Shown here: piece after piece, positions 1 to 64,000 of the stretch
Layout: the number at the start of each line of letters is the position of its first letter
Position numbering within the stretch: the stretch's first letter is position 1
Assembly (NCBI RefSeq): GCF_900109785.1
Contig: NZ_FOBH01000007.1
Location: 62,001 to 126,000 of the forward strand
From: Nitrosovibrio tenuis
GTDB taxonomy: Bacteria > Pseudomonadota > Gammaproteobacteria > Burkholderiales > Nitrosomonadaceae
Length of the DNA: 64,000 nt
Direction: 5' to 3'
Position numbers and translations under genes: made by a program
The notes under the pieces: model-generated
The model's input: the letters and a program-made list of their open reading frames with translations, nothing else
Told to the model about the DNA's origin: nothing
Database searches by the model: none

Positions 1-4
1 TACT

Positions 5-397
5 ATGGCAAATCAATTCGAGCTCAGAGGGCACCATATCGAAGTCCATTATACGATCGGCGGCAACCCCGGCTTCACCGCGCTGACGTATAAGGATGAA
101 TTTATTTCACGCGCCTTCAAGCCAGGCGATATTCATACTGACCACACGGCGCTGGGCTCGCTGGTCTCGGTCCGCCTAGTGGAGAGATCGACCGACAATT
201 ACACTGTTTTTGCTTTTTTGCTACCTGAGATTGAAGTTCCACCCGATCAGACAGGGGACTTCACTACGGTAGGAATACACCAGGAATATAAGGGTAAAGG
301 GTCTGTCTCGATCCCATACAGTCCCCTTAGCATCCCTACAACCTGGCATCCTTTCGTAATGCACGGCACTGCAAAAAACGTAGTCGTCGCGCTGTAG
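5..397 (+). CDS. Hypothetical protein upstream of the subtilase
   Basis: I do not recognise this 130-residue protein. It has no signal peptide, no membrane segment and no cysteines. It reads as a compact soluble beta-rich domain, and the N-terminal half contains a run of hydrophobic and aromatic residues typical of strands. The first possible ATG lies only four bases inside the window, so the true start may be further upstream. It ends nine bases before the start of the S8 protease on the same strand, so the two are probably co-transcribed. A role as chaperone, substrate or inhibitor of that protease is conceivable, but only from position. Confidence 0.6.
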   Translation: MANQFELRGHHIEVHYTIGGNPGFTALTYKDEFISRAFKPGDIHTDHTALGSLVSVRLVERSTDNYTVFAFLLPEIEVPPDQTGDFTTVGIHQEYKGKGSVSIPYSPLSIPTTWHPFVMHGTAKNVVVAL

Positions 398-406
398 CCG
401 GAAGAC

Positions 407-2752
407 ATGGCAATGGATGAAAACAAGAACTCTTCCGCGCCTGGCAACGACAAGGAACGGCCCGGCTCCGGCTACCGAAAAAGAGTGATCGTGAAGTTCA
501 AGGATCATGTCCAGTTGCCTCGTGAGGGGGCGGCACGGATGCTGGATACCCTCGGTATCGGGCCTTGGGACGCGCTGGCGGCACGATTCGAAGGGATCAC
601 CCTTGAGCCGCTTCTATTCTTCAAGCAGCCCGGGCAGTTTGCAGCGCTAACGGAACGAGCGCGAGCGCTCGACCCTACCTTTCGCCCCGTCAACCTGGAT
701 GCCTATTTCGCCATAAACCTGCAGCCCGAGACAAATGCCGAAGATCTGGTCAAAGCGCTCTCCCAATGGGATTCAGTTGCTACGGCTTATGTCGAGCCTC
801 CGCCGGTCGAGCCACCGTTTGTAAATGCCGCGGATGACCCGCGCAGCGGCAATCAAGGGTATCTCGACCCCGCGCCCGACGGCATTGACGCCGAATATGC
901 CTGGAATTTCCCCGGCGGCGATGGCGCAGGCCAAGCCCTGGTAGATTTGGAGTGGGGGTGGACCTTTAATCACGAAGACCTTGCCGCGCACGGCATCACT
1001 TTGATTTCTGGCCTGAATCATTCCTTTTTTTTCCATGGCAGTGGCGTGCTCGGAGAAATCGCCGCGGTGGACAATACCGTAGGCTGTATCGGCATCACAC
1101 CCGAACTGGCTTCCATCCGTTGCGTCGGCCAGCATTTGCCGGGAGGCGGCTACAGCACGGCACAACCGATACTTGATGCGATTGCTGTCATGAGCTTCGG
1201 GGATGTGCTGCTGCTTGAAGCGCAAACCAATCTGTTTGGCTACAACCTGGTACCCGTCGAAATTGAACCGGCCGTGTTCGACGTGATCCACCTCGCAACA
1301 TCACTGGGCATTGTGGTGGTCGAGGCGGCGGGCAATGGCGGCGTCGATCTGGATACGGTCGTCAATCCCGGCGGGCAGCAGATATTCAACCGCACAAGCC
1401 CTGATTTTCAGGATTCTGGCGCCATCATAGTAGGCGCGGCGAGTTCCACCGCGCCCCACTCGCGGCTCGGTTTCTCCTGTCACGGCAGCCGCATCGATTG
1501 CTATGGCTGGGGCGAGAACGTGGATACGCTTTCTTCCGACTCCACCAATACCGCGACCAATCTGTATACGACGAGTTTCAACGGTACATCCAGTGCCACA
1601 CCTATTGTGACCGGCGCAGCGCTTGCAGTGCTAGGTCTGGTCCAGGCGGCTTCCGGCGACCGCCTGGCTCCCTGGCAGGTGCGCATGATCCTGGCTGATC
1701 CAGCGAACGGAACCCCGTCCCAGAACCCGGCCATGGACAGGGTGGGCGTCATGCCCAACCTACGCGCCATTATCGATGGCAAAATGCTCAACCTGTCGCC
1801 CGACGTTTATATCCGCGATTTTGTCGGCGATATGGGCGACCCCCACCTGGGCGCCATCTCATCCAGTCCCGATATCATCCTGCGTCAAACAGTCGTGGCA
1901 GATCCCCAGGCCGCATTCGGCGCAGGCAGCGGCACAGAGAATGATATGACGTTGGGGTATGAAGCGAAAGCCGGGCAGGATAATTTTATTTATGTGCGCG
2001 TACGCAACCGGGGCGGTTCTACCGCCACTAACGTGGTGGCAACCGTCTATTGGGCTCCGCCTGCCACGCTCCTTACCTCTGATTTGTGGACCCTGCTGGG
2101 ATCCACCATCCTGCCGACCGTGCCGACTGGGGATCTGTTAACCGTGTCGAATGGCATCACCTGGCCATCCGCCGCGGTTCCAGCGCCTGGGCATTACTGT
2201 TTCGTCGGCATACTCGACACGCCCCGAGACCCCGGCCCTGCCCCAGCCGACTTTCTGGACTGGAACAATTTCATTACCTTCATTCGCAGCAATAATAACG
2301 TTACCTGGCGTAACTTCAACGTCATCAACAATGTTCCACCCCCGCGCACGGAGCCGCCAGGCTACGTGCCCCTGCCCTTTATGGCGGCAGGCGCGCCAGA
2401 CAAGGCACGGCGAATGTGGCTGGAGATCGTGCCTCGATTCCCCGCTGGGGCCGAGATCCTGCTCGAACTGCCCGTCGAGTTTGCCGAACTCCTTCACGTG
2501 CATCCAAGTTCCGTCCCGTTCAAGTATCCGGACTCGCCGCGCCTGATCCACATCCACATCCATAACTGCGGTTATACCAAATTTCCGGAAGTGGTTTTCC
2601 CGGCGAAGGCTCGAATTCCGCTGCGCCTACTGATAAAAATACCGGAAGCCATGCGTCAGCACGAGTTCGAGCTTTTCGCGCGCCAGCTCTATGAAAGGGA
2701 CGAAGTTGGAAGGGTCACCTGGAGACTGGTGCCGCCGCGTCAACCGCTATAA
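407..2752 (+). CDS. Subtilisin-like S8 serine protease with C-terminal CARDB-like region
   Basis: A 781-residue peptidase of the S8 (subtilase) family. The triad is visible as Asp180 (in VDLEWGW), His210 (in FHGSGVLG) and Ser395 (in NGTSSATP), all in the usual order and spacing. Residues 1-150 resemble a propeptide-like leader rather than a classical Sec signal: the N-terminus is hydrophilic and no hydrophobic core is seen. Residues about 500-600 (RVRNRGGSTATNVVATVYW) look like a CARDB adhesion-like beta domain, and the last 120 residues form another beta-rich module. It lies nine bases after a small unknown gene. Without a signal peptide its location (cytoplasmic or exported by another route) is uncertain; the S8 assignment is firm. 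Confidence 0.88.
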   Translation: MAMDENKNSSAPGNDKERPGSGYRKRVIVKFKDHVQLPREGAARMLDTLGIGPWDALAARFEGITLEPLLFFKQPGQFAALTERARALDPTFRPVNLDAYFAINLQPETNAEDLVKALSQWDSVATAYVEPPPVEPPFVNAADDPRSGNQGYLDPAPDGIDAEYAWNFPGGDGAGQALVDLEWGWTFNHEDLAAHGITLISGLNHSFFFHGSGVLGEIAAVDNTVGCIGITPELASIRCVGQHLPGGGYSTAQPILDAIAVMSFGDVLLLEAQTNLFGYNLVPVEIEPAVFDVIHLATSLGIVVVEAAGNGGVDLDTVVNPGGQQIFNRTSPDFQDSGAIIVGAASSTAPHSRLGFSCHGSRIDCYGWGENVDTLSSDSTNTATNLYTTSFNGTSSATPIVTGAALAVLGLVQAASGDRLAPWQVRMILADPANGTPSQNPAMDRVGVMPNLRAIIDGKMLNLSPDVYIRDFVGDMGDPHLGAISSSPDIILRQTVVADPQAAFGAGSGTENDMTLGYEAKAGQDNFIYVRVRNRGGSTATNVVATVYWAPPATLLTSDLWTLLGSTILPTVPTGDLLTVSNGITWPSAAVPAPGHYCFVGILDTPRDPGPAPADFLDWNNFITFIRSNNNVTWRNFNVINNVPPPRTEPPGYVPLPFMAAGAPDKARRMWLEIVPRFPAGAEILLELPVEFAELLHVHPSSVPFKYPDSPRLIHIHIHNCGYTKFPEVVFPAKARIPLRLLIKIPEAMRQHEFELFARQLYERDEVGRVTWRLVPPRQPL

Positions 2753-2940
2753 CGGCTGAAATAAGCAATGATCCAATTACCGTAAACTCAGCAAAATTCA
2801 CGTAATTGGTCTGCATCGACAGCATTGCGCGTATCGAGTGTGCCTCAGCGTACAGACCAGAAGGGCGAGTTCATTTACTCTGCTATCAAAGATGATCTTG
2901 CCGTAACCCTTATTTCAGAAGAACAAATAGGAGAACATTT

Positions 2941-3402
2941 ATGAATAACGACGAAATTGTAGACATGCTGAATGGCCTGATCGAAATCTCCCGCGACGGA
3001 ATGGAAGGCTTCAAGACCTGTGCGGAAGATGTGCGCGATCCCTCGCTCAAGATGTACTTCCAAAATCGTGCGCAAGGTTGCCTGGAAGCCGTTCGTAATT
3101 TGACTGCCGAGGTGAGAAAATACGGCGGTGAACCTGATACAAGTGGGAGCGCGGTAGGTGCGCTGCATCGCGCCTGGGTGGATATCAAAACAGCCATTTC
3201 AAACCAGGATAATATCGCGGTGCTCGAAGAATGCGAACGAGGCGAAGCTGCGGCCATGATAGCCTATGAAAATGCGCTGAGAGGAGATATGCCGGGCGAT
3301 CTGCGCGCGCTTCTCGAAAATCAATATGAAGGCGCGAAAAGAAACCATGACCGGGTACGCCAGCTCCGCGACACGGCCCGGCATCATCCCGACCTGGTTT
3401 GA
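2941..3402 (+). CDS. PA2169-type four-helix-bundle protein (DUF2383)
   Basis: A 153-residue, almost entirely alpha-helical protein matching the DUF2383/PA2169 family, a ferritin-like four-helix fold of unknown function often linked to stress responses. Typical features are the N-terminal LNGLIEISRDGMEGF helix and the late ALLENQYEGAKRNHDRVRQL helix. A good ribosome-binding site (AGGAG) sits about six bases before the ATG. No signal peptide is present, so it is cytoplasmic. It stands alone between the protease and a convergent lipoprotein gene. Confidence 0.82.
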   Translation: MNNDEIVDMLNGLIEISRDGMEGFKTCAEDVRDPSLKMYFQNRAQGCLEAVRNLTAEVRKYGGEPDTSGSAVGALHRAWVDIKTAISNQDNIAVLEECERGEAAAMIAYENALRGDMPGDLRALLENQYEGAKRNHDRVRQLRDTARHHPDLV

Positions 3403-3639
3403 ATGGCGAGCCGGGCTTCACCCTATTGTTCGGTGCAATATCGAGCAGAGCCCGGCCTGCCTTGGTTGTTCAGGATGGTGGACAGCAGCTCAACCCATTG
3501 CGATGGATTACGGTGGTTCTTGGCTTATAGCCTCCCTCATGCTTCCACTCATCCTGCATCTTCAGGTGGTTGGCTTGCCTATTTAACCTATCCACACTTC
3601 ATCAAAATCCAACAAGACTCATATCTCAACAAATTGGGC

Positions 3640-5046
3640 TTATTTCGATACCCGGTACAGAGTAAGTGTGCTTTTATCCGTTTTATTCAACGTCGCCGTA
3701 TTGCCATCCGCACTGATGTCGACCGAGGCCGCGCCATTGTCCGAAAAGCCGGCACAACCGTTCGTGTCATAGGTAAATCCTTTAAATGTCAATGCCTTAC
3801 TGCCTGTATCATAAGAATATGAGGAAAACTCGATGCCTGGCCCACCGCAGCTTGCATGACCGGCCCCTTCCGCGTCCCCAATTGGATCGACCATCATAAA
3901 TTTTCCATTGGAAAAGAAAAAATAGGTGGGTGTCTTGATGACAGCCGGATCGGACGCCCATGCTCCAACGATGCCTTTCGGATCATTTTCCATTCTGGAG
4001 TAACGGCTCTCCTTGACTTCCGTTTTGATAGGCTCCTTGCTCGAACTGATCTCCAGCGTGCCCGCAATATGGAAGAGCTCGCCGAAAAGGCTGGCCTGCT
4101 TCCTTTCTCTTTGAACCGTCACGATATCGGAAGCGATCAAATCGGAACCATCGGTACGAAGCCGCCAGGTTGGCCGCGGATGGGACAATCCAGCCTGTAG
4201 ATTAGTATCAATTTCCGGTTTGCCAATGAATTTGAATCCGCGGGTATCGAACTCCGATACACTCGCCGCCCCATATTCCACCCCGGCTTTACTGACCAGA
4301 TTGCCACCGCATACCCGGTTGGCATCGCAGGAATCGTCCGGGGTAGCCTCCCCTTCCAGATACTCACCACCTTTACCGGCTGAAGCGCGGATAACGGAAG
4401 CCGCTGCACCGTCGTGTTTCACCCAGATGTTAGTGCTAAGCAGGCTTATCCCTTGCGAAAGAAAGTGGGCATCGGCCTGTGCCTGTGTCTTGGCCGGGCC
4501 CGCGACGCCGCCTGCCTCTCTTGCCTTTTGTAACTCGGCAGATGCAGAGAACTCGGCGGGGTCGCTGTCGAGATTGATCGAAGCGCTCACAGCAGCCGCG
4601 GCACTCGGCGGAATGGCAATACCATTTTCGGGATTGCCGTCAGCATCCAGAGACTGAAACAGGATAAGCAGGTTATGCAGCCGGGCGCTGCTTTCGCCGG
4701 CCAACTCCATGGGCGTTACGATCGCCGCGCCCTTCGGTTTTCCCAGAATGAGGCTACCCAGCTTGAACTCAACCGTGTCTCCATGACTGTATTTGAAAAT
4801 CCCCTTCTCGTCCGTGGTCCCGGTCGCGCCCGAAGATGCCGCGTATGCCACGCCGCCCACCGCAGTATCCAGCAATCTTCCAGTAGTTGGACCTTTTTCC
4901 GCCTTGCCGCCACTACTCGCGCTACTGCTGCTGCCGCCACTCGAGGAGGGGCCCTTGCCATCGCCGCAGGAAGCAAGGCCGAGGACAAATGCCAGGGGCA
5001 ACAAGGGCGCCCAGTTTATATTTCTTTCCTTCTGACTAAATTTCAT
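3640..5046 (-). CDS. Putative outer-membrane lipoprotein, unknown function
   Basis: A 468-residue protein with a lipoprotein signal: a charged N-terminus, a hydrophobic stretch and the lipobox LASC at about residues 24-27, followed by a Ser/Gly-rich linker. Residues 55-125 form a carboxypeptidase-regulatory or SdrD-B-like beta module (DTAVGGVAY, GIFKYSHGDTVEFKLGSLILG) that recurs in many beta-proteobacterial surface proteins. The last 120 residues form a beta-rich domain containing NGKFMMVDPIGD and TLTFKGF-like strands. The catalytic role, if any, is not visible. It is convergent with the DUF2383 gene. Confidence 0.7.
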   Translation of the reverse strand: MKFSQKERNINWAPLLPLAFVLGLASCGDGKGPSSSGGSSSSASSGGKAEKGPTTGRLLDTAVGGVAYAASSGATGTTDEKGIFKYSHGDTVEFKLGSLILGKPKGAAIVTPMELAGESSARLHNLLILFQSLDADGNPENGIAIPPSAAAAVSASINLDSDPAEFSASAELQKAREAGGVAGPAKTQAQADAHFLSQGISLLSTNIWVKHDGAAASVIRASAGKGGEYLEGEATPDDSCDANRVCGGNLVSKAGVEYGAASVSEFDTRGFKFIGKPEIDTNLQAGLSHPRPTWRLRTDGSDLIASDIVTVQRERKQASLFGELFHIAGTLEISSSKEPIKTEVKESRYSRMENDPKGIVGAWASDPAVIKTPTYFFFSNGKFMMVDPIGDAEGAGHASCGGPGIEFSSYSYDTGSKALTFKGFTYDTNGCAGFSDNGAASVDISADGNTATLNKTDKSTLTLYRVSK

Positions 5047-5266
5047 TCAGGCGATCCATTCCGTATTTAATTGACGCGTAATGATATCAAACTTTGTCTC
5101 TACGGGACTGAAAAGCATCACCTCATCCTCTGCCTGAAAACAATTGCTTGATATGGGTGAGCCCCCGTTGTCTATTGCCGCCGGTGTCAAATGTGGACAA
5201 TGACATGCAAACCTGGACCACGAATCGTCCTCGTTCGTCCGGAATATCAGGACCTGCGACCAAGAA

Positions 5267-5318
5267 GTCGTTTGGAGGTCGTTTGAGGTCGTTTGAGGTC
5301 GTTTGGAGGTTGTTTTGA
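5267..5318. repeat. 10/11-bp tandem repeat
   Basis: Four direct copies of GTCGTTTGAG or GTCGTTTGGAG begin at 5267, 5278, 5288 and 5298, and a degenerate fifth follows (GTTGTTTTGA). They sit in the 416-bp divergent intergenic region between the lipoprotein and the PEP-CTERM esterase, about 145 bp before the esterase start. Copies differ only by one extra G, as expected from slippage. It may be an operator array or a simple sequence repeat. Confidence 0.8.
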
Positions 5319-5462
5319 ATTCGACGTGTTCGCAACTGGGATATAGCCGTAGCGCTACAATTACCCCATGATCAGATTAGGTCATAGGAGCGACATCGCC
5401 GCGTAACGGAGGGCCACAACAATAGCGTTATTTCCTTACACCAACCACCGGAGAGACATCGC

Positions 5463-6902
5463 ATGAATAAAAAGAAACTCATTCTGATCATCGCAGCGGC
5501 ACTATGTGCTGTTCCGGTTGCCCACGCCAGCATCGATCTTATCGCCGTCGGTTCGTTAAATGGCACTTTCTCAGATCTTTCAAGCCAGACATCGGGTCCG
5601 TTGGAAAATGGCGTGGCCGGGAATATTCTTGGCGGCCTTGGCTCAGGTTTTGCCTGGGCAGGTGGCAATACCTTTCTTGCCACGCCAGACCGCGGACCCA
5701 ATGCGACCAGTTACAACTCCCTGGTTGACGATACAACATCTTATATTACGCGCTTTCAAACCCTTCAGATGAACCTGACGGCAACCGCATCAGGGTCGCT
5801 GCCATATACGCTCACCCCGACGCTGACCGCCACCACCCTTCTATCCAGTTCGACGCCGTTGACCTATGGTACCGGCGCATTGGGAACAGATGCTACGCAT
5901 ACGCTTGACAGCGGGGTGCCCGCATTGAACGCTGTCAACGGTACGAACTATTTTACCGGCCGCTCCGACGGATTTGGCGCTGGGCCCTCAGGCAACCCGA
6001 GCAATGCGCGCTTCGATCCGGAAGGTGTGCGCGTTTCGAACGATGGCAAGAGCGTATTCATCTCCGATGAATACGGTCCCTATGTCTATCAGTTCGACCG
6101 CGCTACGGGCCAGCGCATCAAAGCGTTCGAACTGCCCGCGAATCTCACTGTAGCGACACCCGGTCCTACCACCGTTTCGGAGGGCAGCCCGTTTGACACG
6201 TCCGGACGGGTAGCCAATAAAGGTATGGAAGGGCTGGCCATCACGCCCGATGGCACCACACTGGTTGGCATCATGCAGGCTCCCCTGCTCCAGGATACAA
6301 ACAAAAACGTTCGGATCGTTACCATCGATATCGCAAGCGGAGCCACGCACGAGTATGCTTACAAACTGACCACAGGTACGGGTGTCAGCGAAATTGTCGC
6401 CCTTAATAATCACCAGTTCCTGGTCGATGAACGCGACGGCAAAGGCCTCGGCGACGGCACCTCAGCCGCGGTCAAGCAATTGTTCAAGATCGATATTGAT
6501 GGCGCTCAGGATGTTTCAGGCATGAGCGGGGACTTGTCATCCAAGGCAATAAGCAAGACGCTGTTCCTTGATGTCGTGGACAAGCTGCACGGCAACGGTA
6601 TTGCGTTCGACCAGGTCCCCGCAAAGATGGAAGGTCTGGCCTTTGGCGAAGATGTGGTTATTGATGGGGTCATCAGGCACACGCTGTTTTTTACGAACGA
6701 TAACGACTTCGTTCCGGGCGTTGCAGGTGACAACAAGTTCTACGTCTTCGCTGTCAGCGACGCCGACCTGGCTACCGTTGGCGCCACCTATACCGCGCAA
6801 ATGATTTCCCCGGTTCCCGAGCCGGAAACATACGCCCTGATGCTGGCCGGTCTGGGCATGGTGGGTTGGTTGGCGCGCCGCAGGAGGGCTGCCGGAAAAT
6901 AA
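5463..6902 (+). CDS. PEP-CTERM esterase-like/phytase-like protein
   Basis: A 479-residue exported protein. It has a Sec signal peptide (residues 1-22, ending VAHAS), a phytase-like/esterase-like beta-propeller domain covering most of the chain (DPEGVRVSNDGKSVFISDEYGPYVYQFD; GMEGLAITPDGTTLVGIMQ; DERDGKG), and a C-terminal PEP-CTERM sorting signal: VPEPETYALMLAGLGMVGW followed by an Arg cluster. PEP-CTERM proteins are processed by exosortase and linked to exopolysaccharide. The propeller family hydrolyses phosphate or other esters, but the substrate cannot be told from sequence. A strong intrinsic terminator follows 26 bases after the stop. Confidence 0.87.
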   Translation: MNKKKLILIIAAALCAVPVAHASIDLIAVGSLNGTFSDLSSQTSGPLENGVAGNILGGLGSGFAWAGGNTFLATPDRGPNATSYNSLVDDTTSYITRFQTLQMNLTATASGSLPYTLTPTLTATTLLSSSTPLTYGTGALGTDATHTLDSGVPALNAVNGTNYFTGRSDGFGAGPSGNPSNARFDPEGVRVSNDGKSVFISDEYGPYVYQFDRATGQRIKAFELPANLTVATPGPTTVSEGSPFDTSGRVANKGMEGLAITPDGTTLVGIMQAPLLQDTNKNVRIVTIDIASGATHEYAYKLTTGTGVSEIVALNNHQFLVDERDGKGLGDGTSAAVKQLFKIDIDGAQDVSGMSGDLSSKAISKTLFLDVVDKLHGNGIAFDQVPAKMEGLAFGEDVVIDGVIRHTLFFTNDNDFVPGVAGDNKFYVFAVSDADLATVGATYTAQMISPVPEPETYALMLAGLGMVGWLARRRRAAGK

Positions 6903-6928
6903 TTGACTTCTCGAGATTCAAAATGAAG

Positions 6929-6960
6929 CCTCCGCCAAAAGCGGAGGTTTTGTTTTTTTA
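6929..6960 (+). terminator. Rho-independent terminator of the PEP-CTERM esterase
   Basis: A perfect 7-bp stem (CCTCCGC/GCGGAGG) with a CAAAA loop is followed by TTTTGTTTTTTT. It directly follows the esterase stop codon. Confidence 0.9.
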
Positions 6961-7183
6961 TCGATGTCTTTTATTCTTTTTGTTGAAAAAATCCGATCCA
7001 GGTGGGGTGAAACCGCCGCTCACCTTGACCTCTTCCCCGAACAACCTGTTCTCATGCGCCGCGCAATATTGAACTTGCGGATAAGGCAGGGTTATTCGAT
7101 AAATCCCTATTGTGTTTGAGGCTATTGAGGTTCAAACTCTTGCATGGTATGCCAAATAATTGCTAAAGATTGGGAGGATCAAA

Positions 7184-8398
7184 ATGAAAAAAAGCCTCTG
7201 CTTGATGCTGTGTGGTGTCGCAAACCTGTTTCTGCTGTGTTTTAGTGCCTGGGCGAGCGAAGGGGGTGCTGGCCCCGAGCTTAACGAAGCCCGGCAGGTA
7301 GCTCAGTATAACTACGTTATTCATATTCTCGCGATGTTGCTGGTGGGTTTCGGTTTTCTGATGGTGTTTGTCAGGAGATACGGATTCGGGGCCACCACTG
7401 GCACATACCTGGTAGTGGCTGTTGGTCTACCCCTCTACATGCTCCTGCGCGCGAACGGAATCTTTGCCCATGAGATCGCGCCAAACACGGTCAAGGCATT
7501 GATGTATGCCGAATTCGCGGTAGCGTCCGCATTGATCGCAATGGGCGCCGTACTTGGGCGTTTGCGGGTATTTCAATACGCATTGCTGGCACTGTTCCTC
7601 ATTCCAGCATATTTGTTGAATGAATGGCTGGTACTGGATAACGGGATGGGCATGACGGCAGGGTTTCAGGACACGGCCGGATCGGTCATTATTCACGCTT
7701 TTGGCGCTTATTTTGGTTTGGCACTATCCCTTGTGCTGACTACCGCGCGACAACGCAGCCAACCGATCGAATCGGATGCCACTTCCGATCGTTTTGCAAT
7801 GCTGGGCTCGATGGTGTTGTGGCTTTTCTGGCCAAGTTTCGCTACCGCCATCGTTCCGTTTGAGGAGATGCCGCAAACGGTCGTCAATACCGTGCTTGCA
7901 CTGTGCGGAGCCACGCTAGGCACCTATTTCCTGAGCACGTGGTTCCATAAAGGCAAGACCTCGATCGTCGACATGGCCAACGCGGCGCTGGCAGGCGGCG
8001 TGGCGATTGGATCGACATGCAATATCGTCTCTCCCACAGGCGCGTTCGGAATCGGTTTGCTCGCTGGGGCTCTCAGCGTCATCGGTTATGTGTTCATTCA
8101 GCCGGCATTGGAAAAACGCTTCAAGATCGTGGACACCTGCGGAGTGCACAACCTGCATGGAATGCCCGGGTTGCTGGGTGCGCTGGTCGCCATCTTCGTA
8201 GTCCCCGGTATAGCGGGCGCTCAGTTCATCGGTATCGTATTCAGTGTAGTGCTTGCCCTCATAACCGGGACCGTTGCCGGTATGCTGATAAAAGCCACGG
8301 GTACAACTCGCCTGGCATATGAGGACGGCGAGGAATTCGCTCATGTCGAAGGTCCGGAAACTGACGATATGGTGAAGCTGGAAGGCGGAACGCATTAG
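7184..8398 (+). CDS. rh50: Rh50-type ammonia channel
   Basis: A 404-residue inner-membrane channel of the Amt/Rh family and the Rhesus branch. Rh signatures are DMANAALAGGVAIGSTCN and DTCGVHNLHGMPGLLGAL, the latter with a pore-lining His. There is an N-terminal signal-like segment and about 11-12 membrane helices. Rh proteins conduct NH3/NH4+ across the membrane, and Nitrosomonas europaea uses Rh50 in place of AmtB. I chose the ATG at 7184 because GGGAGG lies 7 bases before it; an in-frame TTG at 7160 has no such site. No glnK/glnB is adjacent, unlike typical amtB operons. A hairpin follows the stop. Confidence 0.92.
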   Translation: MKKSLCLMLCGVANLFLLCFSAWASEGGAGPELNEARQVAQYNYVIHILAMLLVGFGFLMVFVRRYGFGATTGTYLVVAVGLPLYMLLRANGIFAHEIAPNTVKALMYAEFAVASALIAMGAVLGRLRVFQYALLALFLIPAYLLNEWLVLDNGMGMTAGFQDTAGSVIIHAFGAYFGLALSLVLTTARQRSQPIESDATSDRFAMLGSMVLWLFWPSFATAIVPFEEMPQTVVNTVLALCGATLGTYFLSTWFHKGKTSIVDMANAALAGGVAIGSTCNIVSPTGAFGIGLLAGALSVIGYVFIQPALEKRFKIVDTCGVHNLHGMPGLLGALVAIFVVPGIAGAQFIGIVFSVVLALITGTVAGMLIKATGTTRLAYEDGEEFAHVEGPETDDMVKLEGGTH

Positions 8399-8429
8399 CG
8401 CACTGCGCATTAAGGAATGCCTTGCTCAA

Positions 8430-8460
8430 GTAAGCGGCGGATGCCGCTTACTGTTTACTA
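8430..8460 (+). terminator. Terminator after rh50
   Basis: A perfect 9-bp stem (GTAAGCGGC/GCCGCTTAC) with a GGAT loop is followed by a weak T-rich run (TGTTTACTATTTA), 32 bases after the rh50 stop. Confidence 0.75.
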
Positions 8461-8623
8461 TTTATCCGCTAAACCAACTCTCGACTCCCAGCAAAGTCGC
8501 AAGTGTTGATCGGCGGGTTGTCGGCCTACGCTCCGCCCCGCCCCTGTCCCTCCTCCCCACTGTGACCAAAGCAAGTGACTGCGGGGCAGCCGGCTGCTTC
8601 GCCTCTTTAGCGACAACCGCCAT

Positions 8624-9793
8624 TCAAACTTGGTCAGGCGTGACGATTTGTTTACGGGGGCGACGCGCACGTGCGGAAGGTTTGCGCCCTGGGGGATCTA
8701 ACGTTGAGACTGTAGTTTCAGCTTTTGTTTGAGCGGCTGTTTCCTCCGTTGGTGTTTGGGCAGATGGTTCAGTAGCCGCCTGTGCGTCCACAGCCACGCT
8801 AGTTTCTTGTGGCACAACCGCGTTCTTTTGTGCACTCTTGCGTCCCTCGCGCCTTCTGCGAGGTGCCGCATGCTTGCCGCTGTCCTCAGCCGAAGCCGAA
8901 TCGGTGCGTGTTTCCGGAGGGGTTGGCCCGGCCGCTGTCTCGCCGCCCCCTGTCTCGCCGCCCGTCTTTCCACCAGGACTGCGGTAAACATAGGTGCCCG
9001 ATTTCTCGTCGCGCCCAAGTTCCAGCAGACCGCGTGCCTGCGCTTCTTCAAGCAAATTGCCGAAGGCGCGGAAACCATAGTAGGACTCGTTGAAATCCGG
9101 CTTGCGGCGCTTGATCGCCTGTTTTAGTGTGGACGCCCAAATCTTGCCGCTGTCACCCCGCTCGGATACCAACGCTTCAAAAGTCTCCACCGCGATTTCG
9201 ATCGCCTTACTCTTGCGTGCTTCCAATTCCTCCTTGCGGCGCCTTTCTTCGTCCGGCGAGCGCTTGGCCGCAGGCTGAGCTTCACGTGTATCGCGTTTGG
9301 CCGCCGCGCGCTGGCTCTCGCGCACCAGATCATCGTAAAAAATAAACTCGTCGCAGTTGGCAATCAGCAGGTCGGAGGTCGATTGCTTGACTCCTACGCC
9401 GATCACTTGCTTGGCATTCTCGCGCAGCTTGGAAACAAGCGGTGAGAAATCGGAGTCGCCGCTGATAATGACAAAGGTATTGACGTGAGACTTGGTATAG
9501 CATAGATCGAGCGCATCCACGACCAGGCGAATGTCGGCAGAGTTCTTGCCCGACTGGCGAATATGCGGAATTTCGATCAGCTCGAAATTAGCCTCATGCA
9601 TCGTATCCTTGAAGCCCTTGTAACGGTCCCAGTCGCAATAAGCTTTTTTGACCACAATGCTGCCTTTTAGCAAAAGGCGCTCGAGTACTGGCTTGATGTC
9701 GAACTTCTCGTACTTTGCGTCGCGCACGCCGAGCGCAACATTCTCGAAGTCGCAGAATACTGCCATGCTGACGTTTTCTTGGGGTGATGCCAT
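8624..9793 (-). CDS. NYN-domain/LOTUS (OST-HTH) RNA-binding protein
   Basis: A 389-residue LabA/DUF88-type protein. An NYN (PIN-like) ribonuclease domain fills residues 1-150, with acidic residues in VFCDFENVALG, SADIRLVVDALDL and FVIISGDSDFSPLV positioned as in the family's metal-binding site. An OST-HTH/LOTUS-like module covers about 190-275 (ending LLELGRDEKSGTYVYRS). The C-terminal 110 residues are Pro/Ala/Glu low complexity ending in a basic ARRPRKQ patch. Such proteins are predicted RNA-processing nucleases. The ATG at 9793 (MASPQENV) is preferred; a TTG 19 codons upstream would add residues not seen in the family. Confidence 0.85.
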   Translation of the reverse strand: MASPQENVSMAVFCDFENVALGVRDAKYEKFDIKPVLERLLLKGSIVVKKAYCDWDRYKGFKDTMHEANFELIEIPHIRQSGKNSADIRLVVDALDLCYTKSHVNTFVIISGDSDFSPLVSKLRENAKQVIGVGVKQSTSDLLIANCDEFIFYDDLVRESQRAAAKRDTREAQPAAKRSPDEERRRKEELEARKSKAIEIAVETFEALVSERGDSGKIWASTLKQAIKRRKPDFNESYYGFRAFGNLLEEAQARGLLELGRDEKSGTYVYRSPGGKTGGETGGGETAAGPTPPETRTDSASAEDSGKHAAPRRRREGRKSAQKNAVVPQETSVAVDAQAATEPSAQTPTEETAAQTKAETTVSTLDPPGRKPSARARRPRKQIVTPDQV

Positions 9794-10004
9794 ATTAAAT
9801 TTGAGAAGATTCGAATCGTATAGTATGTCCTCGAACCCGGTTACGAGCAATATGTCTCAGCAATGCTGATTACGCAATAGACTTGCTGCTTGCAAAATTT
9901 GTGTCAGTTTGTGAGAAAATAGCCTGTTGCAATGGCTATGCGGTAGGAACTTACCGCTTGCTTTTCCTTTAGCCCTCATCCGCGTTACGCTGATAAGGAA
10001 ATCC

Positions 10005-11324
10005 ATGAAAACGCTTAGGATCGCCTTCTTTTTATCCCTCGTGCTTGGTGTGGCGCAACCTGCTCACGCGCAGGAGCCGACTTCGCGAATGATCACGGAA
10101 GAGGCGAAAGCACTTTACGAGAAGGGCGAGTACGGCCGTGCGCTGGTCGCTGCCAAGAAGGCGCTCGCGATGGCGGAAAAAGCGGTTGGGCCTAACCATC
10201 CCAATACGGCGACAAGCCTGAACAATCTTGCGGAACTCCACCGGGGTCACGGCCAATACAAGCAAGCGGATCCACTCTACAAGCGAGTGCTGGCGATCCG
10301 GGAAAAATACCTGGATTCCAACCATTTGCTTCTGGCGGCGAGCCTGAACGGCTACGCGGAACTCTACCGTGCCCAAGGCCGATACGCGGAGGCAGAGCCG
10401 CTCTATAAACGTGCGCTCACAATCCGGGAAAAGTCATTGCGCCCTAGCCATCCCGATCTGGCCCAGACCCTGAACAATCTCGCAGAACTTTATTGTAGCC
10501 AAGGCAACTATGCGTGGGCCAAGCCTCTCTACGAACGTTCGCTGCCGATCCGGGAAAAAATGCTAGGGGCCGACCATCCCAGCATGGCAACAGCCCTGAA
10601 CAATCTGGCAGTGATCTATCACAGTGAAGGCCAATACGCGCAAGCCGACCCGCTCTACAAGCGTGCCCATCGCATCTACGAGAGAACCCTCGGCCCCGAC
10701 CACGAAAACGTGGCAACAAGCCTGAATAATCTGGCGGTGATCTATCACACCCAAGGACAGTACGCAGAAGCCGCCCCCCTCTACAGGCGCGTACTGGCGG
10801 TCCGGGAGAAGATGCTCGGCTTCAACAATCCCGATCTAGCCGAGGTGTTGAGCAATCTTGCCGATCTCTATCAAAAACAGGCTCAATATGAACCAGCCGA
10901 ACCGCTATACAAGCGCGCGCTGGCAATGCGAGAGAAAGCACTCGGGCCAGACCACCCCGAAGTAGCGAAGGACTTGAGCAGCCTTGCCGAACTCTATCGC
11001 GTTCAAGGTCAATACGCACAGGCTGCGCCATTTTATGAGCGGTCACTCGCGATTTTCGAGAAAACGGTAGGTTCTTATCATCTCAACATGGCAGCAAGCT
11101 TGAACAATCTCGCGACGATTTATCACACTCAGGGGCAATATGCCCAAGCGGAGCTCTTCTATAAGCGTGCCTTGGGAATCTTCGAGAGATCCCTCGGCCC
11201 CGACCATCCTAACGTAAAATTAAGCTTGGACAACCTCGCGAAACTCTATCGCGCAACGGATCAATCCAGTGCAGCCGAGGAACTTGGCCAACAAGTAGCG
11301 CGCTTTGAAACCATCCCGCAATGA
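10005..11324 (+). CDS. Secreted kinesin-light-chain-type TPR protein
   Basis: A 439-residue protein with a clean signal peptide (residues 1-23, ending PAHAQ) followed by about ten TPR_12-type repeats of exactly 42 residues, each built on the pattern YKRALAIREK-xLGPxHPxVAxSLNNLAxLYxxQGQYAxA. TPR arrays mediate protein-protein contacts; with the signal peptide this one should act in the periplasm or outside. The ATG at 10005 is chosen because AAGGA precedes it and the signal peptide begins there. The near-identical repeats imply recent expansion. The last 116 bases overlap a pseudogene on the other strand. Confidence 0.85.
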   Translation: MKTLRIAFFLSLVLGVAQPAHAQEPTSRMITEEAKALYEKGEYGRALVAAKKALAMAEKAVGPNHPNTATSLNNLAELHRGHGQYKQADPLYKRVLAIREKYLDSNHLLLAASLNGYAELYRAQGRYAEAEPLYKRALTIREKSLRPSHPDLAQTLNNLAELYCSQGNYAWAKPLYERSLPIREKMLGADHPSMATALNNLAVIYHSEGQYAQADPLYKRAHRIYERTLGPDHENVATSLNNLAVIYHTQGQYAEAAPLYRRVLAVREKMLGFNNPDLAEVLSNLADLYQKQAQYEPAEPLYKRALAMREKALGPDHPEVAKDLSSLAELYRVQGQYAQAAPFYERSLAIFEKTVGSYHLNMAASLNNLATIYHTQGQYAQAELFYKRALGIFERSLGPDHPNVKLSLDNLAKLYRATDQSSAAEELGQQVARFETIPQ

Positions 11325-11751
11325 GAATGTAACGCTCAGGGGTGCGGCGACGTCCTTGGCACCGAATGAATAGCGAATTGCGGTAGAGCGTACGCGGCTG
11401 GTTCACGACGTTTAGGCGAGCGCTTAGAAAAGGCGCTTGACCCAACTTCTGGCCACTCATGGCATTGCGGCGTTGCGCAAAACCAAAGCCAACCATAGTG
11501 ATTCCAAAGAGCGCCAGTGTGCCCGGTTCAGAGACCTTGTTCAGGCGGAATTGGCCGTTAGTTAACGTTGTTTCGAAATTACCTATTCCGGTACAGCCGT
11601 CTATTGTCTGACCCGGGAGACAGTTTGAGATTGATCCCCCGCCGAGTTCGGAAATCCCCAACGGGCAGGTTTCCGCTTCTGCCTCGGCTGTAATTGAAGA
11701 GATGGCGGTTCCTTGCCCCGTGCCTTGTTCAGGCTTTCTGCCGCTTTTCAC
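11209..11751 (-). pseudogene. Truncated PEP-CTERM protein gene
   Basis: On the minus strand an open frame carries a recognisable PEP-CTERM tail: VSEPGTLALFGITMVGFGFAQRRN, about residues 78-101 counted from 11751. The stretch before it lacks a signal peptide, and the frame then runs on 79 residues into non-homologous sequence that overlaps the TPR gene. The 5' end and the natural stop are therefore missing. I read this as the 3' remnant of a surface-protein gene. Functional expression is unlikely. Confidence 0.6.
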
Positions 11752-12381
11752 CCCCTTTCACCGGTTGCGACGCGTTACTCACCGGCAGTGTATTCATAGA
11801 TGAGCCCAACCATTTAAAGACCCAAACGCCATGTCATTTCCATTTTTCTGCTCGATGTTCCTGCGGAAAGCCGCCTGAAACTCATCTAACGCCAAATATA
11901 TGAGTTGGCAATGAACCCCGGGCGGAAAAACATCGCTACGCCGAGAACAGCATAGACTGATCAAATGGAACGGTAGCCGGGATACCTTTGCATCTCCTCA
12001 CGTATTTTTCAGTCAGCGTATTTCGATAAACCTATTGAAGCGTCAGAGCCTGATGACACAGAACAGTTATATCTCCTATACTCATACTTCGAGCCCAAGA
12101 TCAATGGGCTGGAGCTCCACCTGTTGCTCAATCCGGCGGCATGTACCCCGGACTATACAATTTATACTGAAATACTGAAGCAAAACCCGACGCATCCTAT
12201 GCTCGGGGCGATCGAATTAATTCACCGGCACCACCTTAATTTGTATTTTTTCCTTAATTTGTATCTTTAACCATTCGTTCCTGCACCAGAACAAGACTTG
12301 GCTAACAGATGACGAGGTTTTGCATGAACCGATTCTCAAAGTGAAATTAAACATCGGGAACCGAACCAAAGGAGGCATCCA
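11752..12381. other. Intergenic region without recognisable gene
   Basis: About 630 bp. Short open frames exist but have no supporting ribosome-binding site or family resemblance. The right end carries the AAAGGAGGCATCCA ribosome-binding site of the cupin gene. There is AT-rich sequence at 12230-12270 that could hold its promoter, but no convincing -35/-10 pair was identified. Confidence 0.5.
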
Positions 12382-13581
12382 ATGGAGAGTACAGGCAAGA
12401 CAAAAAAAGGAACAGCGCTGGCATCGGTGAGAAACTGGCTGGCCACACCGCTGGCTGGAGTGGCCACGCTTCTATATGTTATGTGGCAATTGGTGGTGGA
12501 GCAGCAACTTTTCCTGCGCACGTTTCTTGTGGAGCGAATGGGCAAACGCGGTGTAGCGAAACTGCCGCTGGGGTATGGCAACGTGTTGGCGCTGAAGAGC
12601 ATCATGCTGTGTCAACACCTGTCCCATAAGCCTGACGCGTTACGGGATGTCCGTCGGCGCACGGAGCAGCGAATATTCCGGCGATTGCAAAACCACGGCG
12701 TACCGCGCAGGCAAGTTCTGGCAATTTCCGAGTATGGGCCCGGCGAGATTGAGCCGCAGCGGTTTTACCGCGAGCATGTCAAACGGTCCATCCCGTGCGT
12801 GCTGCGCGGATTTATAAAAAACGCACCCGCAGACTGGACACTCGCGAGGCTCGCGGAACGATTTCCGAACACTGTCGTACAGGCCTTGGACAAAAACACC
12901 AAGAAGATGGTGAATACATCCCTGCGTCAGATCGCTGAGGACCGCCGCCGCAATTTCATCCCGCAGCAATTGCTGCTCGACCAAAACCCGGCTTTTTATA
13001 ACTATTTTGAAATCCCACGGTCGCATGGATATTTTCCTGTCATGGGCCGGCCGTCGAAACCCGTTCTGAGTTTTCTGATTCTCGGCCTGGGGACGGGATT
13101 GAACGCCAACTACCACTGCGAGGAAGGGCCCAATTGGTATCTGGCCGTATCCGGATCCAAACGCTGGACGTTGATCGAGTCGGAATATTCCTGGCTGCTA
13201 TACCCGGCGGCGCGCGGAAATGGCATGCGACGGTTTGCCGAATTCAGCGCCGATGAAAATGGTGAACCAAGTGATCGCAATGCTTACGCACTCGCGGAAT
13301 ACGCGCCGCGCTATGAGTTCGACCTGCATCCGGGCGATGTTTTGTTTTTTCCGGCATGGATGTGGCACAAGACAATCAACCTGGATGAAGAGGGATTGGG
13401 AATTACCTGCCGGTATACCGCGCCAGCGGATGTCTCGAATAGATATTTCCGCGGCTTGCAACTACTCTCGAGCGGTTTCTGGAAAAGCTGCATCGAAGTC
13501 ATCAGCTGCAGCATACGCGGCAATATTGCCGATTTGGCCGCCGACACCGCCCACAACGAGCAGGAAACCACCTTATACTGA
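12382..13581 (+). CDS. Cupin_8/JmjC-like 2-oxoglutarate oxygenase-type protein
   Basis: A 399-residue protein. The C-terminal 250 residues form a cupin_8 (JmjC-like) barrel: the conserved entry IPCVLRGFIKNAPADW, then the metal-site region NANYHCEEGPNWYLAVSGSKRW (His-x-Glu) and the distal His in DVLFFPAWMWHKT. These match Fe(II)/2-oxoglutarate hydroxylases acting on proteins or small molecules. The first 100 residues, including a hydrophobic segment around 25-40, are unlike the usual cores. A strong AAAGGAGG site precedes the ATG. The substrate is unknown. Confidence 0.8.
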   Translation: MESTGKTKKGTALASVRNWLATPLAGVATLLYVMWQLVVEQQLFLRTFLVERMGKRGVAKLPLGYGNVLALKSIMLCQHLSHKPDALRDVRRRTEQRIFRRLQNHGVPRRQVLAISEYGPGEIEPQRFYREHVKRSIPCVLRGFIKNAPADWTLARLAERFPNTVVQALDKNTKKMVNTSLRQIAEDRRRNFIPQQLLLDQNPAFYNYFEIPRSHGYFPVMGRPSKPVLSFLILGLGTGLNANYHCEEGPNWYLAVSGSKRWTLIESEYSWLLYPAARGNGMRRFAEFSADENGEPSDRNAYALAEYAPRYEFDLHPGDVLFFPAWMWHKTINLDEEGLGITCRYTAPADVSNRYFRGLQLLSSGFWKSCIEVISCSIRGNIADLAADTAHNEQETTLY

Positions 13582-13949
13582 AATGACCTGCCTCTGATGT
13601 ATGGATAGGACGACTTCGGTTACAGTTTTGGTAGATTGAAACTGGACTCGGGAGTCATTCCGCGTAAAGGATAATTCCCGCAAACTGAAGATATTCGGAC
13701 ATGCCGCCGCACCGGCTGACGTGGCGTTCACGTGCCCGTATTACAGGTTTCAATATTTTACCGATGGAAGCGAGCCTGTAGGTACTCTGTAGTACTGCAT
13801 TGCACTACTCCTTTTTACTGACGCGCTCAATTGATGGGGACTCGCAACCGATGTTGAATCGGGTAGTCCTGTCTTCAAAAGAGCTGCTGTCCCCTTGATC
13901 AACTATAAGTAAATCAACTACAAGTCAATCGAGCTCGACCCGATCGATT
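13582..13949. other. Intergenic region upstream of hpnN
   Basis: About 370 bp with no open frame worth calling. It holds a short repeated motif (CTGTAGTACTGCATTGCACTACTCC) and a duplicated AACTATAAGTAAATCAACTACAAGTCAATC segment just before hpnN. No clear promoter or terminator was identified. Confidence 0.4.
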
Positions 13950-16613
13950 ATGTCAATAAACCGCAGTTATGCCTCTTTCGGAAACTGGACGCTTGGCCAC
14001 CCTTTTACGGCGCTGTCAGTTCTGGTTGTGCTCGGTATTCTGGCCGCCCATTACGCAATCGGCCATTTACGCATCGATACCGATACCGGCAAGCTCATTG
14101 CTCCCGATGCACCTTTTCAGCAATACCGGCGCCTGTATGAACAAGCTTTTTCACAGGATTTGAGCACGCTGCTGCTGGTGGTTGAGTCGGATACGCCTGA
14201 ACTGACCAAATCTGCCAGCAGAAGACTGTTGGGTCTGCTCAGCAACAACACGGCTCACTTCAACTCGGCCTACATTCCCGATGACAATGAATTTTTCCGT
14301 CAGAACGGCCTGCTTTATCTGGATACGGACGAGTTGCAAACGCTGTCCAACAACCTGTCCGTTGCCCAGCCGTTTATCGGCAGAATCGCACAGGAACCCA
14401 ATCTGACCGGTTTTTTTTCTATTTTTGAAGACGCGCTGAAGGCCACGGATGAGGCGGCAAAAGACAAGACCCAGGTTGTCCCTGTTGATGTGGCCTCGTT
14501 GGCCGACAGGATTTCCCTTGTTTTGCATAAAACGATCAATGGCGAAAATGCCCTGCTCTCCTGGGAATTATTGATTGCCGAGAAGAAAAGACACTCCGGC
14601 AAAGAGTTTATCATTGCCTCGCCCAAGCTCGATCATTCGCATATCCGTCCCGCCCAAGGTGCGATCGAGGCTATTCGCAAAGCCGCGACGGATATTCAGG
14701 ACCCCGGTCTGCCGGCCGTCAAGGTTTGGGTGACGGGCGAGGTCGGCCTTGAAGACGATGAGCTTGCAGGCATGAGCACCGGCACCTTTACCGCCAGTGT
14801 GTTCTCCGTTGTCCTGGTGTTATTCATTTTGCTGGTTGCCTACCGATCCATTTTACTCACGGTAGCCACGTTGCTGACCCTGGCCTTGGGCATGATTTTC
14901 TGCGGGGCATTCGCAGCCATTGCGGTAACGGAATTAAACCTGATTTCACTGGCTTTTGCAGTATCCAATATCGGCCTGGGCGTGGAATATGCGATTCATT
15001 TTTGCTTACGCTATCGGGACAATTTAAAGGATCATGCCGATAAAGAGCTGGCACTACGCAACACTTTCATGACCGTGGGGCCCTCTCTGTTATTGGCCGC
15101 CGGCACCACGTCCATCGGCCTTTATGCTTTCATCCCGACTGATTACAAGGGCGTCGCGGAGCTTGGCCTGCTGGCAGGGACCAGCCTGTTTATTTGCCTG
15201 TTAATCACGCTGGTTTCCTTGCCGACGCTACTAAAAATCCTGCCGGCGCCGAGGAAGTTCGGGTTGGAGGTAGACCAACATCCGCTCTCAAACCTGTCCA
15301 GGAAACTGGCGACCTTACCGCTCCGGTACGCCAAACCGGTTTTCGTTGCCACCCTCGTTTTGGCCCTGATCTCCATCGTATTGGCATTTAATGTGAAAAC
15401 TGATTTTAATCCGATCGACCTTCGCGACCCTAATACCGAATCGGTGGTCGCGTTCAAAAGATTGATGGCGGACGAGGAAACCACGCCGATGACGTTGAAC
15501 GTGCTGACCCAGGACAAAAACAGCACCAAAATCCTGCAACAAAAGCTGTCGGCATTAGCTTCGGTTGATAAAACGATCAGTCTTTTTGACCTTCAGCCCA
15601 CGGACCAGGACGAAAAACTGGCGTTGATTGAAGAACTGGTGCTGATACTTGGCCCGCAGGTACAGCATTTCCCGCAGCTGAAAACGGATGCCGACCCAGC
15701 CCCCGGCATCATCCGCCTGATAAAAGCGATTGATACCCTCCTGTCCCAAAAAAGCAGTACCCGGGAGCGGGCATCGTTGACGAATTTAAAAAAGGAATTG
15801 CAGGAAATTCTGATCGAGCTTGATGCACGGCTGCAACCCAGCCGAAAGGTTTTCATTGAAAAAATACAGACTGCGCTGCTCGGCACGTTACCCGAAGTCA
15901 TGCACGAATTATCAGTCAGCCTGGAAGCCAGACAGATCAGTCTGGCCGATCTGCCTCCCGATATTCGGGAACGATGGCTGAGCAATGACGGCTTGTACCG
16001 CATCCAGATTTTTCCAAAAAAAAACCTGAACGATCTGACCAACCTGAAAGAATTTATCACCGAAGTCCAATCGGTCGCACCTCAAACAACCGGCCTGCCG
16101 ATCATATATTGGGAATCGATGAAGGAAGTCGTCCAGGCTTTTGAGGAGGCTATTGTGATTGCGCTGGTTGCCATTGCACTGGTTTTGCTCGCCATCCGGC
16201 GCAGTTTTCTGGATACCGCGCTGGTCATGGCAACACTCATACTGGCGGGGCTCTTTACCATGGCAAGCGCGGCGCTCACCAACACTCCCGTTAATTTCGC
16301 CAACATCATCGCCCTGCCGCTGTTATTGGGACTGGGGGTTGACAACGGCATACACATGCTCGTAAAGCTGCGCCATTCGCTTTCTGAAGAGGAGAACATC
16401 TATGAGTCCAGCACCGCCAGAGCCATTTTTTTTGGAGCTCTGACCACTTCCTCCAGCTTTGGAGGGTTGGCTTTCTCGCCGCATGCCGGTATCTCCAGCA
16501 TGGGCTTGATCATTACCATAGGCATATTCTGGATCATGGTCTGTACATTTATTATTCTTCCTGCGCTCAGTAAACTGATATTAAGCCATAAGGAAGGTAA
16601 CCAGCCGCGCTAG
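13950..16613 (+). CDS. hpnN: RND/MMPL-family exporter, HpnN-like (hopanoid transport)
   Basis: An 887-residue inner-membrane protein with RND-superfamily topology: one helix near residues 18-38, a periplasmic loop of about 230 residues, five helices at 275-430 containing the SNIGLGVEYAIHF motif, one helix near 455, a second loop, and five helices at 725-880 with LGLGVDNGIHML. The N-terminal LRIDTDTGKLIAPDAPFQQY is typical of HpnN, which moves hopanoids to the outer membrane. The tandem duplication is intact. No squalene/hopene cyclase gene lies in this window, so the hopanoid role is inferred from family resemblance. Confidence 0.78.
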   Translation: MSINRSYASFGNWTLGHPFTALSVLVVLGILAAHYAIGHLRIDTDTGKLIAPDAPFQQYRRLYEQAFSQDLSTLLLVVESDTPELTKSASRRLLGLLSNNTAHFNSAYIPDDNEFFRQNGLLYLDTDELQTLSNNLSVAQPFIGRIAQEPNLTGFFSIFEDALKATDEAAKDKTQVVPVDVASLADRISLVLHKTINGENALLSWELLIAEKKRHSGKEFIIASPKLDHSHIRPAQGAIEAIRKAATDIQDPGLPAVKVWVTGEVGLEDDELAGMSTGTFTASVFSVVLVLFILLVAYRSILLTVATLLTLALGMIFCGAFAAIAVTELNLISLAFAVSNIGLGVEYAIHFCLRYRDNLKDHADKELALRNTFMTVGPSLLLAAGTTSIGLYAFIPTDYKGVAELGLLAGTSLFICLLITLVSLPTLLKILPAPRKFGLEVDQHPLSNLSRKLATLPLRYAKPVFVATLVLALISIVLAFNVKTDFNPIDLRDPNTESVVAFKRLMADEETTPMTLNVLTQDKNSTKILQQKLSALASVDKTISLFDLQPTDQDEKLALIEELVLILGPQVQHFPQLKTDADPAPGIIRLIKAIDTLLSQKSSTRERASLTNLKKELQEILIELDARLQPSRKVFIEKIQTALLGTLPEVMHELSVSLEARQISLADLPPDIRERWLSNDGLYRIQIFPKKNLNDLTNLKEFITEVQSVAPQTTGLPIIYWESMKEVVQAFEEAIVIALVAIALVLLAIRRSFLDTALVMATLILAGLFTMASAALTNTPVNFANIIALPLLLGLGVDNGIHMLVKLRHSLSEEENIYESSTARAIFFGALTTSSSFGGLAFSPHAGISSMGLIITIGIFWIMVCTFIILPALSKLILSHKEGNQPR

Positions 16614-16831
16614 GCGGATAAGCCAAGCGGGCACTCGTCCTTGATCGCTTGGCAGGCCAGACTCTAGTCGTTGTCACCAGCGTGCCAGTCCGGCGGAAGC
16701 GCAACATGGGGATGGCACAGTCCTGGCATGGTAACGTAAGGACCATCGGACCATCGGCACAACCTATATTCCCGACTTGAAACATAACCATGAGTCGAGG
16801 CGGACGTGATTGATCCTGAGTCGATTGATTG

Positions 16832-19204
16832 TTACTTACCCTTCAGCTTCCTAAAAGCCGCAGCCATAGCGGTATTCGCCACGGGTTCCCGTTTCTGCTC
16901 GTGTTTCTGCTCGTTTTTCTGTTGGCGCCGGAATGAATTGTCTTTCCGCTTGCCTTCTTGTTTCGATAAGTCATCGCGCTTGTCCGGTTGCGCTGCGTTA
17001 TCCGTCAGTCGCATGGTCAGCGTGATTCTTTTGCGCTTTTCGTCGACTTCGAGCACTTTGACTTTGACCACCTGCCCTGCTTTGACGACGCTATGCGGAT
17101 CTTTCACGAACGTGTCGGCGAGCGCGGAAATATGTACCAGCCCATCCTGGTGCACGCCAATATCGACAAACGCGCCGAACGCAGCGACGTTGGTCACCAC
17201 GCCTTCCAGCATCATACCGGGATGCAAATCCCTGATCTCGCTCACCCCCTCCTTGAACACCGCGGTTGTGAATTCCGGGCGCGGGTCGCGGCCAGGCTTT
17301 TCCAGCTCTCCCAGAATGTCGGTAACGGTCGGTAAGCCAAATTTCGCGTCCGCATACTTGGCCGGGTCCAGCGACTTCAACAGTTTTCCATTGCCGATTA
17401 CCGTTTTGATGTCCTGGTTTATTTCGGCGAGTATCCTTTCGATCACCGGGTAAGACTCGGGATGCACCGCGGAGGCATCCAGCGGGTTATCGCCGTTTAG
17501 AATGCGCAGAAAGCCTGCCGCCTGCTCGAATGTTTTTTCGCCCAGGCGCGGCACGTTGCGCAAGCCGGCGCGCGAGGTGAACATGCCTTTGCTGTCGCGG
17601 TAGGCAACGATGCTTTGCGCGGTAGTGCTGCTAAGCCCGGAAACACGCTCCAGCAAAGGCTGCGAGGCCGTGTTGACATCCACCCCCACCGCATTGACGC
17701 AGTCCTCGACCACCGCGTCGAGCGAGCGCGCCAATTGGCTCTGGGCAACATCGTGCTGGTATTGACCCACGCCGATGGATTTGGGATCGATCTTCACCAG
17801 TTCCGCCAGCGGGTCCTGCAGGCGCCGCGCGATAGAGACCGCGCCGCGCAGCGACACATCCATCTGCGGCAGTTCGCGCGAGGCGAACTCTGACGCCGAA
17901 TATACCGATGCACCCGCCTCGGATACCACGATTGAAGTCAGCTTGAGCTCGGGGCGCTGCCTGATCAGATCCCTGGCCAGCTTGTCGGTTTCCCGCGACG
18001 CGGTGCCGTTGCCGACGGCGATCAGAGACACCCGGTATTTTTCAGCCAGCGTTCCCAGCGCATCAAGCGATCCCTCCCAGTCGTTCCTCGGCTGATGAGG
18101 GAAAACCGTAGCAGTCTCCATGACCTTGCCGGTCGCATCCACGACCGCGACCTTCACGCCGGTGCGCAGGCCGGGGTCAAGACCCATGGTGACGCGCGGT
18201 CCGGCGGGCGCAGCCAGCAGCAGCGCCTTCAGGTTGCGCGCGAAGATATTGATCGCCTCGGCCTCGGCGCGCTTGCGCAGTGTGCTCATCAGATCGGTTT
18301 CGAGATGCGGGAAGATTCTAACGCGCCAGGCCCAGCGCACGGTTTCGCTCAACCACGCGTCAGCGGCCCGGTTCTGGTTACGGATGCCAGCGTGAGCCGC
18401 GATACGGGCTTCGCACGGGTTGTATGGGGCATCCCACGTCGGCCTTTCCGCTTCGGAATCCAGCCGTAGCGCGACGTTCAGCACTTCCTCGCGACGGCCG
18501 CGGAACAGGGCCAGAGCGCGGTGGGACGGAATCATGCCGATCTTTTCGGAATAGTTGAAATAATCCGCATACTTGGCGCCGGCGTCTTCCTTGCCTTCAA
18601 TAATCCTGGACTCCACCACGCCATGGTTCAGCAGGTATTCGCGCAGCCACTGCAGCAACGCCGCATCTTCGGCCAGACGTTCCATAGGAATATGGCGCGC
18701 ACCCTCAAGCGCGGCTTTGGCATCTTGAACGCCGGGATTGTCGCCCTGATTGCTGCTGAAGGCGGGCTTCAGGTATTTTCCTGCCTCTTCCTCAGGTTGC
18801 AGCATGGGGTTTGCCAAAAGCGCATCGGCCAAAGGTTCCAGCCCGGCCTCCCGCGCGATTTCCGCCTTGGTGCGGCGCTTTTTCCTGAAAGGCAGATACA
18901 GGTCTTCGAGCCGCGTCTTATCTTCCGCATCCGTCAGCAAAGCGAGCAGCGCCGGCGTCATTTTGCCCTGCTCTCCGATGGAAGCAATGATTACGCTGCG
19001 CCTGTCTTCCAGTTCGCGCAGATAGCCCAGCCGCTCTTCCAGCAGGCGCAACTGCACATCGTCCAGCCCGCCCGTAGCCTCCTTGCGGTACCGCGCAATG
19101 AAAGGCACCGTCGCACCTTCGTCGAGCAAGGCAATCGCGGCGGCCACCTGTGCAGGCTTGGCGGCGAGTTCAAGGGAAATGCGGTGTTCGATGGATGGCA
19201 GCAT
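16832..19204 (-). CDS. tex: Tex-family transcription accessory protein
   Basis: A 790-residue cytoplasmic nucleic-acid-binding protein of the Tex family. In order: the N-terminal helical region ([18 protein letters not shown]), a YqgF/RNase-H-like domain at about 320-450 ([17 protein letters not shown]), helix-hairpin-helix motifs at about 490-560 ([34 protein letters not shown]), and a C-terminal S1 domain at about 650-720 ([21 protein letters not shown]). The C-terminal tail is Lys/Gln-rich. The length matches the family. ATG 19204 (MLPSIEHRI) is chosen over an upstream in-frame start with no homology. Confidence 0.95.
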
Positions 19205-19270
19205 ATGAGGATAAATGAGGACAAACCAAGCCACGGCTTTTGCCGTGCGCCCGCGATTATCCCATTTTTG

Positions 19271-19311
19271 CCAACCCGATTGCCAACCCTGTTACCAACT
19301 CGATTGCCAAC
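19271..19311. repeat. 12-bp tandem repeat upstream of tex
   Basis: Three full copies of a 12-bp unit (CCAACCCGATTG, CCAACCCTGTTA, CCAACTCGATTG) plus five bases of a fourth. They lie 67-107 bp before the tex start codon, in its presumed promoter region. Confidence 0.75.
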
Positions 19312-19492
19312 GCGGCCGGCAAAGGCAGTTGCAGCCCGGCTTTCATCGATAGAAGGGCCAGGCAATTTGTGCGGTCTCTGCACACAAACGCTTCGAACCA
19401 AACGATCACCGCGCCAAGGGTACTGGATTTTATGAAAATTCACCTAAAAGAGCCGTGCATGCCCAACGACGGGGCTGATGATTTTCAATGCT

Positions 19493-19840
19493 CTACTTCT
19501 TCTTTGGTGCGTTTTTGGCGTTTTCGCGCATTTTCTGATCCAGCTTGCTCATCTGCTCCGGTGTGAGCACTCCCTCCAGGCTTGCTCGGGTGCCCTGCTG
19601 CACCGCTTGCAACTTTTGTCGCTCTTCGTTGAAGATGGCTTCGACTTTACTTTTTTCTGTTTCTAAAATGGCTTCGACCTTGGATCTTTGATCGGCGCTG
19701 AGGTCCAGTTCCTTGCTCATGCGGTCGAGTCCCTTCCCGCTATCGGCAGATGCGGTGTCTTTTTGCTGGGTATGGCCGGCGACAGGACTGAGAACAAGTC
19801 CGAGTGCCAGCAAAAAACCCGTCAGTTTCTTATTCATCAT
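19493..19840 (-). CDS. Spy/CpxP-like periplasmic helical protein
   Basis: A 115-residue protein with a signal peptide (residues 2-23, ending AGHTQ) and a mature helical region rich in Lys, Glu and Gln. It contains two LTxxQ-type elements (LDLSADQRSKVEAIL and VLTPEQMSKLDQKM). This is the arrangement of Spy/CpxP periplasmic chaperone-like proteins. No sensor kinase pair is nearby. A double Met start leaves a one-codon ambiguity. Confidence 0.75.
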   Translation of the reverse strand: MMNKKLTGFLLALGLVLSPVAGHTQQKDTASADSGKGLDRMSKELDLSADQRSKVEAILETEKSKVEAIFNEERQKLQAVQQGTRASLEGVLTPEQMSKLDQKMRENAKNAPKKK

Positions 19841-20033
19841 ATTCCCTTATGCTGTAATTATTCCTTACGCTGTAACAAACCGGTCCGCCCGCCGCATTGG
19901 GTGGAGCAACGGACTGGGATGGATAAAACCGGGTGATTCCCCTGTGAAGGATATATCTACCCTCCAGACAGAGGGCACGAAAGGTCAGTAAGCGGCTCTG
20001 GCTCAAGCCGCTCCTGCGTAAGATCCGGGAAGC

Positions 20034-20819
20034 CTAGAAAAGACCCGAAATCGAGCGTGTTAATCCATTCGTCAGATCAGCGGCTGCTTCTTCATACTGC
20101 AAGTTAACCTTATTGGCCGTGCTGACGACACGCGTACGGTATTTGTTCATGTTACTGACTTTGGTAGAGGTTTGACTTCTTGATCCGCCTATTCCTTGCT
20201 TCGCATCCTGCCGACTGTCTTGGCGGACAATTACACCCGCCTCAGCCCGCTCCGCAATTTCAACATCAGTAACAGCCATGTATGTCACGTCCTTCACCGC
20301 GGCGCTCGCGACGGTATCCACGAGTCCGAAAGCAGCGACGCCAGCCAGCCCGCCAATCCCGGCAGCACCCCAGCCATCTATCGCAGCCCCGGTCGCAGCC
20401 CCTATGGCGGCGCCGGCAGCAGCGCTGCCAGCGGCACCAAAAGCGCCGCCATAACCCGCCCCCAGGGCAGCTTGCGCGGCTGTGGGGCTCGCCTTATCCA
20501 CACTCAACACGTTCACCTGAAGCCAGTAGTAGGCTTTTTTGGGATCGGGTGTAATGGTATAGCCTTTTCCTTCAAGAACTCTTGCAACGGGTCCGGCAAT
20601 GTCGAAATTTGCTTTGTCGGAGGTGTTGCGCACATTGAGATAAACAGTCTTCTGGCCGGGTTCAACTGGATCAAGGAAAATGGTATCGCTCATTTTGGTT
20701 TGAACGTCCAGATCCTTTTTCGCAATCGACGTGTGAACAGCGGCACAACCACTTAATATCATTGAAAATGCCATGGCGACCGCCAGCGCCATAGTATGTT
20801 TACCTTCCCTATAACCCAT
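20034..20819 (-). CDS. traT: TraT-family complement-resistance lipoprotein
   Basis: A 261-residue outer-membrane lipoprotein. The lipobox is LSGC at about residues 22-25. The mature part begins with SIAKKDLDVQTKMSDTIFLDP, a near-standard TraT sequence, followed by a Gly/Ala-rich hydrophobic segment (about 120-170) and the family's C-terminal RTRVVSTANKVNLQYEEA region. In F-type plasmids TraT gives surface exclusion and serum resistance. Chromosomal copies in environmental bacteria have unknown roles. There are no conjugation genes here. Confidence 0.88.
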   Translation of the reverse strand: MGYREGKHTMALAVAMAFSMILSGCAAVHTSIAKKDLDVQTKMSDTIFLDPVEPGQKTVYLNVRNTSDKANFDIAGPVARVLEGKGYTITPDPKKAYYWLQVNVLSVDKASPTAAQAALGAGYGGAFGAAGSAAAGAAIGAATGAAIDGWGAAGIGGLAGVAAFGLVDTVASAAVKDVTYMAVTDVEIAERAEAGVIVRQDSRQDAKQGIGGSRSQTSTKVSNMNKYRTRVVSTANKVNLQYEEAAADLTNGLTRSISGLF

Positions 20820-20962
20820 TTTGTTCCCCTGTTGTTATTAATGATTAAATCGGTTTTGGCGGAGGGTAATAAAAAGTACGTTCACGAGCGTACTCTTGCT
20901 CTTATCAGCAACCGCTTGTTCTTCGTATCACGTGCAGTCAATCCATTCGACCTCTGGCAACG

Positions 20963-21298
20963 TTACCACCAGCCGCCATAAAAAGGACTGTAACCTCCTC
21001 CATAATAACCACCGTAATAGGGCCGCATATATCCGCCGGTGTAGCCGAATCCACCCAGCAGTGGAATATTAGGCGCTACATAGCCGCCCGGTGTGCGGGT
21101 TGGCGTCCCTCGGTCTGTCGCAGCCTTGAGCGAGGTGGTCAGACTCGCGTCGTCCGGAACGTTGAAAGGCTTGGAAATCGTTTCCTGGTTGAATTGCCTC
21201 TGGATCTCCTCCAGATTGGGATCTGCCCATACGGCAGCGCTACTTAAGGAGAGAAACAGCAAAAGTCCGCAGGGAGCATTCTTGTTGCGAGCGGTCAT
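20963..21298 (-). CDS. Small secreted Gly/Tyr-rich protein
   Basis: A 111-residue protein with a signal peptide (residues 1-25, ending SAAVWA). The C-terminal 40 residues are rich in Gly, Tyr and Pro (GGYMRPYYGGYYGGGY). Such tails are seen in small envelope proteins with no known activity. It lies between the TraT gene and the NlpC/P60 gene on the same strand, with gaps of 140-150 bp, so a loose envelope cluster is possible. I do not recognise the family. Confidence 0.65.
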   Translation of the reverse strand: MTARNKNAPCGLLLFLSLSSAAVWADPNLEEIQRQFNQETISKPFNVPDDASLTTSLKAATDRGTPTRTPGGYVAPNIPLLGGFGYTGGYMRPYYGGYYGGGYSPFYGGWW

Positions 21299-21448
21299 TC
21301 AACACCTCCAATAGGGTCAAAACCTGATGGATTCAGGCTCGATTGATTCTCGTTCACTACCGAAACCCGCCAACTCATCCTGGCGCGGTTTGTGTGCCGC
21401 TTGTGTGCCACTGCTATCCCAAGTGTACTGCTTATTCGCTAGGTAACG

Positions 21449-21979
21449 TCAAATTTCCAACCGCTTCGCCTTCCAGTACGCGTACTTCCAATAACTGTCA
21501 TTTAAGCGGGAAATAATGACCCCTTGCTTCGTCGACGCATGCAGGAACCGGCCGTCCTCCAGATACATGCCTACATGCCGGAGTGTTTTCCCTGTCTTGA
21601 AAAATACCAGGTCGCCCGCCTGTAACTGGTCTTTATCCACGTCTATCCCCAGCTCCGCCTGCAGGTCGCTTGATCTCGGCAAGGTCACGCCCAGCTTCGA
21701 CTTGAATGTCATGTGAACGAAGCCGGAACAATCGATACCGTTCTTGCTTAACCCGCGCAGCTGGTAGCGCGTGCCCCTCCATTCGTCATATTGTGCATAG
21801 AGCGCGCTTTTCACGGAGTCCGAATCGCTCAGGTCGAGGTTACCGCCCAGGTCCACACCCACCCGGGGGGCTGATCCTGTCGTATATCCACTCCTCGCCG
21901 CACCCCGGTCCGGGGTGCTAGTGCACCCCATGAGCGTTGCAATCGCAACGATTCCAGCCACCCAGAGATTATTTTTCAT
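21449..21979 (-). CDS. NlpC/P60 cell-wall endopeptidase lipoprotein
   Basis: A 176-residue lipoprotein (lipobox LMGC at about 16-19) with an NlpC/P60 domain at residues 60-175. The catalytic Cys lies in NGIDCSGFVHMTF, the His in TLRHVGMYL and the third polar residue in RFLHAS. These enzymes cleave peptide cross-links or the gamma-D-Glu-mDAP bond in peptidoglycan; MepS/NlpC of E. coli are the closest known types. It should act in the periplasm. Confidence 0.88.
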   Translation of the reverse strand: MKNNLWVAGIVAIATLMGCTSTPDRGAARSGYTTGSAPRVGVDLGGNLDLSDSDSVKSALYAQYDEWRGTRYQLRGLSKNGIDCSGFVHMTFKSKLGVTLPRSSDLQAELGIDVDKDQLQAGDLVFFKTGKTLRHVGMYLEDGRFLHASTKQGVIISRLNDSYWKYAYWKAKRLEI

Positions 21980-22505
21980 GAGGTATATTCATCCGTGCAC
22001 GAGTTCCGGGCTAGTTGATTATATAAGTGCGCTATATCCATTATAGGGAGAGAGCGCGGGCTCTGGGAGGAGTTGCTTTCGCTATCGGTACCCCAACGAG
22101 ATTAAGATGCTGACATGGGCGATTGCTCGGCCGCGAGGGTGCTCACTCATGCCTGGCCGGCTGCCTTGTAAAAGCTTCTTCGGAGGAAATTCTAAAGACT
22201 ATGCGCAAGCTCAGCAACAGGAATAATACTTTTTTTCTGCTGCCCATTTAAAATCAGCAGAATCAGCAGAATCTGCATCCTTTTGCCGCGATGGCCTATC
22301 TCCCGATCAGCCGGACGAGCCTCGTCTACCTCGTGTGCTGTCCTTTAGCTCATTTCACGAAGTTGAATGCCGGGCGCGGGGACGGCGTATCAGACATGGC
22401 GTATAACCGCGCCCCAACACATTATTTGAAATTCAACACTGCGTTGCGGCCGTCATGTCGGATGAGCAGCAACGAAATTCGAATCATACCGAACAATAAT
22501 GAGAA
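21980..22505. other. Intergenic region without recognisable gene
   Basis: About 525 bp. An open frame on the plus strand from 22291 has no ribosome-binding site and no family resemblance, and it overlaps a better-supported gene on the minus strand. A short CAGCAGAATCAGCAGAATC direct repeat occurs near 22255. Confidence 0.4.
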
Positions 22506-22535
22506 AGCGCCCGTGCATCGAGATACACGGGCGCT
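22506..22535 (-). terminator. Terminator of the small secreted protein gene
   Basis: A perfect 10-bp stem (AGCGCCCGTG/CACGGGCGCT) with a 10-base loop. Read on the minus strand it is followed by TTTCTCATTATTG. It lies 82 bp after the stop of the minus-strand gene at 22617. Confidence 0.7.
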
Positions 22536-22616
22536 AACGGATAACTGGAGTTCACTTCCCCCGCGAGCAATTCAATTATATGAGCCCGCTAACCAGTACT
22601 TACTCCTGCTGTCGTG

Positions 22617-22820
22617 TCATTCCAGCAGAATTGCGGCATCGGGCGAATTTACTTCCTGGGACATTTCAGGTGGGCAATCGCGGCCAAGCGTTGCCTTCGA
22701 TTTATCGCTTCCAGGCTGGCTGGTAAACGCATCGGTATTGGGTTCTCCGGCCAACGCAACGGGGGAAGAGAAGCTCGCGGCCACAAGCAGGGTCAGAAAC
22801 AGCGAATGTACGGTTTTCAT
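22617..22820 (-). CDS. Small secreted protein, unknown
   Basis: A 67-residue protein with a convincing signal peptide (residues 1-24, ending ALAGE) and a short acidic hydrophilic mature part containing a single Cys. An AAGGAG site lies six bases before the ATG, and a terminator hairpin follows downstream, so it is very likely a real gene in spite of its length. No family recognised. A perfect 25-bp palindrome lies 140 bp upstream. Confidence 0.65.
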   Translation of the reverse strand: MKTVHSLFLTLLVAASFSSPVALAGEPNTDAFTSQPGSDKSKATLGRDCPPEMSQEVNSPDAAILLE

Positions 22821-22959
22821 TTGAATCTCCTTGATTGCGTGAGTTTAATAAAATGGCCAGCGTCTGGTGATTGAACAACTTTCAAGTGGACAAAACCCGC
22901 TCGGCTATCGTGAATCACCTTTTGCTGCACTGGTCGCCATGGTTTATTTATATCACACA

Positions 22960-22984
22960 AAACCACTTTTTAAAAGTGGTTTTA
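22960..22984. repeat. Perfect 25-bp palindrome
   Basis: AAAACCACTTTT and its exact complement AAAAGTGGTTTT are separated by one T. It lies 140 bp upstream of the small secreted protein gene and 237 bp beyond the astB stop, both on the minus strand. With only one spacer base a hairpin would need to open several pairs, so a dimeric-regulator operator is as likely as an astB terminator. Confidence 0.7.
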
Positions 22985-23220
22985 TGCATGGGATGAATAA
23001 GAGCGTCTGGCACCCTTAAAAGGTCGTAAATGAGGCTCAAACGAGGCCGGTAGGCGGAATTGTTTCGGTGCCGGGTAGGGAACCGGCATTGAAAATCATA
23101 CTGAGCCGATCAGGTATGCGCTGTATCGCGGGTAGCTGGCCGGGGGCGCTGCGTCCGACATACAACGTCTGGCGAAGCCTGGCCGCTTCCATGCTCGTCC
23201 ACCCATTACCCGAAGGGGGG

Positions 23221-24564
23221 CTAGGGCTTCTGAAAAGGATAGATGGAGCCCAATGACAATATCGTGGCGAGTTCATCCAGAGCGGTGCGGCTCTCGCGCA
23301 GCAGGGATGGGTCCGCCAGGTCTCGCGGTGTGATGCGTTCACGATAATTTCTCTCGACCCATGCCTTTAGCTCATCGTAGAGATGCTGATCTAGAATGAC
23401 GCGGCTGCCCCGTCTGATGGATTCCAATTCCGCTTCGGTAAGAACTACACGAAGTCGAAGGCAGGCCGGTCCGCCGCCATTTCTCATGCTCTGCCGTAAA
23501 TTTATATAATCGACTCGCTTGATTGGGTTGGCGGTATCCTCCAGGATATGATTGAGAAAGGCCCGCGCCGACACGGACTCCTGGCATTCCGAAGGAGCGA
23601 GAAGCATCATTTCCCCGTCGGGCAGACTGATTAACTGGCTGTTGAACAGATAGGTGCTGACCGCCTCGGCGATTGTTATATCCGATTCGCAGGCTCTAAT
23701 GAAGTGGATGGGTTGATCGGACGCTTCAGCGATTTTTTTCTCGGTTTCGCGCCAATTCTGAAATGCCGCCTCGTGATAGAGGAGGACGTTGCAGTTAGTC
23801 ACCGCGAGCACATCATTGTGAAAAGCCCCTGCATCGATGGCAACGGGATTCTGCTGTACAAATATTTCTTTCCGGAATTTGACTTGGTGAAGCCGGGCAA
23901 TGGCTTCACTTGCTTCGAGTGATTGCCGCGCGGGAAATTTCAGTGGCCTGGCGAGCTCTGGATTGGCCGAGCGGCCGAACACAAAAACCTCCAGACCGGT
24001 ATCCCCATGATCTGAACACAGACGCATATGATTCGCGGCGCCCTCGTCCGCGCAATACAGATTCGGCGGAAGCGGGTCATGGTGCTCGAAATACCGCACA
24101 TCGCTGAAAACACGCCTTAGAATCGCCGAAGTGGTCGGCGGCTCGATGCTCCGATGAAACTGAGACGGAAGATTGGCCGCAGTCATGTGTACCTTGCCGT
24201 CTTCCGTATCGGCACTCGGAGAAACCGTGGCAGCGTTCGCAACCCACATGCTCGATGCCGAGGAGCACGCCCTCAGCAATGCCGGCGCGATCTCGGCCGC
24301 CTGACGGATAACCGCGACATCGTCGCCGGAAAAGCCCATCTTCCGAAGCACATCGACCGCCGGTCGGTCTTGCGGGGGCAATATACCCTGCCTGATGCCC
24401 AGATCGGACAGATACTTCATCTTCGCCAGCCCCTGGAGAGCGGCTTCGCGCGGGCTTGAGTCGGTTAGCGCGTTCTCGGCCGCCGCAACATTTCCAACTG
24501 CGAGCCCGCCGTAATTATGCGTCGGACCGACCAGGCCATCGAAATTGACTTCACGTGCTTTCAC
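23221..24564 (-). CDS. astB: N-succinylarginine dihydrolase
   Basis: A 447-residue enzyme, the same length as E. coli AstB. It converts N2-succinyl-L-arginine to N2-succinyl-L-ornithine, CO2 and ammonia in the arginine succinyltransferase pathway. The family's Cys-His-Glu catalytic set is visible: Glu in CADEGAANH, His in AFHNDVLAVTN and Cys in NGGGPACLRLRV. The start is GTG with a poor ribosome-binding site. None of astA, astC, astD or astE lies in this window, so the gene is isolated here. Confidence 0.95.
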   Translation of the reverse strand: MKAREVNFDGLVGPTHNYGGLAVGNVAAAENALTDSSPREAALQGLAKMKYLSDLGIRQGILPPQDRPAVDVLRKMGFSGDDVAVIRQAAEIAPALLRACSSASSMWVANAATVSPSADTEDGKVHMTAANLPSQFHRSIEPPTTSAILRRVFSDVRYFEHHDPLPPNLYCADEGAANHMRLCSDHGDTGLEVFVFGRSANPELARPLKFPARQSLEASEAIARLHQVKFRKEIFVQQNPVAIDAGAFHNDVLAVTNCNVLLYHEAAFQNWRETEKKIAEASDQPIHFIRACESDITIAEAVSTYLFNSQLISLPDGEMMLLAPSECQESVSARAFLNHILEDTANPIKRVDYINLRQSMRNGGGPACLRLRVVLTEAELESIRRGSRVILDQHLYDELKAWVERNYRERITPRDLADPSLLRESRTALDELATILSLGSIYPFQKP

Positions 24565-24752
24565 TTCATCGCTTTCATAGGTGAACGGTGGCTCCGCCGG
24601 GATAAGCTTGAGGCCTTATTGCCCGAAGTACTGATCCGAAGATATGCTGCTCGTGGTCGGTTGGACTGGATTCCGGGTCAGCCTCCGGATGAAGCATCTC
24701 ACCATATTTTACTCATGGGTAAGTAGTTCTACTTCGTAGTTCTACTTCGGTT

Positions 24753-25055
24753 CTACGGGAAAGTCTGCTCATGGCCCGTAATTTTGTGCGGAAGGGGAAC
24801 CGCATTGGCGGCTGCCACTTCAAGTCGCCGGGCTTTCTTCTCCAGGCCCGCAATCACCAGCTTCTGTATGCGCTTGTGCGGAAGGGCCTCACCCGCTGCC
24901 CATCGCGAAACGGTGGAGGGTGCGAATTCGAATTCATCGGCGATGGCCCGCCGCGAGACCCCCGCAATGTCGCCGTGCTGAACCAGCCATGAAAATTCGG
25001 CCGGGTCGCCGCTCCAGTCCGCGCAATATTGCCTATATTGCTCGATGGTTACCAC
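24753..25055 (-). CDS. Small XRE-like helix-turn-helix protein
   Basis: A 100-residue protein. Residues 25-70 (GVSRRAIADEFEFAPSTVSRWAAGEALPHKRIQKLVI) form a canonical helix-turn-helix with a Ser-Thr-Val-Ser-Arg-Trp recognition helix. The flanks are short and basic, so it may act alone as a DNA-binding regulator. The start is GTG at 25055, with AAGGAG about 10 bases upstream. It is divergent from the acetyltransferase-like gene, about 280 bp away. Confidence 0.7.
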   Translation of the reverse strand: MVTIEQYRQYCADWSGDPAEFSWLVQHGDIAGVSRRAIADEFEFAPSTVSRWAAGEALPHKRIQKLVIAGLEKKARRLEVAAANAVPLPHKITGHEQTFP

Positions 25056-25333
25056 GATTACCTGTCTCCTTAATCATTGCGGAATGCAAATTCTTATAAT
25101 ATCTATTTCGCTAACTGTCAAGCTGTTACGATCATATATGCAACATCAGGAAGAGAATGGGCTAGGCTATTGAATTTGACCGGATTGCCCTAATATTTGC
25201 GGGTTAACCATGGGATAAGCGGGCGAAAACAGGAGGTATAAAGGAATGCCATGAAAAGGCGCCATGAAAAAGGGGTGCCCATTAAAAATGGCAAATGGCG
25301 GAATAACGGCTTTCAACCGACGGGAGAGCAGAT

Positions 25334-26071
25334 ATGGTGACAACCACCCATGCAACGATCCGAGCCGCGGGCGTGGGCGATATGGCGCGTATTCTGGGCG
25401 AGTACAGCGAAGCCATCAAAAATCTTCCGCTGACCGAGTCGGCAAATTTACTGTCGCGCCCCTATAACGAGTTTAAAGCGGCCGTCGAGAATGGACTGTT
25501 CTTTGTCATAGAGAATGCGGCCGGCAATTTCATCGCTGGCGCGGGTGCATTCGATCTTGAAGATCCAGCTGCCAAAGAACTTGGGATGTGTTATGTAAAA
25601 AAAGAATGGAGAGGCTTTGCGCTGCAAACGCTTCTACTGAATGTCAGGGTTTGCGCTGCCACCTTGGGCCAGGTTCCGGATGCCAGCGCGATCGCTGATT
25701 TAAACAAAAGCTATGCGGCACTCATCACCGGGGTGAAACCGGCTAATGAGCGCTCTGCCGTAAACACGACTGAACTTGGGTTCGAATCCCTCGCAGTGCC
25801 CCCGCCAGCGCTATTTTCGGCGTGCGCATCCTGCCGGACTCCTCCGGTTTCGGACTCAGGCCGCAAATGCTGTTGTGATTTTTTCTACCTGCCCGATTCC
25901 AGGCGCGCGGACGTCATCGAGAAAACCTTGCAAATGACAGACTGGACCAGGTCAAAAAATAACGTCCAGCTAATCGTGTCATTCAGGATCAGGCATTTGC
26001 TGGATCCGGATTTCAGGAAAGCCTTGCAAGATATCGTGCCTGAGCTCAGAAGCCGGACAATCTCCGAATAG
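25334..26071 (+). CDS. GNAT-like acetyltransferase with unusual Cys-rich C-terminal half
   Basis: A 245-residue protein. The N-terminal 125 residues resemble a GNAT fold: an opening ATIRAAGVGDMARI strand-helix, FFVIENAAGNFIAGAGAFDLE, and a degenerate acetyl-CoA loop in VKKEWRGFALQTLLLN. The remainder contains CASCRTP and CCCDFF cysteine clusters and a hydrophobic tail, which are not typical of GNAT enzymes. It may be a divergent member or a fusion. The substrate is unknown. Confidence 0.6.
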   Translation: MVTTTHATIRAAGVGDMARILGEYSEAIKNLPLTESANLLSRPYNEFKAAVENGLFFVIENAAGNFIAGAGAFDLEDPAAKELGMCYVKKEWRGFALQTLLLNVRVCAATLGQVPDASAIADLNKSYAALITGVKPANERSAVNTTELGFESLAVPPPALFSACASCRTPPVSDSGRKCCCDFFYLPDSRRADVIEKTLQMTDWTRSKNNVQLIVSFRIRHLLDPDFRKALQDIVPELRSRTISE

Positions 26072-26132
26072 GTACCGAGGGCCGGTCAGGGCAGGGTGAT
26101 TTTAATGGCCCTGATCTTGACATGCGTAGTGT

Positions 26133-26507
26133 TTACATCTTGTAATCCGTCGTCAGCATTTCCAGAAGGTGCCCGGCAGGATCGCGGAAATATACCCCGC
26201 GCCCGTCATTGTGATGGTTGATATTCATGTTTTCCGGTTCGAAGGGACCGCTGCCATACGGAATGTTTTCCGCTTTCAGCCGGGTGAATATCTGGTCAAA
26301 TTCTGGCTCGCTTACCTTGAACGCATAGTGATGAGTTTCATATTTGTCTCGATTATCAAAGTCCAGGGACAGCGTTTCATTCACTCTCACGACAGTGAAA
26401 TGCGAAAACTCCCCGACATAATCGAAACCGAAGATTCTCGAATAAAACCTGGCGGCCTCAACCTTATTGTGCGCAGGCACAATAGTATGATTCAGTGTGA
26501 TTGCCAT
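26133..26507 (-). CDS. VOC/glyoxalase-superfamily protein
   Basis: A 124-residue single-domain protein of the vicinal oxygen chelate superfamily. It opens with LNHTIVPAHNKVEAARFYSRIFGFDY and ends with GVYFRDPAGHLLEML, the two usual beta-alpha-beta-beta-beta units. Metal-ligand candidates are the early His, the His of HHYAFKV and the Glu of HLLEML. An AAGGAG site precedes the ATG. These proteins include glyoxalases, fosfomycin-resistance enzymes and dioxygenases; the activity here is unknown. Confidence 0.85.
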   Translation of the reverse strand: MAITLNHTIVPAHNKVEAARFYSRIFGFDYVGEFSHFTVVRVNETLSLDFDNRDKYETHHYAFKVSEPEFDQIFTRLKAENIPYGSGPFEPENMNINHHNDGRGVYFRDPAGHLLEMLTTDYKM

Positions 26508-26523
26508 GGCGTCTCCTTCTGTA

Positions 26524-26561
26524 AGGGCTTATAGGGCTTATAGGGCTTATAGGGCTTATAG
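26524..26561. repeat. 9-bp tandem repeat (AGGGCTTAT)4
   Basis: Four perfect direct copies of AGGGCTTAT followed by AG, immediately upstream (16 bp) of the VOC gene start on the minus strand, so it falls in its leader or promoter. Perfect copies indicate recent slippage expansion. Confidence 0.85.
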
Positions 26562-26704
26562 AACACATACCTTACCCCCAACCACCGCAACGATCAAGCA
26601 AGGTGAAAAACCAAGGAAACGCAACCATGGCCTCGGCTTTCTTCTTCTATCTCTTTCTTGACTCAGCCGAAAAGTAAAATCATCAACTTCGGGTCTTCCG
26701 CCGC

Positions 26705-27382
26705 CTAATCCCGCCTCAGCCTGGCAACATTATCATAGAGCCATGCGACCAACGCCGGCGCATTTGCACCATGATGTATTTCGGAATGGCAACCGGGACA
26801 AAGCGCAACAGCATTCGATACCACGTCTGGCCCACCCTCCGCCAATTGCCACACATAATGCAGCTCCAGATAAGGCAGGCCGTCGGCTCCACTAAATAAG
26901 GCCGGTTTTTCGCAGCATTCGCACACACCTCCAGCTTGTTGCAGAACCCAGGCCTTAACCGAAGCATCCCGTTGAAAGTGGGTAACCGCCATTCGCCTGG
27001 ACTTCGGGCTGGGATTACCCTGCGGTCTGCGCAGATTTCTTTGACGGGCCTGCTCTCGTGCCGCGATCTCAAAAGCAACAATGGGTACTCGCCTCTGCCC
27101 TTCAATTTGTTCAAGCAGTTTTTCGATCCGGGCCGCGACGCCGGAATCGATGTTTCTTGCCGGTTTGAGACCTGGCAGCCAACCGCGTCCCATAAGCGAT
27201 AGCACGTAGGAAATGTTTTGCATTCGAAGTTCATAGGCTTTTTCTGTTCGCCCGAACTTTTGCATCAGTTTCCTGTAATACTGCTTTGTTATAAAGAGCC
27301 GGCCAGCTCGCTCGTTACGTTGCATCTCGACGTAGGATTCAACCGCGGCTTCCAGCTCTTCCTCGGTCCAGCCGCCGTTCAT
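26705..27382 (-). CDS. HNH endonuclease
   Basis: A 225-residue protein. The C-terminal 80 residues are an HNH nuclease: zinc-type Cys pairs (VCECCEKPA and LCPGCH), a His in LELHYVWQLAEGG, Asn in SNAVALCPGCH and the final His in HSEIHHG. The first metal-site His is followed by Tyr-Val instead of the common His-(Ile/Val), a small deviation. The N-terminal 100 residues (GWTEEELEAAVESYVEM) are the helical module commonly found on such stand-alone nucleases. It could be a restriction or homing-type enzyme; no methylase is adjacent. Confidence 0.83.
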   Translation of the reverse strand: MNGGWTEEELEAAVESYVEMQRNERAGRLFITKQYYRKLMQKFGRTEKAYELRMQNISYVLSLMGRGWLPGLKPARNIDSGVAARIEKLLEQIEGQRRVPIVAFEIAAREQARQRNLRRPQGNPSPKSRRMAVTHFQRDASVKAWVLQQAGGVCECCEKPALFSGADGLPYLELHYVWQLAEGGPDVVSNAVALCPGCHSEIHHGANAPALVAWLYDNVARLRRD

Positions 27383-27910
27383 ACAGATAGTGCCCTATAC
27401 ATTATGGATTTCTCGCGGTTATGTATCGCCCTGTTTTAAGGCCTTATTGCAAATTGGCAAACCGCTCAATCTACCGAAATGATCCGCTCGAAGGTTATAA
27501 CATCGCCCTGGAGTTCATATCTTACACAACTCAGCCTTGAGATTTAAGAGCTAACTAGCCCCTGTGCGCATCGCTTGAGAGCCTTGAACACTCCTCATAG
27601 GCTGCACCGAATCAGCTGCCTTCACTAGCAGTCTTGAGAGGGGAAAAACTCTGCAATGAGTGCGTCACCGCACAGAACTTGCCATTCGCCCTTCCTACAA
27701 TCGGTCCGTATTTGACAGTCATAGGGGTTGTAGGGCTGGGAACGGGCGACCCTGGGCTGGAAGCCAGGGGCTGGGATTTTCCGCGGCATTCCCTTTCCTC
27801 CGGGGTATGCGTATGCGTTGGGACGTCCGTCAAATATGGACTAGTAAAGGTTATGAGCGAGAAGAAGAATTTATTCGTCTACTATTTTTCTTATCCTATC
27901 GGAGTCTTCC
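27383..27910. other. Intergenic region without recognisable gene
   Basis: About 530 bp. Open frames here have no support. A GGCTGGAAGCCAGGGGCTGGGA stretch near 27750 can form weak hairpins. The region probably holds the promoter of the Cys-rich protein gene. Confidence 0.4.
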
Positions 27911-28330
27911 ATGAAACCTTATTTCAATTCAAGTACTACCGTATTCAAAATATTGATCGCCCTGACTATTGGCTTAAGTATGGGTTTAACCCAAGCCGTA
28001 TATGCTCAGGGAGACATGTCTGAAAAATCTCAGTCACAATCAAAATCTTCAACGCCGAAACAACCCTGTGCCGGGCCCAGTGCGATCCAATGCCCAGGCG
28101 GGATGAAATGCATAGATGACCCCTCGGACAAGTGTGATCCAACCAAAGAAGGCATCGATTGTCCCGGAATATGCGTGGCGGGAGCACCGGTAAGCAAACT
28201 CAAACAGCCCTGTGGCGGCCCAACCGGGATTATGTGTCAAGGCGGCATGATATGTGTCGATGATCCGTCAGACAACTGCGATCCCACCAAAGAGGGGATT
28301 AACTGCAAGGGTATATGCATGAGCAAATAG
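27911..28330 (+). CDS. Secreted protein with two six-cysteine repeats
   Basis: A 139-residue protein with a signal peptide (residues 1-32, ending VYAQG) and two nearly identical 35-residue repeats of the form PCxGPxxIxCxGGMxCxDDPSDxCDPTKEGIxCxGIC, each with six Cys. This Cys-rich DDPSDxCDP module is found in bacteria and fungi and resembles small Kazal-like or other disulfide-stabilised inhibitors, but its function is not established. It lies 2.6 kb from the papain-like protease gene start and close to the chagasin-like inhibitor gene, so a protease-inhibition role is a reasonable guess. Confidence 0.75.
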   Translation: MKPYFNSSTTVFKILIALTIGLSMGLTQAVYAQGDMSEKSQSQSKSSTPKQPCAGPSAIQCPGGMKCIDDPSDKCDPTKEGIDCPGICVAGAPVSKLKQPCGGPTGIMCQGGMICVDDPSDNCDPTKEGINCKGICMSK

Positions 28331-28452
28331 CAGAAGACAGCCAAAGCAACCGCGCTGGCTGCAACACATTCAGGAAGACGGACACCATGCATGGCTGTGC
28401 GTCTGGAAAACAGAATGGCTGGATTAATTCACAAAAAAAGGAGCTGAGCAAA

Positions 28453-28647
28453 ATGTCTAAATGCGTCACTTATGTAAGAGATACCGAAGGCAAAATTGAA
28501 CGTAAGCCGACTGTCATCACCAGCTGTCCGGACGATTCCATGGAGCCGTACAAATATGAGGAACCTCTTGTGGGATTTCCCGAATCAAAAGTGTATTGGG
28601 CAAATGAAGTGGGGCCCAGCGTGGGCATAGCGCCAATGACTTCCTGA
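28453..28647 (+). CDS. Small hypothetical protein
   Basis: A 64-residue protein starting at MSKCVTYVRD, with an AAAGGAG site about eight bases before the ATG. A longer open frame starting upstream at 28315 overlaps the preceding gene and is less likely. It is acidic, has two Cys, and no signal peptide. I do not recognise it. It is on the same strand as the six-Cys protein and converges with the inhibitor gene ten bases later. Confidence 0.55.
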   Translation: MSKCVTYVRDTEGKIERKPTVITSCPDDSMEPYKYEEPLVGFPESKVYWANEVGPSVGIAPMTS

Positions 28648-28657
28648 ATCCCTGGTT

Positions 28658-29005
28658 TTATATAGCGACGGTAACACGAACGGTTACCGTCCGTACGGGG
28701 GGCACATCTTTTTGCCAGGGCCGTCTTAAGAAGAACAGCGCCTCGGCCTCCCCTGGTTCCAGCGCGTCGATGATGAAGGTATGTTCCACGCTGGTGGTTT
28801 GCAGCGCGGAGGGATGGGCGGCATCAGGTGCATCTGGTGCTTTAGGTGGGCTTTCAGGAAGAACAGGCAAGACGGGGCGGATGGCGATTACGCCTGGGGG
28901 TCCGTTTATCTGGAACTCCCAAACGTATCCAGCGCTGCCCAGTCCGCCGAGTACCACCCGATACTCGGCGCCGGGATGCAATACAAGTTCAGACGACGCT
29001 TCCAA
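28658..29005 (-). CDS. Chagasin-like (I42) cysteine-protease inhibitor
   Basis: A 115-residue protein with the inhibitor-I42 signatures: the loop GSAGYVW at residues 23-29 (family NPTTGYxW), a G-x-x-E/A-x-x-x-F segment (EPGEAEALFFL) and RRPW at 94-97, then a closing VTVRVTVAI strand. Chagasins bind papain-type active sites. The start is inferred as TTG at 29005, preceded six bases upstream by GAAGGAG inside the protease gene; no ATG lies near. It overlaps the protease stop by 17 bp, so translation is coupled. No signal peptide is present. Confidence 0.78.
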   Translation of the reverse strand: MEASSELVLHPGAEYRVVLGGLGSAGYVWEFQINGPPGVIAIRPVLPVLPESPPKAPDAPDAAHPSALQTTSVEHTFIIDALEPGEAEALFFLRRPWQKDVPPVRTVTVRVTVAI

Positions 29006-30935
29006 ACACCACTCCTTCGTGCCAGGCCGCACCGTCGCGCCAATAATGCTGAAGCTTGCTGTCGATGCGGAGAACGATGACCTCCAGGTTGAAGCCATAG
29101 CTCCCCTCCACCAACGAGACCACGGCCAGGACATTATGTCCGAAAGTCGCGCTCTGGCGCCACAGCATGTCGGACTGGTTCCGCCACCAGTGCTGCACCG
29201 CTCCGCCAACAGCCACGCATAATTCAAAGTTACCGACTGCTTTCTCATTGCCTGCCCCATATGAGCCTTCGATCATGCAGGGCGGGCTGCCGATTCCGCT
29301 ACCGAACTCCGGACCGGCATGCCACACCATCCCACGATCGTTATCGCGCCACCAATGCTGCATCTTGCCGGAACTCAGCACACAAACCAGTTCAAAATTG
29401 CCGGGTGCGCCATAATGGCTCTGTATCAGACTCGCACCACTGTAAGCGACATTACTCCCGAATTTGACACCATTATGCCAGCCGCTGCCATCCCTCCACC
29501 AATGATTGAGCTTGCTATCCGAGGTGCGCACCACGACCTCAAAATTACCTGGCGCGTTATAGTTGCTCTGGATAAAGCCAGGGATGCCCGCGGCATCGGT
29601 GGGGCCGAATAAACCGCCGTCGTGCCAAGGGCCTCCTGGCTGTTGGTACCACCAATGATGGAGACGCCCGTTCGTCGTAAGATGCACGGATTCGAAGTTG
29701 CGGTTGAAGGTGGTGGAGATAAAAGTCGGACAGACAGCCGCGTCGTTTCCAAAACTCAGACCTTGATGCCAGAGAAGGCCGGGTGCATTGTTGTCGCGCC
29801 ACCAATGCTGGATCACGCTGCCGGGTCCTGTGGCCAATAATTCGAAATTACAGTGTGTGGCGCCATTTCCGCTTTCCAACATGCCGCCATTGTGCATGCG
29901 TCGTTTCGTCCATGGGTCGGGATTGACATTGGTCAGCCCAATCTTGGCGCTGCTGTCGATATCGACCTCCCCATAGCCGATCTTGACAAAGCCTGAATCA
30001 CCCCAGCCGGAGCCCCATGAATTCTTGACGATCCAGCAATTCAGGTCATCATCATAACCGACGACCAGCATGACGTGCCCCCCCTCCACCTTGTTGGGAT
30101 TGCCGCCGACCATGGCCTGTTTGTGGTAGACGCCGGTGCCGTAATAGAAAAAGTCCGTCCATACAGTCATTCCGCATACCAGCGGCCCGACCGTATCCAG
30201 CCATTTCTTCTGATCGGACACACTGCCCACATGTGTATAAGCCGGTATTCTTACCGAACGCCCCGAACGATCAGGTGTTGGCGTATAGGCAACCGCGTCA
30301 TAGGGCCCGCCACCAGTGCCTCCGCAACCCGAGCAACCCGAGGCTGTCACCGGCCAGGCAAAGCATCCGGGATCAGCGGCGCTATTATTCTTTATCCAGT
30401 CCAGGGCGTTTTCCGCGTTGCCACACTGGCAACAGGTAGCATGCATGCCCTTGTGGACATCGCCTTCCGAATACCATGGCCATACGCAGTGCTCGATGCG
30501 CACCATTGCCTCGACCAGCGCCACGGCGGCGAACAGCCAGCACGCCTCGCAGCCGTTCTGGTCGCGTATGCTCGTAATCCATGGCCAACCCCACCTGTTG
30601 CGCCAATCGACGCTTGAAAGTGTGGGTGCGCCCGCCGGGGCCCCGCCTTCCAAGGTAGCTATCCCCCGAATGGAACCGATCAGCGATTCTGGCCTGAGTG
30701 GCGCTGCAATGATGTTTTGAGCCACCCGACGTTGAAAAACGAAGGGGTTGCTCGTACGCTCCGCCAGCAGGGCCTTGAAGTCCAGCAGCCTGATACGCTC
30801 GGCCGGCATGAATTTGTCCGACAGGCCGCCCAGCCGAAACACGAGCGGCTCGGTGATATTCAGCAGACGATCGTTTACTCTCCAACTTGCATTATTTGCT
30901 TCAAGTGTTTCTTCGAGATCCAGAATGATAGACAT
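28989..30935 (-). CDS. Papain-like C1A cysteine protease with six HWWRD lectin-like repeats
   Basis: A 648-residue protein. Residues about 105-330 are a papain-fold domain with Cys132 (NGCEACW), His287 (EGGHVMLVVGY) and Asn305 (VKNSWGSGWG). The oxyanion Gln is in IRDQNG. From about 340 to the end there are six repeats of roughly 48 residues, each carrying (Q/N)HWWRDN or a variant, plus NFELVV and WHxGxxFG. This is a beta-propeller lectin-like pattern (PLL/tachylectin type). No signal peptide: the chain starts MSIILDLEETLE. The ATG at 30935 has GGGAAGG upstream. Its stop overlaps the inhibitor start. Role: proteolysis with carbohydrate targeting, by inference. Confidence 0.88.
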   Translation of the reverse strand: MSIILDLEETLEANNASWRVNDRLLNITEPLVFRLGGLSDKFMPAERIRLLDFKALLAERTSNPFVFQRRVAQNIIAAPLRPESLIGSIRGIATLEGGAPAGAPTLSSVDWRNRWGWPWITSIRDQNGCEACWLFAAVALVEAMVRIEHCVWPWYSEGDVHKGMHATCCQCGNAENALDWIKNNSAADPGCFAWPVTASGCSGCGGTGGGPYDAVAYTPTPDRSGRSVRIPAYTHVGSVSDQKKWLDTVGPLVCGMTVWTDFFYYGTGVYHKQAMVGGNPNKVEGGHVMLVVGYDDDLNCWIVKNSWGSGWGDSGFVKIGYGEVDIDSSAKIGLTNVNPDPWTKRRMHNGGMLESGNGATHCNFELLATGPGSVIQHWWRDNNAPGLLWHQGLSFGNDAAVCPTFISTTFNRNFESVHLTTNGRLHHWWYQQPGGPWHDGGLFGPTDAAGIPGFIQSNYNAPGNFEVVVRTSDSKLNHWWRDGSGWHNGVKFGSNVAYSGASLIQSHYGAPGNFELVCVLSSGKMQHWWRDNDRGMVWHAGPEFGSGIGSPPCMIEGSYGAGNEKAVGNFELCVAVGGAVQHWWRNQSDMLWRQSATFGHNVLAVVSLVEGSYGFNLEVIVLRIDSKLQHYWRDGAAWHEGVVFGSVV

Positions 30936-31139
30936 TTGCCTTCCCTTTTTTGAAAGTATGCCGTACGAAAATCTCCTTACCACGACTGTACAGGCAGGAC
31001 CTGATGCTTCTGAAAGCATAGTTCATAATCATCGCTTTGCTGGTTAAGTCAACAGCAAGGCAACAACTACCTGGGACATATGGAAAGCCCGGGCATGACT
31101 CAAGCCATCAATGACTTTGGGGGGAGGTGGTCAGATGGT

Positions 31140-31390
31140 CCGGCACAATTGGAGCCACGAATGCTTTTATTACCGGCCCGAGCAGCCTGGGTATGACCGA
31201 TCTGGGACTCTGGGTGGGAATCTGGGGAAGTGACGGTTACGCTTCCGGCATCCGTGACGCCGGCCAGGGGGGTGGGATCTTCCATGACGGCCACAGGAGC
31301 TCATCATGTTTTTACACTGGCCCCTAATGGCGAGGGCATGACTACCTCAACATGTTGCCGAATCTTCCGGCGGCCCTAATTCGATTGGGG
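31140..31390 (+). pseudogene. Remnant of HAF-repeat extracellular protein
   Basis: Translation on the plus strand contains ATNAFITGPSSLGMTDLG and GYASGIRDAGQ, then, after a frame change near 31275, AHHVFTLAPNGEGMT. These match the HAF-repeat pattern (HAFITGPNGxGMTDLGTLGG, GINxxGQVVG) of PEP-CTERM-type surface proteins. No start, no full repeat unit and no sorting signal remain, so this is debris. Confidence 0.5.
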
Positions 31391-31809
31391 CCAGCGCGAT
31401 GAACAACATGAGCAGTTCATCCATCTAGCTTCGTCGCTTGTATCCTTCCAAACTTCCAGCTTATACGTTGATGGTAACGGGTCTTGCGCCTGCCGGTTTC
31501 AGGGGATGTGGAAGCCTGCGATTGGATCGTACAATTCTCGGGTTTACGTTTGCGCTAATTCGCTTACCTGGGCCTGTCGAGCCAGCAGAGCCCCGTTTCA
31601 GGCTAAACTCGGTTTACGGTATGGGGAGCTCCAATGGGCCGCTTTAACCCGTGTATAGGATACACGCAGTTCTTTGGGCCGAAACAGCGAAAAGCTGCAT
31701 GGGTATTGGACGCGCTCCTGTCTTACGAAGCGTTTTCCCATCCATATACCCGGGTTTTCCGCTGATGAAGCAGCGTTCTATGTTGAATCAATATTTTGCG
31801 CCTGTTTAT
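31391..31809. other. Intergenic region without recognisable gene
   Basis: About 420 bp of sequence with no supported open frame. It may be further decay of the HAF-repeat gene. Confidence 0.4.
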
Positions 31810-32523
31810 TTACGCAACTTGATTGGCTGATTGACCGGCTGATTGAAGGGAAGATCGTCCCGCCGAACGCCGGGCCATTATCAGACCAAATAAGCCAAGA
31901 CCAAGAAGCGCCAGGGTTGTGGGTTCGGGAACGCTCGACTGCGGCAATTGCTGGGGTGTCGGCACAAATAGCGCTTGATTCGTCAGAGCATTGTTCCCGA
32001 TGTTTATGTAGCCTGAAGCGGCGAGTTCCGAATATTCGTCATCGTCCCGACCTTTTATGGTCCAGGCTCCACCTTGGATGCTGAGTTCAAAGGATTTTCC
32101 GTTAGATGTAAAATCTTCTACAAAAAAGAGGCCATTGAACACGCCGTTTTTAAACTGTATTGATGGACCTCCTAAGACGTGCGGGTCATTGAACTCGAAC
32201 TCTAGCGGCTTATTTCCGAAGATAATATCGAAGATAACGTCATTGGATGCACCGGTTACCGATCCTAATGGGACGTTAACGAAGCCGGTACCCGATGCTG
32301 GGGTGAGACTTTTGTCAAAAAGCAAATGACCACTTACGGAGCCAGCTGCACAACCACTGCAGGTATTTGTTCTTTGTAAGCCAAGTCCGCTACCTAATTC
32401 CTTTACCGTCAGGACACCTCCGCTGAATCCGGCTGTGGTATATATCGGTAGTGCTTGGGAAGAAGGTATGCCTGCCAAGACCAACACAAAAGTAATCGCA
32501 GCACCAAATAATTTGCTCATCAT
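31810..32523 (-). CDS. PEP-CTERM surface protein
   Basis: A 237-residue exported protein: signal peptide (residues 1-25, ending SSQALP), a beta-rich middle region containing a CSGC motif near residue 55, and a PEP-CTERM signal VPEPTTLALLGLGLFGLIMARR near 198-219, followed by a Ser/Gln-rich tail of 18 residues that is longer than usual after the Arg pair. It should be sorted by an exosortase encoded elsewhere. GGGGAAATG precedes the double-Met start. No catalytic domain recognised. Confidence 0.85.
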   Translation of the reverse strand: MMSKLFGAAITFVLVLAGIPSSQALPIYTTAGFSGGVLTVKELGSGLGLQRTNTCSGCAAGSVSGHLLFDKSLTPASGTGFVNVPLGSVTGASNDVIFDIIFGNKPLEFEFNDPHVLGGPSIQFKNGVFNGLFFVEDFTSNGKSFELSIQGGAWTIKGRDDDEYSELAASGYINIGNNALTNQALFVPTPQQLPQSSVPEPTTLALLGLGLFGLIMARRSAGRSSLQSAGQSANQVA

Positions 32524-33204
32524 TTCCCCTTTATTAAACGGCTATTGACCCAGAGCCGCATCGTACCTGATCGTCGAATAATGGCTATTGGACTAAGGTA
32601 CATACTCGACAGGGTTTAACGATGAGGATGCAGCCGAATATAAAAAACTCGGCGTGGGATTCATTTACAAGACTCCGGATGGAATCCCCTTACAACCTTA
32701 AAGGGGCAACAAACAACCAAATCATCCAGAAGGATAAAGATATCGGTGCCGCAAATGACGAGCCTGCCCGCCGGCCCTTCCTTTCAAATGAACAAACGGC
32801 TGAGACGCATCATCCCTCAAAGTGTCACCTTTGCTTCTGGCCTTGCGCTGTCACGAGCCCGACATATTCTTATGTGATTATTGTCGCAACGCCTACCCTC
32901 TTGAGGCGTCGTTGGTGTCTAATCTTGTGGATACCGCAGCCCGGCAGAGCCTTCTCGCCGGACTTTTTTATTGTTCTCTCCCCTTCCCTGCCGTTGACAC
33001 CCCATGCTGATTCTCAGGTTTAACGCCCCCGCAGGTATTACTAGACGAGGGAAACGTGGCACTTTACAAGTATGAGCAAAATGTAAAAGCCAGGCGGTGT
33101 TACAGGATGACCTTTAATAATCTTGAAAAAATCGTTATCCTTGTGTCGAGAGCCCGTTCCAACTTGTAGAAACCTGTCCATATCGCAGCCATTGGTGGTC
33201 GATT
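32524..33204. other. Intergenic region without recognisable gene
   Basis: About 680 bp. A plus-strand open frame at 32622-33023 has no ribosome-binding site, no family resemblance and low-complexity composition, so it is not called. Confidence 0.4.
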
Positions 33205-33480
33205 ATGAAATTAATCAATCCTGAAAATATACCGTTGTCACAGCTAAAGTTGGCTTGGGATTACTCGACTGAAGGCAACATAGAGTTTGATTGGACGCTT
33301 ATAGAAGAAATTTGCGATGCAAGCGGGATTGAGGTTTCTGAGTTCCACGACGAGCGCGGAGACGATGTCTGCGGTCTAGTCCACCAGTGGTATGCAGAGC
33401 ATCTAGCTCACGGTGGGGAAAAAGATCCAGTCATGGAAGAGATAATTCTGCAGGCAAAAATCGAAGAATCTCTAAAGTAA
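33205..33480 (+). CDS. Small acidic hypothetical protein
   Basis: A 91-residue, strongly acidic soluble protein (FDWTLIEEICDASGIEVSEF; HDERGDDVCGLVHQWYAEH). No signal peptide or membrane segment. The ribosome-binding site is weak. I do not recognise the family; the composition resembles small phage- or toxin-neutralising proteins but that is not evidence of function. Confidence 0.5.
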   Translation: MKLINPENIPLSQLKLAWDYSTEGNIEFDWTLIEEICDASGIEVSEFHDERGDDVCGLVHQWYAEHLAHGGEKDPVMEEIILQAKIEESLK

Positions 33481-33642
33481 AAGCCCCGACCACAAACTGA
33501 CGGCAACTAATCAGTATTGCCGTCATGCAGTGCCATACCGCTCGCTTGATCAAAAACGCCTTCGAAATCAAGGAATGGCGGCTTGTTAATTGCTGGGTTG
33601 AATATTTTCGGCTCGGTACTGGCATCGAAAGACTTCGCGCTA

Positions 33643-34503
33643 TCATGCGTAGCCGTACCCAAGGGCGCTTGGGTCAATCACCTGTCCAACAATCCACGAC
33701 TCCGTCCAAGGGGATGGCTCGTTTGGTGCGTGAAATATCAACGTAGAATTCAAATCTCGGCCAGAGAAGCCGCTAGCGGGGAGATAGGGGGCTATCGTCG
33801 GATGATGCTTTTTCCATCGCTCCCACAGCAAATCCAGAAATGCATGGTGCAGAAAGAAGACCGGATCGTTCGGCGATGACGCATCGGCCATATTTCCGCC
33901 AATCCAGCGATGAACAGGGTTATGAAGTACCCCCGACGCAACCAGCACGAAGCAAGAGGGGCCTGCCCAATATGGCGTCCTGGCGATACCGGCGGAGATG
34001 TCCGTAGCGACTGGAAGCCAAGAATTTGCGTCCTCCCCGAACTCACGTCTTAGGCCAGGGTCTCCACGATTATCGTCCCAGACGCGAACTTCAAAGCGGC
34101 CGGTCGTATACGCAAAAGGACCGATCGTAACCCGACCCCCTTGGGCCCCATCACCATCTCCTCCAAGGAAATCCGGCGTGAACGGGTTGCCCGTACCAGA
34201 GAAGTTCCAGTCCCAATACGGCAGCGTGATGGAAGCATCGTTGGCAACAGCCTGAAGAGTCAGTTCAAACTGCCTAAGCAGAACACGATGCCATGGGAAA
34301 AAAAGTGAGGTCCCATGAGGCATTGGCTCAAACATGGCGGGTCCAGTCATCGCGTTCTTGTGTACCTCTACGAAGTCGTCATATCGCTTCTGTTTTCCCG
34401 GATGCAAAACGCTATCAACATCATTCTTCAGTGCCAGCACAGCATCAACAAACGCCGTTTTTTGCGTAGGGCTCAAGTCCTTATGATTGTGACGGATATC
34501 CAA
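33643..34503 (-). CDS. Tyrosinase-like type-3 copper oxidase
   Basis: A 286-residue protein with both tyrosinase copper sites. CuA: His in FVEVHKNAM, His in PMPHGTSLFFPWH and the second His of that segment. CuB: VLHNPVHRWIGG and NDPVFFLHHAFLDLLWERW. These enzymes oxidise phenols to quinones with O2. There is no signal peptide. The start is TTG at 34503, with TTGGAGG eight bases upstream; no ATG is available near the conserved N-terminus. It is a single gene without a caddie protein next to it. Confidence 0.9.
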   Translation of the reverse strand: MDIRHNHKDLSPTQKTAFVDAVLALKNDVDSVLHPGKQKRYDDFVEVHKNAMTGPAMFEPMPHGTSLFFPWHRVLLRQFELTLQAVANDASITLPYWDWNFSGTGNPFTPDFLGGDGDGAQGGRVTIGPFAYTTGRFEVRVWDDNRGDPGLRREFGEDANSWLPVATDISAGIARTPYWAGPSCFVLVASGVLHNPVHRWIGGNMADASSPNDPVFFLHHAFLDLLWERWKKHHPTIAPYLPASGFSGRDLNSTLIFHAPNEPSPWTESWIVGQVIDPSALGYGYA

Positions 34504-34692
34504 GTGGGGCCTCCAAAGTTAAATAACGTAGAGGTTATTTCGTCTGATTAGGGATGCTGCCGCAAAGATTATTCCCTCTGGCGTAACAGAGGGCAAGGAT
34601 TATAATTTATCCTGCATATAGTTCGTTGCGTGGCCCGATTAAACTGTATCTCTCCAAATTAATCGACATTTCTTCCATCGCCCCACTCACGA

Positions 34693-34896
34693 TCACATCC
34701 AAGTGTCATAGACCTTTTTCCGAATCTCGATTACCGTTTCATCCCGGCACTTCAAATCGTACCGAATAGCGCGGTATCCAATGTTCGCACCGAAATAGCA
34801 CAACGGTAGCCTGGGCGCCCTCGCTTGCTTAACGAGGTTGACGTCGAAATTACCTGTAATCTTTGTAAGGCGATGTTTTACTATCGGTAGTTTCAA
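34693..34896 (-). CDS. Small hypothetical protein with a degenerate duplicate nearby
   Basis: A 67-residue basic protein (LCYFGANIGYRAIRYDLKCRDE, IRKKVYDTW). I do not recognise a family. A clearly homologous but frameshifted copy lies on the same strand at about 35480-35640. No convincing ribosome-binding site is seen, and it may itself be a decaying copy. Confidence 0.4.
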   Translation of the reverse strand: MKLPIVKHRLTKITGNFDVNLVKQARAPRLPLCYFGANIGYRAIRYDLKCRDETVIEIRKKVYDTWM

Positions 34897-35028
34897 TGAG
34901 TGACAAGCGCTGATTCATCGACTTAATTGCGTTGAAATCGCTATATTTTGTGATACGATAAAACCACAGGTACGCAGATATTTCCCACAATGATTTGTTA
35001 ATTCACAATGTTGTGAATGGAGTTAATC

Positions 35029-35307
35029 ATGCCAGACCTAGCGGGCGAACTCAGGCAACTTGCTCTAAATTGTGCGAATGAAATAAAAAAGCAGAGCCCG
35101 AGTGATCCTGATAAAGTAGCTAAGATATATAGCCGAGCTAGATCATTCGCTGGGTCCAACTGCCCGATGTGTTGGGCGGTGGACGGGAAACTGATTTCGC
35201 TACAAATCACGGCATCTTGCGCAAGTAAGCATACTAATTATTATGAATGTGAAAAGTGTAGGTTCAGTGGGGTTTTTCCAAAACCAACAGTTCTGGAACG
35301 TAATTAA
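35029..35307 (+). CDS. Small protein with two CxxC zinc-ribbon-like pairs
   Basis: A 92-residue protein starting MPDLAGEL; GGAG lies seven bases upstream, making this ATG better than the one four codons earlier. The C-terminal half has CPMC and CEKC pairs separated by about 40 residues, suggesting a zinc ribbon. The N-terminal half is a helix. Function unknown; it sits between two copies of a decayed small gene. Confidence 0.55.
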   Translation: MPDLAGELRQLALNCANEIKKQSPSDPDKVAKIYSRARSFAGSNCPMCWAVDGKLISLQITASCASKHTNYYECEKCRFSGVFPKPTVLERN

Positions 35308-35479
35308 GAAGCGGTCATCCATAGCCGTTCATGCTTGATATCTCGCGGGACCAGTCGGGCCGGACATAGCTTTCTGAGCCGTACAACGACGAAGGATGTG
35401 TTTTCATGGCTACGTATGCCTGTCGACCGATTTTACTAACGCGCTTCTCCAACTCTTCCGCCATCTACGCCATAGCCCT

Positions 35480-35640
35480 TCCCCCGATGACATCCAGCGC
35501 GCCATATACTTTTCGCCGAATTTTAACCCCTATGGCCCCCCGGCACATTAAATCGTACCGAATTGCGATAGCCGATGTTCGCGCAGAAGTAGCACAGCAG
35601 CAGTTTGTATGCCTCGCGCTTGCCATGTACTCATTATTGT
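35480..35640 (-). pseudogene. Degenerate duplicate of the 34693-34896 gene
   Basis: The minus strand reads LLCYFCANIGYRNSVRFNV and then loses frame. At DNA level the segments around GTACGATTT and CGGCGAAAAGTATATGG align with the copy at 34693-34896, which reads LCYFGANIGYRAIRYDL. The frameshift and the lost 5' end mark it as a pseudogene. Confidence 0.55.
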
Positions 35641-35808
35641 TTGCTGAAGCTTATTACACTGGACATCAGATTCAGGAATAGGGATCGGCGATTTCCTTTC
35701 AAGTTCATGGGTGAAAGATATCCCAGCGCGCTATGACGTCGCTTGGGTTATATCAGCCTTCGAGGAAAATAACTGGCGAAACAACCTCCGCGCCGCGCTG
35801 GACGAATC

Positions 35809-35898
35809 ATGAAAAACATAACGCCGTTATTGCTTGTAGCAGCATTAATCCTAACCATTTATTTTGCTAACCTAACTTTCGGAGGCTTTTTTAAATGA
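35809..35898 (+). CDS. Possible 29-residue membrane peptide
   Basis: An ATG overlapping the TGA of an open frame that ends NLRAALDES starts a 29-residue peptide with one hydrophobic segment (PLLLVAALILTIYFANL). The ATGA overlap suggests translational coupling with the upstream fragment. Such pairs are common in phage lysis cassettes, but both parts are too short to assign. Confidence 0.3.
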   Translation: MKNITPLLLVAALILTIYFANLTFGGFFK

Positions 35899-35998
35899 AG
35901 GTTTTCTGAATTGCAGGGCGCGCTCTGAACTATTGGGTTGCCATAGCACATCACGACTAGCCGTTATGGTGGCTATCCTATCTTCCTTCCAATGCTCT

Positions 35999-36413
35999 GC
36001 GGTCAACCCATGATTGAACCGACCGGCCGTAACCTTGCTTTCCTTAAGGCGCACGGGCTTACCGCCATATCCGAGCGACAACATATCCGATTGGCCCAGA
36101 ATGGAGCGCCAGTACGGTTAGCTTCGCTGCTGCTAAATAGCTCATCCATCCGTTTCTCGCAGGCTGCTTTCGTATCTGGGGAGCGGATGAACTTAGCGGC
36201 CTCTGAATTGCCCTTCTTGCCTTTCGGGCGCAAATTACCCGTGCTTTGGCCGCGAGCGTTGGGGTCGTGCTGACTGGAACCCGTTTCAGGATTGGCCGCG
36301 AATGCGGGCTGTTTTCCAGCGACAGCGGATGCGGGTTCGCTCCATCCCCCAGTGCCCCCACCCCGTTTGCAATATTCCCTACCTTCGCACATCCGCAATG
36401 TTCCGAAGGACAT
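35999..36413 (-). other. Possible phage-gene debris
   Basis: A 136-residue open frame on the minus strand contains STGNLRPKGKKGNSEAAKFI, which has the flavour of small phage terminase or DUF5681-type basic segments. There is no ribosome-binding site and the 3' part is non-homologous. It lies beside a certain prophage-gene fragment. I treat it as decayed sequence, not a gene. Confidence 0.3.
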
Positions 36414-36652
36414 TCGTGGCTTTCTGATCAGCCTTCTCGAATGCTTTGCCTTGCAGTGGAACCAACCATTCTCTACGGCGGAATCAGTACGCTTGCCTCC
36501 ATCGACTTTTGGGCGAGGGATGGCGGACAGTCTTTACCGCCCTGCTTGGCAGCAGCATGGCACTTGATGAGTAATCTACGAGAGGGCGGACGTTCGAGCG
36601 CTCGTCAGATTTCGAAGATGCAAAGATTGAGCTTCAGCGTTGGCGGAATCTT

Positions 36653-36928
36653 CTACCCTTCCGGCGGCTCCAGACTTAGGCCCGACATCATGATGATTTC
36701 CAATGACGCGAGATGGCTCAGGTTGGACGCTCTTGCTATGACGTCGTGTTCCTGCATAAGCTGATACTGGAACGCGTCCTCGTAGGTATCCTTCACCAGA
36801 AGATTCACGACTCTCTCCGGCCACCCTGTCATCCACCGGTTTGCGATCTCAATCCCGACCCGTCCCGATTGCAAAATCATTTCCAAGACGTGATCCGAGT
36901 ACATTTCCGTTTTGTATAGTGATTGCAC
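36653..36928 (-). CDS. Small hypothetical protein in prophage debris
   Basis: A 91-residue helical protein. A GTG at 36928 preceded by CAGGAGAG is a better start than an ATG 12 codons upstream. It contains EIANRWMTGWPERVVNLLVKDTYEDAFQYQL and a hydrophobic C-terminal helix. No family recognised. It lies directly downstream of a fragment related to the large prophage protein, so a phage origin is likely. Confidence 0.5.
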   Translation of the reverse strand: MQSLYKTEMYSDHVLEMILQSGRVGIEIANRWMTGWPERVVNLLVKDTYEDAFQYQLMQEHDVIARASNLSHLASLEIIMMSGLSLEPPEG

Positions 36929-36976
36929 TTTGGCTCTCCTGATTGATTTCAGGCGTTTTACCATACAGTCCCAGTT

Positions 36977-37150
36977 CTTGCTTGATTAGATGCGCCCCAC
37001 GCTCAACCATCGCATCCTGAACCGGCCTGATTTCAACGGATCCACTCGGCCCGCCACGGCAGCAGCGGCCTGCAAAACCGCTGCATTGCCGTCGGCCGCC
37101 ATATCCTGAATGACGGTGCCATTCTGATCACGCGCATTAACTACCTGGCC
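36977..37150 (-). pseudogene. Fragment related to the giant prophage protein
   Basis: Minus-strand translation VVNARDQNGTVIQDMAADG, then AAVLQAAAAVAG and, after a one-base frame change, GSVEIRPVQDAMVERGA. The prophage protein at 52607-55387 reads VVTARDKNGTVIQDVATDG, AVQQAAATVAG and GSVEVRPVEEAMGERGA. About 50 codons are shared. The homology stops abruptly near 37150, where the copper-protein remnant begins in the same open frame. Confidence 0.75.
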
Positions 37151-37700
37151 TTGCTTGGCTCCATACTGCACGCCGTGGCAACCAGGATCACATCCGAGCC
37201 TCGCGACAACGGTATCCATGGTTGAAAGATCGGGCCGGGTATCGATGATGGTGATGGTTTCGCCCAACATATTCGCGGTTACCATACTGTTTCCTTTTGG
37301 ACTCATGGGTGTCTGGATGGGTAGCGCCCCAACCGGGCCGGAAATTGCTCCGGAGACAGAATCATAGTTGGCAATCAGATTGATCGTCTTGAGCACGACG
37401 TGATCATTCATGTCGACAATGGTTACCGTACTGTCGAGCAGATTAGCAACATAATATTTGCTCGCATTGGGCATCATCCCAACCGCAATAGGATGACCGA
37501 ACCGGCTGCCCGATGGCAGATGGAGTCAATCCGGTCAGATGGAAATCAAACTGAGTGGTATCACCGGTAAACACATTTGGAGTTGCCATTTTTTTCCCAT
37601 AATGGCTCATCCAGTGTGCATGGTGATTCCCCGTCCGATATTGATGCGCCATTCGATCCCCGTTGCGAGCGGCGCCAACACCACCACGGAGTCTGTATCG
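37151..37700 (-). pseudogene. Remnant of a YVTN beta-propeller/copper-protein gene
   Basis: The minus strand encodes NVFTGDTTQFDFHLTGLTPSAIG, then in another frame HPIAVGMMPNASKYYVANLLDSTVTIVD, TANMLGETITIIDT and GCDPGCHGVQYG. These are YVTN-type propeller repeats of a surface metalloprotein like those in ammonia oxidisers. A frameshift near 37500 separates the two parts, and the 3' end is replaced by prophage-derived sequence at about 37150. Confidence 0.6.
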
Positions 37701-38114
37701 TATAACCGTTAACGGTAACCTGCACTGAATGAGTCAACCTTCCAATGTGAGCCCGAAAAAAAAAGATTAACTCTGGATGAGGCCATTTTTGCAGCGAAAG
37801 GTTGCAAATGCGAATAATACGTATTACTATTTGAAGAACTGTTGGTCTTTCTGTCAGCAATAACCACTCGTCTGTTCGCTTTGAGGCGACTGAGTGGCCG
37901 CCCGCGTTGATCTGAGACGCTGACTGACTGCGTCGCGAGTTGCCTTTCGTGAACTGGTGCTACCGGCCACAAGCTGTCGCCCGCCGAATCCCTGTTTTGC
38001 CGCTGGTCCGGACGTGCAACTGGAGTAATCTTGAGCAAGCGCGGCTTGAGTTGCCGTGCTCGAAAGGTGCCGGCACGCCAGCCAGGGTAAGGAAGAACTA
38101 AGTGCCACCGAGCT
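37701..38114. other. Region without recognisable intact gene
   Basis: About 410 bp. Open frames are present in several frames, but none has family resemblance or a ribosome-binding site. The left part may be the lost 5' end of the copper-protein gene. Confidence 0.35.
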
Positions 38115-38789
38115 TCACTGCTCTTCGCGCGCCCACTTCTCTCGCCGTTCTCGCTCCTTGTCGCTCGGCGCGTCCTGCGCAAAGGATCCAAGCGGGATCT
38201 CGCCAGCCATCACATAAGTGCTCATCACCACGCCGGTGGTCGAGTGGTGGCATTGCGTGAGCCGCAACGCTCCCGGCTTGGCCCCGGTTTCGAACAGGCG
38301 CTTGCCCGCGCCGAGCAAAACTGGAAAAGTCCAAACGTGATACTCATCGATCAGGCCGGCCGTCTGCAGCGCCTGGATCAGCGCACCACTGCCGATGATT
38401 TGAAGGTCTGGTCCATCTTGGGATTTCAATGTAGCGACGGCCGTGCCGACATCACCATTGAGCAGACCCGAGTTCTGCCAGTGCAGCGCCTTCAGCGTGC
38501 GCGACGCCACATGTTTGCGCGCTGTGTTCAGGGTTTGCGCCGTCGGGTCGTCGGCTGGCTGGTAGGGCCAATAGGCCTCGAATATCTCGTAGGTCTTGCG
38601 CCCAAGGACCAACTCTCGGTCCTTGCCATCGAAGCCCGACATGGGCATGGAATGTCGCATGACTTCGTCCCAATAGTGGAAGATCCAGCCGCCGAGCGAG
38701 AACCCGCCGGAAGGATCCTCGGTGGGTCCACCGGGCGCCTGCATGATGCCGTCCAGCGATATAAATGTGGATGCAGTCAGTTTTCTCAT
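38115..38789 (-). CDS. Dihydrofolate reductase/RibD-family protein
   Basis: A 224-residue protein of the RibD C-terminal (DHFR-like) family. It opens RKLTASTFISLDGIMQAPGG, has the NADPH-site segment ELVLGRKTYEIFEAYWP, and later DLQIIGSGALIQALQTAGLIDEYHVWTFPVLLGAGKRLF. Family members are NADPH reductases, mostly uncharacterised. The C-terminal 25 residues are a charged, Arg/Glu-rich extension that is not part of the fold. It is divergent in role from folA. It forms a loose cluster with the VOC gene and a truncated paralogue next to it. Confidence 0.88.
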   Translation of the reverse strand: MRKLTASTFISLDGIMQAPGGPTEDPSGGFSLGGWIFHYWDEVMRHSMPMSGFDGKDRELVLGRKTYEIFEAYWPYQPADDPTAQTLNTARKHVASRTLKALHWQNSGLLNGDVGTAVATLKSQDGPDLQIIGSGALIQALQTAGLIDEYHVWTFPVLLGAGKRLFETGAKPGALRLTQCHHSTTGVVMSTYVMAGEIPLGSFAQDAPSDKERERREKWAREEQ

Positions 38790-38933
38790 GGCGTCTTCTT
38801 TGGGTGTTCGTCAGGTACGACGATCGAGAAGTGTCCTCATCGACAAGTGTAGTCCAGCCGCACGGCTTTGAGCTTAGGTATGAACCTCGAGCCAAAGCTG
38901 GACTCGAAGCGTGGGGGCTCATGCCAGCACAGC

Positions 38934-39407
38934 CTACCCGCGCACCGCCGCCTCGATCGTGGCGACGTCGATCTTCCGCATCTCTATCATCGCCGCGAAC
39001 GCGCGCTTCGCTACATCGCCGCCCCTGGCCATCGCGTCGGTCAGGACGCGCGGGGTGATCTGCCACGACAGGCCCCATTTGTCCTTGCACCAGCCGCACG
39101 CGCTCTCCATGCCGCCGTTGCCGACGATCGCATTCCAATAACGGTCGGTCTCCGCCTGGTCGTCGGTGGCGATCTGAAAGGAGAATGCCTCGCTATGCTT
39201 GAACATGTTCCCGCCGTTGAGGCCAACGCACGGCACGCCGCACACCGTGAATTCGACCGTCAGGACGTCGCCCGCCTTGCCGCCTGGAAAGTCGGACGGC
39301 GCCCGGTGCACCGCCCAGACCGTGCTGTCGGGAAAGGTCTGGGCGTAAAAGCGAGCGGCCTCTGCCGCATCATGGTTGTACCACAGGCAGATCGTGTTCT
39401 TCATCAT
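38934..39407 (-). CDS. PhnB-like/3-demethylubiquinone-9 methyltransferase-domain VOC protein
   Basis: A 157-residue VOC-fold protein. Signatures: ICLWYNHDAAEAARFYAQTFPDS at the start, VEFTVCGVPCVGLNGG, and CGWCKDKWGLSWQITPRVL in the C-terminal half. These match the 3-dmu-9_3-mt/PhnB family (single-domain, function mostly unknown). The ATG has AGGAGA nearby. It follows a truncated DHFR-like gene by 12 bases. Confidence 0.88.
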   Translation of the reverse strand: MMKNTICLWYNHDAAEAARFYAQTFPDSTVWAVHRAPSDFPGGKAGDVLTVEFTVCGVPCVGLNGGNMFKHSEAFSFQIATDDQAETDRYWNAIVGNGGMESACGWCKDKWGLSWQITPRVLTDAMARGGDVAKRAFAAMIEMRKIDVATIEAAVRG

Positions 39408-39419
39408 CGTTATTCTCTC

Positions 39420-39536
39420 CTATTTGCCGCCGACCAGGGAAAAGTCCGCGCCGAGCGGATTGTCGGAGCCTTGATTAGGGCCGGCCCCGTAGCTATCAAG
39501 TAAGATGGCGAAGTTGTGAACGCGTAGCTTAGTCAT
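39420..39536 (-). pseudogene. N-terminal remnant of a DHFR-family gene
   Basis: A 38-residue open frame with an excellent AAAGGAG site seven bases before the ATG. It begins MTKLRVHNFAILLDSYGAGP, the standard N-terminus of a second DHFR/RibD-family type, then ends at a stop shortly after. The rest of the gene is missing; the PhnB-like gene follows directly, so a deletion joined them. Confidence 0.6.
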
Positions 39537-39939
39537 GGAGACTCCTTTCTCAATTGATCGTGGCAACAAAAAGAGGCGATGGTGCGGCACTATTCACCAC
39601 ATAGTCGAATGGAAACCCGGAAATCGACAGCCCGAAACAGCATTATCAGTCGGATCGACGCGGCGCGCAAACGACCGTTTATGCAATGAAGCGAATCGCA
39701 TCTGAAATAAAGGCATTGCCTGTTGCATAATATATTGCATGATTACAACCATCGGCACCAGGTTTTTGCAATCATCCGTGTCGCGTCTCCTGCAGGGTGT
39801 CAAGATTCCTTAATTGGGTTTTACGTTCCAGTGCCCCCTAAACCCCTGATGTTGCCATTGAATCCGATCATTGGTCCACTACTGAAGCTTCATATTCCGT
39901 CGGATATCGAGCAGAGTGGTTCAGAAATAATTACTCACG

Positions 39940-39970
39940 AATTGAAATGTTATGGTATAACATTTCAATT
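39940..39970. promoter_or_regulatory. Zur-box-like palindrome upstream of zur
   Basis: Two perfect 14-bp arms, AATTGAAATGTTAT and ATAACATTTCAATT, separated by GGT. The core TGTTATNNNATAACA matches known Zur operators (and the general Fur-family pattern). It ends 34 bp before the zur ATG, suggesting autoregulation. Confidence 0.8.
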
Positions 39971-40004
39971 CAATTGACTCCCTTGTAATGAATATCGCGC
40001 TAAA

Positions 40005-40490
40005 ATGAGCCGCAATCCTTCAGGGCATAATCATAAAAAATGCATTAATGAAGCATTAAGCATGGCAGGACAGTTGTGCATGACGCGGGGTGTACGCTTG
40101 ACACCCATTCGCTACCAAGTGCTGGAGTTGATTTGGGGCAGTCACAAAGCCGTCAAGGCCTATGATTTACTGGACCGAATCAAGCCCTTGCAACCGATGG
40201 CAAAACCGGCAACGGTTTACCGGGCACTGGATTTTTTGATCGAACAGGGCCTGATTCATCGAGTGGAGAGTCTCAATGCTTTTATTGGTTGTAGTTACTC
40301 AGGTCAGCAACATGAGCAGTTGCTGCTTATCTGTAAACTCTGCCACGAGGTAGAGGAGCGGGCTGCCGAGAAGGTCATGAAAACATTGGCCAGGGAGATG
40401 AAGCAGCTTGCTTTTGTCGCACATAGCAAATCCATAGAAATTCATGGTATTTGCATAAAATGCGCGCAACCGATGGTCAATCAAACCTGA
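40005..40490 (+). CDS. zur: Fur-family zinc uptake regulator
   Basis: A 161-residue repressor of the Fur family. The winged helix-turn-helix covers residues 25-90 (RGVRLTPIRYQVLELIWGSHKAVKAYDLLDRI; KPATVYRALDFLIEQGLIHRVESLNAFIGC). The C-terminal domain has zinc-site residues: QQHEQLLLICKLC and IHGICIKC, two CxxC pairs for the structural zinc. The identity as Zur is preferred over Fur because of the ICxxC pattern, the VESLNAFIGC segment and the adjacent ZnuD-like receptor. Zur represses zinc import when zinc is plentiful. A palindrome upstream implies it controls itself. Confidence 0.88.
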   Translation: MSRNPSGHNHKKCINEALSMAGQLCMTRGVRLTPIRYQVLELIWGSHKAVKAYDLLDRIKPLQPMAKPATVYRALDFLIEQGLIHRVESLNAFIGCSYSGQQHEQLLLICKLCHEVEERAAEKVMKTLAREMKQLAFVAHSKSIEIHGICIKCAQPMVNQT

Positions 40491-40540
40491 TACTCGTTTC
40501 AATTAGCTAATGAGAGTGTGAGAGCGGTTTTCAAAATAAT

Positions 40541-40566
40541 ATATGTTACGTTATAATATAACATAT
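40541..40566. promoter_or_regulatory. Zur-box-like palindrome upstream of the zinc receptor
   Basis: ATATGTTA and TAACATAT arms with a 10-base spacer (CGTTATAATA), 60 bp before the receptor ATG. It shares the GTTATAATATAAC core with Zur operators and resembles the perfect palindrome before zur at 39940. Confidence 0.7.
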
Positions 40567-40625
40567 ACTCGCCAAATGCTTGCCATCATTAAATGCTCGC
40601 CATTATTTTTTGCTCTCAATTCCTC

Positions 40626-42806
40626 ATGAAAAAAAGACTTCCCATATTTTTATTGACAAGCGCAATTGGAACCACTGTCAGTGCGGGTGACGCGGTGGAC
40701 AATAGGACTCGGAAATCAGACCAAACAGTCGCCGGTGAAAATGTAGACAAAAATAATGTTCTCGAATTGGAGGAAATGGTCATTACCGCGCCGTTGCGGA
40801 AGAAAGCGGCAGATATCGCATTGCCTGTCACTGTCCTGAAAGGTAATGAATTGATCATGAAAATCGGGCGCAGTATCGGCGAAACTTTAAAAGACGAACC
40901 AGGCATTACCAGCCAATCATTCGGCCCCGGCGTAGGCACTCCGGTCATTCGCGGACAGGCGGGGCCGCGCGTACGCGTGTTGAATAATGGTATCGGCAGT
41001 AACGATGTGTCGCAATTGAGCCCCGATCATGCCACCAGCGTGGAAGCCATTCTTGTGGACCGTATCGAGGTGCTGCGTGGACCGGCCACGCTGTTGTATG
41101 GTAGCGGGGCCATCGGTGGCGTGGTGAATGTCATCGATAACCGCATTCCGGGCAGGCTTTTCAGCAAACTGTTGGGCGGAGCGCTTGAGCAGCGTTTCGA
41201 TTCGGCGGCCAACGAATCCACCACGGCCATGAAGGTGGAAGGGAGCAAGGGCAGCCTGGCCTATCACCTGGACGGCTTTTTCCGCACCCGCGGCAACCTC
41301 AGCATTGGTGGCCACGGCATTGATGTCAATGCCGCTCAGGCTATGGACCCCTCACTCACGGTGGTACAAAATCCAAAAGGGCATATTCCCAACACTTCTG
41401 CGCATGCTATCAGCGGTTCGGCCGGAGTTTCACTGGTAGGCGATCCCGGCTTCGCCGGTGTTTCTATCAACCGTCTGGAAAACAACTATGGAATTCCTCC
41501 CGACGGCAGTGGCGGGTCTAATACTCGTATCGATCTGAAACAAACCAAATACGACTTCAAGAGTGAGCTGATTGATCCGCTCCCGTTTGTGGAGGCGTTG
41601 CGCACACGCTTGGGCTATACCGATTACAAGCACACGGAGCTGACCGGTTTATCGGGAGAGCCATTGGCGCCGGGGACTGCATTCGCCAACAAAACCTACG
41701 AAGGCCGTGCGGAATTGACTCACCGGCCAATCGGACCTTTCTACGGCACCATCGGCTTTCAGGCTACTGCCAGCAACTTCGCGGCCTTCAATTTCGAGCT
41801 CGGCAATTCCAAAACCATCGTGCCTAAATCCCTGATTAACAGTTACGGCGTATTCGCGGTGGAATCGTTCGACTATGGGCCGGTAAGCTACCAGCTGGGC
41901 GGACGCGTGGAGCAGACTTCCATTAATCCGCAAGGACAAAACTCCCTGCCTGGCGCTCCGCTCGCACCCTCCAGCCTTAACTACACCCCCACCAGCGCTT
42001 CGGTTTCCGCATTATGGAAGCTAAATGAACGTCATAAAATCAATCTGGGAGGTACCCGTTCACAGCGTGCTCCGCAAGTGCAGGAACTGCTTTCCTTCGG
42101 TTTCCATGATGCCACTCGAAGTTTTGATGAAGGTAACGCCTCGCTTAAAATGGAAACGTCATATAATCTGGATGTGGGTTACAAGTTGAATACGGGCTGG
42201 ATTCGGGCCGAATTTGATTTTTTCAATAACTGGGTCAATAACTACATTTATCAGCAACGGACCGGAACGGACGTGTTTCAGGACGAGGTTTCAGGTGGAC
42301 CTCTCGCCTGCAATGGGTCGCAACCTGCGGATGCTTCTTGTCAGGCAGTGCTGCAGAGCCGGCAGGCTGATGCCGTTTTTTGGGGATACGAGAGCAAGCT
42401 CATTTTCCCATTGTTGAGAAACCTTTACGGACTGGTCGATCTCACGCTGTTCAGCGATTATACTCGAGGCCGATTCTCCAGCGGGGGCGACGTGCCGCGG
42501 ATGCCGCCATTGCGTTTCGGTTTTCAACTTGACCATACCAGGAATCAATGGACAAGCAACCTGCGGCTGACGCGCGGGGAAGCCCAGAATCATCCCGGTC
42601 TCAACGAAACTGCCACCCACGGTTACGTACTGCTTAATCTCAGCACGCAATACAGGATCAAGACCTATCGAGGTGTGGAGATGATGATATTCGCTAAAGC
42701 CAACAACCTACTCAACGAAAACATCCGCAATTCTGTCTCGTATCTACGCAACTTTTCGCCGGAACCTGGGCGAAGTGCTCAAGTGGGTATTCGCCTCACC
42801 TTCTAA
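40626..42806 (+). CDS. znuD: TonB-dependent outer-membrane receptor, ZnuD-like
   Basis: A 726-residue receptor: signal peptide (residues 1-20, ending VSAGD), a TonB-box-like stretch (LEEMVITAPLRKKA), a plug domain (SIGETLKDEPGITSQSFGPGVGTPVIRGQAGPRV, then RIEVLRGPATLLYGSGAIGGVVNVID), and a beta-barrel ending in RSAQVGIRLTF with a terminal Phe. The RGQAGPRVRVLNNG segment and its zur neighbour point to ZnuD, the zinc/heme receptor of Neisseria and relatives. The ATG 40626 (MKKRLP) is preferred over one 11 codons upstream. Confidence 0.85.
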   Translation: MKKRLPIFLLTSAIGTTVSAGDAVDNRTRKSDQTVAGENVDKNNVLELEEMVITAPLRKKAADIALPVTVLKGNELIMKIGRSIGETLKDEPGITSQSFGPGVGTPVIRGQAGPRVRVLNNGIGSNDVSQLSPDHATSVEAILVDRIEVLRGPATLLYGSGAIGGVVNVIDNRIPGRLFSKLLGGALEQRFDSAANESTTAMKVEGSKGSLAYHLDGFFRTRGNLSIGGHGIDVNAAQAMDPSLTVVQNPKGHIPNTSAHAISGSAGVSLVGDPGFAGVSINRLENNYGIPPDGSGGSNTRIDLKQTKYDFKSELIDPLPFVEALRTRLGYTDYKHTELTGLSGEPLAPGTAFANKTYEGRAELTHRPIGPFYGTIGFQATASNFAAFNFELGNSKTIVPKSLINSYGVFAVESFDYGPVSYQLGGRVEQTSINPQGQNSLPGAPLAPSSLNYTPTSASVSALWKLNERHKINLGGTRSQRAPQVQELLSFGFHDATRSFDEGNASLKMETSYNLDVGYKLNTGWIRAEFDFFNNWVNNYIYQQRTGTDVFQDEVSGGPLACNGSQPADASCQAVLQSRQADAVFWGYESKLIFPLLRNLYGLVDLTLFSDYTRGRFSSGGDVPRMPPLRFGFQLDHTRNQWTSNLRLTRGEAQNHPGLNETATHGYVLLNLSTQYRIKTYRGVEMMIFAKANNLLNENIRNSVSYLRNFSPEPGRSAQVGIRLTF

Positions 42807-43267
42807 GTCAATCAGAGGGAAACGCCAAATAGGCTTGCGGTTTCCACTGCCTCCATGGAATATTTGTTCGGAGGAAATGCGATGGGCCTAGCCTCTGCCA
42901 TGAAAGCGTGGGCACATCGCATTGTCGAGGAGCTCCAGGCGCAGACCCACAGCGTCACATCCCAGAAGGTCTGCATAACCATTCGAAAGCAGAAAAATAT
43001 CGTCAAAAACAGCTGGACTGTAGTAGTTTAGGTTTTGAAATGATAAGCAGAACACAAGTCTGACAGGTTGTTTCGATCGGTGAAGCTCACGCGTTGCAGA
43101 ATCCAAACCGCCGACGTTCGCGGCTTCCAGATATCTCCTGTTAAGAAGAACTTGCCGATGAGCGAAAACGAAACGCATCTTGCCGCCTCGCCTTCACCCA
43201 TACCTGCAAAAGAGCTATCTCTCAGCTACCAGCTCTGACAGCCCCATCCGACCCGCCAGCCCCTTTT
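42807..43267. other. Region without recognisable intact gene
   Basis: About 460 bp. Minus-strand open frames contain fragments such as CAHAFMAEARPIAFPPNKYSMEAVETASLFG that look like decayed coding sequence, but no family could be assigned. Confidence 0.35.
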
Positions 43268-43570
43268 TTATTGAGGCAATTTGGCGGCGAGTACATCTAC
43301 ATGCTCAATCTGTGGCGACTCTGCTAATAACTCGGCAGCGTTAGCCATGAGCGCCGCCGCAATCGGTCCGGCCAAATGTGCTGACCGTCCTGATTCGTCA
43401 GGGAAGGCATCAAAGATGCCGAAAGTCGATGGTCCCAACCGTAACGCGAGCCAGATCGGCGTGGCAGCTTCCTGATTAGCAAGAGGGAGGGCACTTTCGA
43501 GGAAACTGGCTACAGCGGCTTCTTTTCCCGGTTTCGCTTGCAAGCGTACTAACAAAGCAACTTTTACCAT
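43268..43570 (-). CDS. ABM-domain monooxygenase-like protein
   Basis: A 100-residue single-domain protein of the antibiotic biosynthesis monooxygenase (ABM) fold. It reads VALLVRLQAKPGKEAAVASFLESALPLANQE then WLALRLGPSTFGIFDAFPDESGR, with the typical split-barrel pattern and the conserved FDAFPDE segment. Members act as quinol/heme or small-molecule monooxygenases, commonly as dimers. The substrate is unknown. Confidence 0.88.
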   Translation of the reverse strand: MVKVALLVRLQAKPGKEAAVASFLESALPLANQEAATPIWLALRLGPSTFGIFDAFPDESGRSAHLAGPIAAALMANAAELLAESPQIEHVDVLAAKLPQ

Positions 43571-43690
43571 GGTGATTTACCCTTTTCAAGTTGAACTACG
43601 AGAAACAAACTTTAATGATGATGTTGATTCCTGCCAAGTGGCAAGATTGACAATAATGATACTATTATTGCCATTCTTATCTATATCCTG

Positions 43691-43831
43691 GTACTCGATA
43701 AAGTTCTCAATGCCATTCTGTACGTGGCCGAGCACGGCTGCAAATGGCGCGGTCTGCCAAGGCGTTTTGGCAACTGGCATACGATCTATACGCGCATGGA
43801 AATCAACGGCTGTGAAAGAGATGGAAGTTAA
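43691..43831 (+). pseudogene. IS5-family transposase N-terminal remnant
   Basis: Plus-strand translation VLDKVLNAILYVAEHGCKWRGLP then RRFGNWHTIYTRM matches the N-terminal (DUF4096) segment of IS5-group transposases (VLNAILYVAEHGCKWRGLP). A stop follows 14 residues later; the DDE catalytic part and terminal inverted repeats are not present. Confidence 0.75.
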
Positions 43832-43859
43832 CTGTTAACTGAACTTTGCTAGAACGCCC

Positions 43860-44122
43860 TTGGCACTGCCGGGGCATCCATCCCTCGAAATCAGATGGGA
43901 CCAGCTTACCTGCCTTCTCGGCGAGATACAGTATCACCGCCGCGCATTCGGCGACGTGAAACTATCATCATCGATAACTGGCACCTGAGGGAAACAGCTG
44001 ATCCGGCTATAGGTGGGACCGTCGAGTTCGCCGTCCGTGTGATCAAGGGCGTGGACGCGATAGGGTAACCCTACTTCCTGGAGCGCCCATTGCGCCCTGA
44101 GGTCGCGCGTCTCGCCGATCAC
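43860..44122 (-). pseudogene. Glutathione S-transferase N-terminal remnant
   Basis: The minus strand reads RDLRAQWALQEVGLPYRVHALDHTDGEL, then YSRISCFPQVPVIDDD, and after a frame change AAVILYLAEKAGKLVPSDFEGW. This is the thioredoxin-like domain of a GST (residues 10-85 of a normal gene), with a frameshift near 43960. The C-terminal helical domain is missing, and no ATG precedes it. Confidence 0.7.
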
Positions 44123-44181
44123 GGTGATAAACGCGTCCGAAGCGACAGAGTGATCATACTTTCCTCCAACGTTGCTTTAGC

Positions 44182-45561
44182 TTACGCAACGGGTTCCAGT
44201 TTGGACAAGGCGGTGGGGAGATATTCCGCAACTGTCGGATGAATATGCATTGCGCGCTGCACTACCGTATACGGCGCCTTCGCATACATGACGTCCAGCA
44301 AAACCTGAATTACTTCATCGCCTCCGGTGCCAAGAATCGCAGCACCCATAATGTGTTTTGTTTCCGCATCAACAGAGATTTTGATGAAACCTTGCGTCTC
44401 ACCTTTCTCAACGGCGCGGCTCACTCTGCTCATCGGAAGTTTCGTAGCGAGTACAGGGCGCCCAGACTTCCGTATTTCGGCGTCCGTCATGCCGCATCGC
44501 CCTAGCGGTGGATCGGTAAACAAAGCGTACGCCTGGATCCGGTCTGACACGCGGCGATGGTCTGAGTTAAGAAGATTATCGGCGACGATCTCATAGTCGT
44601 TGTAGGAAGTATGTGTAAAGGCACCGCGGCCGTTGCAGTCACCCAGGGCCCAGATGCCGGGCACGTTTGTTTGCAGTTGATCGTCAACGATGATGTAGCC
44701 GCGTTGGTTGGTCGCAACGCCGGCCCGGTCGAGACCCAGGTCGTTCGTGTTGGGAGTACGTCCCACCGCTAGAAGAACATGCGTGCCTACTACTTCCGGC
44801 GGACCTTCGTCGCATTCCATTCCAACGGCGATACGACTGTCACGCTTCGCCAGTGATATACATTTCGCATTTGTCCGAATCCCTATCCCCTCCATCTCCA
44901 GGATCTCACGCACGGCGTTGGAAACATCTTCGTCTTCTCGTCCAATCAGGCGCGGTCCCATCTCTATGATCGTGACTTCGCTCCCGAAACGGCGATACAT
45001 CTGACCGAATTCCAACCCGACATAACTTCCGCCGATGATGACAAGATGCTCCGGGAGGAAGTCGATATCCATCATTGAAGAGTTTGTGAGAAATGGTACC
45101 TCATGAATCCCCGGCATCGCGGGAACAGAGGCGCGCCCGCCAACGTTGATGAAAACCTTGTCGGCTTGCAGCACCTCATCGTTGACCACGACCGTATGGG
45201 ACGACTGAAAGCGGGCATGGCCCTGGATGACCGTGCAATTCTTAAGTCCTCGCAACCCTTCCTCGACGCCCTTGTTCGACCGTCCGGAAACTTCATCCTT
45301 GCGTGCTTTGACGCGTTTCATATCAACGCGCACATCGCCGTTGCCAGCAAAACCATACTCGGCACCGCGGCGAGCAACATGCGCTGCGTACGCGCTGGCG
45401 ACGAGCGTCTTAGTCGGGATACATCCCGTATTCACACATGTGCCGCCAAACTTGTGGCGTTCAATAATGGCGACAGTCATGCCCACGGCCGCAAACCGCG
45501 CAGCCAAAGACGGGCCTGCCTGGCCGGTCCCGATGATGATTGCATCGAAATGCCGCGACAC
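44182..45561 (-). CDS. FAD-dependent pyridine nucleotide-disulfide oxidoreductase, mercuric-reductase-like
   Basis: A 459-residue flavoprotein. FAD site: FDAIIIGTGQAGPSLAARFAAVG at 5-27. Redox disulfide: GGTCVNTGCIPTK at about 40-52 (Cys-Val-Asn-Thr-Gly-Cys). NAD(P)H site: HLVIIGGSYVGLEFGQMYRRFG near 170. Dimerisation domain: YTVVQRAMHIHPTVAEYLP at the C-terminus with the family His. It lacks the N-terminal HMA domain and C-terminal Cys pair of MerA, so it is a general disulfide-reductase homologue. The start is GTG 45561 with AAAGGAGG nine bases upstream. Confidence 0.9.
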   Translation of the reverse strand: MSRHFDAIIIGTGQAGPSLAARFAAVGMTVAIIERHKFGGTCVNTGCIPTKTLVASAYAAHVARRGAEYGFAGNGDVRVDMKRVKARKDEVSGRSNKGVEEGLRGLKNCTVIQGHARFQSSHTVVVNDEVLQADKVFINVGGRASVPAMPGIHEVPFLTNSSMMDIDFLPEHLVIIGGSYVGLEFGQMYRRFGSEVTIIEMGPRLIGREDEDVSNAVREILEMEGIGIRTNAKCISLAKRDSRIAVGMECDEGPPEVVGTHVLLAVGRTPNTNDLGLDRAGVATNQRGYIIVDDQLQTNVPGIWALGDCNGRGAFTHTSYNDYEIVADNLLNSDHRRVSDRIQAYALFTDPPLGRCGMTDAEIRKSGRPVLATKLPMSRVSRAVEKGETQGFIKISVDAETKHIMGAAILGTGGDEVIQVLLDVMYAKAPYTVVQRAMHIHPTVAEYLPTALSKLEPVA

Positions 45562-45573
45562 GAGGCACCTCCT

Positions 45574-45666
45574 TTAAGGAAGATCCCAGGCCATCTTGGG
45601 CCAGCGCACCAATGCAGTGCTCGCCGGAGCGCCGCCGCTGACGACGATTATTTCGTAATCATTCAC
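45574..45666 (-). pseudogene. N-terminal remnant of a second disulfide oxidoreductase
   Basis: A 30-codon frame reads NDYEIIVVSGGAP; the +1 frame continues PGEHCIGALA. Together these give the FAD-binding start of a different dihydrolipoyl-dehydrogenase-like protein (DYExIVVGGGAPGEHCAGALA). A one-base deletion and loss of the rest of the gene make it a remnant. It overlaps the VOC gene stop at its 5' end and is followed by the intact reductase gene. Confidence 0.5.
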
Positions 45667-46349
45667 TGAGGCAGCTCTTTGCCGGACTGCTCGCGCACCA
45701 TGTACTCGGCGTACCAGTCCGGCCAGTTCTCGTCGGCTTGCCCCGTCCGTGCTTCGTGCTGTCCGTGCGCGGCCGCCGCACGCCGCAGCGCGCTCGCCAG
45801 ATCGTTCGCCGACGCGAAGGTCGTCGTCGCGGGGTCGACGCGTCCGGGCAGCCGTGTTGTGACCTCCTGGAACAACCAGCCGTTGCCGTCCGGATCGCGA
45901 AACGAAGCAAACGAGCGGTAGCTGCGATGATCGGGATCCGGACCACTGACCCGGAGCCGACCAAACAGGTAGGGCTCGTCCGTGCCAGCGTATACGCCGG
46001 CGGCGTCGTGGAACACGTCACTGATCTCCACGCCCCGACCGAGCAGCTCGGCGCGGATAGCCGCGATATCGGAGACGATCAGGTACAGACCCTGGGCGGA
46101 GCCGGGGGCCGCGGCGGTGACGTTCTTGCCGAAAATGATCGAGCATCCGGAGCCAGGCGGCGTAAATTGGATCACGCGGTAGTCTTTATCGCTGGCAAAG
46201 TCGGCGTCGAGCCGCCACCCGAGCCTCCCGTAGAACTCCTTCGCGCGGTCTAAATCCGAGACAGGGATGACGACGATCTCGAACTTCATGTCTACTTTCG
46301 CGACGCCGGTCGGGTCGTTACTGCGGATTTCAGTCTGCGCATTTGCCAT
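45663..46349 (-). CDS. VOC/glyoxalase-superfamily protein
   Basis: A 228-residue protein with a VOC domain in residues 20-165: FEIVVIPVSDLDRAKEFYGRLGWRLD, IQFTPPGSGCSIIFG and SFASFRDPDGNGWLFQEVT. The C-terminal 60 residues are a hydrophilic helical extension (HGQHEARTGQADENWPDWYAEYM) found on a subset of such proteins. GGAGGAAAG precedes the ATG. Activity is unknown; the extended type is common in soil bacteria next to oxidoreductases. Confidence 0.88.
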   Translation of the reverse strand: MANAQTEIRSNDPTGVAKVDMKFEIVVIPVSDLDRAKEFYGRLGWRLDADFASDKDYRVIQFTPPGSGCSIIFGKNVTAAAPGSAQGLYLIVSDIAAIRAELLGRGVEISDVFHDAAGVYAGTDEPYLFGRLRVSGPDPDHRSYRSFASFRDPDGNGWLFQEVTTRLPGRVDPATTTFASANDLASALRRAAAAHGQHEARTGQADENWPDWYAEYMVREQSGKELPQ

Positions 46350-46813
46350 GTTCTTTCCTCCGCTGTGTTTTAACTAAATCGAAATTCAGATTTGTTCAAT
46401 TCAAATACCAACACAATCACGTCCCCTTAAGGCGTGGCGTTCGAGGCCTAGCGTTCGAGCCGCTCCATGGACTTGTTGGCATCAGGCTAGTTTTGTCGAT
46501 TTCATTCTAACGACCGAGGAGTTTGCCGCCATAGCGCGTGGGATGTAGTAGATCAAGAGGTTCAACTTTACGTCGCCTTGGGCTGCTTCGCATCGCTCAT
46601 TGAATGTACCTTATTGAATGTTCCTTGTTGTCACCTTACTGGCGTGATGGCCTATTGTCAAAATAATAGACATACCGATTGTTACCATCGCTAGTATGGT
46701 GGATGCCGCGATCGGGCGCTGATTCGAACACGTGATAGCCCAATTTGGCGAGCGCGGCTGTAGCTGTATCACGCAGACGTCTTCATCTGACAGCTCGCCA
46801 GTTGAATGCGCAG
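46350..46813. other. Intergenic region without recognisable gene
   Basis: About 460 bp with short direct repeats (TTGAATGTNCCTTRTTG near 46600-46630). No gene recognised. Confidence 0.4.
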
Positions 46814-47035
46814 CTAGGTGGCTAGGTGGTCAGTGGTCCCTTTGCACTGGAACTCTTTGTCGAGCTTAACGGATTCGATACGAGCGAGCCTGTCCGCTTC
46901 TTTTCGGTCTTTGGTTTTAAGGCTGAAAACGATCTGAGAGGAAGGATAAAAGCTGAGGAGGTCTTTAGGGACGCGCCTGCGGAAATAGTAGGTTCCGCTA
47001 CGGTTAAATACATGAGTTTGAGAAGCCACATCCAT
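46814..47035 (-). pseudogene. Tyrosine recombinase N-terminal remnant (DUF6538)
   Basis: Translation from ATG 47035 gives HVFNRSGTYYFRRRVPKDLL, then IVFSLKTKDRKEADRLAR. This is the N-terminal DUF6538 arm-binding module of phage and island tyrosine integrases. The core-binding and catalytic domains are gone. It lies 90 bp left of the left attachment-like site, outside the serine-recombinase element. Confidence 0.7.
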
Positions 47036-47125
47036 TCTCCAAGTGTAACAGTTGTGCGACACTTGGAAACTGAACCTGTTGATTTGCCTGACTGTTGTTT
47101 CTTATCAAGCACCTGAGGATGAGCT

Positions 47126-47144
47126 GGCGTCCCCAAGGGATTCG
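47126..47144. repeat. Left attachment-like site (attL/R), copy of tRNA-Glu 3' end
   Basis: GGCGTCCCCAAGGGATTCG is the 3' end of tRNA-Glu (minus strand), matching GGCGTCCCCAAGGGGATTCG at 62012 except for one missing G. Here the bases just outside read TGG, i.e. the CCA end of the original tRNA gene, which the intact tRNA copy at 62014 lacks. This is what insertion into the tRNA 3' end leaves behind. Confidence 0.8.
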
Positions 47145-47229
47145 GCGAAATCCCCACTATTTTTAAACGGAGGAACATTACGATTAAGCCAGCGAAACAG
47201 CTTAAGAAACAACGTGCTATACTCGCCTG

Positions 47230-47331
47230 ATGCTCCCACACCAAGTCTTCCTCTTCATCTGCTGGTCGATACTGGCGCTATCGGTTGTCTGGGCGCTGGT
47301 CAAGGGACTGTGGCAGACGTTTTTTTCTTGA
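47230..47331 (+). CDS. Possible 33-residue membrane peptide at the left end
   Basis: An ATG six bases after a TGCTATACT extended -10-like sequence starts a 33-residue peptide with one membrane segment (LFICWSILALSVVWALV) and a TGA stop. It overlaps the end of the giant gene by 32 bp on the opposite strand. Too short to be sure; it could be a phage membrane peptide. Confidence 0.3.
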   Translation: MLPHQVFLFICWSILALSVVWALVKGLWQTFFS

Positions 47332-50300
47332 CCTTCTCGTTCAAGGATTTCATTGTCAGGGTTATCAGATCGTCAATTAACCTGACTTGCCCCTTCTCCG
47401 CCCCTTTCTCAACGAGATCGCGCTTGCGCTTGCGTAGTTCCTGAACTCTCTTTTCAGCGGCATTGGCCGCACCGATGAGTTCCCATTCCGGATTCTCACG
47501 CTTGTACTCGGCAACGTCCTCACGGTTCTTCATCCGCCCTTTGATCTCGGCTTCATGGCCGTTGATCCGCTTCAGGTTGTCGTAGAACTCGTTGCCTTGG
47601 GATGACTGCCCCCGGGTATCACCGTAGAACCTTCCTAAAAGTACAGTCTTATGTGGCGGCAAATCTTCCCCGGTAAATGCAGAAGTAACCATCTGCTCGG
47701 CTTTTAGATATTCCCGCCCAACTCCGCCCGTTGCTTGCGCAATCAGATAGTCAATCTGATCCGGGGTTGGACTGAACATGCCAGGCTGATACTTCGTTCC
47801 ACCGCTGATCTTGTTGATCCCTTCGGCCAGCAACTTACTGAACACGCTCGCCGTATCCTTCGCCCGGGTGAATCCGGGAGTCGGGTTCATGGAATTGAAA
47901 TCTTCCCGGGAAATCGGCTTGCCGGTCCAGTCCTTGTTTTCGGCCAATGCGGCCAGCGGATCTATTGCGGTCGGGGAAATTGTTTGCAGCGACATGCCGG
48001 CGTTACCAACGGGATTGAATGCATCGAGAATCGAGTCCATCAGCTGGATAGTGCGTTTCGCCGGATCCTTGAAACCGGACATGGCAAACTCTGTGGTAAT
48101 GCGCCCTATGTTCGGCAGTACGTTAAAGCCCAGCGGCATGGGAACGGAAAGATACTTCCCGTCACCGATCGGCAGAATCAGGCTGCGCGATTTGACGAAC
48201 TCAGGCGGTTCTTCGTCATCCCCCATCCCCGACATAGCCAGGAGCATGGCTTGCATACCGCCAAGCAAGATCCCTCCAGTAATTATCTTCTTGCCAGCCG
48301 GGCCTTTCATCGTTTCAGCCAGTCTCGCGGTGCCCTGAACGGAAGCGTTGAAGAAGGCGTACAGCGCACCTATCTGGCGACCCGCGGCACCGCGTTTATT
48401 GAAGTTGACCGTAAGATTCTTGGCCAGGCTCGCCGCCTGCTGCTTGCTCAATCCCTGCTCGAGGCCGGTCTTATAAGCCGCCAGGCGCACCGCGTTTTCC
48501 ATGGAATCGTTATAATCCGATAGCCATTCGAACAGCGGCTTGACGGCCTTATCCGCGAGCACCTTCTCCGGCGCGTTCAGGAGGCCCCCGGCAGTGATAA
48601 CCTTCCCGATGCGGGTGGTTTGCCACCAGTCGGGGTTAAGCCCTTTCTCAAGCGCTTCCGCGCGGTCCTGGGCATTCTTGTACATATCCCGGAAACCAGT
48701 TTTCCCGCCTTCCTTCTGGAACTCTTCCCAGAGTTGGGACCATTTATTATTGACCGCATTGCCCTTGCGCACGCCGCGCATGCTTTGGTAAATGGCAAGT
48801 AATGCTGGACCGGTGCGGGATAGGACGATTTTCTGCTTGCCAGCCAGCGGCGTCGAAGACAGGTTAAGAGCGGCGCCTTGAACGTCCCGGGTAAGGTTCA
48901 CTATCCCGAATATCGGGTTGTACTGGGTATTGATCGAGGCAAAGTACCGGGTGACGATCGAAGAGGCATTCAGCACAACGCCTACATCGTCCTGGTCGAG
49001 ATTCTTCAAAGACAATGCCATGCGTTTCGCTCGAGGGTCATCCTGGAACACAACCGAGCGTTCCTGAATATTCCCCTTGGAGTCGGGTATCCGGGCGACA
49101 ATCACATCATCACGGCTTTTGTAAGTCGGATCGGTACGCTCTTCCACCAGTCCAGTCGATTTGTTCACGTCGCGAATCGTCGGCGGCACATCCACTTTCC
49201 AGAAATCAGGATTGGGATTCTCTTTCGCGAGTCCGACAAGAGCCGTAGCCACGCGATTCTTTTCACCGCGGATAATGTTCTTCTCGCGCTGCTGCGCGAT
49301 GTTGGCCAGGATGTCCACGACAGGCCGCTTTGATCCAGTTGCGCGTTTCGCTGCATTGCCTTTCACCGAGAAACCCTGCCCGGTCCCGTTGCCGAAAGCA
49401 TGATCCATATCCTCGCGCATCAGGGGCACATAATGCTTATATGCGCTCTCCCAGGTATCGATGGTTTTCTGCGACTCCAGACCATAATCCACCAGCACTT
49501 GACGGGATCTGGCATTGATCGCATCAACACGTTTGGCCAGGGCCTCATACAGCTTCTTCTTGTCGGGATCGAGACTCGCCAGATAGTCACGCGCATCCTG
49601 AGTGTCCATGCCTGATCCACCATCCTGCATATCAGGATCAGGATTGATCTTGGCAATTTGCTTGTTGCGCTCTTCCGCGTGCCGGGCCCAGAGGTATTCT
49701 TCAAAGTCTGCCAGCTTCACGCCATTGATGCGCATGATCTTGATAAGCGGGTCCAGCTCGGTATCGATGAACTCTTTTACGCGCGTTGCCGAACGGCCAT
49801 GGAATAGTTCCTCTTGCAAGTACGCATTGATATTGTCCGCTATCTGCTTGCCCGTTGCCTTGATCGCTTCGGTGACGCGCTTGAGGTCGATGTTTTTATC
49901 CTGGAGGGCATGCAGGATCGTGTCGAGGCGCGACGGTTCGGGCGCATCCCAAGAGGCGTTATTGCCCGGTGCGGAGCGGGAGAAACGGATGTCGCGATTG
50001 TTGGAGTCGAATTCGCCATTATTGCCGGTGGCGGATTTGATTTGGGTTGGTCTGAACACGACATAATTACCGTATTCATCGACAATACCGTCGTGTCCGC
50101 CTTCGATCACTTGTTGACGAATTGCCTCAATCTCTGCGAGGTCGGTAAGTTCGGTAGACCATACGCGCAGGGGGTTCTGTATAGATAGAAACACCGGATA
50201 GACTGTTGGTGTAGTTTCCTTAAGTGCTACGCGCCATAGTGTTGGCGTACTGCCTGTCCTCGCTGAAGTACACCCCCAGAGATGCGGATTCGTAGGTGCC

Positions 50301-50464
50301 GCGCGTTCCGGACCTAGACGGATCGAAAACAAAGAATCCGCCCCCCGGGGTGCCGTGATAAACGACCAGCGGTTCCCCGTTCTCATCCACCACCTTGGAA
50401 TCCTTAAACCATTTGCGGAATGCTGGAGTGTCGGTTTGGGAGTCCCGGCTGAAATGCGGATCAT
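47300..50464 (-). CDS. Giant polyvalent prophage protein, part 4 (C-terminal)
   Basis: The true coding part runs from about 50228 to 47300, entering after a frame change in the ADP-ribosyltransferase domain. It starts with the end of that domain (YPVFLSIQNPLRV, GGHDGIVDEYGNYVVFRP, IKSATGNNGEFD). A long helical region follows, then an LPD38-like segment (SINTQYNPIFGIVNLTRDVQG), then helices to the end at VKKKTSATVP. Large polyvalent proteins of this class are carried in the virion and injected, by family knowledge. Translation upstream of 50228 in this frame is spurious. Ends as the last minus-strand gene before the left att site. Confidence 0.8.
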   Translation of the reverse strand: MIRISAGTPKPTLQHSANGLRIPRWWMRTGNRWSFITAPRGADSLFSIRLGPERAAPTNPHLWGCTSARTGSTPTLWRVALKETTPTVYPVFLSIQNPLRVWSTELTDLAEIEAIRQQVIEGGHDGIVDEYGNYVVFRPTQIKSATGNNGEFDSNNRDIRFSRSAPGNNASWDAPEPSRLDTILHALQDKNIDLKRVTEAIKATGKQIADNINAYLQEELFHGRSATRVKEFIDTELDPLIKIMRINGVKLADFEEYLWARHAEERNKQIAKINPDPDMQDGGSGMDTQDARDYLASLDPDKKKLYEALAKRVDAINARSRQVLVDYGLESQKTIDTWESAYKHYVPLMREDMDHAFGNGTGQGFSVKGNAAKRATGSKRPVVDILANIAQQREKNIIRGEKNRVATALVGLAKENPNPDFWKVDVPPTIRDVNKSTGLVEERTDPTYKSRDDVIVARIPDSKGNIQERSVVFQDDPRAKRMALSLKNLDQDDVGVVLNASSIVTRYFASINTQYNPIFGIVNLTRDVQGAALNLSSTPLAGKQKIVLSRTGPALLAIYQSMRGVRKGNAVNNKWSQLWEEFQKEGGKTGFRDMYKNAQDRAEALEKGLNPDWWQTTRIGKVITAGGLLNAPEKVLADKAVKPLFEWLSDYNDSMENAVRLAAYKTGLEQGLSKQQAASLAKNLTVNFNKRGAAGRQIGALYAFFNASVQGTARLAETMKGPAGKKIITGGILLGGMQAMLLAMSGMGDDEEPPEFVKSRSLILPIGDGKYLSVPMPLGFNVLPNIGRITTEFAMSGFKDPAKRTIQLMDSILDAFNPVGNAGMSLQTISPTAIDPLAALAENKDWTGKPISREDFNSMNPTPGFTRAKDTASVFSKLLAEGINKISGGTKYQPGMFSPTPDQIDYLIAQATGGVGREYLKAEQMVTSAFTGEDLPPHKTVLLGRFYGDTRGQSSQGNEFYDNLKRINGHEAEIKGRMKNREDVAEYKRENPEWELIGAANAAEKRVQELRKRKRDLVEKGAEKGQVRLIDDLITLTMKSLNEKVKKKTSATVP

Positions 50465-50987
50465 CCTTGACTAAGTCTGTTTCCCCAGATATTCTCCCTT
50501 CAAAGCTCCGCGCTTGAGCCAAGCCGGGCAATTGCAGCCCGGAACGTGCCAAGACCGCGGGGCTTTTTTTCGGCCCCTTCCCGCTCTTCACGAATCGCCG
50601 CGCCGGGATCAGAAACCGATGAATGATTTCCGCATCCGTCATCTTCATACTGGCCAGAGCGGGAACGTTCTTCCTGAGCCAGGCACGAACGATGGCGATT
50701 GCACGTTGCACCATCCCTATCTGGGGATTGGTCTGTGCCAGTTCGGCGAGTACCTCTTCCGCAGCTATCAGCCGATCTTTCTCGACCGCCATGTCCAGCC
50801 CGTACTGCACCGCCTTGTCCTCAACCTTCGAGCGCCATCCGACTACGACCTGCTTAAGAATAGGCTTCAATTCCTCGCCAAACGCTCCGCGCAAGCCGAA
50901 GTGCCCCAGCGTTTCATGGAACACCACACGAACAATGTCCCTCGGGGCTGCGCATCTCAGAGGCGACGATGTACACCTTGCCGTCAT
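50220..50987 (-). CDS. Giant polyvalent prophage protein, part 3 (zincin + ART)
   Basis: The coding part runs from about 50943 to 50228. It opens with RDIVRVVFHETLGHFGLRG, an HExxH zincin motif of the PolyVal metallopeptidase type, then a helical linker, and then the first half of an ADP-ribosyltransferase-like domain (FRKWFKDSKVVDENGEPLVVYHGT, followed by FFVFDPSRSGTRG and GVYFSEDRQYA). The frame is lost at ARST and continues in the next frame: deleting one T restores ARSTKETTPTVYPVF. Same for its upstream end, where part 2 stops. Confidence 0.75.
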   Translation of the reverse strand: MTARCTSSPLRCAAPRDIVRVVFHETLGHFGLRGAFGEELKPILKQVVVGWRSKVEDKAVQYGLDMAVEKDRLIAAEEVLAELAQTNPQIGMVQRAIAIVRAWLRKNVPALASMKMTDAEIIHRFLIPARRFVKSGKGPKKSPAVLARSGLQLPGLAQARSFEGRISGETDLVKDDPHFSRDSQTDTPAFRKWFKDSKVVDENGEPLVVYHGTPGGGFFVFDPSRSGTRGTYESASLGVYFSEDRQYANTMARST

Positions 50988-52650
50988 AGAAGAACCCTTC
51001 CGGCTGCCCTACCGCGCCTTGGGACATCTGTTGCGAATTTGTTTCGCGCACGGCATCAGGGACAGCCGAATCATTCATGTCGCTGACAACGACCATTTCA
51101 GGCGCGTTCTTCCATGCTGAAGAGATGGCATCGACAATGGTCTGAACAGCGGATTTGTGCTCGCCAGAAACGACAAGGCCACCGCTATGGGTGGCCTGTG
51201 TCTTCTTGAATGCCGCAGCTTTTAAGCGCTGGCGGATGGCGGAGATTCGTTCGGATTCAGCCTTTCTGGAGAATATGCCTTCGAGCTTGCCCCTTAGTAC
51301 AAGTGCACTTGACCTGTTGAGAACTTGTTCCAGTATTCCGGGTCTTTCGCTGCCCTCGCTTGATATAAGGGACTGGATGAGTATGCCGCGACGCATTGAA
51401 GCCTTACCTGCTCTTGCAGAGCCGCCCAATCCAGTTGCTTCTGCGTGGGTGAACCGGTCAAGCCCAACGGGTCGTCCAAGTCTATCTGTGAACTGTCTGT
51501 TTGCGAAGTCATAGCGATAGCTCGTTATCTCTGGAAATTTGTTATGCAATGTTTCGATGAAAGTATGGATCAAAGCGCGCGTCTTTGCAACATCATCCCC
51601 GCTCCAATCCAGCGGAGGAACCCCGTTTTTCGGATCACCCGCTATCTGTTGCGGCGCGGCTTCAAGATGCTTGACCGTGCCGAACCGCAGAGCAGAGGAC
51701 AACATATTGCTGGTGCGCCGGATCAGGGAATCTGCGGTTAATCCGGCAGGGTCGCCGATGAATTTCCGTTTTGTGTTATACGCCCAGTTCGCCACTGCTG
51801 CATACACCGCTTGACCGCGTTCGCCAGTCGAAAAATGGCTGACATCGATGAAGACCTCTCCGTTGTCGCGCTCGTAGACATAGAACTGCTTGCCGTTCGG
51901 CAACTTGAATACATAGCGGTGATCTGCGCCAGATTCATCCCTTTCATCTTCCCGCGTTCCATCGCCGACATATACAGCATCAGGGTAGACTTCTGAAAAT
52001 ACGCCTTTAAGCGATGTCTTGTGGCTTATCGCGTGCCTGAACAACTCATCAACGTCCGCGAGTTCAACGAGAAAGTCATGGGCGAACGCCACGTCTTCCT
52101 TGTTTGGAGTGCGACTGAATTTAGGCGTACGCTTCATTGCTTCAAGGGTACTATGAAAATCTTCATACCGGCGACCTTCCCATCCGAGAAGCTCGCTCCC
52201 ATAAATGCTGGGATCATCTGCCTCTATTATGCCGCGTTTTGGCATTCCCCGAGATTGCCCTTCCGTAGATTTCGGTTGATCTTCCGTTTTGGGTTGACCG
52301 AAAGACTCAAGCTCTTTGTCTTTGGCGGCATCGCGCTCTGCCCGCCTTCTTTCCCATTCCTCAGATTTCTTTTGTTCCTCTGGGTTTCCGGCCAGCGCCT
52401 TTTTAGGCTGCCCAAATCCGTGCCGCTCTTTATATGCAGCATTCTTTTCTTTTTGACTTGATCTGACCGTCTCTTCATGCAAGCCAATAAGGTGATCAGC
52501 GCTTCCACTCATAATTGCGCGCTGTATATGGCCGAAGTCAATTTTTCCGCTTTCCTTTCTGTACGCTTCGATAACGGCCTTGTTTTTAACCATTGAGGCG
52601 CGGAGCTTATGCTGTTCGTTTTTTTTGCGCTTGAGATAGTACACGCCCAC
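50914..52650 (-). CDS. Giant polyvalent prophage protein, part 2
   Basis: The coding part runs from about 52634 to 50943. It begins with a Lys/Gln-rich helical stretch (RKKNEQHKLRASM), a Glu/Lys low-complexity segment, then a folded region (FAHDFLVELADVDELFRH, GADHRYVFKLPNGKQFYVYERD, AVANWAYNTKRKFIGDPAGL) shared by large polyvalent phage proteins but of unknown activity. It ends GFFYDGKVYIVASEMRSP, after which one extra base shifts frame; the zincin of part 3 follows exactly as in homologues (DGKVY-HE). The open frame before 52634 overlaps the end of part 1. Confidence 0.75.
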   Translation of the reverse strand: MGVYYLKRKKNEQHKLRASMVKNKAVIEAYRKESGKIDFGHIQRAIMSGSADHLIGLHEETVRSSQKEKNAAYKERHGFGQPKKALAGNPEEQKKSEEWERRRAERDAAKDKELESFGQPKTEDQPKSTEGQSRGMPKRGIIEADDPSIYGSELLGWEGRRYEDFHSTLEAMKRTPKFSRTPNKEDVAFAHDFLVELADVDELFRHAISHKTSLKGVFSEVYPDAVYVGDGTREDERDESGADHRYVFKLPNGKQFYVYERDNGEVFIDVSHFSTGERGQAVYAAVANWAYNTKRKFIGDPAGLTADSLIRRTSNMLSSALRFGTVKHLEAAPQQIAGDPKNGVPPLDWSGDDVAKTRALIHTFIETLHNKFPEITSYRYDFANRQFTDRLGRPVGLDRFTHAEATGLGGSARAGKASMRRGILIQSLISSEGSERPGILEQVLNRSSALVLRGKLEGIFSRKAESERISAIRQRLKAAAFKKTQATHSGGLVVSGEHKSAVQTIVDAISSAWKNAPEMVVVSDMNDSAVPDAVRETNSQQMSQGAVGQPEGFFYDGKVYIVASEMRSPEGHCSCGVP

Positions 52651-55387
52651 CCATCACATCCTGAACCGGCCTAACCTCAGCGGTTACATCCGGCACGGAT
52701 TTGGCAGCAGAAGCCGCAGTTTGAGGAGGAGCCATCTCTTTGCGTTGATCGGGAATTGCCAATTCTCCCGGCTGCGCATCAGCGCGTGATTCTTTCGCCT
52801 TAACCGCCTCCCCGATCTGCCTCAATAACTCAGCAGTTTCAGCGTCCACTTTCTTCATCCCGGTAGCCTGCACCCGGAACCATTTCGATTCTAGAGCAGC
52901 ATCCGTGCGCTTGCCGTCTATGACTTCTTTGGCGCGAGCAATGGCGTTATGCAGGCCGCGCTCCTTCCCGGACTGCTTCGCCGCAGCCCGGCGCTTGATG
53001 AGGGATTCTATGAGGGGGCGGAGGCCATTGTTGCCTTCAGATGTCTCCTGTGATAGACTTATTTCGGGAGTGGGGGCAGGACTAGCCGTGACATTCCTCC
53101 CTTCATCGCTGGTAGTGCCAGTCGTAGTATCGGCGCCACTCCTCTTCTCATAGGCTGTCATCAGCCACGTTTTTTGATCCCCATCCCAATCCAGTCGCAC
53201 TATAGCGCGGTGATCCTTTGATTCAAGAATTACCCTGTTCTTGGAGCGCGTCTTGACATCCATCGCGTCAATCGAGGATTGCAAATCTTTAAGAAGATCG
53301 GAGCGCCCTTTGGCAACGAGCTTCGCAATTCCAAAACCATCCTCGAAGTTCTTTTCAGCGGTTCCCTCGCTCCCCCAAACAAGATCAATATCTCCAACAT
53401 CCTTGTGATGGAGGGCGCCTACGGCCTCACCTTCGCGATGTTCGATGAGTTTCTTAATTGCATCTTTGGCGTTTCTATAAAACCCCGTGAAAACTCTTCC
53501 GAATTTGCCTGATTGGGGCGCCCTACTGTTAGCACCCCGCTCCCCCATCGCCTCTTCAACCGGCCTGACTTCAACCGATCCATTCGGCCCCGCCACGGTA
53601 GCCGCTGCTTGCTGAACTGCCGGATTCCCATCGGTCGCCACATCCTGGATAACGGTTCCGTTTTTGTCGCGCGCGGTTACAACCTGATCTGCTTGCGCCG
53701 GCTTCTCATCGATGCCATAGCCCAACGCCGTGCCCATCTGGCCATTCATGGCCGCTTGCAGGGTAGCGTCATCGCGATATAGCAGCGTTCCCCGGCCAGG
53801 CACTTCAGCGGCTTTCACACCTGGGGGCAATGTATGCGGCATCGGCTCGCCAAGAGTCAGCAATACTCCCGGCTTACGGCCTTCGCCGAGCGCGTTTAGC
53901 TGTGCGTTGAGGGTTTGTATCGGCTCGGGAGTTGGTTTGTCGGGAACGTTAAAAAGCACTCTGTTTATCGCTGGCAACGCGGCTCTTGCCATGTCGCGAC
54001 TCGCCTCCGTCATTACAGCCCCAGAGTCTGTCCAGTGATACTTATCTGCCGCAGCGTCATACGCTCTCTGTTCCTCCGGTGTGAGCGCAAGGGCGACATG
54101 ATTTTTAGGATCATTGGTATAAGCAACGACTATACGATTGCCGTTTTCGTCCAGCACCGAATTTACAGATGGCGCTTTGCCAGATGCAACAAACGAACGG
54201 AGACTTTCTATTGCACCATGCGTTGCCTGAGATTGAGCCTCGGGGGCATCCTGAACCATTTTGTTGATGTCACCAATATGGTCAGATTCCTCATCCAGCA
54301 CATTGCTCTGGATAGCATCGGGCGCTGTGCTCCGTATCTCGTCCGCCTTATCCCTGCCGGTTGCAATAATGCGGTCCACTGCCTCAGAAGTGGACTCAGG
54401 CGCGTTCGCTATTTCAGGATCAACGCCTTGAGTAGCGCGACGATCAAGTTCATTCTGGGCAGCGGCTTTAGCACGTTCGCCACCTCGAGCAGCGGTGTAC
54501 TTCAGTACAGCATCCGAGTGCTCGGTTACGGGCTTGCCGGCTATCATCGGAACGCCCCCGCCCAGCACGCCGCCGCCGATCGCGCCCATGGCACCGCCAA
54601 ACAGCGTATCCTTGATGTTCTCTTTCGTCGTCGGGTTGTCGAATGAGGCAAGCTGCTCGAGCGGGTTTTGAACAAGTTCTTCCGAGCCCTCGATTGCCGC
54701 ACCCTTCCCAGCGCCTTTCGCCATCGCCCCCGGCAGTGTTGTTGCGGCAAACTTCTCAGCCAGCTTCACCCTGCCCTCTTTCGTCATGGCAGCCAACGCC
54801 CACTGCTGGGGACCAAAGGCTTGCTCTATCGCTCCAACAGCAGCAGCACCCATCGTCGCAATAGCGATCGCCTTGGCGTCTTTCTCGTTCTTGGGATCGT
54901 TCAGGATCTGCTTGTCCCGAATACCGCCGAACGATGGCAAAGCGGCAATAGCGGCAGGCCCGAGCCAGGAGACGACTTGCCCCACGCCAGCAACCAGAGG
55001 CGCAGCAGGACCGGCGAATGGCGATAGCGCGGTAATTCCCTGACCAAGTACCCTCGCCCCTACGATCCCGCCCATGGATGAGGCAGCGTTCCCAGTGGCT
55101 TCGGTTACAGCCTTTAGCGGTTTATCCGCAATGTCCGAAAGCTCGTTTACAGCGGTGGGGTTTGCATCTATAACACTCTGACCATACTTCTTGAGTGCGT
55201 TATCTTTCGAGATGCCAGGGATAAAGTCAGCGGCAGCCTGTCCAGCGCCTTTTATACCGGCGCCAGCCGCGCGCTTGGCGGAAGCGATGAACCCGCCTTC
55301 AACTTCTTTTTTGTCCAGGTCACCGTTGAACTCGACATAACCCGGCTCTTCGTCGTCCAGTTGGCCAGCAAACTCAGTGAATGCCAT
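52607..55387 (-). CDS. Giant polyvalent prophage protein, part 1 (N-terminal)
   Basis: A 926-residue frame starting at ATG 55387 with GAGGA upstream. Residues 35-300 are rich in Gly/Ala helices with several hydrophobic segments (FIASAKRAAGAGIKGAG, GIVGARVLGQGITAL, LFGGAMGAIGGGVLGGG), suggesting membrane activity. Residues about 627-745 match the phage barnase/EndoU/colicin-E5/RelE-like nuclease fold: FGRVFTGFYRNAKDAIKKLI, GEAVGALHHKDVGDIDLVWG, AIVRLDWDGDQKTWLMTAYE. The frame ends in a run of eight A (about 52634); one A fewer would join part 2. Fused length about 2,690 residues. Confidence 0.82.
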   Translation of the reverse strand: MAFTEFAGQLDDEEPGYVEFNGDLDKKEVEGGFIASAKRAAGAGIKGAGQAAADFIPGISKDNALKKYGQSVIDANPTAVNELSDIADKPLKAVTEATGNAASSMGGIVGARVLGQGITALSPFAGPAAPLVAGVGQVVSWLGPAAIAALPSFGGIRDKQILNDPKNEKDAKAIAIATMGAAAVGAIEQAFGPQQWALAAMTKEGRVKLAEKFAATTLPGAMAKGAGKGAAIEGSEELVQNPLEQLASFDNPTTKENIKDTLFGGAMGAIGGGVLGGGVPMIAGKPVTEHSDAVLKYTAARGGERAKAAAQNELDRRATQGVDPEIANAPESTSEAVDRIIATGRDKADEIRSTAPDAIQSNVLDEESDHIGDINKMVQDAPEAQSQATHGAIESLRSFVASGKAPSVNSVLDENGNRIVVAYTNDPKNHVALALTPEEQRAYDAAADKYHWTDSGAVMTEASRDMARAALPAINRVLFNVPDKPTPEPIQTLNAQLNALGEGRKPGVLLTLGEPMPHTLPPGVKAAEVPGRGTLLYRDDATLQAAMNGQMGTALGYGIDEKPAQADQVVTARDKNGTVIQDVATDGNPAVQQAAATVAGPNGSVEVRPVEEAMGERGANSRAPQSGKFGRVFTGFYRNAKDAIKKLIEHREGEAVGALHHKDVGDIDLVWGSEGTAEKNFEDGFGIAKLVAKGRSDLLKDLQSSIDAMDVKTRSKNRVILESKDHRAIVRLDWDGDQKTWLMTAYEKRSGADTTTGTTSDEGRNVTASPAPTPEISLSQETSEGNNGLRPLIESLIKRRAAAKQSGKERGLHNAIARAKEVIDGKRTDAALESKWFRVQATGMKKVDAETAELLRQIGEAVKAKESRADAQPGELAIPDQRKEMAPPQTAASAAKSVPDVTAEVRPVQDVMGGRVLSQAQKKRTA

Positions 55388-55402
55388 GCGCTTCCTCTAA
55401 AA

Positions 55403-55426
55403 TAAAAAAGCCGCCAAAAGGCGGCT
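55403..55426 (-). terminator. Terminator of the prophage lipoprotein gene
   Basis: A perfect 7-bp stem (AGCCGCC/GGCGGCT, AAAA loop in plus orientation) followed on the minus strand by TTTTTTATT. It lies between the lipoprotein stop at 55450 and the giant gene start at 55387, so the giant gene needs its own promoter or read-through. Confidence 0.85.
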
Positions 55427-55449
55427 TTGTGGGATTAATCCTGCTGCTG

Positions 55450-55857
55450 TTAGAAAAACAGTTCGTATCTGCCGCCATTCTGATCTACCCCAGAACCATG
55501 GCCGGTTGGTCTTAGACCGGGACGTATTTCTAGATATACTCTGATCATGGTACCTTGATCACCCACCAGAACACCTTGCCCGTTAGCGCCAGTCGGGGGC
55601 TGGAATAAAGTAACATTTGAGCGGCCCACGTTTCCGAAAGTCATGCCTTGGCCTCGGTGCATCGCGGAATACTCGCCCGTGAATTTTTCACCAGTCTGAT
55701 CATTAAAAGCGGTCATTTTCCCTTGACCGTAACTCGTCTCAATCTCGAACTTCAGTATTTGGCCGTTGGGCGAAGCGTACATGCGCCCTGGCAGCATAGT
55801 CCCCACGCACCCAGCCAAAACAACCGCCCCTATCAAGCAAACCAGTAAACGCCACAT
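55450..55857 (-). CDS. Small prophage lipoprotein
   Basis: A 135-residue protein starting MWRLLVCLIG; GGGGAG lies eight bases before this ATG, and an 18-codon longer frame is rejected. Lipobox VLAGC at about 13-17. The mature part is beta-rich, Gly-rich, with no catalytic motif (GKMTAFNDQTGEKFTGEY). A terminator hairpin follows. Phage lipoproteins of this kind act in superinfection exclusion or lysis (Rz1-like), but this one is much longer than an Rz1, so no role is claimed. Confidence 0.75.
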   Translation of the reverse strand: MWRLLVCLIGAVVLAGCVGTMLPGRMYASPNGQILKFEIETSYGQGKMTAFNDQTGEKFTGEYSAMHRGQGMTFGNVGRSNVTLFQPPTGANGQGVLVGDQGTMIRVYLEIRPGLRPTGHGSGVDQNGGRYELFF

Positions 55858-55920
55858 CTCAGTCTCCCCACTGTTGAGTCTGGGTAAGTGTACCAGACCC
55901 AACAGCGGCAAACTATTACC

Positions 55921-56145
55921 TTAATTGTGTTTCGACGCTCCCGCTGATTTTGGCTTCTTCAGGACAGCAGCACTGACTTCAGGCACATCATCTTTTCCGT
56001 ATTTCTCTGCAAGCCATGCTATTCCCTTTGGCGTTACCCTTGTCTGGCGGAATCCGAAACCATCGTTTTCTCCGGTTTTTACTTCAAACCTGCCGTTATC
56101 AATGTGTTCTTGATAAGGCAACCAGACTCCGCGCCTGAAGATCAC
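55921..56145 (-). pseudogene. KilAC-domain fragment of the antirepressor
   Basis: The frame reads FRRGVWLPYQEHIDNGRFEV then FGFRQTRVTPKGIAWLAEKYG, the end of a phage KilAC DNA-binding domain. Upstream in the same frame (56146-56250) the sequence continues backwards as ISDVAKIIGWNPHAFFDQL, which completes the domain and joins the AntA gene after a one-base deletion near 56250. So this is the C-terminal third of the antirepressor, not a separate gene. Confidence 0.7.
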
Positions 56146-56156
56146 GCCATCCTCTT

Positions 56157-56696
56157 TCAGTTGATCAAAGAACGCATGAGGATTCCAGCCAATAATCTTT
56201 GCAACATCCGATATGCACTGACTCGTCCTTGCCTCAACGTATCGATTACAAACTCGACGGCAGGCTTTGCGGCTTCAAGCTGAACAAGTGCCGCCTGCTT
56301 GGCTTCGTACTGTTCCGCCCATGCTCTCGCTGCTACAGCAGGGTTGGCAAAGTCAGGAAGCGAAAGAACTGGAGTCTTGGCGCGCTTCTCGCATTCAATG
56401 AAATATTGCCGGGCCTGCTTGCCCTTCTCGTTGCGCTCCACCATGGCAAGTTCTTTGCCCATATCCAAGGTAACGACGTATTCAACGGCCGGGCGACCCC
56501 CTTGGGGTTTTTTGGTGTTTTCCGAAAAACTCACGAAGTCATGATTTTCGATAAACCCGTACTGTTGGATACGATCTTTAATCCAAGTGGTGAAGTTTTC
56601 CCCGTTTCCAAGGAACGCATGCAGATCACGGGCATTAATTGTCTGCACTTGGTCACCACCTATAGCGCGGCCTTCGACTTTAATGAGTTCGTTCAT
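56157..56696 (-). CDS. AntA/AntB antirepressor, C-terminus frameshifted
   Basis: A 179-residue frame. Residues 15-95 are an AntA/AntB domain: QTINARDLHAFLGNGENFTTWI, QQYGFIENHDFV, then EYVVTLDMGKELAMVERNEKG. Residues 125-150 are a helix (AARAWAEQYEAKQAALVQLE) leading into the KilAC domain. A one-base deletion near 56250 replaces that domain by a random tail (SAYRMLQRLLAGILMRSLIN). GAAGGAG precedes the ATG. Antirepressors switch the lysogenic state by binding or displacing repressors. The start overlaps the end of the upstream gene by one base. Confidence 0.82.
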   Translation of the reverse strand: MNELIKVEGRAIGGDQVQTINARDLHAFLGNGENFTTWIKDRIQQYGFIENHDFVSFSENTKKPQGGRPAVEYVVTLDMGKELAMVERNEKGKQARQYFIECEKRAKTPVLSLPDFANPAVAARAWAEQYEAKQAALVQLEAAKPAVEFVIDTLRQGRVSAYRMLQRLLAGILMRSLIN

Positions 56697-56998
56697 TATT
56701 GCTTTGCTCCTTCGGACAAACGCTCGTCGGTTTCGGTTTCTTGGAGATCACTGGGGCGGATCGGTAGCAGATACTTGTCTTCTTTAAAGTAAACGACGTT
56801 AGGCTCGTCGCTTGGATGCCGAATACGCCATGCATCGAACACAAGTTCGCCGTTGCTCATCGGCATAACGCTGCGATACTGCACAACATCCACTATAAGT
56901 CCGGTGTTCGGCCCTTCTAGAATCATTGCCAAATCACCTGCTCTGCATTTCAAAAATGGGGAAACTGTTTGCGCGGACGCGCTCTTAGGCTTGCTCAT
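56696..56998 (-). CDS. Small prophage protein, unknown
   Basis: A 100-residue soluble protein starting MSKPKSAS (ATG 56998, GGAG seven bases upstream). It contains a CRAGDLAMILEGPNTGLIVDVV segment that resembles an SH3-like small barrel, and RIRHPSDEPNVVYF. Its stop overlaps the antirepressor start, so the two are translated together. Function unknown; short SH3-like phage proteins of this form are common before antirepressors. Confidence 0.65.
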   Translation of the reverse strand: MSKPKSASAQTVSPFLKCRAGDLAMILEGPNTGLIVDVVQYRSVMPMSNGELVFDAWRIRHPSDEPNVVYFKEDKYLLPIRPSDLQETETDERLSEGAKQ

Positions 56999-57152
56999 GG
57001 TCAATCTCCAGTCAAAGCGGTTTTATTTTTCCGCTTCCCCGCTGTCAAACGGGTGGGCGGCATCGTGCGGGTTGACAGACCGGGACTGGGCCGGCAGGGA
57101 TTTCTCCCTCCCACACGAGCCACCCATAAAGGTGACCACCATGTTACGGACG

Positions 57153-57176
57153 TAAAAAAACCGCTTGAGGGCGGTT
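57153..57176 (-). terminator. Terminator upstream of the small prophage gene
   Basis: A 6-bp stem (AACCGC/GCGGTT in plus orientation) with a 6-base loop, followed on the minus strand by TTTTTTTA. It lies between dinD and the small prophage gene; the transcript it ends is not certain. Confidence 0.65.
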
Positions 57177-57279
57177 GTCCGCCAGTCTTCCGAGCTGTCA
57201 AACTCGGCCTCTGAATTTGCAGAGGTGAAGTAAGCCTAAATCAGAATCTCATCCGCGTCAACAAGTCTTTTTTTTGAAT

Positions 57280-57310
57280 GCACAAAAAACAAAACCCGCC
57301 GAAGCGGGTT
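57280..57310 (-). terminator. Terminator of dinD
   Basis: On the minus strand AACCCGC-TTCG-GCGGGTT, a 7-bp stem with a stable TTCG tetraloop, then TTTGTTTTTTG. The stem overlaps the dinD stop codon. Confidence 0.88.
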
Positions 57311-58139
57311 ATGAAGGCTTGGGAAGTTGCTTTTTCTTCTTCCCATCAATCTTTCTCATTTCCTTGTTGGCTGACTTGAGCCTCTTCTTTACGTCCCCGA
57401 TATGTTCTTCTATGGGCAGATTTTCTGGCTTCTCCCCACTCGACCTCATCATCACATCCCGAACCTCGCGCCCAACATCCTGCGCAGTCTGTGAAGCTTG
57501 ATTCAATCCTCGCGGCTGCGTACGCTTTAACCTCTCTTCAGTTTGTGTTACCCGGAAGAGGTTGGCTGCCAACTCGGTTTTGCCCATGTAATCGTATAAT
57601 GTCTTGTCCGCCGGCGCGCCCTTGTATTGGATCAGCTGCTTTAAGGACATGTTATACATGCCCATGAAACCGGCATTTTTAAAAACACCGTATTGATGTA
57701 CCTCAAGCCCTGCCGCTTTTGCCGCACCAGCCATTATCGTTTCACCGGCCTTCAGCTCTTCACGAATTTCGATTCGTTCTAGCGAACCTTCCTGTATCCG
57801 TTCCTGAATCAGCTCATCGGCCAACGCGGCAAGAACTACTTTAGCCTGTGCTACTTGTGGTTTTTTCGCATCGGCATGCAGTGAGACCAAAAAACATGCG
57901 AACCTGGTCAGTTTATAGCTATTGATTACCCCCTTCCCTTCAATTATCTGTACGGGAATAAACACATCATGAATACTGATTCCTAATTGCGCACACGATG
58001 CGATAGCTTTAATGATGACTTTGTTAAAGGCGGTCCACGTCTCGTAACCAAGGGTAGACATGAACTCGTGCGCATCCCAATAGCGCACGCCATTTTCTTT
58101 TGCTGCGTCCTCAAACTTCTGCATTTCAAAGGTTGTCAT
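57309..58139 (-). CDS. dinD: DNA-damage-inducible protein D
   Basis: A 276-residue protein, close to E. coli DinD (274). Shared features: an N-terminal BRO-type module (FEDAAKENGVRYWDAHEFMSTLGYETW), AFNKVIIKAIASCAQLG, YKLTRFACFLVSLHADAKKP, then FKNAGFMGMYNMSLKQL and DYMGKTELAANLFRVTQTEERLKR. DinD is SOS-induced in E. coli and hinders RecA filament activity. No E. coli-type LexA box (CTGT-N8-ACAG) is seen upstream. Its presence in a prophage next to an antirepressor fits a lysogeny-control role. Confidence 0.88.
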   Translation of the reverse strand: MTTFEMQKFEDAAKENGVRYWDAHEFMSTLGYETWTAFNKVIIKAIASCAQLGISIHDVFIPVQIIEGKGVINSYKLTRFACFLVSLHADAKKPQVAQAKVVLAALADELIQERIQEGSLERIEIREELKAGETIMAGAAKAAGLEVHQYGVFKNAGFMGMYNMSLKQLIQYKGAPADKTLYDYMGKTELAANLFRVTQTEERLKRTQPRGLNQASQTAQDVGREVRDVMMRSSGEKPENLPIEEHIGDVKKRLKSANKEMRKIDGKKKKQLPKPS

Positions 58140-58203
58140 GGGAAGAATTATACTTGATCATCGCTCGTTCTAAACTTTAAAAAGAGGATGTTTGCTCGTT
58201 CTA

Positions 58204-58983
58204 TTACTCTGCAATAAACTTCCGCCCGTTGACCTCGTAAACCGGCTTGCCCTTAGATGTGCCGATCTGCTTTGCTCCATCGGGAAGCGCATTGATCCGC
58301 GCGGGCGCCTGCGGCCTTCCGCCTTGAAGCTGCCCGGCAAGGGAGTTGACCTTGCCCGCTATATCCCCGTTATCTCCATACTGATTAAGCGTTTTCCCGA
58401 TCAGGCCGGCGGCTGTCTTCTGCCCTGATGTGCCATACAGAGGCTTGCCAGCATCATCTGCCAGAATGCGCCGAGTACCATCGGACATGACAGCGACAAA
58501 TCCTTGATCCGTTTCAAGCGTTTTGCGGACTGTCGGCCCGAGAGCGCCCGCTCCACCGGCGCGCCGACCGGCCGCAAGTCCGCCGCTACCATACGCCTTT
58601 GCCATCGCCGTATTTTTCTCAGCGCTTGCGTTGTAATTTCCGATCTGCGCATCGGCAACTCGTCCTTTAGTCGCTGTGTCCTGCTTATCAAGCAGATACT
58701 TTGCATATTTCTCAGGATCAAGGGTGGATGTCGCCCAATGATCCAGGTCGATTGTCTGCTCTCCGGTTCCGGAAATATTTACCTTCCATTTGCCATCATT
58801 TGGATCATCCGGGTTAACCTTGACTGGACGATCTTCCAACTGAATCCCGCCGCGCTTCAGGTTATCCATGGCCCCGTCTATATTCCCGCGCTTTAGGTCC
58901 ATCGCGGCATCGAAAATACCGCCTTTTTTTGCTGCTACCAGAGAGTCTAGCCACGGACTGATCTCCTTATCCATGCCATGCAT
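58204..58983 (-). CDS. Prophage structural-like protein, second half of a frameshifted gene
   Basis: A 259-residue frame. Translation of the same frame upstream, VFGDLANQPAKLNAIRAAAAMHGMD, shows the coding sequence begins before the first ATG, i.e. it continues the gene at 59012-59494 after a one-base frame change near 59040. Residues 40-90 contain a repeated LKRGNIDGAMDNLKRGGIQ helix and DKQDTATKGRVADAQIGNY. The C-terminus has GTSKGKPVYEVNGRKFIAE. The pattern is typical of phage virion-associated proteins but no family is named. Confidence 0.7.
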   Translation of the reverse strand: MHGMDKEISPWLDSLVAAKKGGIFDAAMDLKRGNIDGAMDNLKRGGIQLEDRPVKVNPDDPNDGKWKVNISGTGEQTIDLDHWATSTLDPEKYAKYLLDKQDTATKGRVADAQIGNYNASAEKNTAMAKAYGSGGLAAGRRAGGAGALGPTVRKTLETDQGFVAVMSDGTRRILADDAGKPLYGTSGQKTAAGLIGKTLNQYGDNGDIAGKVNSLAGQLQGGRPQAPARINALPDGAKQIGTSKGKPVYEVNGRKFIAE

Positions 58984-59011
58984 TGCAGCCGCGGCACGGA
59001 TGGCATTGAGC

Positions 59012-59494
59012 TTAGCCGGTTGGTTTGCCAGATCGCCGAAAACCGACCTGTTTCACGATTTCATGTATTGGATTGAAATCTCCGTCCGGTTGAGCTGGCT
59101 CCGCTTGTTTTTGAGCTGCTGGAAGGCTGGCAAGGCTACCCGCTTGATAAGCGGCTGGCGCGCTCCCAGAAAATGCCGCATCAGGGATCATGCCGTTCGC
59201 TTGTTTGAACGACGCCAATCCGCAAGGGTTCTCCATTACAAGTCGCTGTTGCGGCGCGGCACTGGTCGGCTTGATGCTTTCGCCCTTAAAAACGGGGATC
59301 AAAGAGCTAATGAACCCTTCCCGGTCTGGACCTTTTTCACCCTTGGCAGCGGCTTTCGCATCGGCTTGCTGCTGGCGGAGAGCATCCATATTCTCCCAGT
59401 GTTCATTGCGGTTGTTGTAATATTGATTTTGCAAACCGAATTGGATACCATTTTGAATACCATCCGCCAGTCCTGCCGCTAATCCACTAGCCAT
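59012..59494 (-). CDS. Prophage structural-like protein, first half of a frameshifted gene
   Basis: A 160-residue frame starting at ATG 59494, with GGAGG eight bases upstream. It opens MASGLAAGLADGIQNGIQFG, then a coiled-coil-like stretch (NEHWENMDALRQQQADAKAAAKG), then Pro/Ala/Gln low complexity. The end NPIHEIVKQ is followed by a one-base frame change leading to the 58204-58983 frame; the fused protein would be about 430 residues. Glycine-rich N-termini of this type occur in phage internal virion proteins. Confidence 0.7.
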   Translation of the reverse strand: MASGLAAGLADGIQNGIQFGLQNQYYNNRNEHWENMDALRQQQADAKAAAKGEKGPDREGFISSLIPVFKGESIKPTSAAPQQRLVMENPCGLASFKQANGMIPDAAFSGSAPAAYQAGSLASLPAAQKQAEPAQPDGDFNPIHEIVKQVGFRRSGKPTG

Positions 59495-59523
59495 CGTTGC
59501 CTCCTATCTACTTCTCTATAAAT

Positions 59524-59546
59524 GAAAAAGCCGCCCGAAGGCGGCT
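59524..59546 (-). terminator. Terminator of the small lipoprotein gene
   Basis: A perfect 7-bp stem (AGCCGCC/GGCGGCT, CGAA loop in plus orientation), followed on the minus strand by TTTTTCATT. It lies 19 bp after the stop at 59565. Its stem is the same as that of the terminator at 55403. Confidence 0.85.
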
Positions 59547-59564
59547 CGTCTGCAATATAAAGCT

Positions 59565-59792
59565 CTACTGCACGCAATCAAAAACATATTCACGTAGCCA
59601 GTATGTGGGACGAGCCGTCACTCTGGCATATCTCTGATGCTTTGCGCATTCTTTATCGGCAAGCAATTGCGATTCCGCGGAGTCCATACCTTGGGACTCC
59701 ACCACTACAGTTCTTGAGTTGGAACTTATGACCTTGGCCGCACAGCCAGATAAAATCACTCCAGCAATCAAGCAAACCATCAAAAGCCGCAT
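59565..59792 (-). CDS. Small lipoprotein, possibly Rz1-like
   Basis: A 75-residue lipoprotein: an AGGAGG site eight bases before the ATG, lipobox LSGC at about 14-17, then a short basic mature part with two Cys (ADKECAKH and VFDCVQ). The size and place near the end of a prophage could fit an Rz1-type outer spanin, but it is not Pro-rich and no Rz partner overlaps it. Confidence 0.7.
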   Translation of the reverse strand: MRLLMVCLIAGVILSGCAAKVISSNSRTVVVESQGMDSAESQLLADKECAKHQRYARVTARPTYWLREYVFDCVQ

Positions 59793-59808
59793 AATCGTAT
59801 CCTCCTGT

Positions 59809-60261
59809 TCAGTTTGATTCTATCAGAGCCTGATTCAAAAGGTTGATTCTATCTAGATACTCCTTATACATTTCTGGATGTCTTGCTCTTGTAAATTCAA
59901 CCCTGTCGCGAGAATCTTTCCGGTAAGCGGTGCAGTCGTAGCAATCCAGCGATGAGTGCTTGATTGAGTAGTGCGCCGGGATTTCCATTCTCGTTGCTAG
60001 ATAGGCCATCACCTGGTCGCTCGTCCAATCCTCAATGGGTTGAAGCCGTATCATTCCCTCGATTACATCCCCATTCCGGGAAGTGGACTTATGATTTTCA
60101 TCATTGCGCTGACCGTAAACTATCTCGGTTGCGCCAATTTCCTTTGCTTTAGCGAGCAATGGCAAACTGATATTTTCCCAGCAACAGCTTAGGTAATTTT
60201 GTATCATGACCGGTTTCCTGCCGGCTACCATCTGACCTATGCGCGTCCAGTCTACAGGCAC
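59809..60261 (-). CDS. PAPS-reductase-family protein, 5'-truncated
   Basis: A 150-residue frame with the C-terminal two thirds of a phage-type phosphoadenosine-phosphosulfate-reductase-like protein: GATEIVYGQRNDENHKS, IRLQPIEDWTSDQVMAYL, then SSLDCYDCTAYR with a Cys pair. The family's N-terminal SGGKDS nucleotide loop is absent. The reading frame is open upstream (ARVEQNKREGIPADVVPVDW) to about 60340 and then hits a stop. The usual start is therefore lost; GTG 60261 is only the first candidate. Probably non-functional. Confidence 0.6.
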   Translation of the reverse strand: MPVDWTRIGQMVAGRKPVMIQNYLSCCWENISLPLLAKAKEIGATEIVYGQRNDENHKSTSRNGDVIEGMIRLQPIEDWTSDQVMAYLATRMEIPAHYSIKHSSLDCYDCTAYRKDSRDRVEFTRARHPEMYKEYLDRINLLNQALIESN

Positions 60262-60308
60262 AACATCTGCCGGTATCCCTTCGCGCTTGTTTTGCTCGAC
60301 ACGAGCGC

Positions 60309-60446
60309 AAGTGGCCGAGGAAGACCATCGCGGATAAGATAGGTGTGTCTAGGAATACCCTTTACAGGTGGCAATCAGGGGAGTTCGAGCCGCTGTATTC
60401 GCAAGGGGCGGAGCTTTTGAGATTGGCGGGGATGGTTGACGGATGA
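60309..60446 (+). pseudogene. Helix-turn-helix repressor fragment
   Basis: The plus strand reads KTIADKIGVSRNTLYRWQSG, then LYSQGAELLRLAGMVDG and a stop: a complete Cro/XRE-type helix-turn-helix with its C-terminal helix, but no start codon or N-terminal helix. It faces away from the truncated PAPS-reductase gene and precedes the recombinase. It may be the remains of the prophage repressor. Confidence 0.5.
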
Positions 60447-60536
60447 AGTCTTCTTGCTTGACAATAACCAGCGTTGGAACGCCAGACGTTCAACTTGCCG
60501 CAGAGCTTGCGGTTCCTTTGCTACTTAAATTCATTC

Positions 60537-62051
60537 ATGACAAAGCTGAGCGCAATAAGGTGCGCGTTTTACCTTCGGAGCTCGAAAGATCGCAGCGACA
60601 TTTCGATAGACGCGCAGCGTCGGGAGCTCCAGCAACTAGCGAAGTCACGCAGTTATCTGACCGTCGCTGAATTTGTTGATGCCGTCGAAAGCGGAAAAGA
60701 TGACAACCGCCCCGGTTTCCAGCAGCTTATCCGCGAAATAAAGAATAAGGATCGGGCGTGGTCTGTAGTGATCATGCTCGATACTTCCCGCCTTTCCAGA
60801 AATCAATACATCGCCCACACATTCAAGCACGATTGCGCCAAGCGTGGCGTAACAATACTTTTCTCAAAAACCCCTGAGCTTGACGGTGTAACCGGAATCA
60901 TCCTGCCCGCCGTTCTTCACGCAATGGACGAGGTTCATAGCTTCATGTCCAAAGAAAAAGGGCTGGCGGGAATGGCTGAGAACGTGCGCCAGGGATTCAG
61001 AGCGGGAGGCCGGGCCCCAGTAGGGTACAGGCTCGAGACAATCGCAACCGGAGCAATTCGGGACGGTTCACCTGTCACCAAGTCAAAACTTGCGCCCTCA
61101 GAAATGGCGCCCAAAATAGCCGCCTATCTGAAAGGTCGCGCAACCGGCCAAAGCGGAACAAAGTTAATTGTAAGTCTTGGGTTAGAGCTCTCTCGTAACA
61201 CTATGAACGGGGTTGAATGGAATGCCCTGACCTATGCCGGGCATACTGTCTGGAACGTACACAACGAAACGACGAAGGAGGGTTATGTCGGCGGGGTCAA
61301 GCGCAGGCCCAGGGAAGAATGGGTGATTCAACGCGATACTCATCCGGCTCTGATTACCGATGCTGAAGCAGAGGAAATATTAGCTCAGCTAAACCGAGGC
61401 AGACTGAAGAACAACCGCACGAAGGCAGTTCACCTGCTAACGGGTATCCTCGTTACTCCTGATGGCGTTGCTTGGCACGGCAACGGCGATCTTTATCGGG
61501 CCGGGAAGAAGAACATCAAAGCAGAGCGGGTAGACTCCACTGTGATCACTCAAGTTGCCTCAGACTTGCAATCACCAGCATTCATCAAGTCGCTTACCGA
61601 GTCCGCGCACAAGTCTGTAAAACTGACCGACGATGACGCAGAGGGCGCATCGATCAGGAACGAAATAAAAAGGCTGGACGCCAAAATAAATCGATTGTCG
61701 AATTTATTATCCGAGACAACGGCAGTAGATACGCTACTTAAAAAAATTGAAGAGTTTGAGAGTAATAAAGCATCGCTGATTGAACAGCTCTCTCAAATTG
61801 AAACGGCTCGCAAGCAGTCCAAGGCAATGCTGCAAATTACCGAAGCAGACGTGAAAGCAATGCTTGAGACAATGGCAACTAGCCTGCCTGATCTCGACCG
61901 CGAGTCGCTAAAAGACTTTCTGCGCGGCCTTATAGACCACATTACTTTGGACGCTTCTAGTCTAGCCTGTTGTATTCATTACAAAATCAGGCTATCAACT
62001 GGGGATTTCAGGGCGTCCCCAAGGGGATTCGAACCCCTGTACTCACCGTGA
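60537..62051 (+). CDS. Large serine recombinase (phage integrase)
   Basis: A 504-residue recombinase counted from ATG 60537; an in-frame TTG at 60474 is less likely. Catalytic domain, residues 9-145: AFYLRSSKDRS with Ser16, VVIMLDTSRLSRN and KTPELDGVTGIILPAVLHAMDE. A recombinase domain follows (GMAENVRQGFRAGGRAPVGYRL), then a zinc-region-like segment lacking the usual Cys set, and a coiled coil (AKINRLSNLLSETTAVDTLLKKIEEFE). The last 13 codons are read from the tRNA-Glu 3' half, giving RGFEPLYSP and the stop, so the attachment site is inside the gene end. Confidence 0.9.
   Translation: MTKLSAIRCAFYLRSSKDRSDISIDAQRRELQQLAKSRSYLTVAEFVDAVESGKDDNRPGFQQLIREIKNKDRAWSVVIMLDTSRLSRNQYIAHTFKHDCAKRGVTILFSKTPELDGVTGIILPAVLHAMDEVHSFMSKEKGLAGMAENVRQGFRAGGRAPVGYRLETIATGAIRDGSPVTKSKLAPSEMAPKIAAYLKGRATGQSGTKLIVSLGLELSRNTMNGVEWNALTYAGHTVWNVHNETTKEGYVGGVKRRPREEWVIQRDTHPALITDAEAEEILAQLNRGRLKNNRTKAVHLLTGILVTPDGVAWHGNGDLYRAGKKNIKAERVDSTVITQVASDLQSPAFIKSLTESAHKSVKLTDDDAEGASIRNEIKRLDAKINRLSNLLSETTAVDTLLKKIEEFESNKASLIEQLSQIETARKQSKAMLQITEADVKAMLETMATSLPDLDRESLKDFLRGLIDHITLDASSLACCIHYKIRLSTGDFRASPRGFEPLYSP
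62012..62031. repeat. Right attachment-like site in tRNA-Glu
   Basis: GGCGTCCCCAAGGGGATTCG, the 3' acceptor/T-arm part of tRNA-Glu, repeated with one base missing at 47126. It lies within the last codons of the serine recombinase. Confidence 0.8.
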
Positions 62052-62086
62052 AAGGGTGATGTCCTAGGCCACTAGACGATGGGGAC
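62014..62086 (-). tRNA. tRNA-Glu (TTC)
   Basis: A complete cloverleaf on the minus strand: acceptor GTCCCCA/TGGGGAC, D-arm TCTAGTGGCCTAGGA, anticodon stem TCACC/GGTGA with loop CTTTCAC (anticodon TTC), T-arm GGGG-TTCGAAT-CCCC. The CCA end is not encoded (GCCCT follows), unlike in tRNA-Ala next to it. The 3' half also encodes the end of the serine recombinase on the other strand. Confidence 0.93.
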
Positions 62087-62131
62087 TGAGGGGCTTTTGA
62101 CCGGTCTTCAGTCTGTTTCTTAGCAGATTAC

Positions 62132-62207
<76 letters not shown>

Positions 62208-62280
62208 GGCAAAATGAACGCGAATTATACTGAGCCGTCCTGTTGCAGTCAATGTAAAGCAGCACGACGGTATTAAGGCC

Positions 62281-63690
62281 CTACTCGGCTCCGTTTGGGA
62301 AGTTTTCCAGCTGTTGATCCATGCGTTTGAGGGTTTCCTCCCGGCCTAGCAGTTCCAGCACCGCGTTGATCGAGGGAGTCTGGGTTTCACCCGTTATCAT
62401 TACCCGTAGCGGCATTGCCACCTTGGGCAGCTTGATTCCGTGTTCCTTGGCGCAATTTTTGATGGCTTCATGGATGGCGTGGCTCTCCCATTCAACCTCC
62501 GCAAGCTGCTGCCGAAGGTCGAAAATGGCACCCTTCGCCTCGGCTGTGAAATGCTGCGCCTTGAGCTCGGGGGAAGGATCCAGCGAGCGATAGAAATATA
62601 CCGCCGCATCGGCCAGCTCAGCCACTGTATTGACGCGCTCCTTGAGCAGATTTGTCACGCTGGTTAAATCCGGCAGACCCGGGGCGGCGGCGGGGTCGCA
62701 ACCATCCGCCTCAAGAAACGGCCGCGCCAGCGCTGCCAGCCGCCCGTCGTCGGCATTTTTCAGATACTGCTGATTGAGCCATTGGAGTTTTTCGGGATTG
62801 AATTTGGCCGGCGAACGGTTAATGGCTGAAAGGTCGAACCACTCGACCAGTTGCTCCCGGCTGAAAATTTCTTCATCGCCATGCGACCAGCCCAGTCGCG
62901 CCAGATAATTTATCAGCGCCTCGGGCAGGTAGCCATCTTCGCGGTACTGCATCACCGAAACCGCCCCATGGCGCTTGGATAGCCGCTCGCCATCCGCGCC
63001 GAGGATCATCGGCACGTGCGCATACTGCGGCAATGGCGCGCCCAGCGCCTTCAGGATGTTGATCTGGCGCGGGGTGTTGTTGACGTGATCATCGCCGCGA
63101 ATCACATGTGTAATGTTCATGTCCAGGTCGTCGATCACCACGCCAAAATTGTAGGTCGGTACGCCGTCGCCTCGCAGCAGCACGAGGTCGTCCAGCTCGG
63201 TGTTGGCAACGGCTATCTCGCCCTTGACCAGATCGTTGAAGGCAACAACGCCCTCCTGGGGATTTTTGAGGCGCACCACGGGCTTTACCCCTGGGGGCGG
63301 CGTTTCCTTAAAATCACGCCAGCGCCCGTCGTACCTGGGCTTGAGCCCGGCGGCGCGTTGCTGCTCGCGCATTGCATCCAGCTCTTCCTTGGTGCAATAG
63401 CAGTAATATGCATCACCCGAGCGCAGCAACTGCTCCGCAACCTCATGATAACGCTCCAGCCGCTGCATCTGGTAAAACGGCCCCTCGTCGTAATCGAGCC
63501 CCAGCCAGGCCATCCCGTCCAGAATTGCCTGGGTGGATTGCGCGGTGGAGCGTTCGAGATCGGTATCCTCTATTCGCAAAACAAACTTGCCGCCATGCCT
63601 GCGGGCAAAGGCCCAGGAAAACAGTGCGGTGCGCGCCCCACCAATATGAAGATAACCGGTGGGACTTGGAGCAAAACGGGTGCGTACCAT
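62281..63690 (-). CDS. gltX: Glutamyl-tRNA synthetase
   Basis: A 469-residue class I aminoacyl-tRNA synthetase that charges tRNA-Glu. HIGH-type motif in APSPTGYLHIGGARTALFSW (residues 7-26), KMSKS-type motif RLSKRHGAVSV near 240, and a C-terminal helical anticodon-binding domain (KLPKVAMPLRVMITGE). The insertion YCYCTKEELDAMREQQ is typical of bacterial GltX. ATG 63690 (MVRTRFAPSP) is preferred over 63702. It sits just upstream of the tRNA-Glu gene, a convenient functional pairing. Confidence 0.96.
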   Translation of the reverse strand: MVRTRFAPSPTGYLHIGGARTALFSWAFARRHGGKFVLRIEDTDLERSTAQSTQAILDGMAWLGLDYDEGPFYQMQRLERYHEVAEQLLRSGDAYYCYCTKEELDAMREQQRAAGLKPRYDGRWRDFKETPPPGVKPVVRLKNPQEGVVAFNDLVKGEIAVANTELDDLVLLRGDGVPTYNFGVVIDDLDMNITHVIRGDDHVNNTPRQINILKALGAPLPQYAHVPMILGADGERLSKRHGAVSVMQYREDGYLPEALINYLARLGWSHGDEEIFSREQLVEWFDLSAINRSPAKFNPEKLQWLNQQYLKNADDGRLAALARPFLEADGCDPAAAPGLPDLTSVTNLLKERVNTVAELADAAVYFYRSLDPSPELKAQHFTAEAKGAIFDLRQQLAEVEWESHAIHEAIKNCAKEHGIKLPKVAMPLRVMITGETQTPSINAVLELLGREETLKRMDQQLENFPNGAE

Positions 63691-63779
63691 GGTGAGGAAC
63701 AAGTTTTTGAAGGGGATGCGTTAGAAAAGAACGGCTATTTTACGCGAGGCTGCCAAATGATGCTGACTCATCTGTTCGA

Positions 63780-64000
63780 CTACATGGCTTGGCGATAGCC
63801 TTCCCAGCCCAAGCATGTTGAATAGGGTTCACCTTTTAACATCACCTTATAAGCTACGGGCAGATTTTGAAATATCCATCGAACCTCCAGCTCATCCTGG
63901 GGCGTAATCACCGTTGGACCCATAAATGGGGTTGTGTTTCTGTGTAAATCCATGCTGAAACGGGGCTTATGGCGTAAATTAAAAAAATCGAGCAATTGTC
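63780..64000 (-). CDS. Partial hypothetical protein at the window edge
   Basis: An open frame of about 71 residues on the minus strand is still open at the window end, so its 5' part lies outside. It reads MDLHRNTTPFMGPTVITPQ and LPVAYKVMLKGEPYSTCLGW. I do not recognise a family. A start at an internal ATG (MDLHRN) is possible. Confidence 0.5.
   Translation of the reverse strand, partial: QLLDFFNLRHKPRFSMDLHRNTTPFMGPTVITPQDELEVRWIFQNLPVAYKVMLKGEPYSTCLGWEGYRQAM

What the first reader, a model, noticed from the sequence alone, without database searches (positions are those of the whole stretch)
47300..55387. One giant phage polyvalent protein (about 2,690 codons) split into four frames
Seen: the four consecutive minus-strand frames join exactly when one base is removed at about 52634 (run of eight A), 50943 and 50228; across each joint the protein family sequence continues without a gap. 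The fused chain has Gly/Ala membrane-active helices, an EndoU/barnase-like nuclease, an HExxH zincin, an ADP-ribosyltransferase and an LPD38-like tail. Known: large polyvalent proteins are packaged in phage virions and combine host-targeting enzymes. Inference: a multi-effector injected with the genome.
Basis: partly seen in the sequence, partly recalled or inferred. Interest (0 to 1): 0.75.

Follow-up and report, generated by a model that had tools for sequence, protein, structure and literature searches.

The report
Recently broken phage polyvalent protein gene
An old prophage remnant in a soil ammonia-oxidising bacterium carries a giant multi-enzyme protein gene of the kind that phages pack into their particles, here split into four pieces by apparently recent frameshifts while intact single-gene relatives exist elsewhere; the protein family is already known.

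Summary
Four consecutive minus-strand frames (47300-55387) are pieces of one gene for a phage 'large polyvalent protein'. Pfam finds PBECR1, LPD37, ART-PolyVal (split across two frames) and LPD38. A relative (L080, 2,323 aa) matches all four pieces in order in one frame, and a same-genus contig (L122) does so over 1,810 aa. Two of the three joints are bridged by intact relatives; the first lies in a linker without counterpart. The metallopeptidase motif is HExxxH, not HExxH, a variant already described. The host is a Nitrosospira. The gene is the last one in a ~14.9 kb remnant prophage in a tRNA-Glu gene, related to Bcep22-like podoviruses, with at least two more frame-broken genes. This copy is therefore very probably dead, but only recently: conserved residues are as well kept as in intact relatives. 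In the relative phage JC1 the homologous giant protein was found in virions by mass spectrometry (published). The most useful extra finding is that the C-terminal ~890 residues, of which LPD38 is one part, form one constant module at the protein's end, while the N-terminal cargo is swapped or even absent. New member of a known kind.

The parts
52607..55387 (-). Piece 1 of the polyvalent gene (926 aa frame)
   Evidence: relatives L024, L021, L079, L080 and L122 match its N-terminal region (within residues 28-408) at 69-80%
54164..55300 (-). Conserved Gly/Ala-rich N-terminal region (piece 1 residues 30-408), no Pfam family above cut-off
53138..53416 (-). PBECR1 nuclease-like domain (piece 1 residues 658-750)
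   Evidence: Pfam PF18809, 32 bits, E 1.9e-7; 47.6% identity to Bordetella phage BPP-1 Bbp10 over residues 587-751
50914..52650 (-). Piece 2 (578 aa frame)
51358..52074 (-). LPD37 domain
   Evidence: Pfam PF18853, 353.5 bits
50220..50987 (-). Piece 3 (255 aa frame); homology begins at residue 14-17, the start before it is likely out-of-frame overhang
50568..50942 (-). HExxxH zincin-like metallopeptidase module (HETLGH at 50901-50918; AEEVLA follows)
   Evidence: H, E, G, H and the later E invariant in 6 of 6 relatives aligned; model of the L080 counterpart
50232..50387 (-). First part of ART-PolyVal (profile positions 1-45)
   Evidence: Pfam PF18760, 38.3 bits
47300..50464 (-). Piece 4 (1054 aa frame); homology begins at residue 83-88, the start before it overlaps piece 3 out of frame
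50009..50209 (-). Second part of ART-PolyVal (profile positions 51-140)
   Evidence: 29.9 bits, just under cut-off 31.2 on its own
47303..49984 (-). Constant C-terminal core (~890 aa), one fold across phage polyvalent proteins
   Evidence: 36-member alignment A1, model pLDDT 77, BFVD matches
47645..48214 (-). LPD38 domain inside the core
   Evidence: Pfam PF18857, 171.9 bits
47126..47144 (.). Copy of the 3' end of tRNA-Glu: likely far attachment site of the element
   Evidence: 20 alignment columns, 95% identical to 62012-62031, E 0.013, longest exact word 14 bases
62012..62086 (-). tRNA-Glu(ttc), the likely integration site
   Evidence: ARAGORN
60474..62051 (+). Serine recombinase of the element, its frame running into tRNA-Glu
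   Evidence: Pfam Resolvase 80 bits; 71-72% identical recombinase at the same site in G020
59809..60261 (-). PAPS reductase fragment
   Evidence: Pfam PF01507; 8 of its 10 phage hits are Burkholderia phage records, JC1 best
58204..59494 (-). Second broken gene: counterpart of the 410-435 aa gene upstream of the polyvalent gene in L080, L079 and L021, split over two frames here
55921..56696 (-). Third broken gene: antirepressor Ant, split over two frames; one 254 aa ORF in Nitrosospira Nsp11

Best explanation
This is a recently inactivated gene for a phage large polyvalent protein of the LPD38 class. It is the terminal late gene of a deletion-worn prophage, distantly Bcep22-like, in a tRNA-Glu gene of a Nitrosospira. 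In intact relatives the protein is one chain, mostly about 1,600-4,400 residues. A constant C-terminal core of about 890 residues goes with the virion, and an N-terminal string of exchangeable enzymes is carried along. The likely mechanism has four steps. The protein is packaged in the particle with the internal virion proteins encoded just upstream. It is ejected with the DNA. It may be cut by its own HExxxH metallopeptidase. The freed nuclease (PBECR1) and ADP-ribosyltransferase then act on host RNA and proteins early in infection. Shown here: single-gene ancestry, domain content, the break pattern and the gene neighbourhood of relatives. Shown in print for a relative: presence in virions. 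Inferred: ejection, self-cleavage and host targets. In this genome it probably does nothing as a whole.
For: Domains in the pieces. All four pieces collinear in one frame of L080, and in L122 up to the contig end. 31 of 34 core-containing frames not cut by a contig edge run in one frame through core and at least 300 residues of upstream cargo. Two other genes of the element are frame-broken. 5 frame breaks in 10.1 kb of element genes against 0 in 10.9 kb of eight chromosomal genes compared with relatives (p about 0.026 for equal rates). att-like repeat and recombinase at tRNA-Glu. A sister element at the same tRNA-Glu/gltX site in G020 has most of the gene deleted. Recent break: at 154 columns conserved in the other 34 relatives the window core departs at 2 and intact L079 at 3; private changes 19 versus 27. 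Late-gene setting: internal virion protein and virion structural protein upstream of the intact copy in L079. JC1 gp69, whose C-terminal end matches the core (hhalign probability 100, E 1.2e-65), was found in virions with 51 unique peptides (PMC9144972, passages).
Against: Joint 1 is not bridged by any relative searched. No expression or virion data exist here for this phage. The frame-break rate test is small and made after the fact, and assembly error at a few sites is not excluded without reads. The att-like repeat is short (E 0.013). Of the 25 cargo regions scanned none has a PBECR1 match, so this exact cargo set is unmatched among those relatives. LPD37 has no known function. The second half of ART-PolyVal falls just under its cut-off on its own.
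Confidence: 0.85

Rival explanations
1. Sequencing or assembly errors: the gene is intact in the living strain and the four frames are an artefact.
For: No in-frame stop inside the four long frames, and conserved residues fully kept; one break is at a homopolymer run of eight.
Against: Eight chromosomal genes (10.9 kb) compared with relatives show no break, while two other genes of the same element are also broken. No run longer than four bases was seen beside breaks 2 and 3 (read by eye). Four of the five frame changes have one sense and one the other. The element seems to lack most phage genes anyway.
Confidence: 0.13
2. Programmed ribosomal frameshifting links the four frames into one protein.
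For: A run of eight A lies at the first joint; the frames overlap.
Against: Intact relatives need no frameshift: 31 single-frame copies not cut by a contig edge. Three programmed shifts in one gene would be unprecedented as far as I know (recalled). Joints 2 and 3 show no comparable run.
Confidence: 0.02
3. Four separate genes with their own starts (a natural split of the polyvalent protein).
For: Some relatives show partly split arrangements: L060 has the core as a stand-alone 815 aa gene, and L052 has only ART plus core, with a separate 1,897 aa ORF further upstream.
Against: The window splits fall inside domains: ART-PolyVal is cut in two, and joint 2 cuts just before the HExxxH helix. Pieces 3 and 4 begin with stretches that show no homology in their own frame. 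None of the relatives examined is split at these places.
Confidence: 0.02

Closest known systems
Large polyvalent proteins of phages (Iyer et al. 2017, PMC5512222)
   Same: Several unrelated enzyme domains in one chain (PBECR, MPTase, ART, LPDs), encoded among late virion genes; [quoted passage not shown] the HEXXXH metallopeptidase variant is described there.
   Different: This copy is broken and sits in a remnant prophage. The constant ~890-residue C-terminal module described here is wider than LPD38 (189 positions).
DarB-like protein gp69 of Burkholderia phage JC1 (Bcep22-like, Lessievirus)
   Same: LPD38 C-terminal core homologous over 803 aligned columns. Similar neighbourhood: acetyltransferase, virion-associated protein, PAPS reductase, a hypothetical protein, two virion-associated proteins, then the giant gene.
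   Different: Cargo includes lytic-transglycosylase-like, methylase-type and HepA/helicase-type regions and LPD3 (the paper's table) instead of PBECR1, LPD37, MPTase and ART; 4,515 aa.
Single-frame relatives: Nitrosospira Nsp11 (L024, 2,227 aa), MAG 56-18 (L122, at least 1,810 aa), G020 (L021, 2,278 aa); viral contigs L079 (2,558 aa) and L080 (2,323 aa)
   Same: Same N-terminal region (69-80% identity) and same C-terminal core (33-80%; only its beginning is reached on L122); L080 and L122 also match the LPD37 and metallopeptidase regions.
   Different: One unbroken frame; middle modules differ (L079 has ddrB-ParB and RadC).
Bbp10 of Bordetella phage BPP-1
   Same: PBECR1 region 47.6% identical over piece 1 residues 587-751; a ~2,050 aa gene beside the tail genes.
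   Different: Only the PBECR1 region of piece 1 matched; BPP-1 is not among the records listed for piece 4 (searches list a part of their 150 and 147 records).

Membership tests
Phage large polyvalent protein (Iyer et al. 2017) | Two or more domains of disparate activity in one polypeptide | tested here: met
   PBECR1, LPD37, ART-PolyVal and LPD38 over the pieces; one frame in relatives. In this copy the polypeptide itself is interrupted.
Phage large polyvalent protein (Iyer et al. 2017) | Encoded near late virion genes | tested here: met
   In intact relatives: internal virion protein phrog_511 (L079) and virion structural protein phrog_8003 (L079, L024) upstream. In the window only the counterpart of the directly upstream gene and the PAPS reductase fragment remain.
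Phage large polyvalent protein (Iyer et al. 2017) | Packaged in the virion and ejected with DNA | not testable with these tools
   Published mass spectrometry for the relative JC1 gp69 (PMC9144972, passages); nothing for this element.
LPD38 (PF18857) | Score above the curated cut-off | tested here: met
   171.9 bits against 27; only match in this genome.
ART-PolyVal (PF18760) | Full-length profile match | tested here: inconclusive
   Two parts, 38.3 and 29.9 bits, cover positions 1-45 and 51-140 in two frames; the intact relative L079 matches 1-140 at 63.7 bits.
PBECR1 nuclease (PF18809) | Score above cut-off, near full-length | tested here: met
   32 bits against 27.6, positions 1-102 of 104. 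Catalytic residues and activity not tested.
Polyvalent-protein zincin-like MPTase | HExxH or HExxxH helix plus a downstream Glu helix on a small beta sheet | tested here: met
   HETLGH and AEEVLA, invariant H/E/G/H and E in 6 relatives; model of the L080 counterpart with three strands then the motif helix and later helices, mean pLDDT 69.
Polyvalent-protein zincin-like MPTase | Match to a known zincin family or fold | tested here: inconclusive
Bcep22-like (Lessievirus) prophage | Complete head, tail and lysis gene set | tested here: not met
   Element of ~14.9 kb between att-like sites; no portal, capsid or terminase among the element frames scanned (frames 55921, 59012 and 59565 were not scanned against a family library). 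It is a remnant related to, not a member of, that group.

The most novel reading that the evidence does not exclude
The C-terminal ~890 residues of LPD38 proteins (LPD38 being only a 189-position part) form one conserved structural module. It acts as the packaging and ejection handle of the protein, onto whose N-terminal side phages splice cargo enzymes. Among relatives fetched with this module it ends within 12 residues of the C-terminus in 46 of 47 frames, follows 302 to 3,463 residues in 31 frames not cut by a contig edge, and stands alone in L060. It is one fold in predicted phage proteins down to about 15% identity and has no relative found among solved structures.
Probability: 0.4. Interest if true: 0.55.

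Novelty: new member of a known kind. Interest (0 to 1): 0.3.

Why it matters
As a single locus it is ordinary: a dead prophage gene of a described protein class. It gives a clean example of a polyvalent gene caught soon after inactivation, and stages of decay in one genus (near full length, internally deleted at the same site, end fragments elsewhere). Its relatives point to a testable division of labour in these giant phage proteins: a constant C-terminal virion module and exchangeable N-terminal enzymes. If confirmed, that module would be a general phage delivery handle for proteins.

Tried and rejected
Rejected readings: programmed frameshifting (relatives need none); four natural genes (splits inside domains); sequencing error as the main cause (eight chromosomal genes show no break; not excluded). 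'Membrane-active helices' in piece 1 found no support in hydropathy. The weak Pfam hits Ntox28, DUF6232 and DUF445 are below cut-off and were dropped. The core model found no PDB relative at E 0.001 and no convincing second-look match, and no PDB sequence by profile; this is no proof of a new fold, as the model is 894 residues and multi-domain. The 259 aa frame at 58204 has no match in the phage collection at E 0.01. The Nitrosospira prophage paper search listed 12 of 38 papers, none of which looked on topic from title and abstract start. PMC10386132 and PMC9239159 were seen in passages only and not used as evidence. In one search I dropped relatives' ORFs under 150 aa or under 60% identity, and two overlapping shadow ORFs. 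In some searches, 3 of 51 frames were left out (one a duplicate record of Nsp11, two of one edge-cut contig held twice). Most relatives were fetched through piece 4, so counts about the core describe core-bearing loci only.

Full report
What is there. The finding's four minus-strand frames exist at the stated places. Their coding character is beyond chance: the longest stop-free frame is 1,056 codons, against at most 339 in 300 shuffles. Searched apart, they give PBECR1 (piece 1), LPD37 (piece 2), the first third of ART-PolyVal (end of piece 3), and the rest of ART-PolyVal plus LPD38 (piece 4). PHROGs matches run collinearly: piece 2 matches phrog_14770 up to position 2086, piece 3 from 2090, and piece 4 covers 2520-3418.

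Host. The window is part of contig 15 of a 3.1 Mb genome. A same-genus genome (G010) has its match on a contig of 444,807 bases, the length of the Nitrosospira sp. Nsp11 contig that carries the same match. The host is therefore a Nitrosospira, a soil ammonia oxidiser (recalled).

One gene. Intact relatives carry related parts in a single frame: Nsp11 2,227 aa (L024), a Lake Pavin MAG 2,056 aa (L031), G020 2,278 aa (L021), and viral contigs L079 (2,558 aa) and L080 (2,323 aa). L080 matches all four pieces in order: piece 1 within 147-895, piece 2 up to 1288, piece 3 at 1291-1411 and piece 4 at 1422-2315. L122, a contig of the 56-18 MAG, matches all four in one frame of 1,810 aa up to the contig edge. 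Of 51 frames with a core match, 3 were left out as duplicates or one edge-cut contig held twice; of the 48 kept, 14 are cut by a contig edge. Of the other 34, 31 (1,181-4,386 aa stop to stop) have at least 300 residues upstream of the core in the same frame; the rest are L060, L036 and L041. Joints 2 and 3 are bridged by relatives. Joint 1 lies in a linker (piece 1 after ~872, piece 2 1-174) that L080 lacks, so continuity there is indirect.

The element. A 19-20 base near-copy of the tRNA-Glu 3' end lies at 47126 (E 0.013), and a serine recombinase runs into tRNA-Glu at 62012, giving an element of ~14.9 kb. The polyvalent gene is its last gene. The recombinase (71-72%), the upstream gene (37%) and gltX (85%) recur at the same tRNA-Glu site in G020, where the polyvalent gene is reduced to its first ~83 and a C-terminal 246 residues. 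In the 23 genomes of the genus, pieces 1 or 4 match in 14 (9 with piece 4, 11 with piece 1; union counted by hand); long unbroken frames occur in G010, G020 and, at contig edges, G005. Piece 2 matches in 7 of 23. The PAPS reductase fragment at 59809 matches ten phage records; eight are Burkholderia phages (JC1 best, CSP3, DC1, BcepIL02, BcepMigl), all but CSP3 named Bcep22-like in the JC1 paper. JC1 has acetyltransferase, virion protein gp64, PAPS reductase, gp66, two virion-associated proteins and then the giant gp69. Its gp64 matches the virion protein upstream of the Nsp11 and L079 genes. The window element is thus most simply a deletion remnant of a distantly Bcep22-like prophage.

Dead, but recently. 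Besides three breaks in the polyvalent gene, the antirepressor and the 410-435 aa gene are each split over two frames. Eight chromosomal genes compared with relatives' ORFs show none: 5 breaks in 10.1 kb against 0 in 10.9 kb, p about 0.026, a small, after-the-fact test. Yet the core shows no relaxed selection: 2 departures in 154 conserved columns (L079: 3) and 19 private changes against 27. The breaks are therefore recent, or, less likely, sequence errors.

The constant module. Piece 4 residues 161-1054 align with 35 relatives. All 36 match LPD38 in Pfam and nothing else apart from one weak HrpJ hit. The core match ends within 12 residues of the frame's end in 46 of 47 frames (35 in L021), after stretches of 302-3,463 residues in the 31 uncut frames. 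Cargo families vary: among 25 cargo regions ddrB-ParB occurs in 6, ART-PolyVal in 5, LPD37 in 3 and LPD1 in 3. L060 has the core as its own 815 aa gene two genes after a head-closure match. The model (mean pLDDT 77) matches predicted phage proteins at E 0.001 or better 68 times; of the 50 rows shown, 37 have a query TM-score of 0.53-0.86, down to 14-16% identity, and 13 are lower (0.19-0.49). No solved structure matched at E 0.001, none convincingly in the second look, and no PDB sequence by profile. JC1 gp69's C-terminal end matches the core at hhalign probability 100 over 803 columns. That protein was seen in purified virions with 51 unique peptides (PMC9144972, passages). Calling the core a delivery handle is inference. 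Paper searches on LPD38 and polyvalent virion proteins listed none that, by title and abstract start, describes such a module; most listed papers were not opened.

Verdict. New member of a known kind.

Noticed in passing
window 37046-37210 (frame 36986-37477, -): A second short match to piece 1 (residues 547-601, 56%), so another polyvalent-gene fragment lies in the same island; the frame has no Pfam match.
   Followed up: no
window ~27.4-62.3 kb: In G006 and G010 gltX lies about 2 kb from the gene matching window 26708-27382, so ~33 kb here is an extra island (papain-like protease, tyrosinase, TonB receptor, oxidoreductase, prophage remnant).
   Followed up: partly
window 46814-47062: An 82 aa remnant with DUF6538 (seen at the N-terminus of integrases, recalled) just outside the far att-like repeat: trace of another integrated element.
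   Followed up: no
window 60474-62051; L041; G003:C16:189589-191154: A serine recombinase whose frame runs into tRNA-Glu here and, in L041, into tRNA-Glu too; a 71% relative occurs in G003 (its site was not checked). tRNA targeting is unusual for this recombinase type (recalled).
   Followed up: partly
L036, L038, L039: Short C-terminal fragments of the same polyvalent family within about 2 kb of a tRNA-Leu(taa) gene in three other Nitrosospira genomes.
   Followed up: no
Methanosarcina virus MetMV, MK170447.1 33685-42693: The best annotated phage match to the core (44.7%) is in a virus recorded for an archaeal host, while the next ones are phages of bacteria.
   Followed up: partly
L060:10061-12508: Core module as a stand-alone 815 aa gene without cargo, downstream of head-closure/virion structural matches.
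   Followed up: partly
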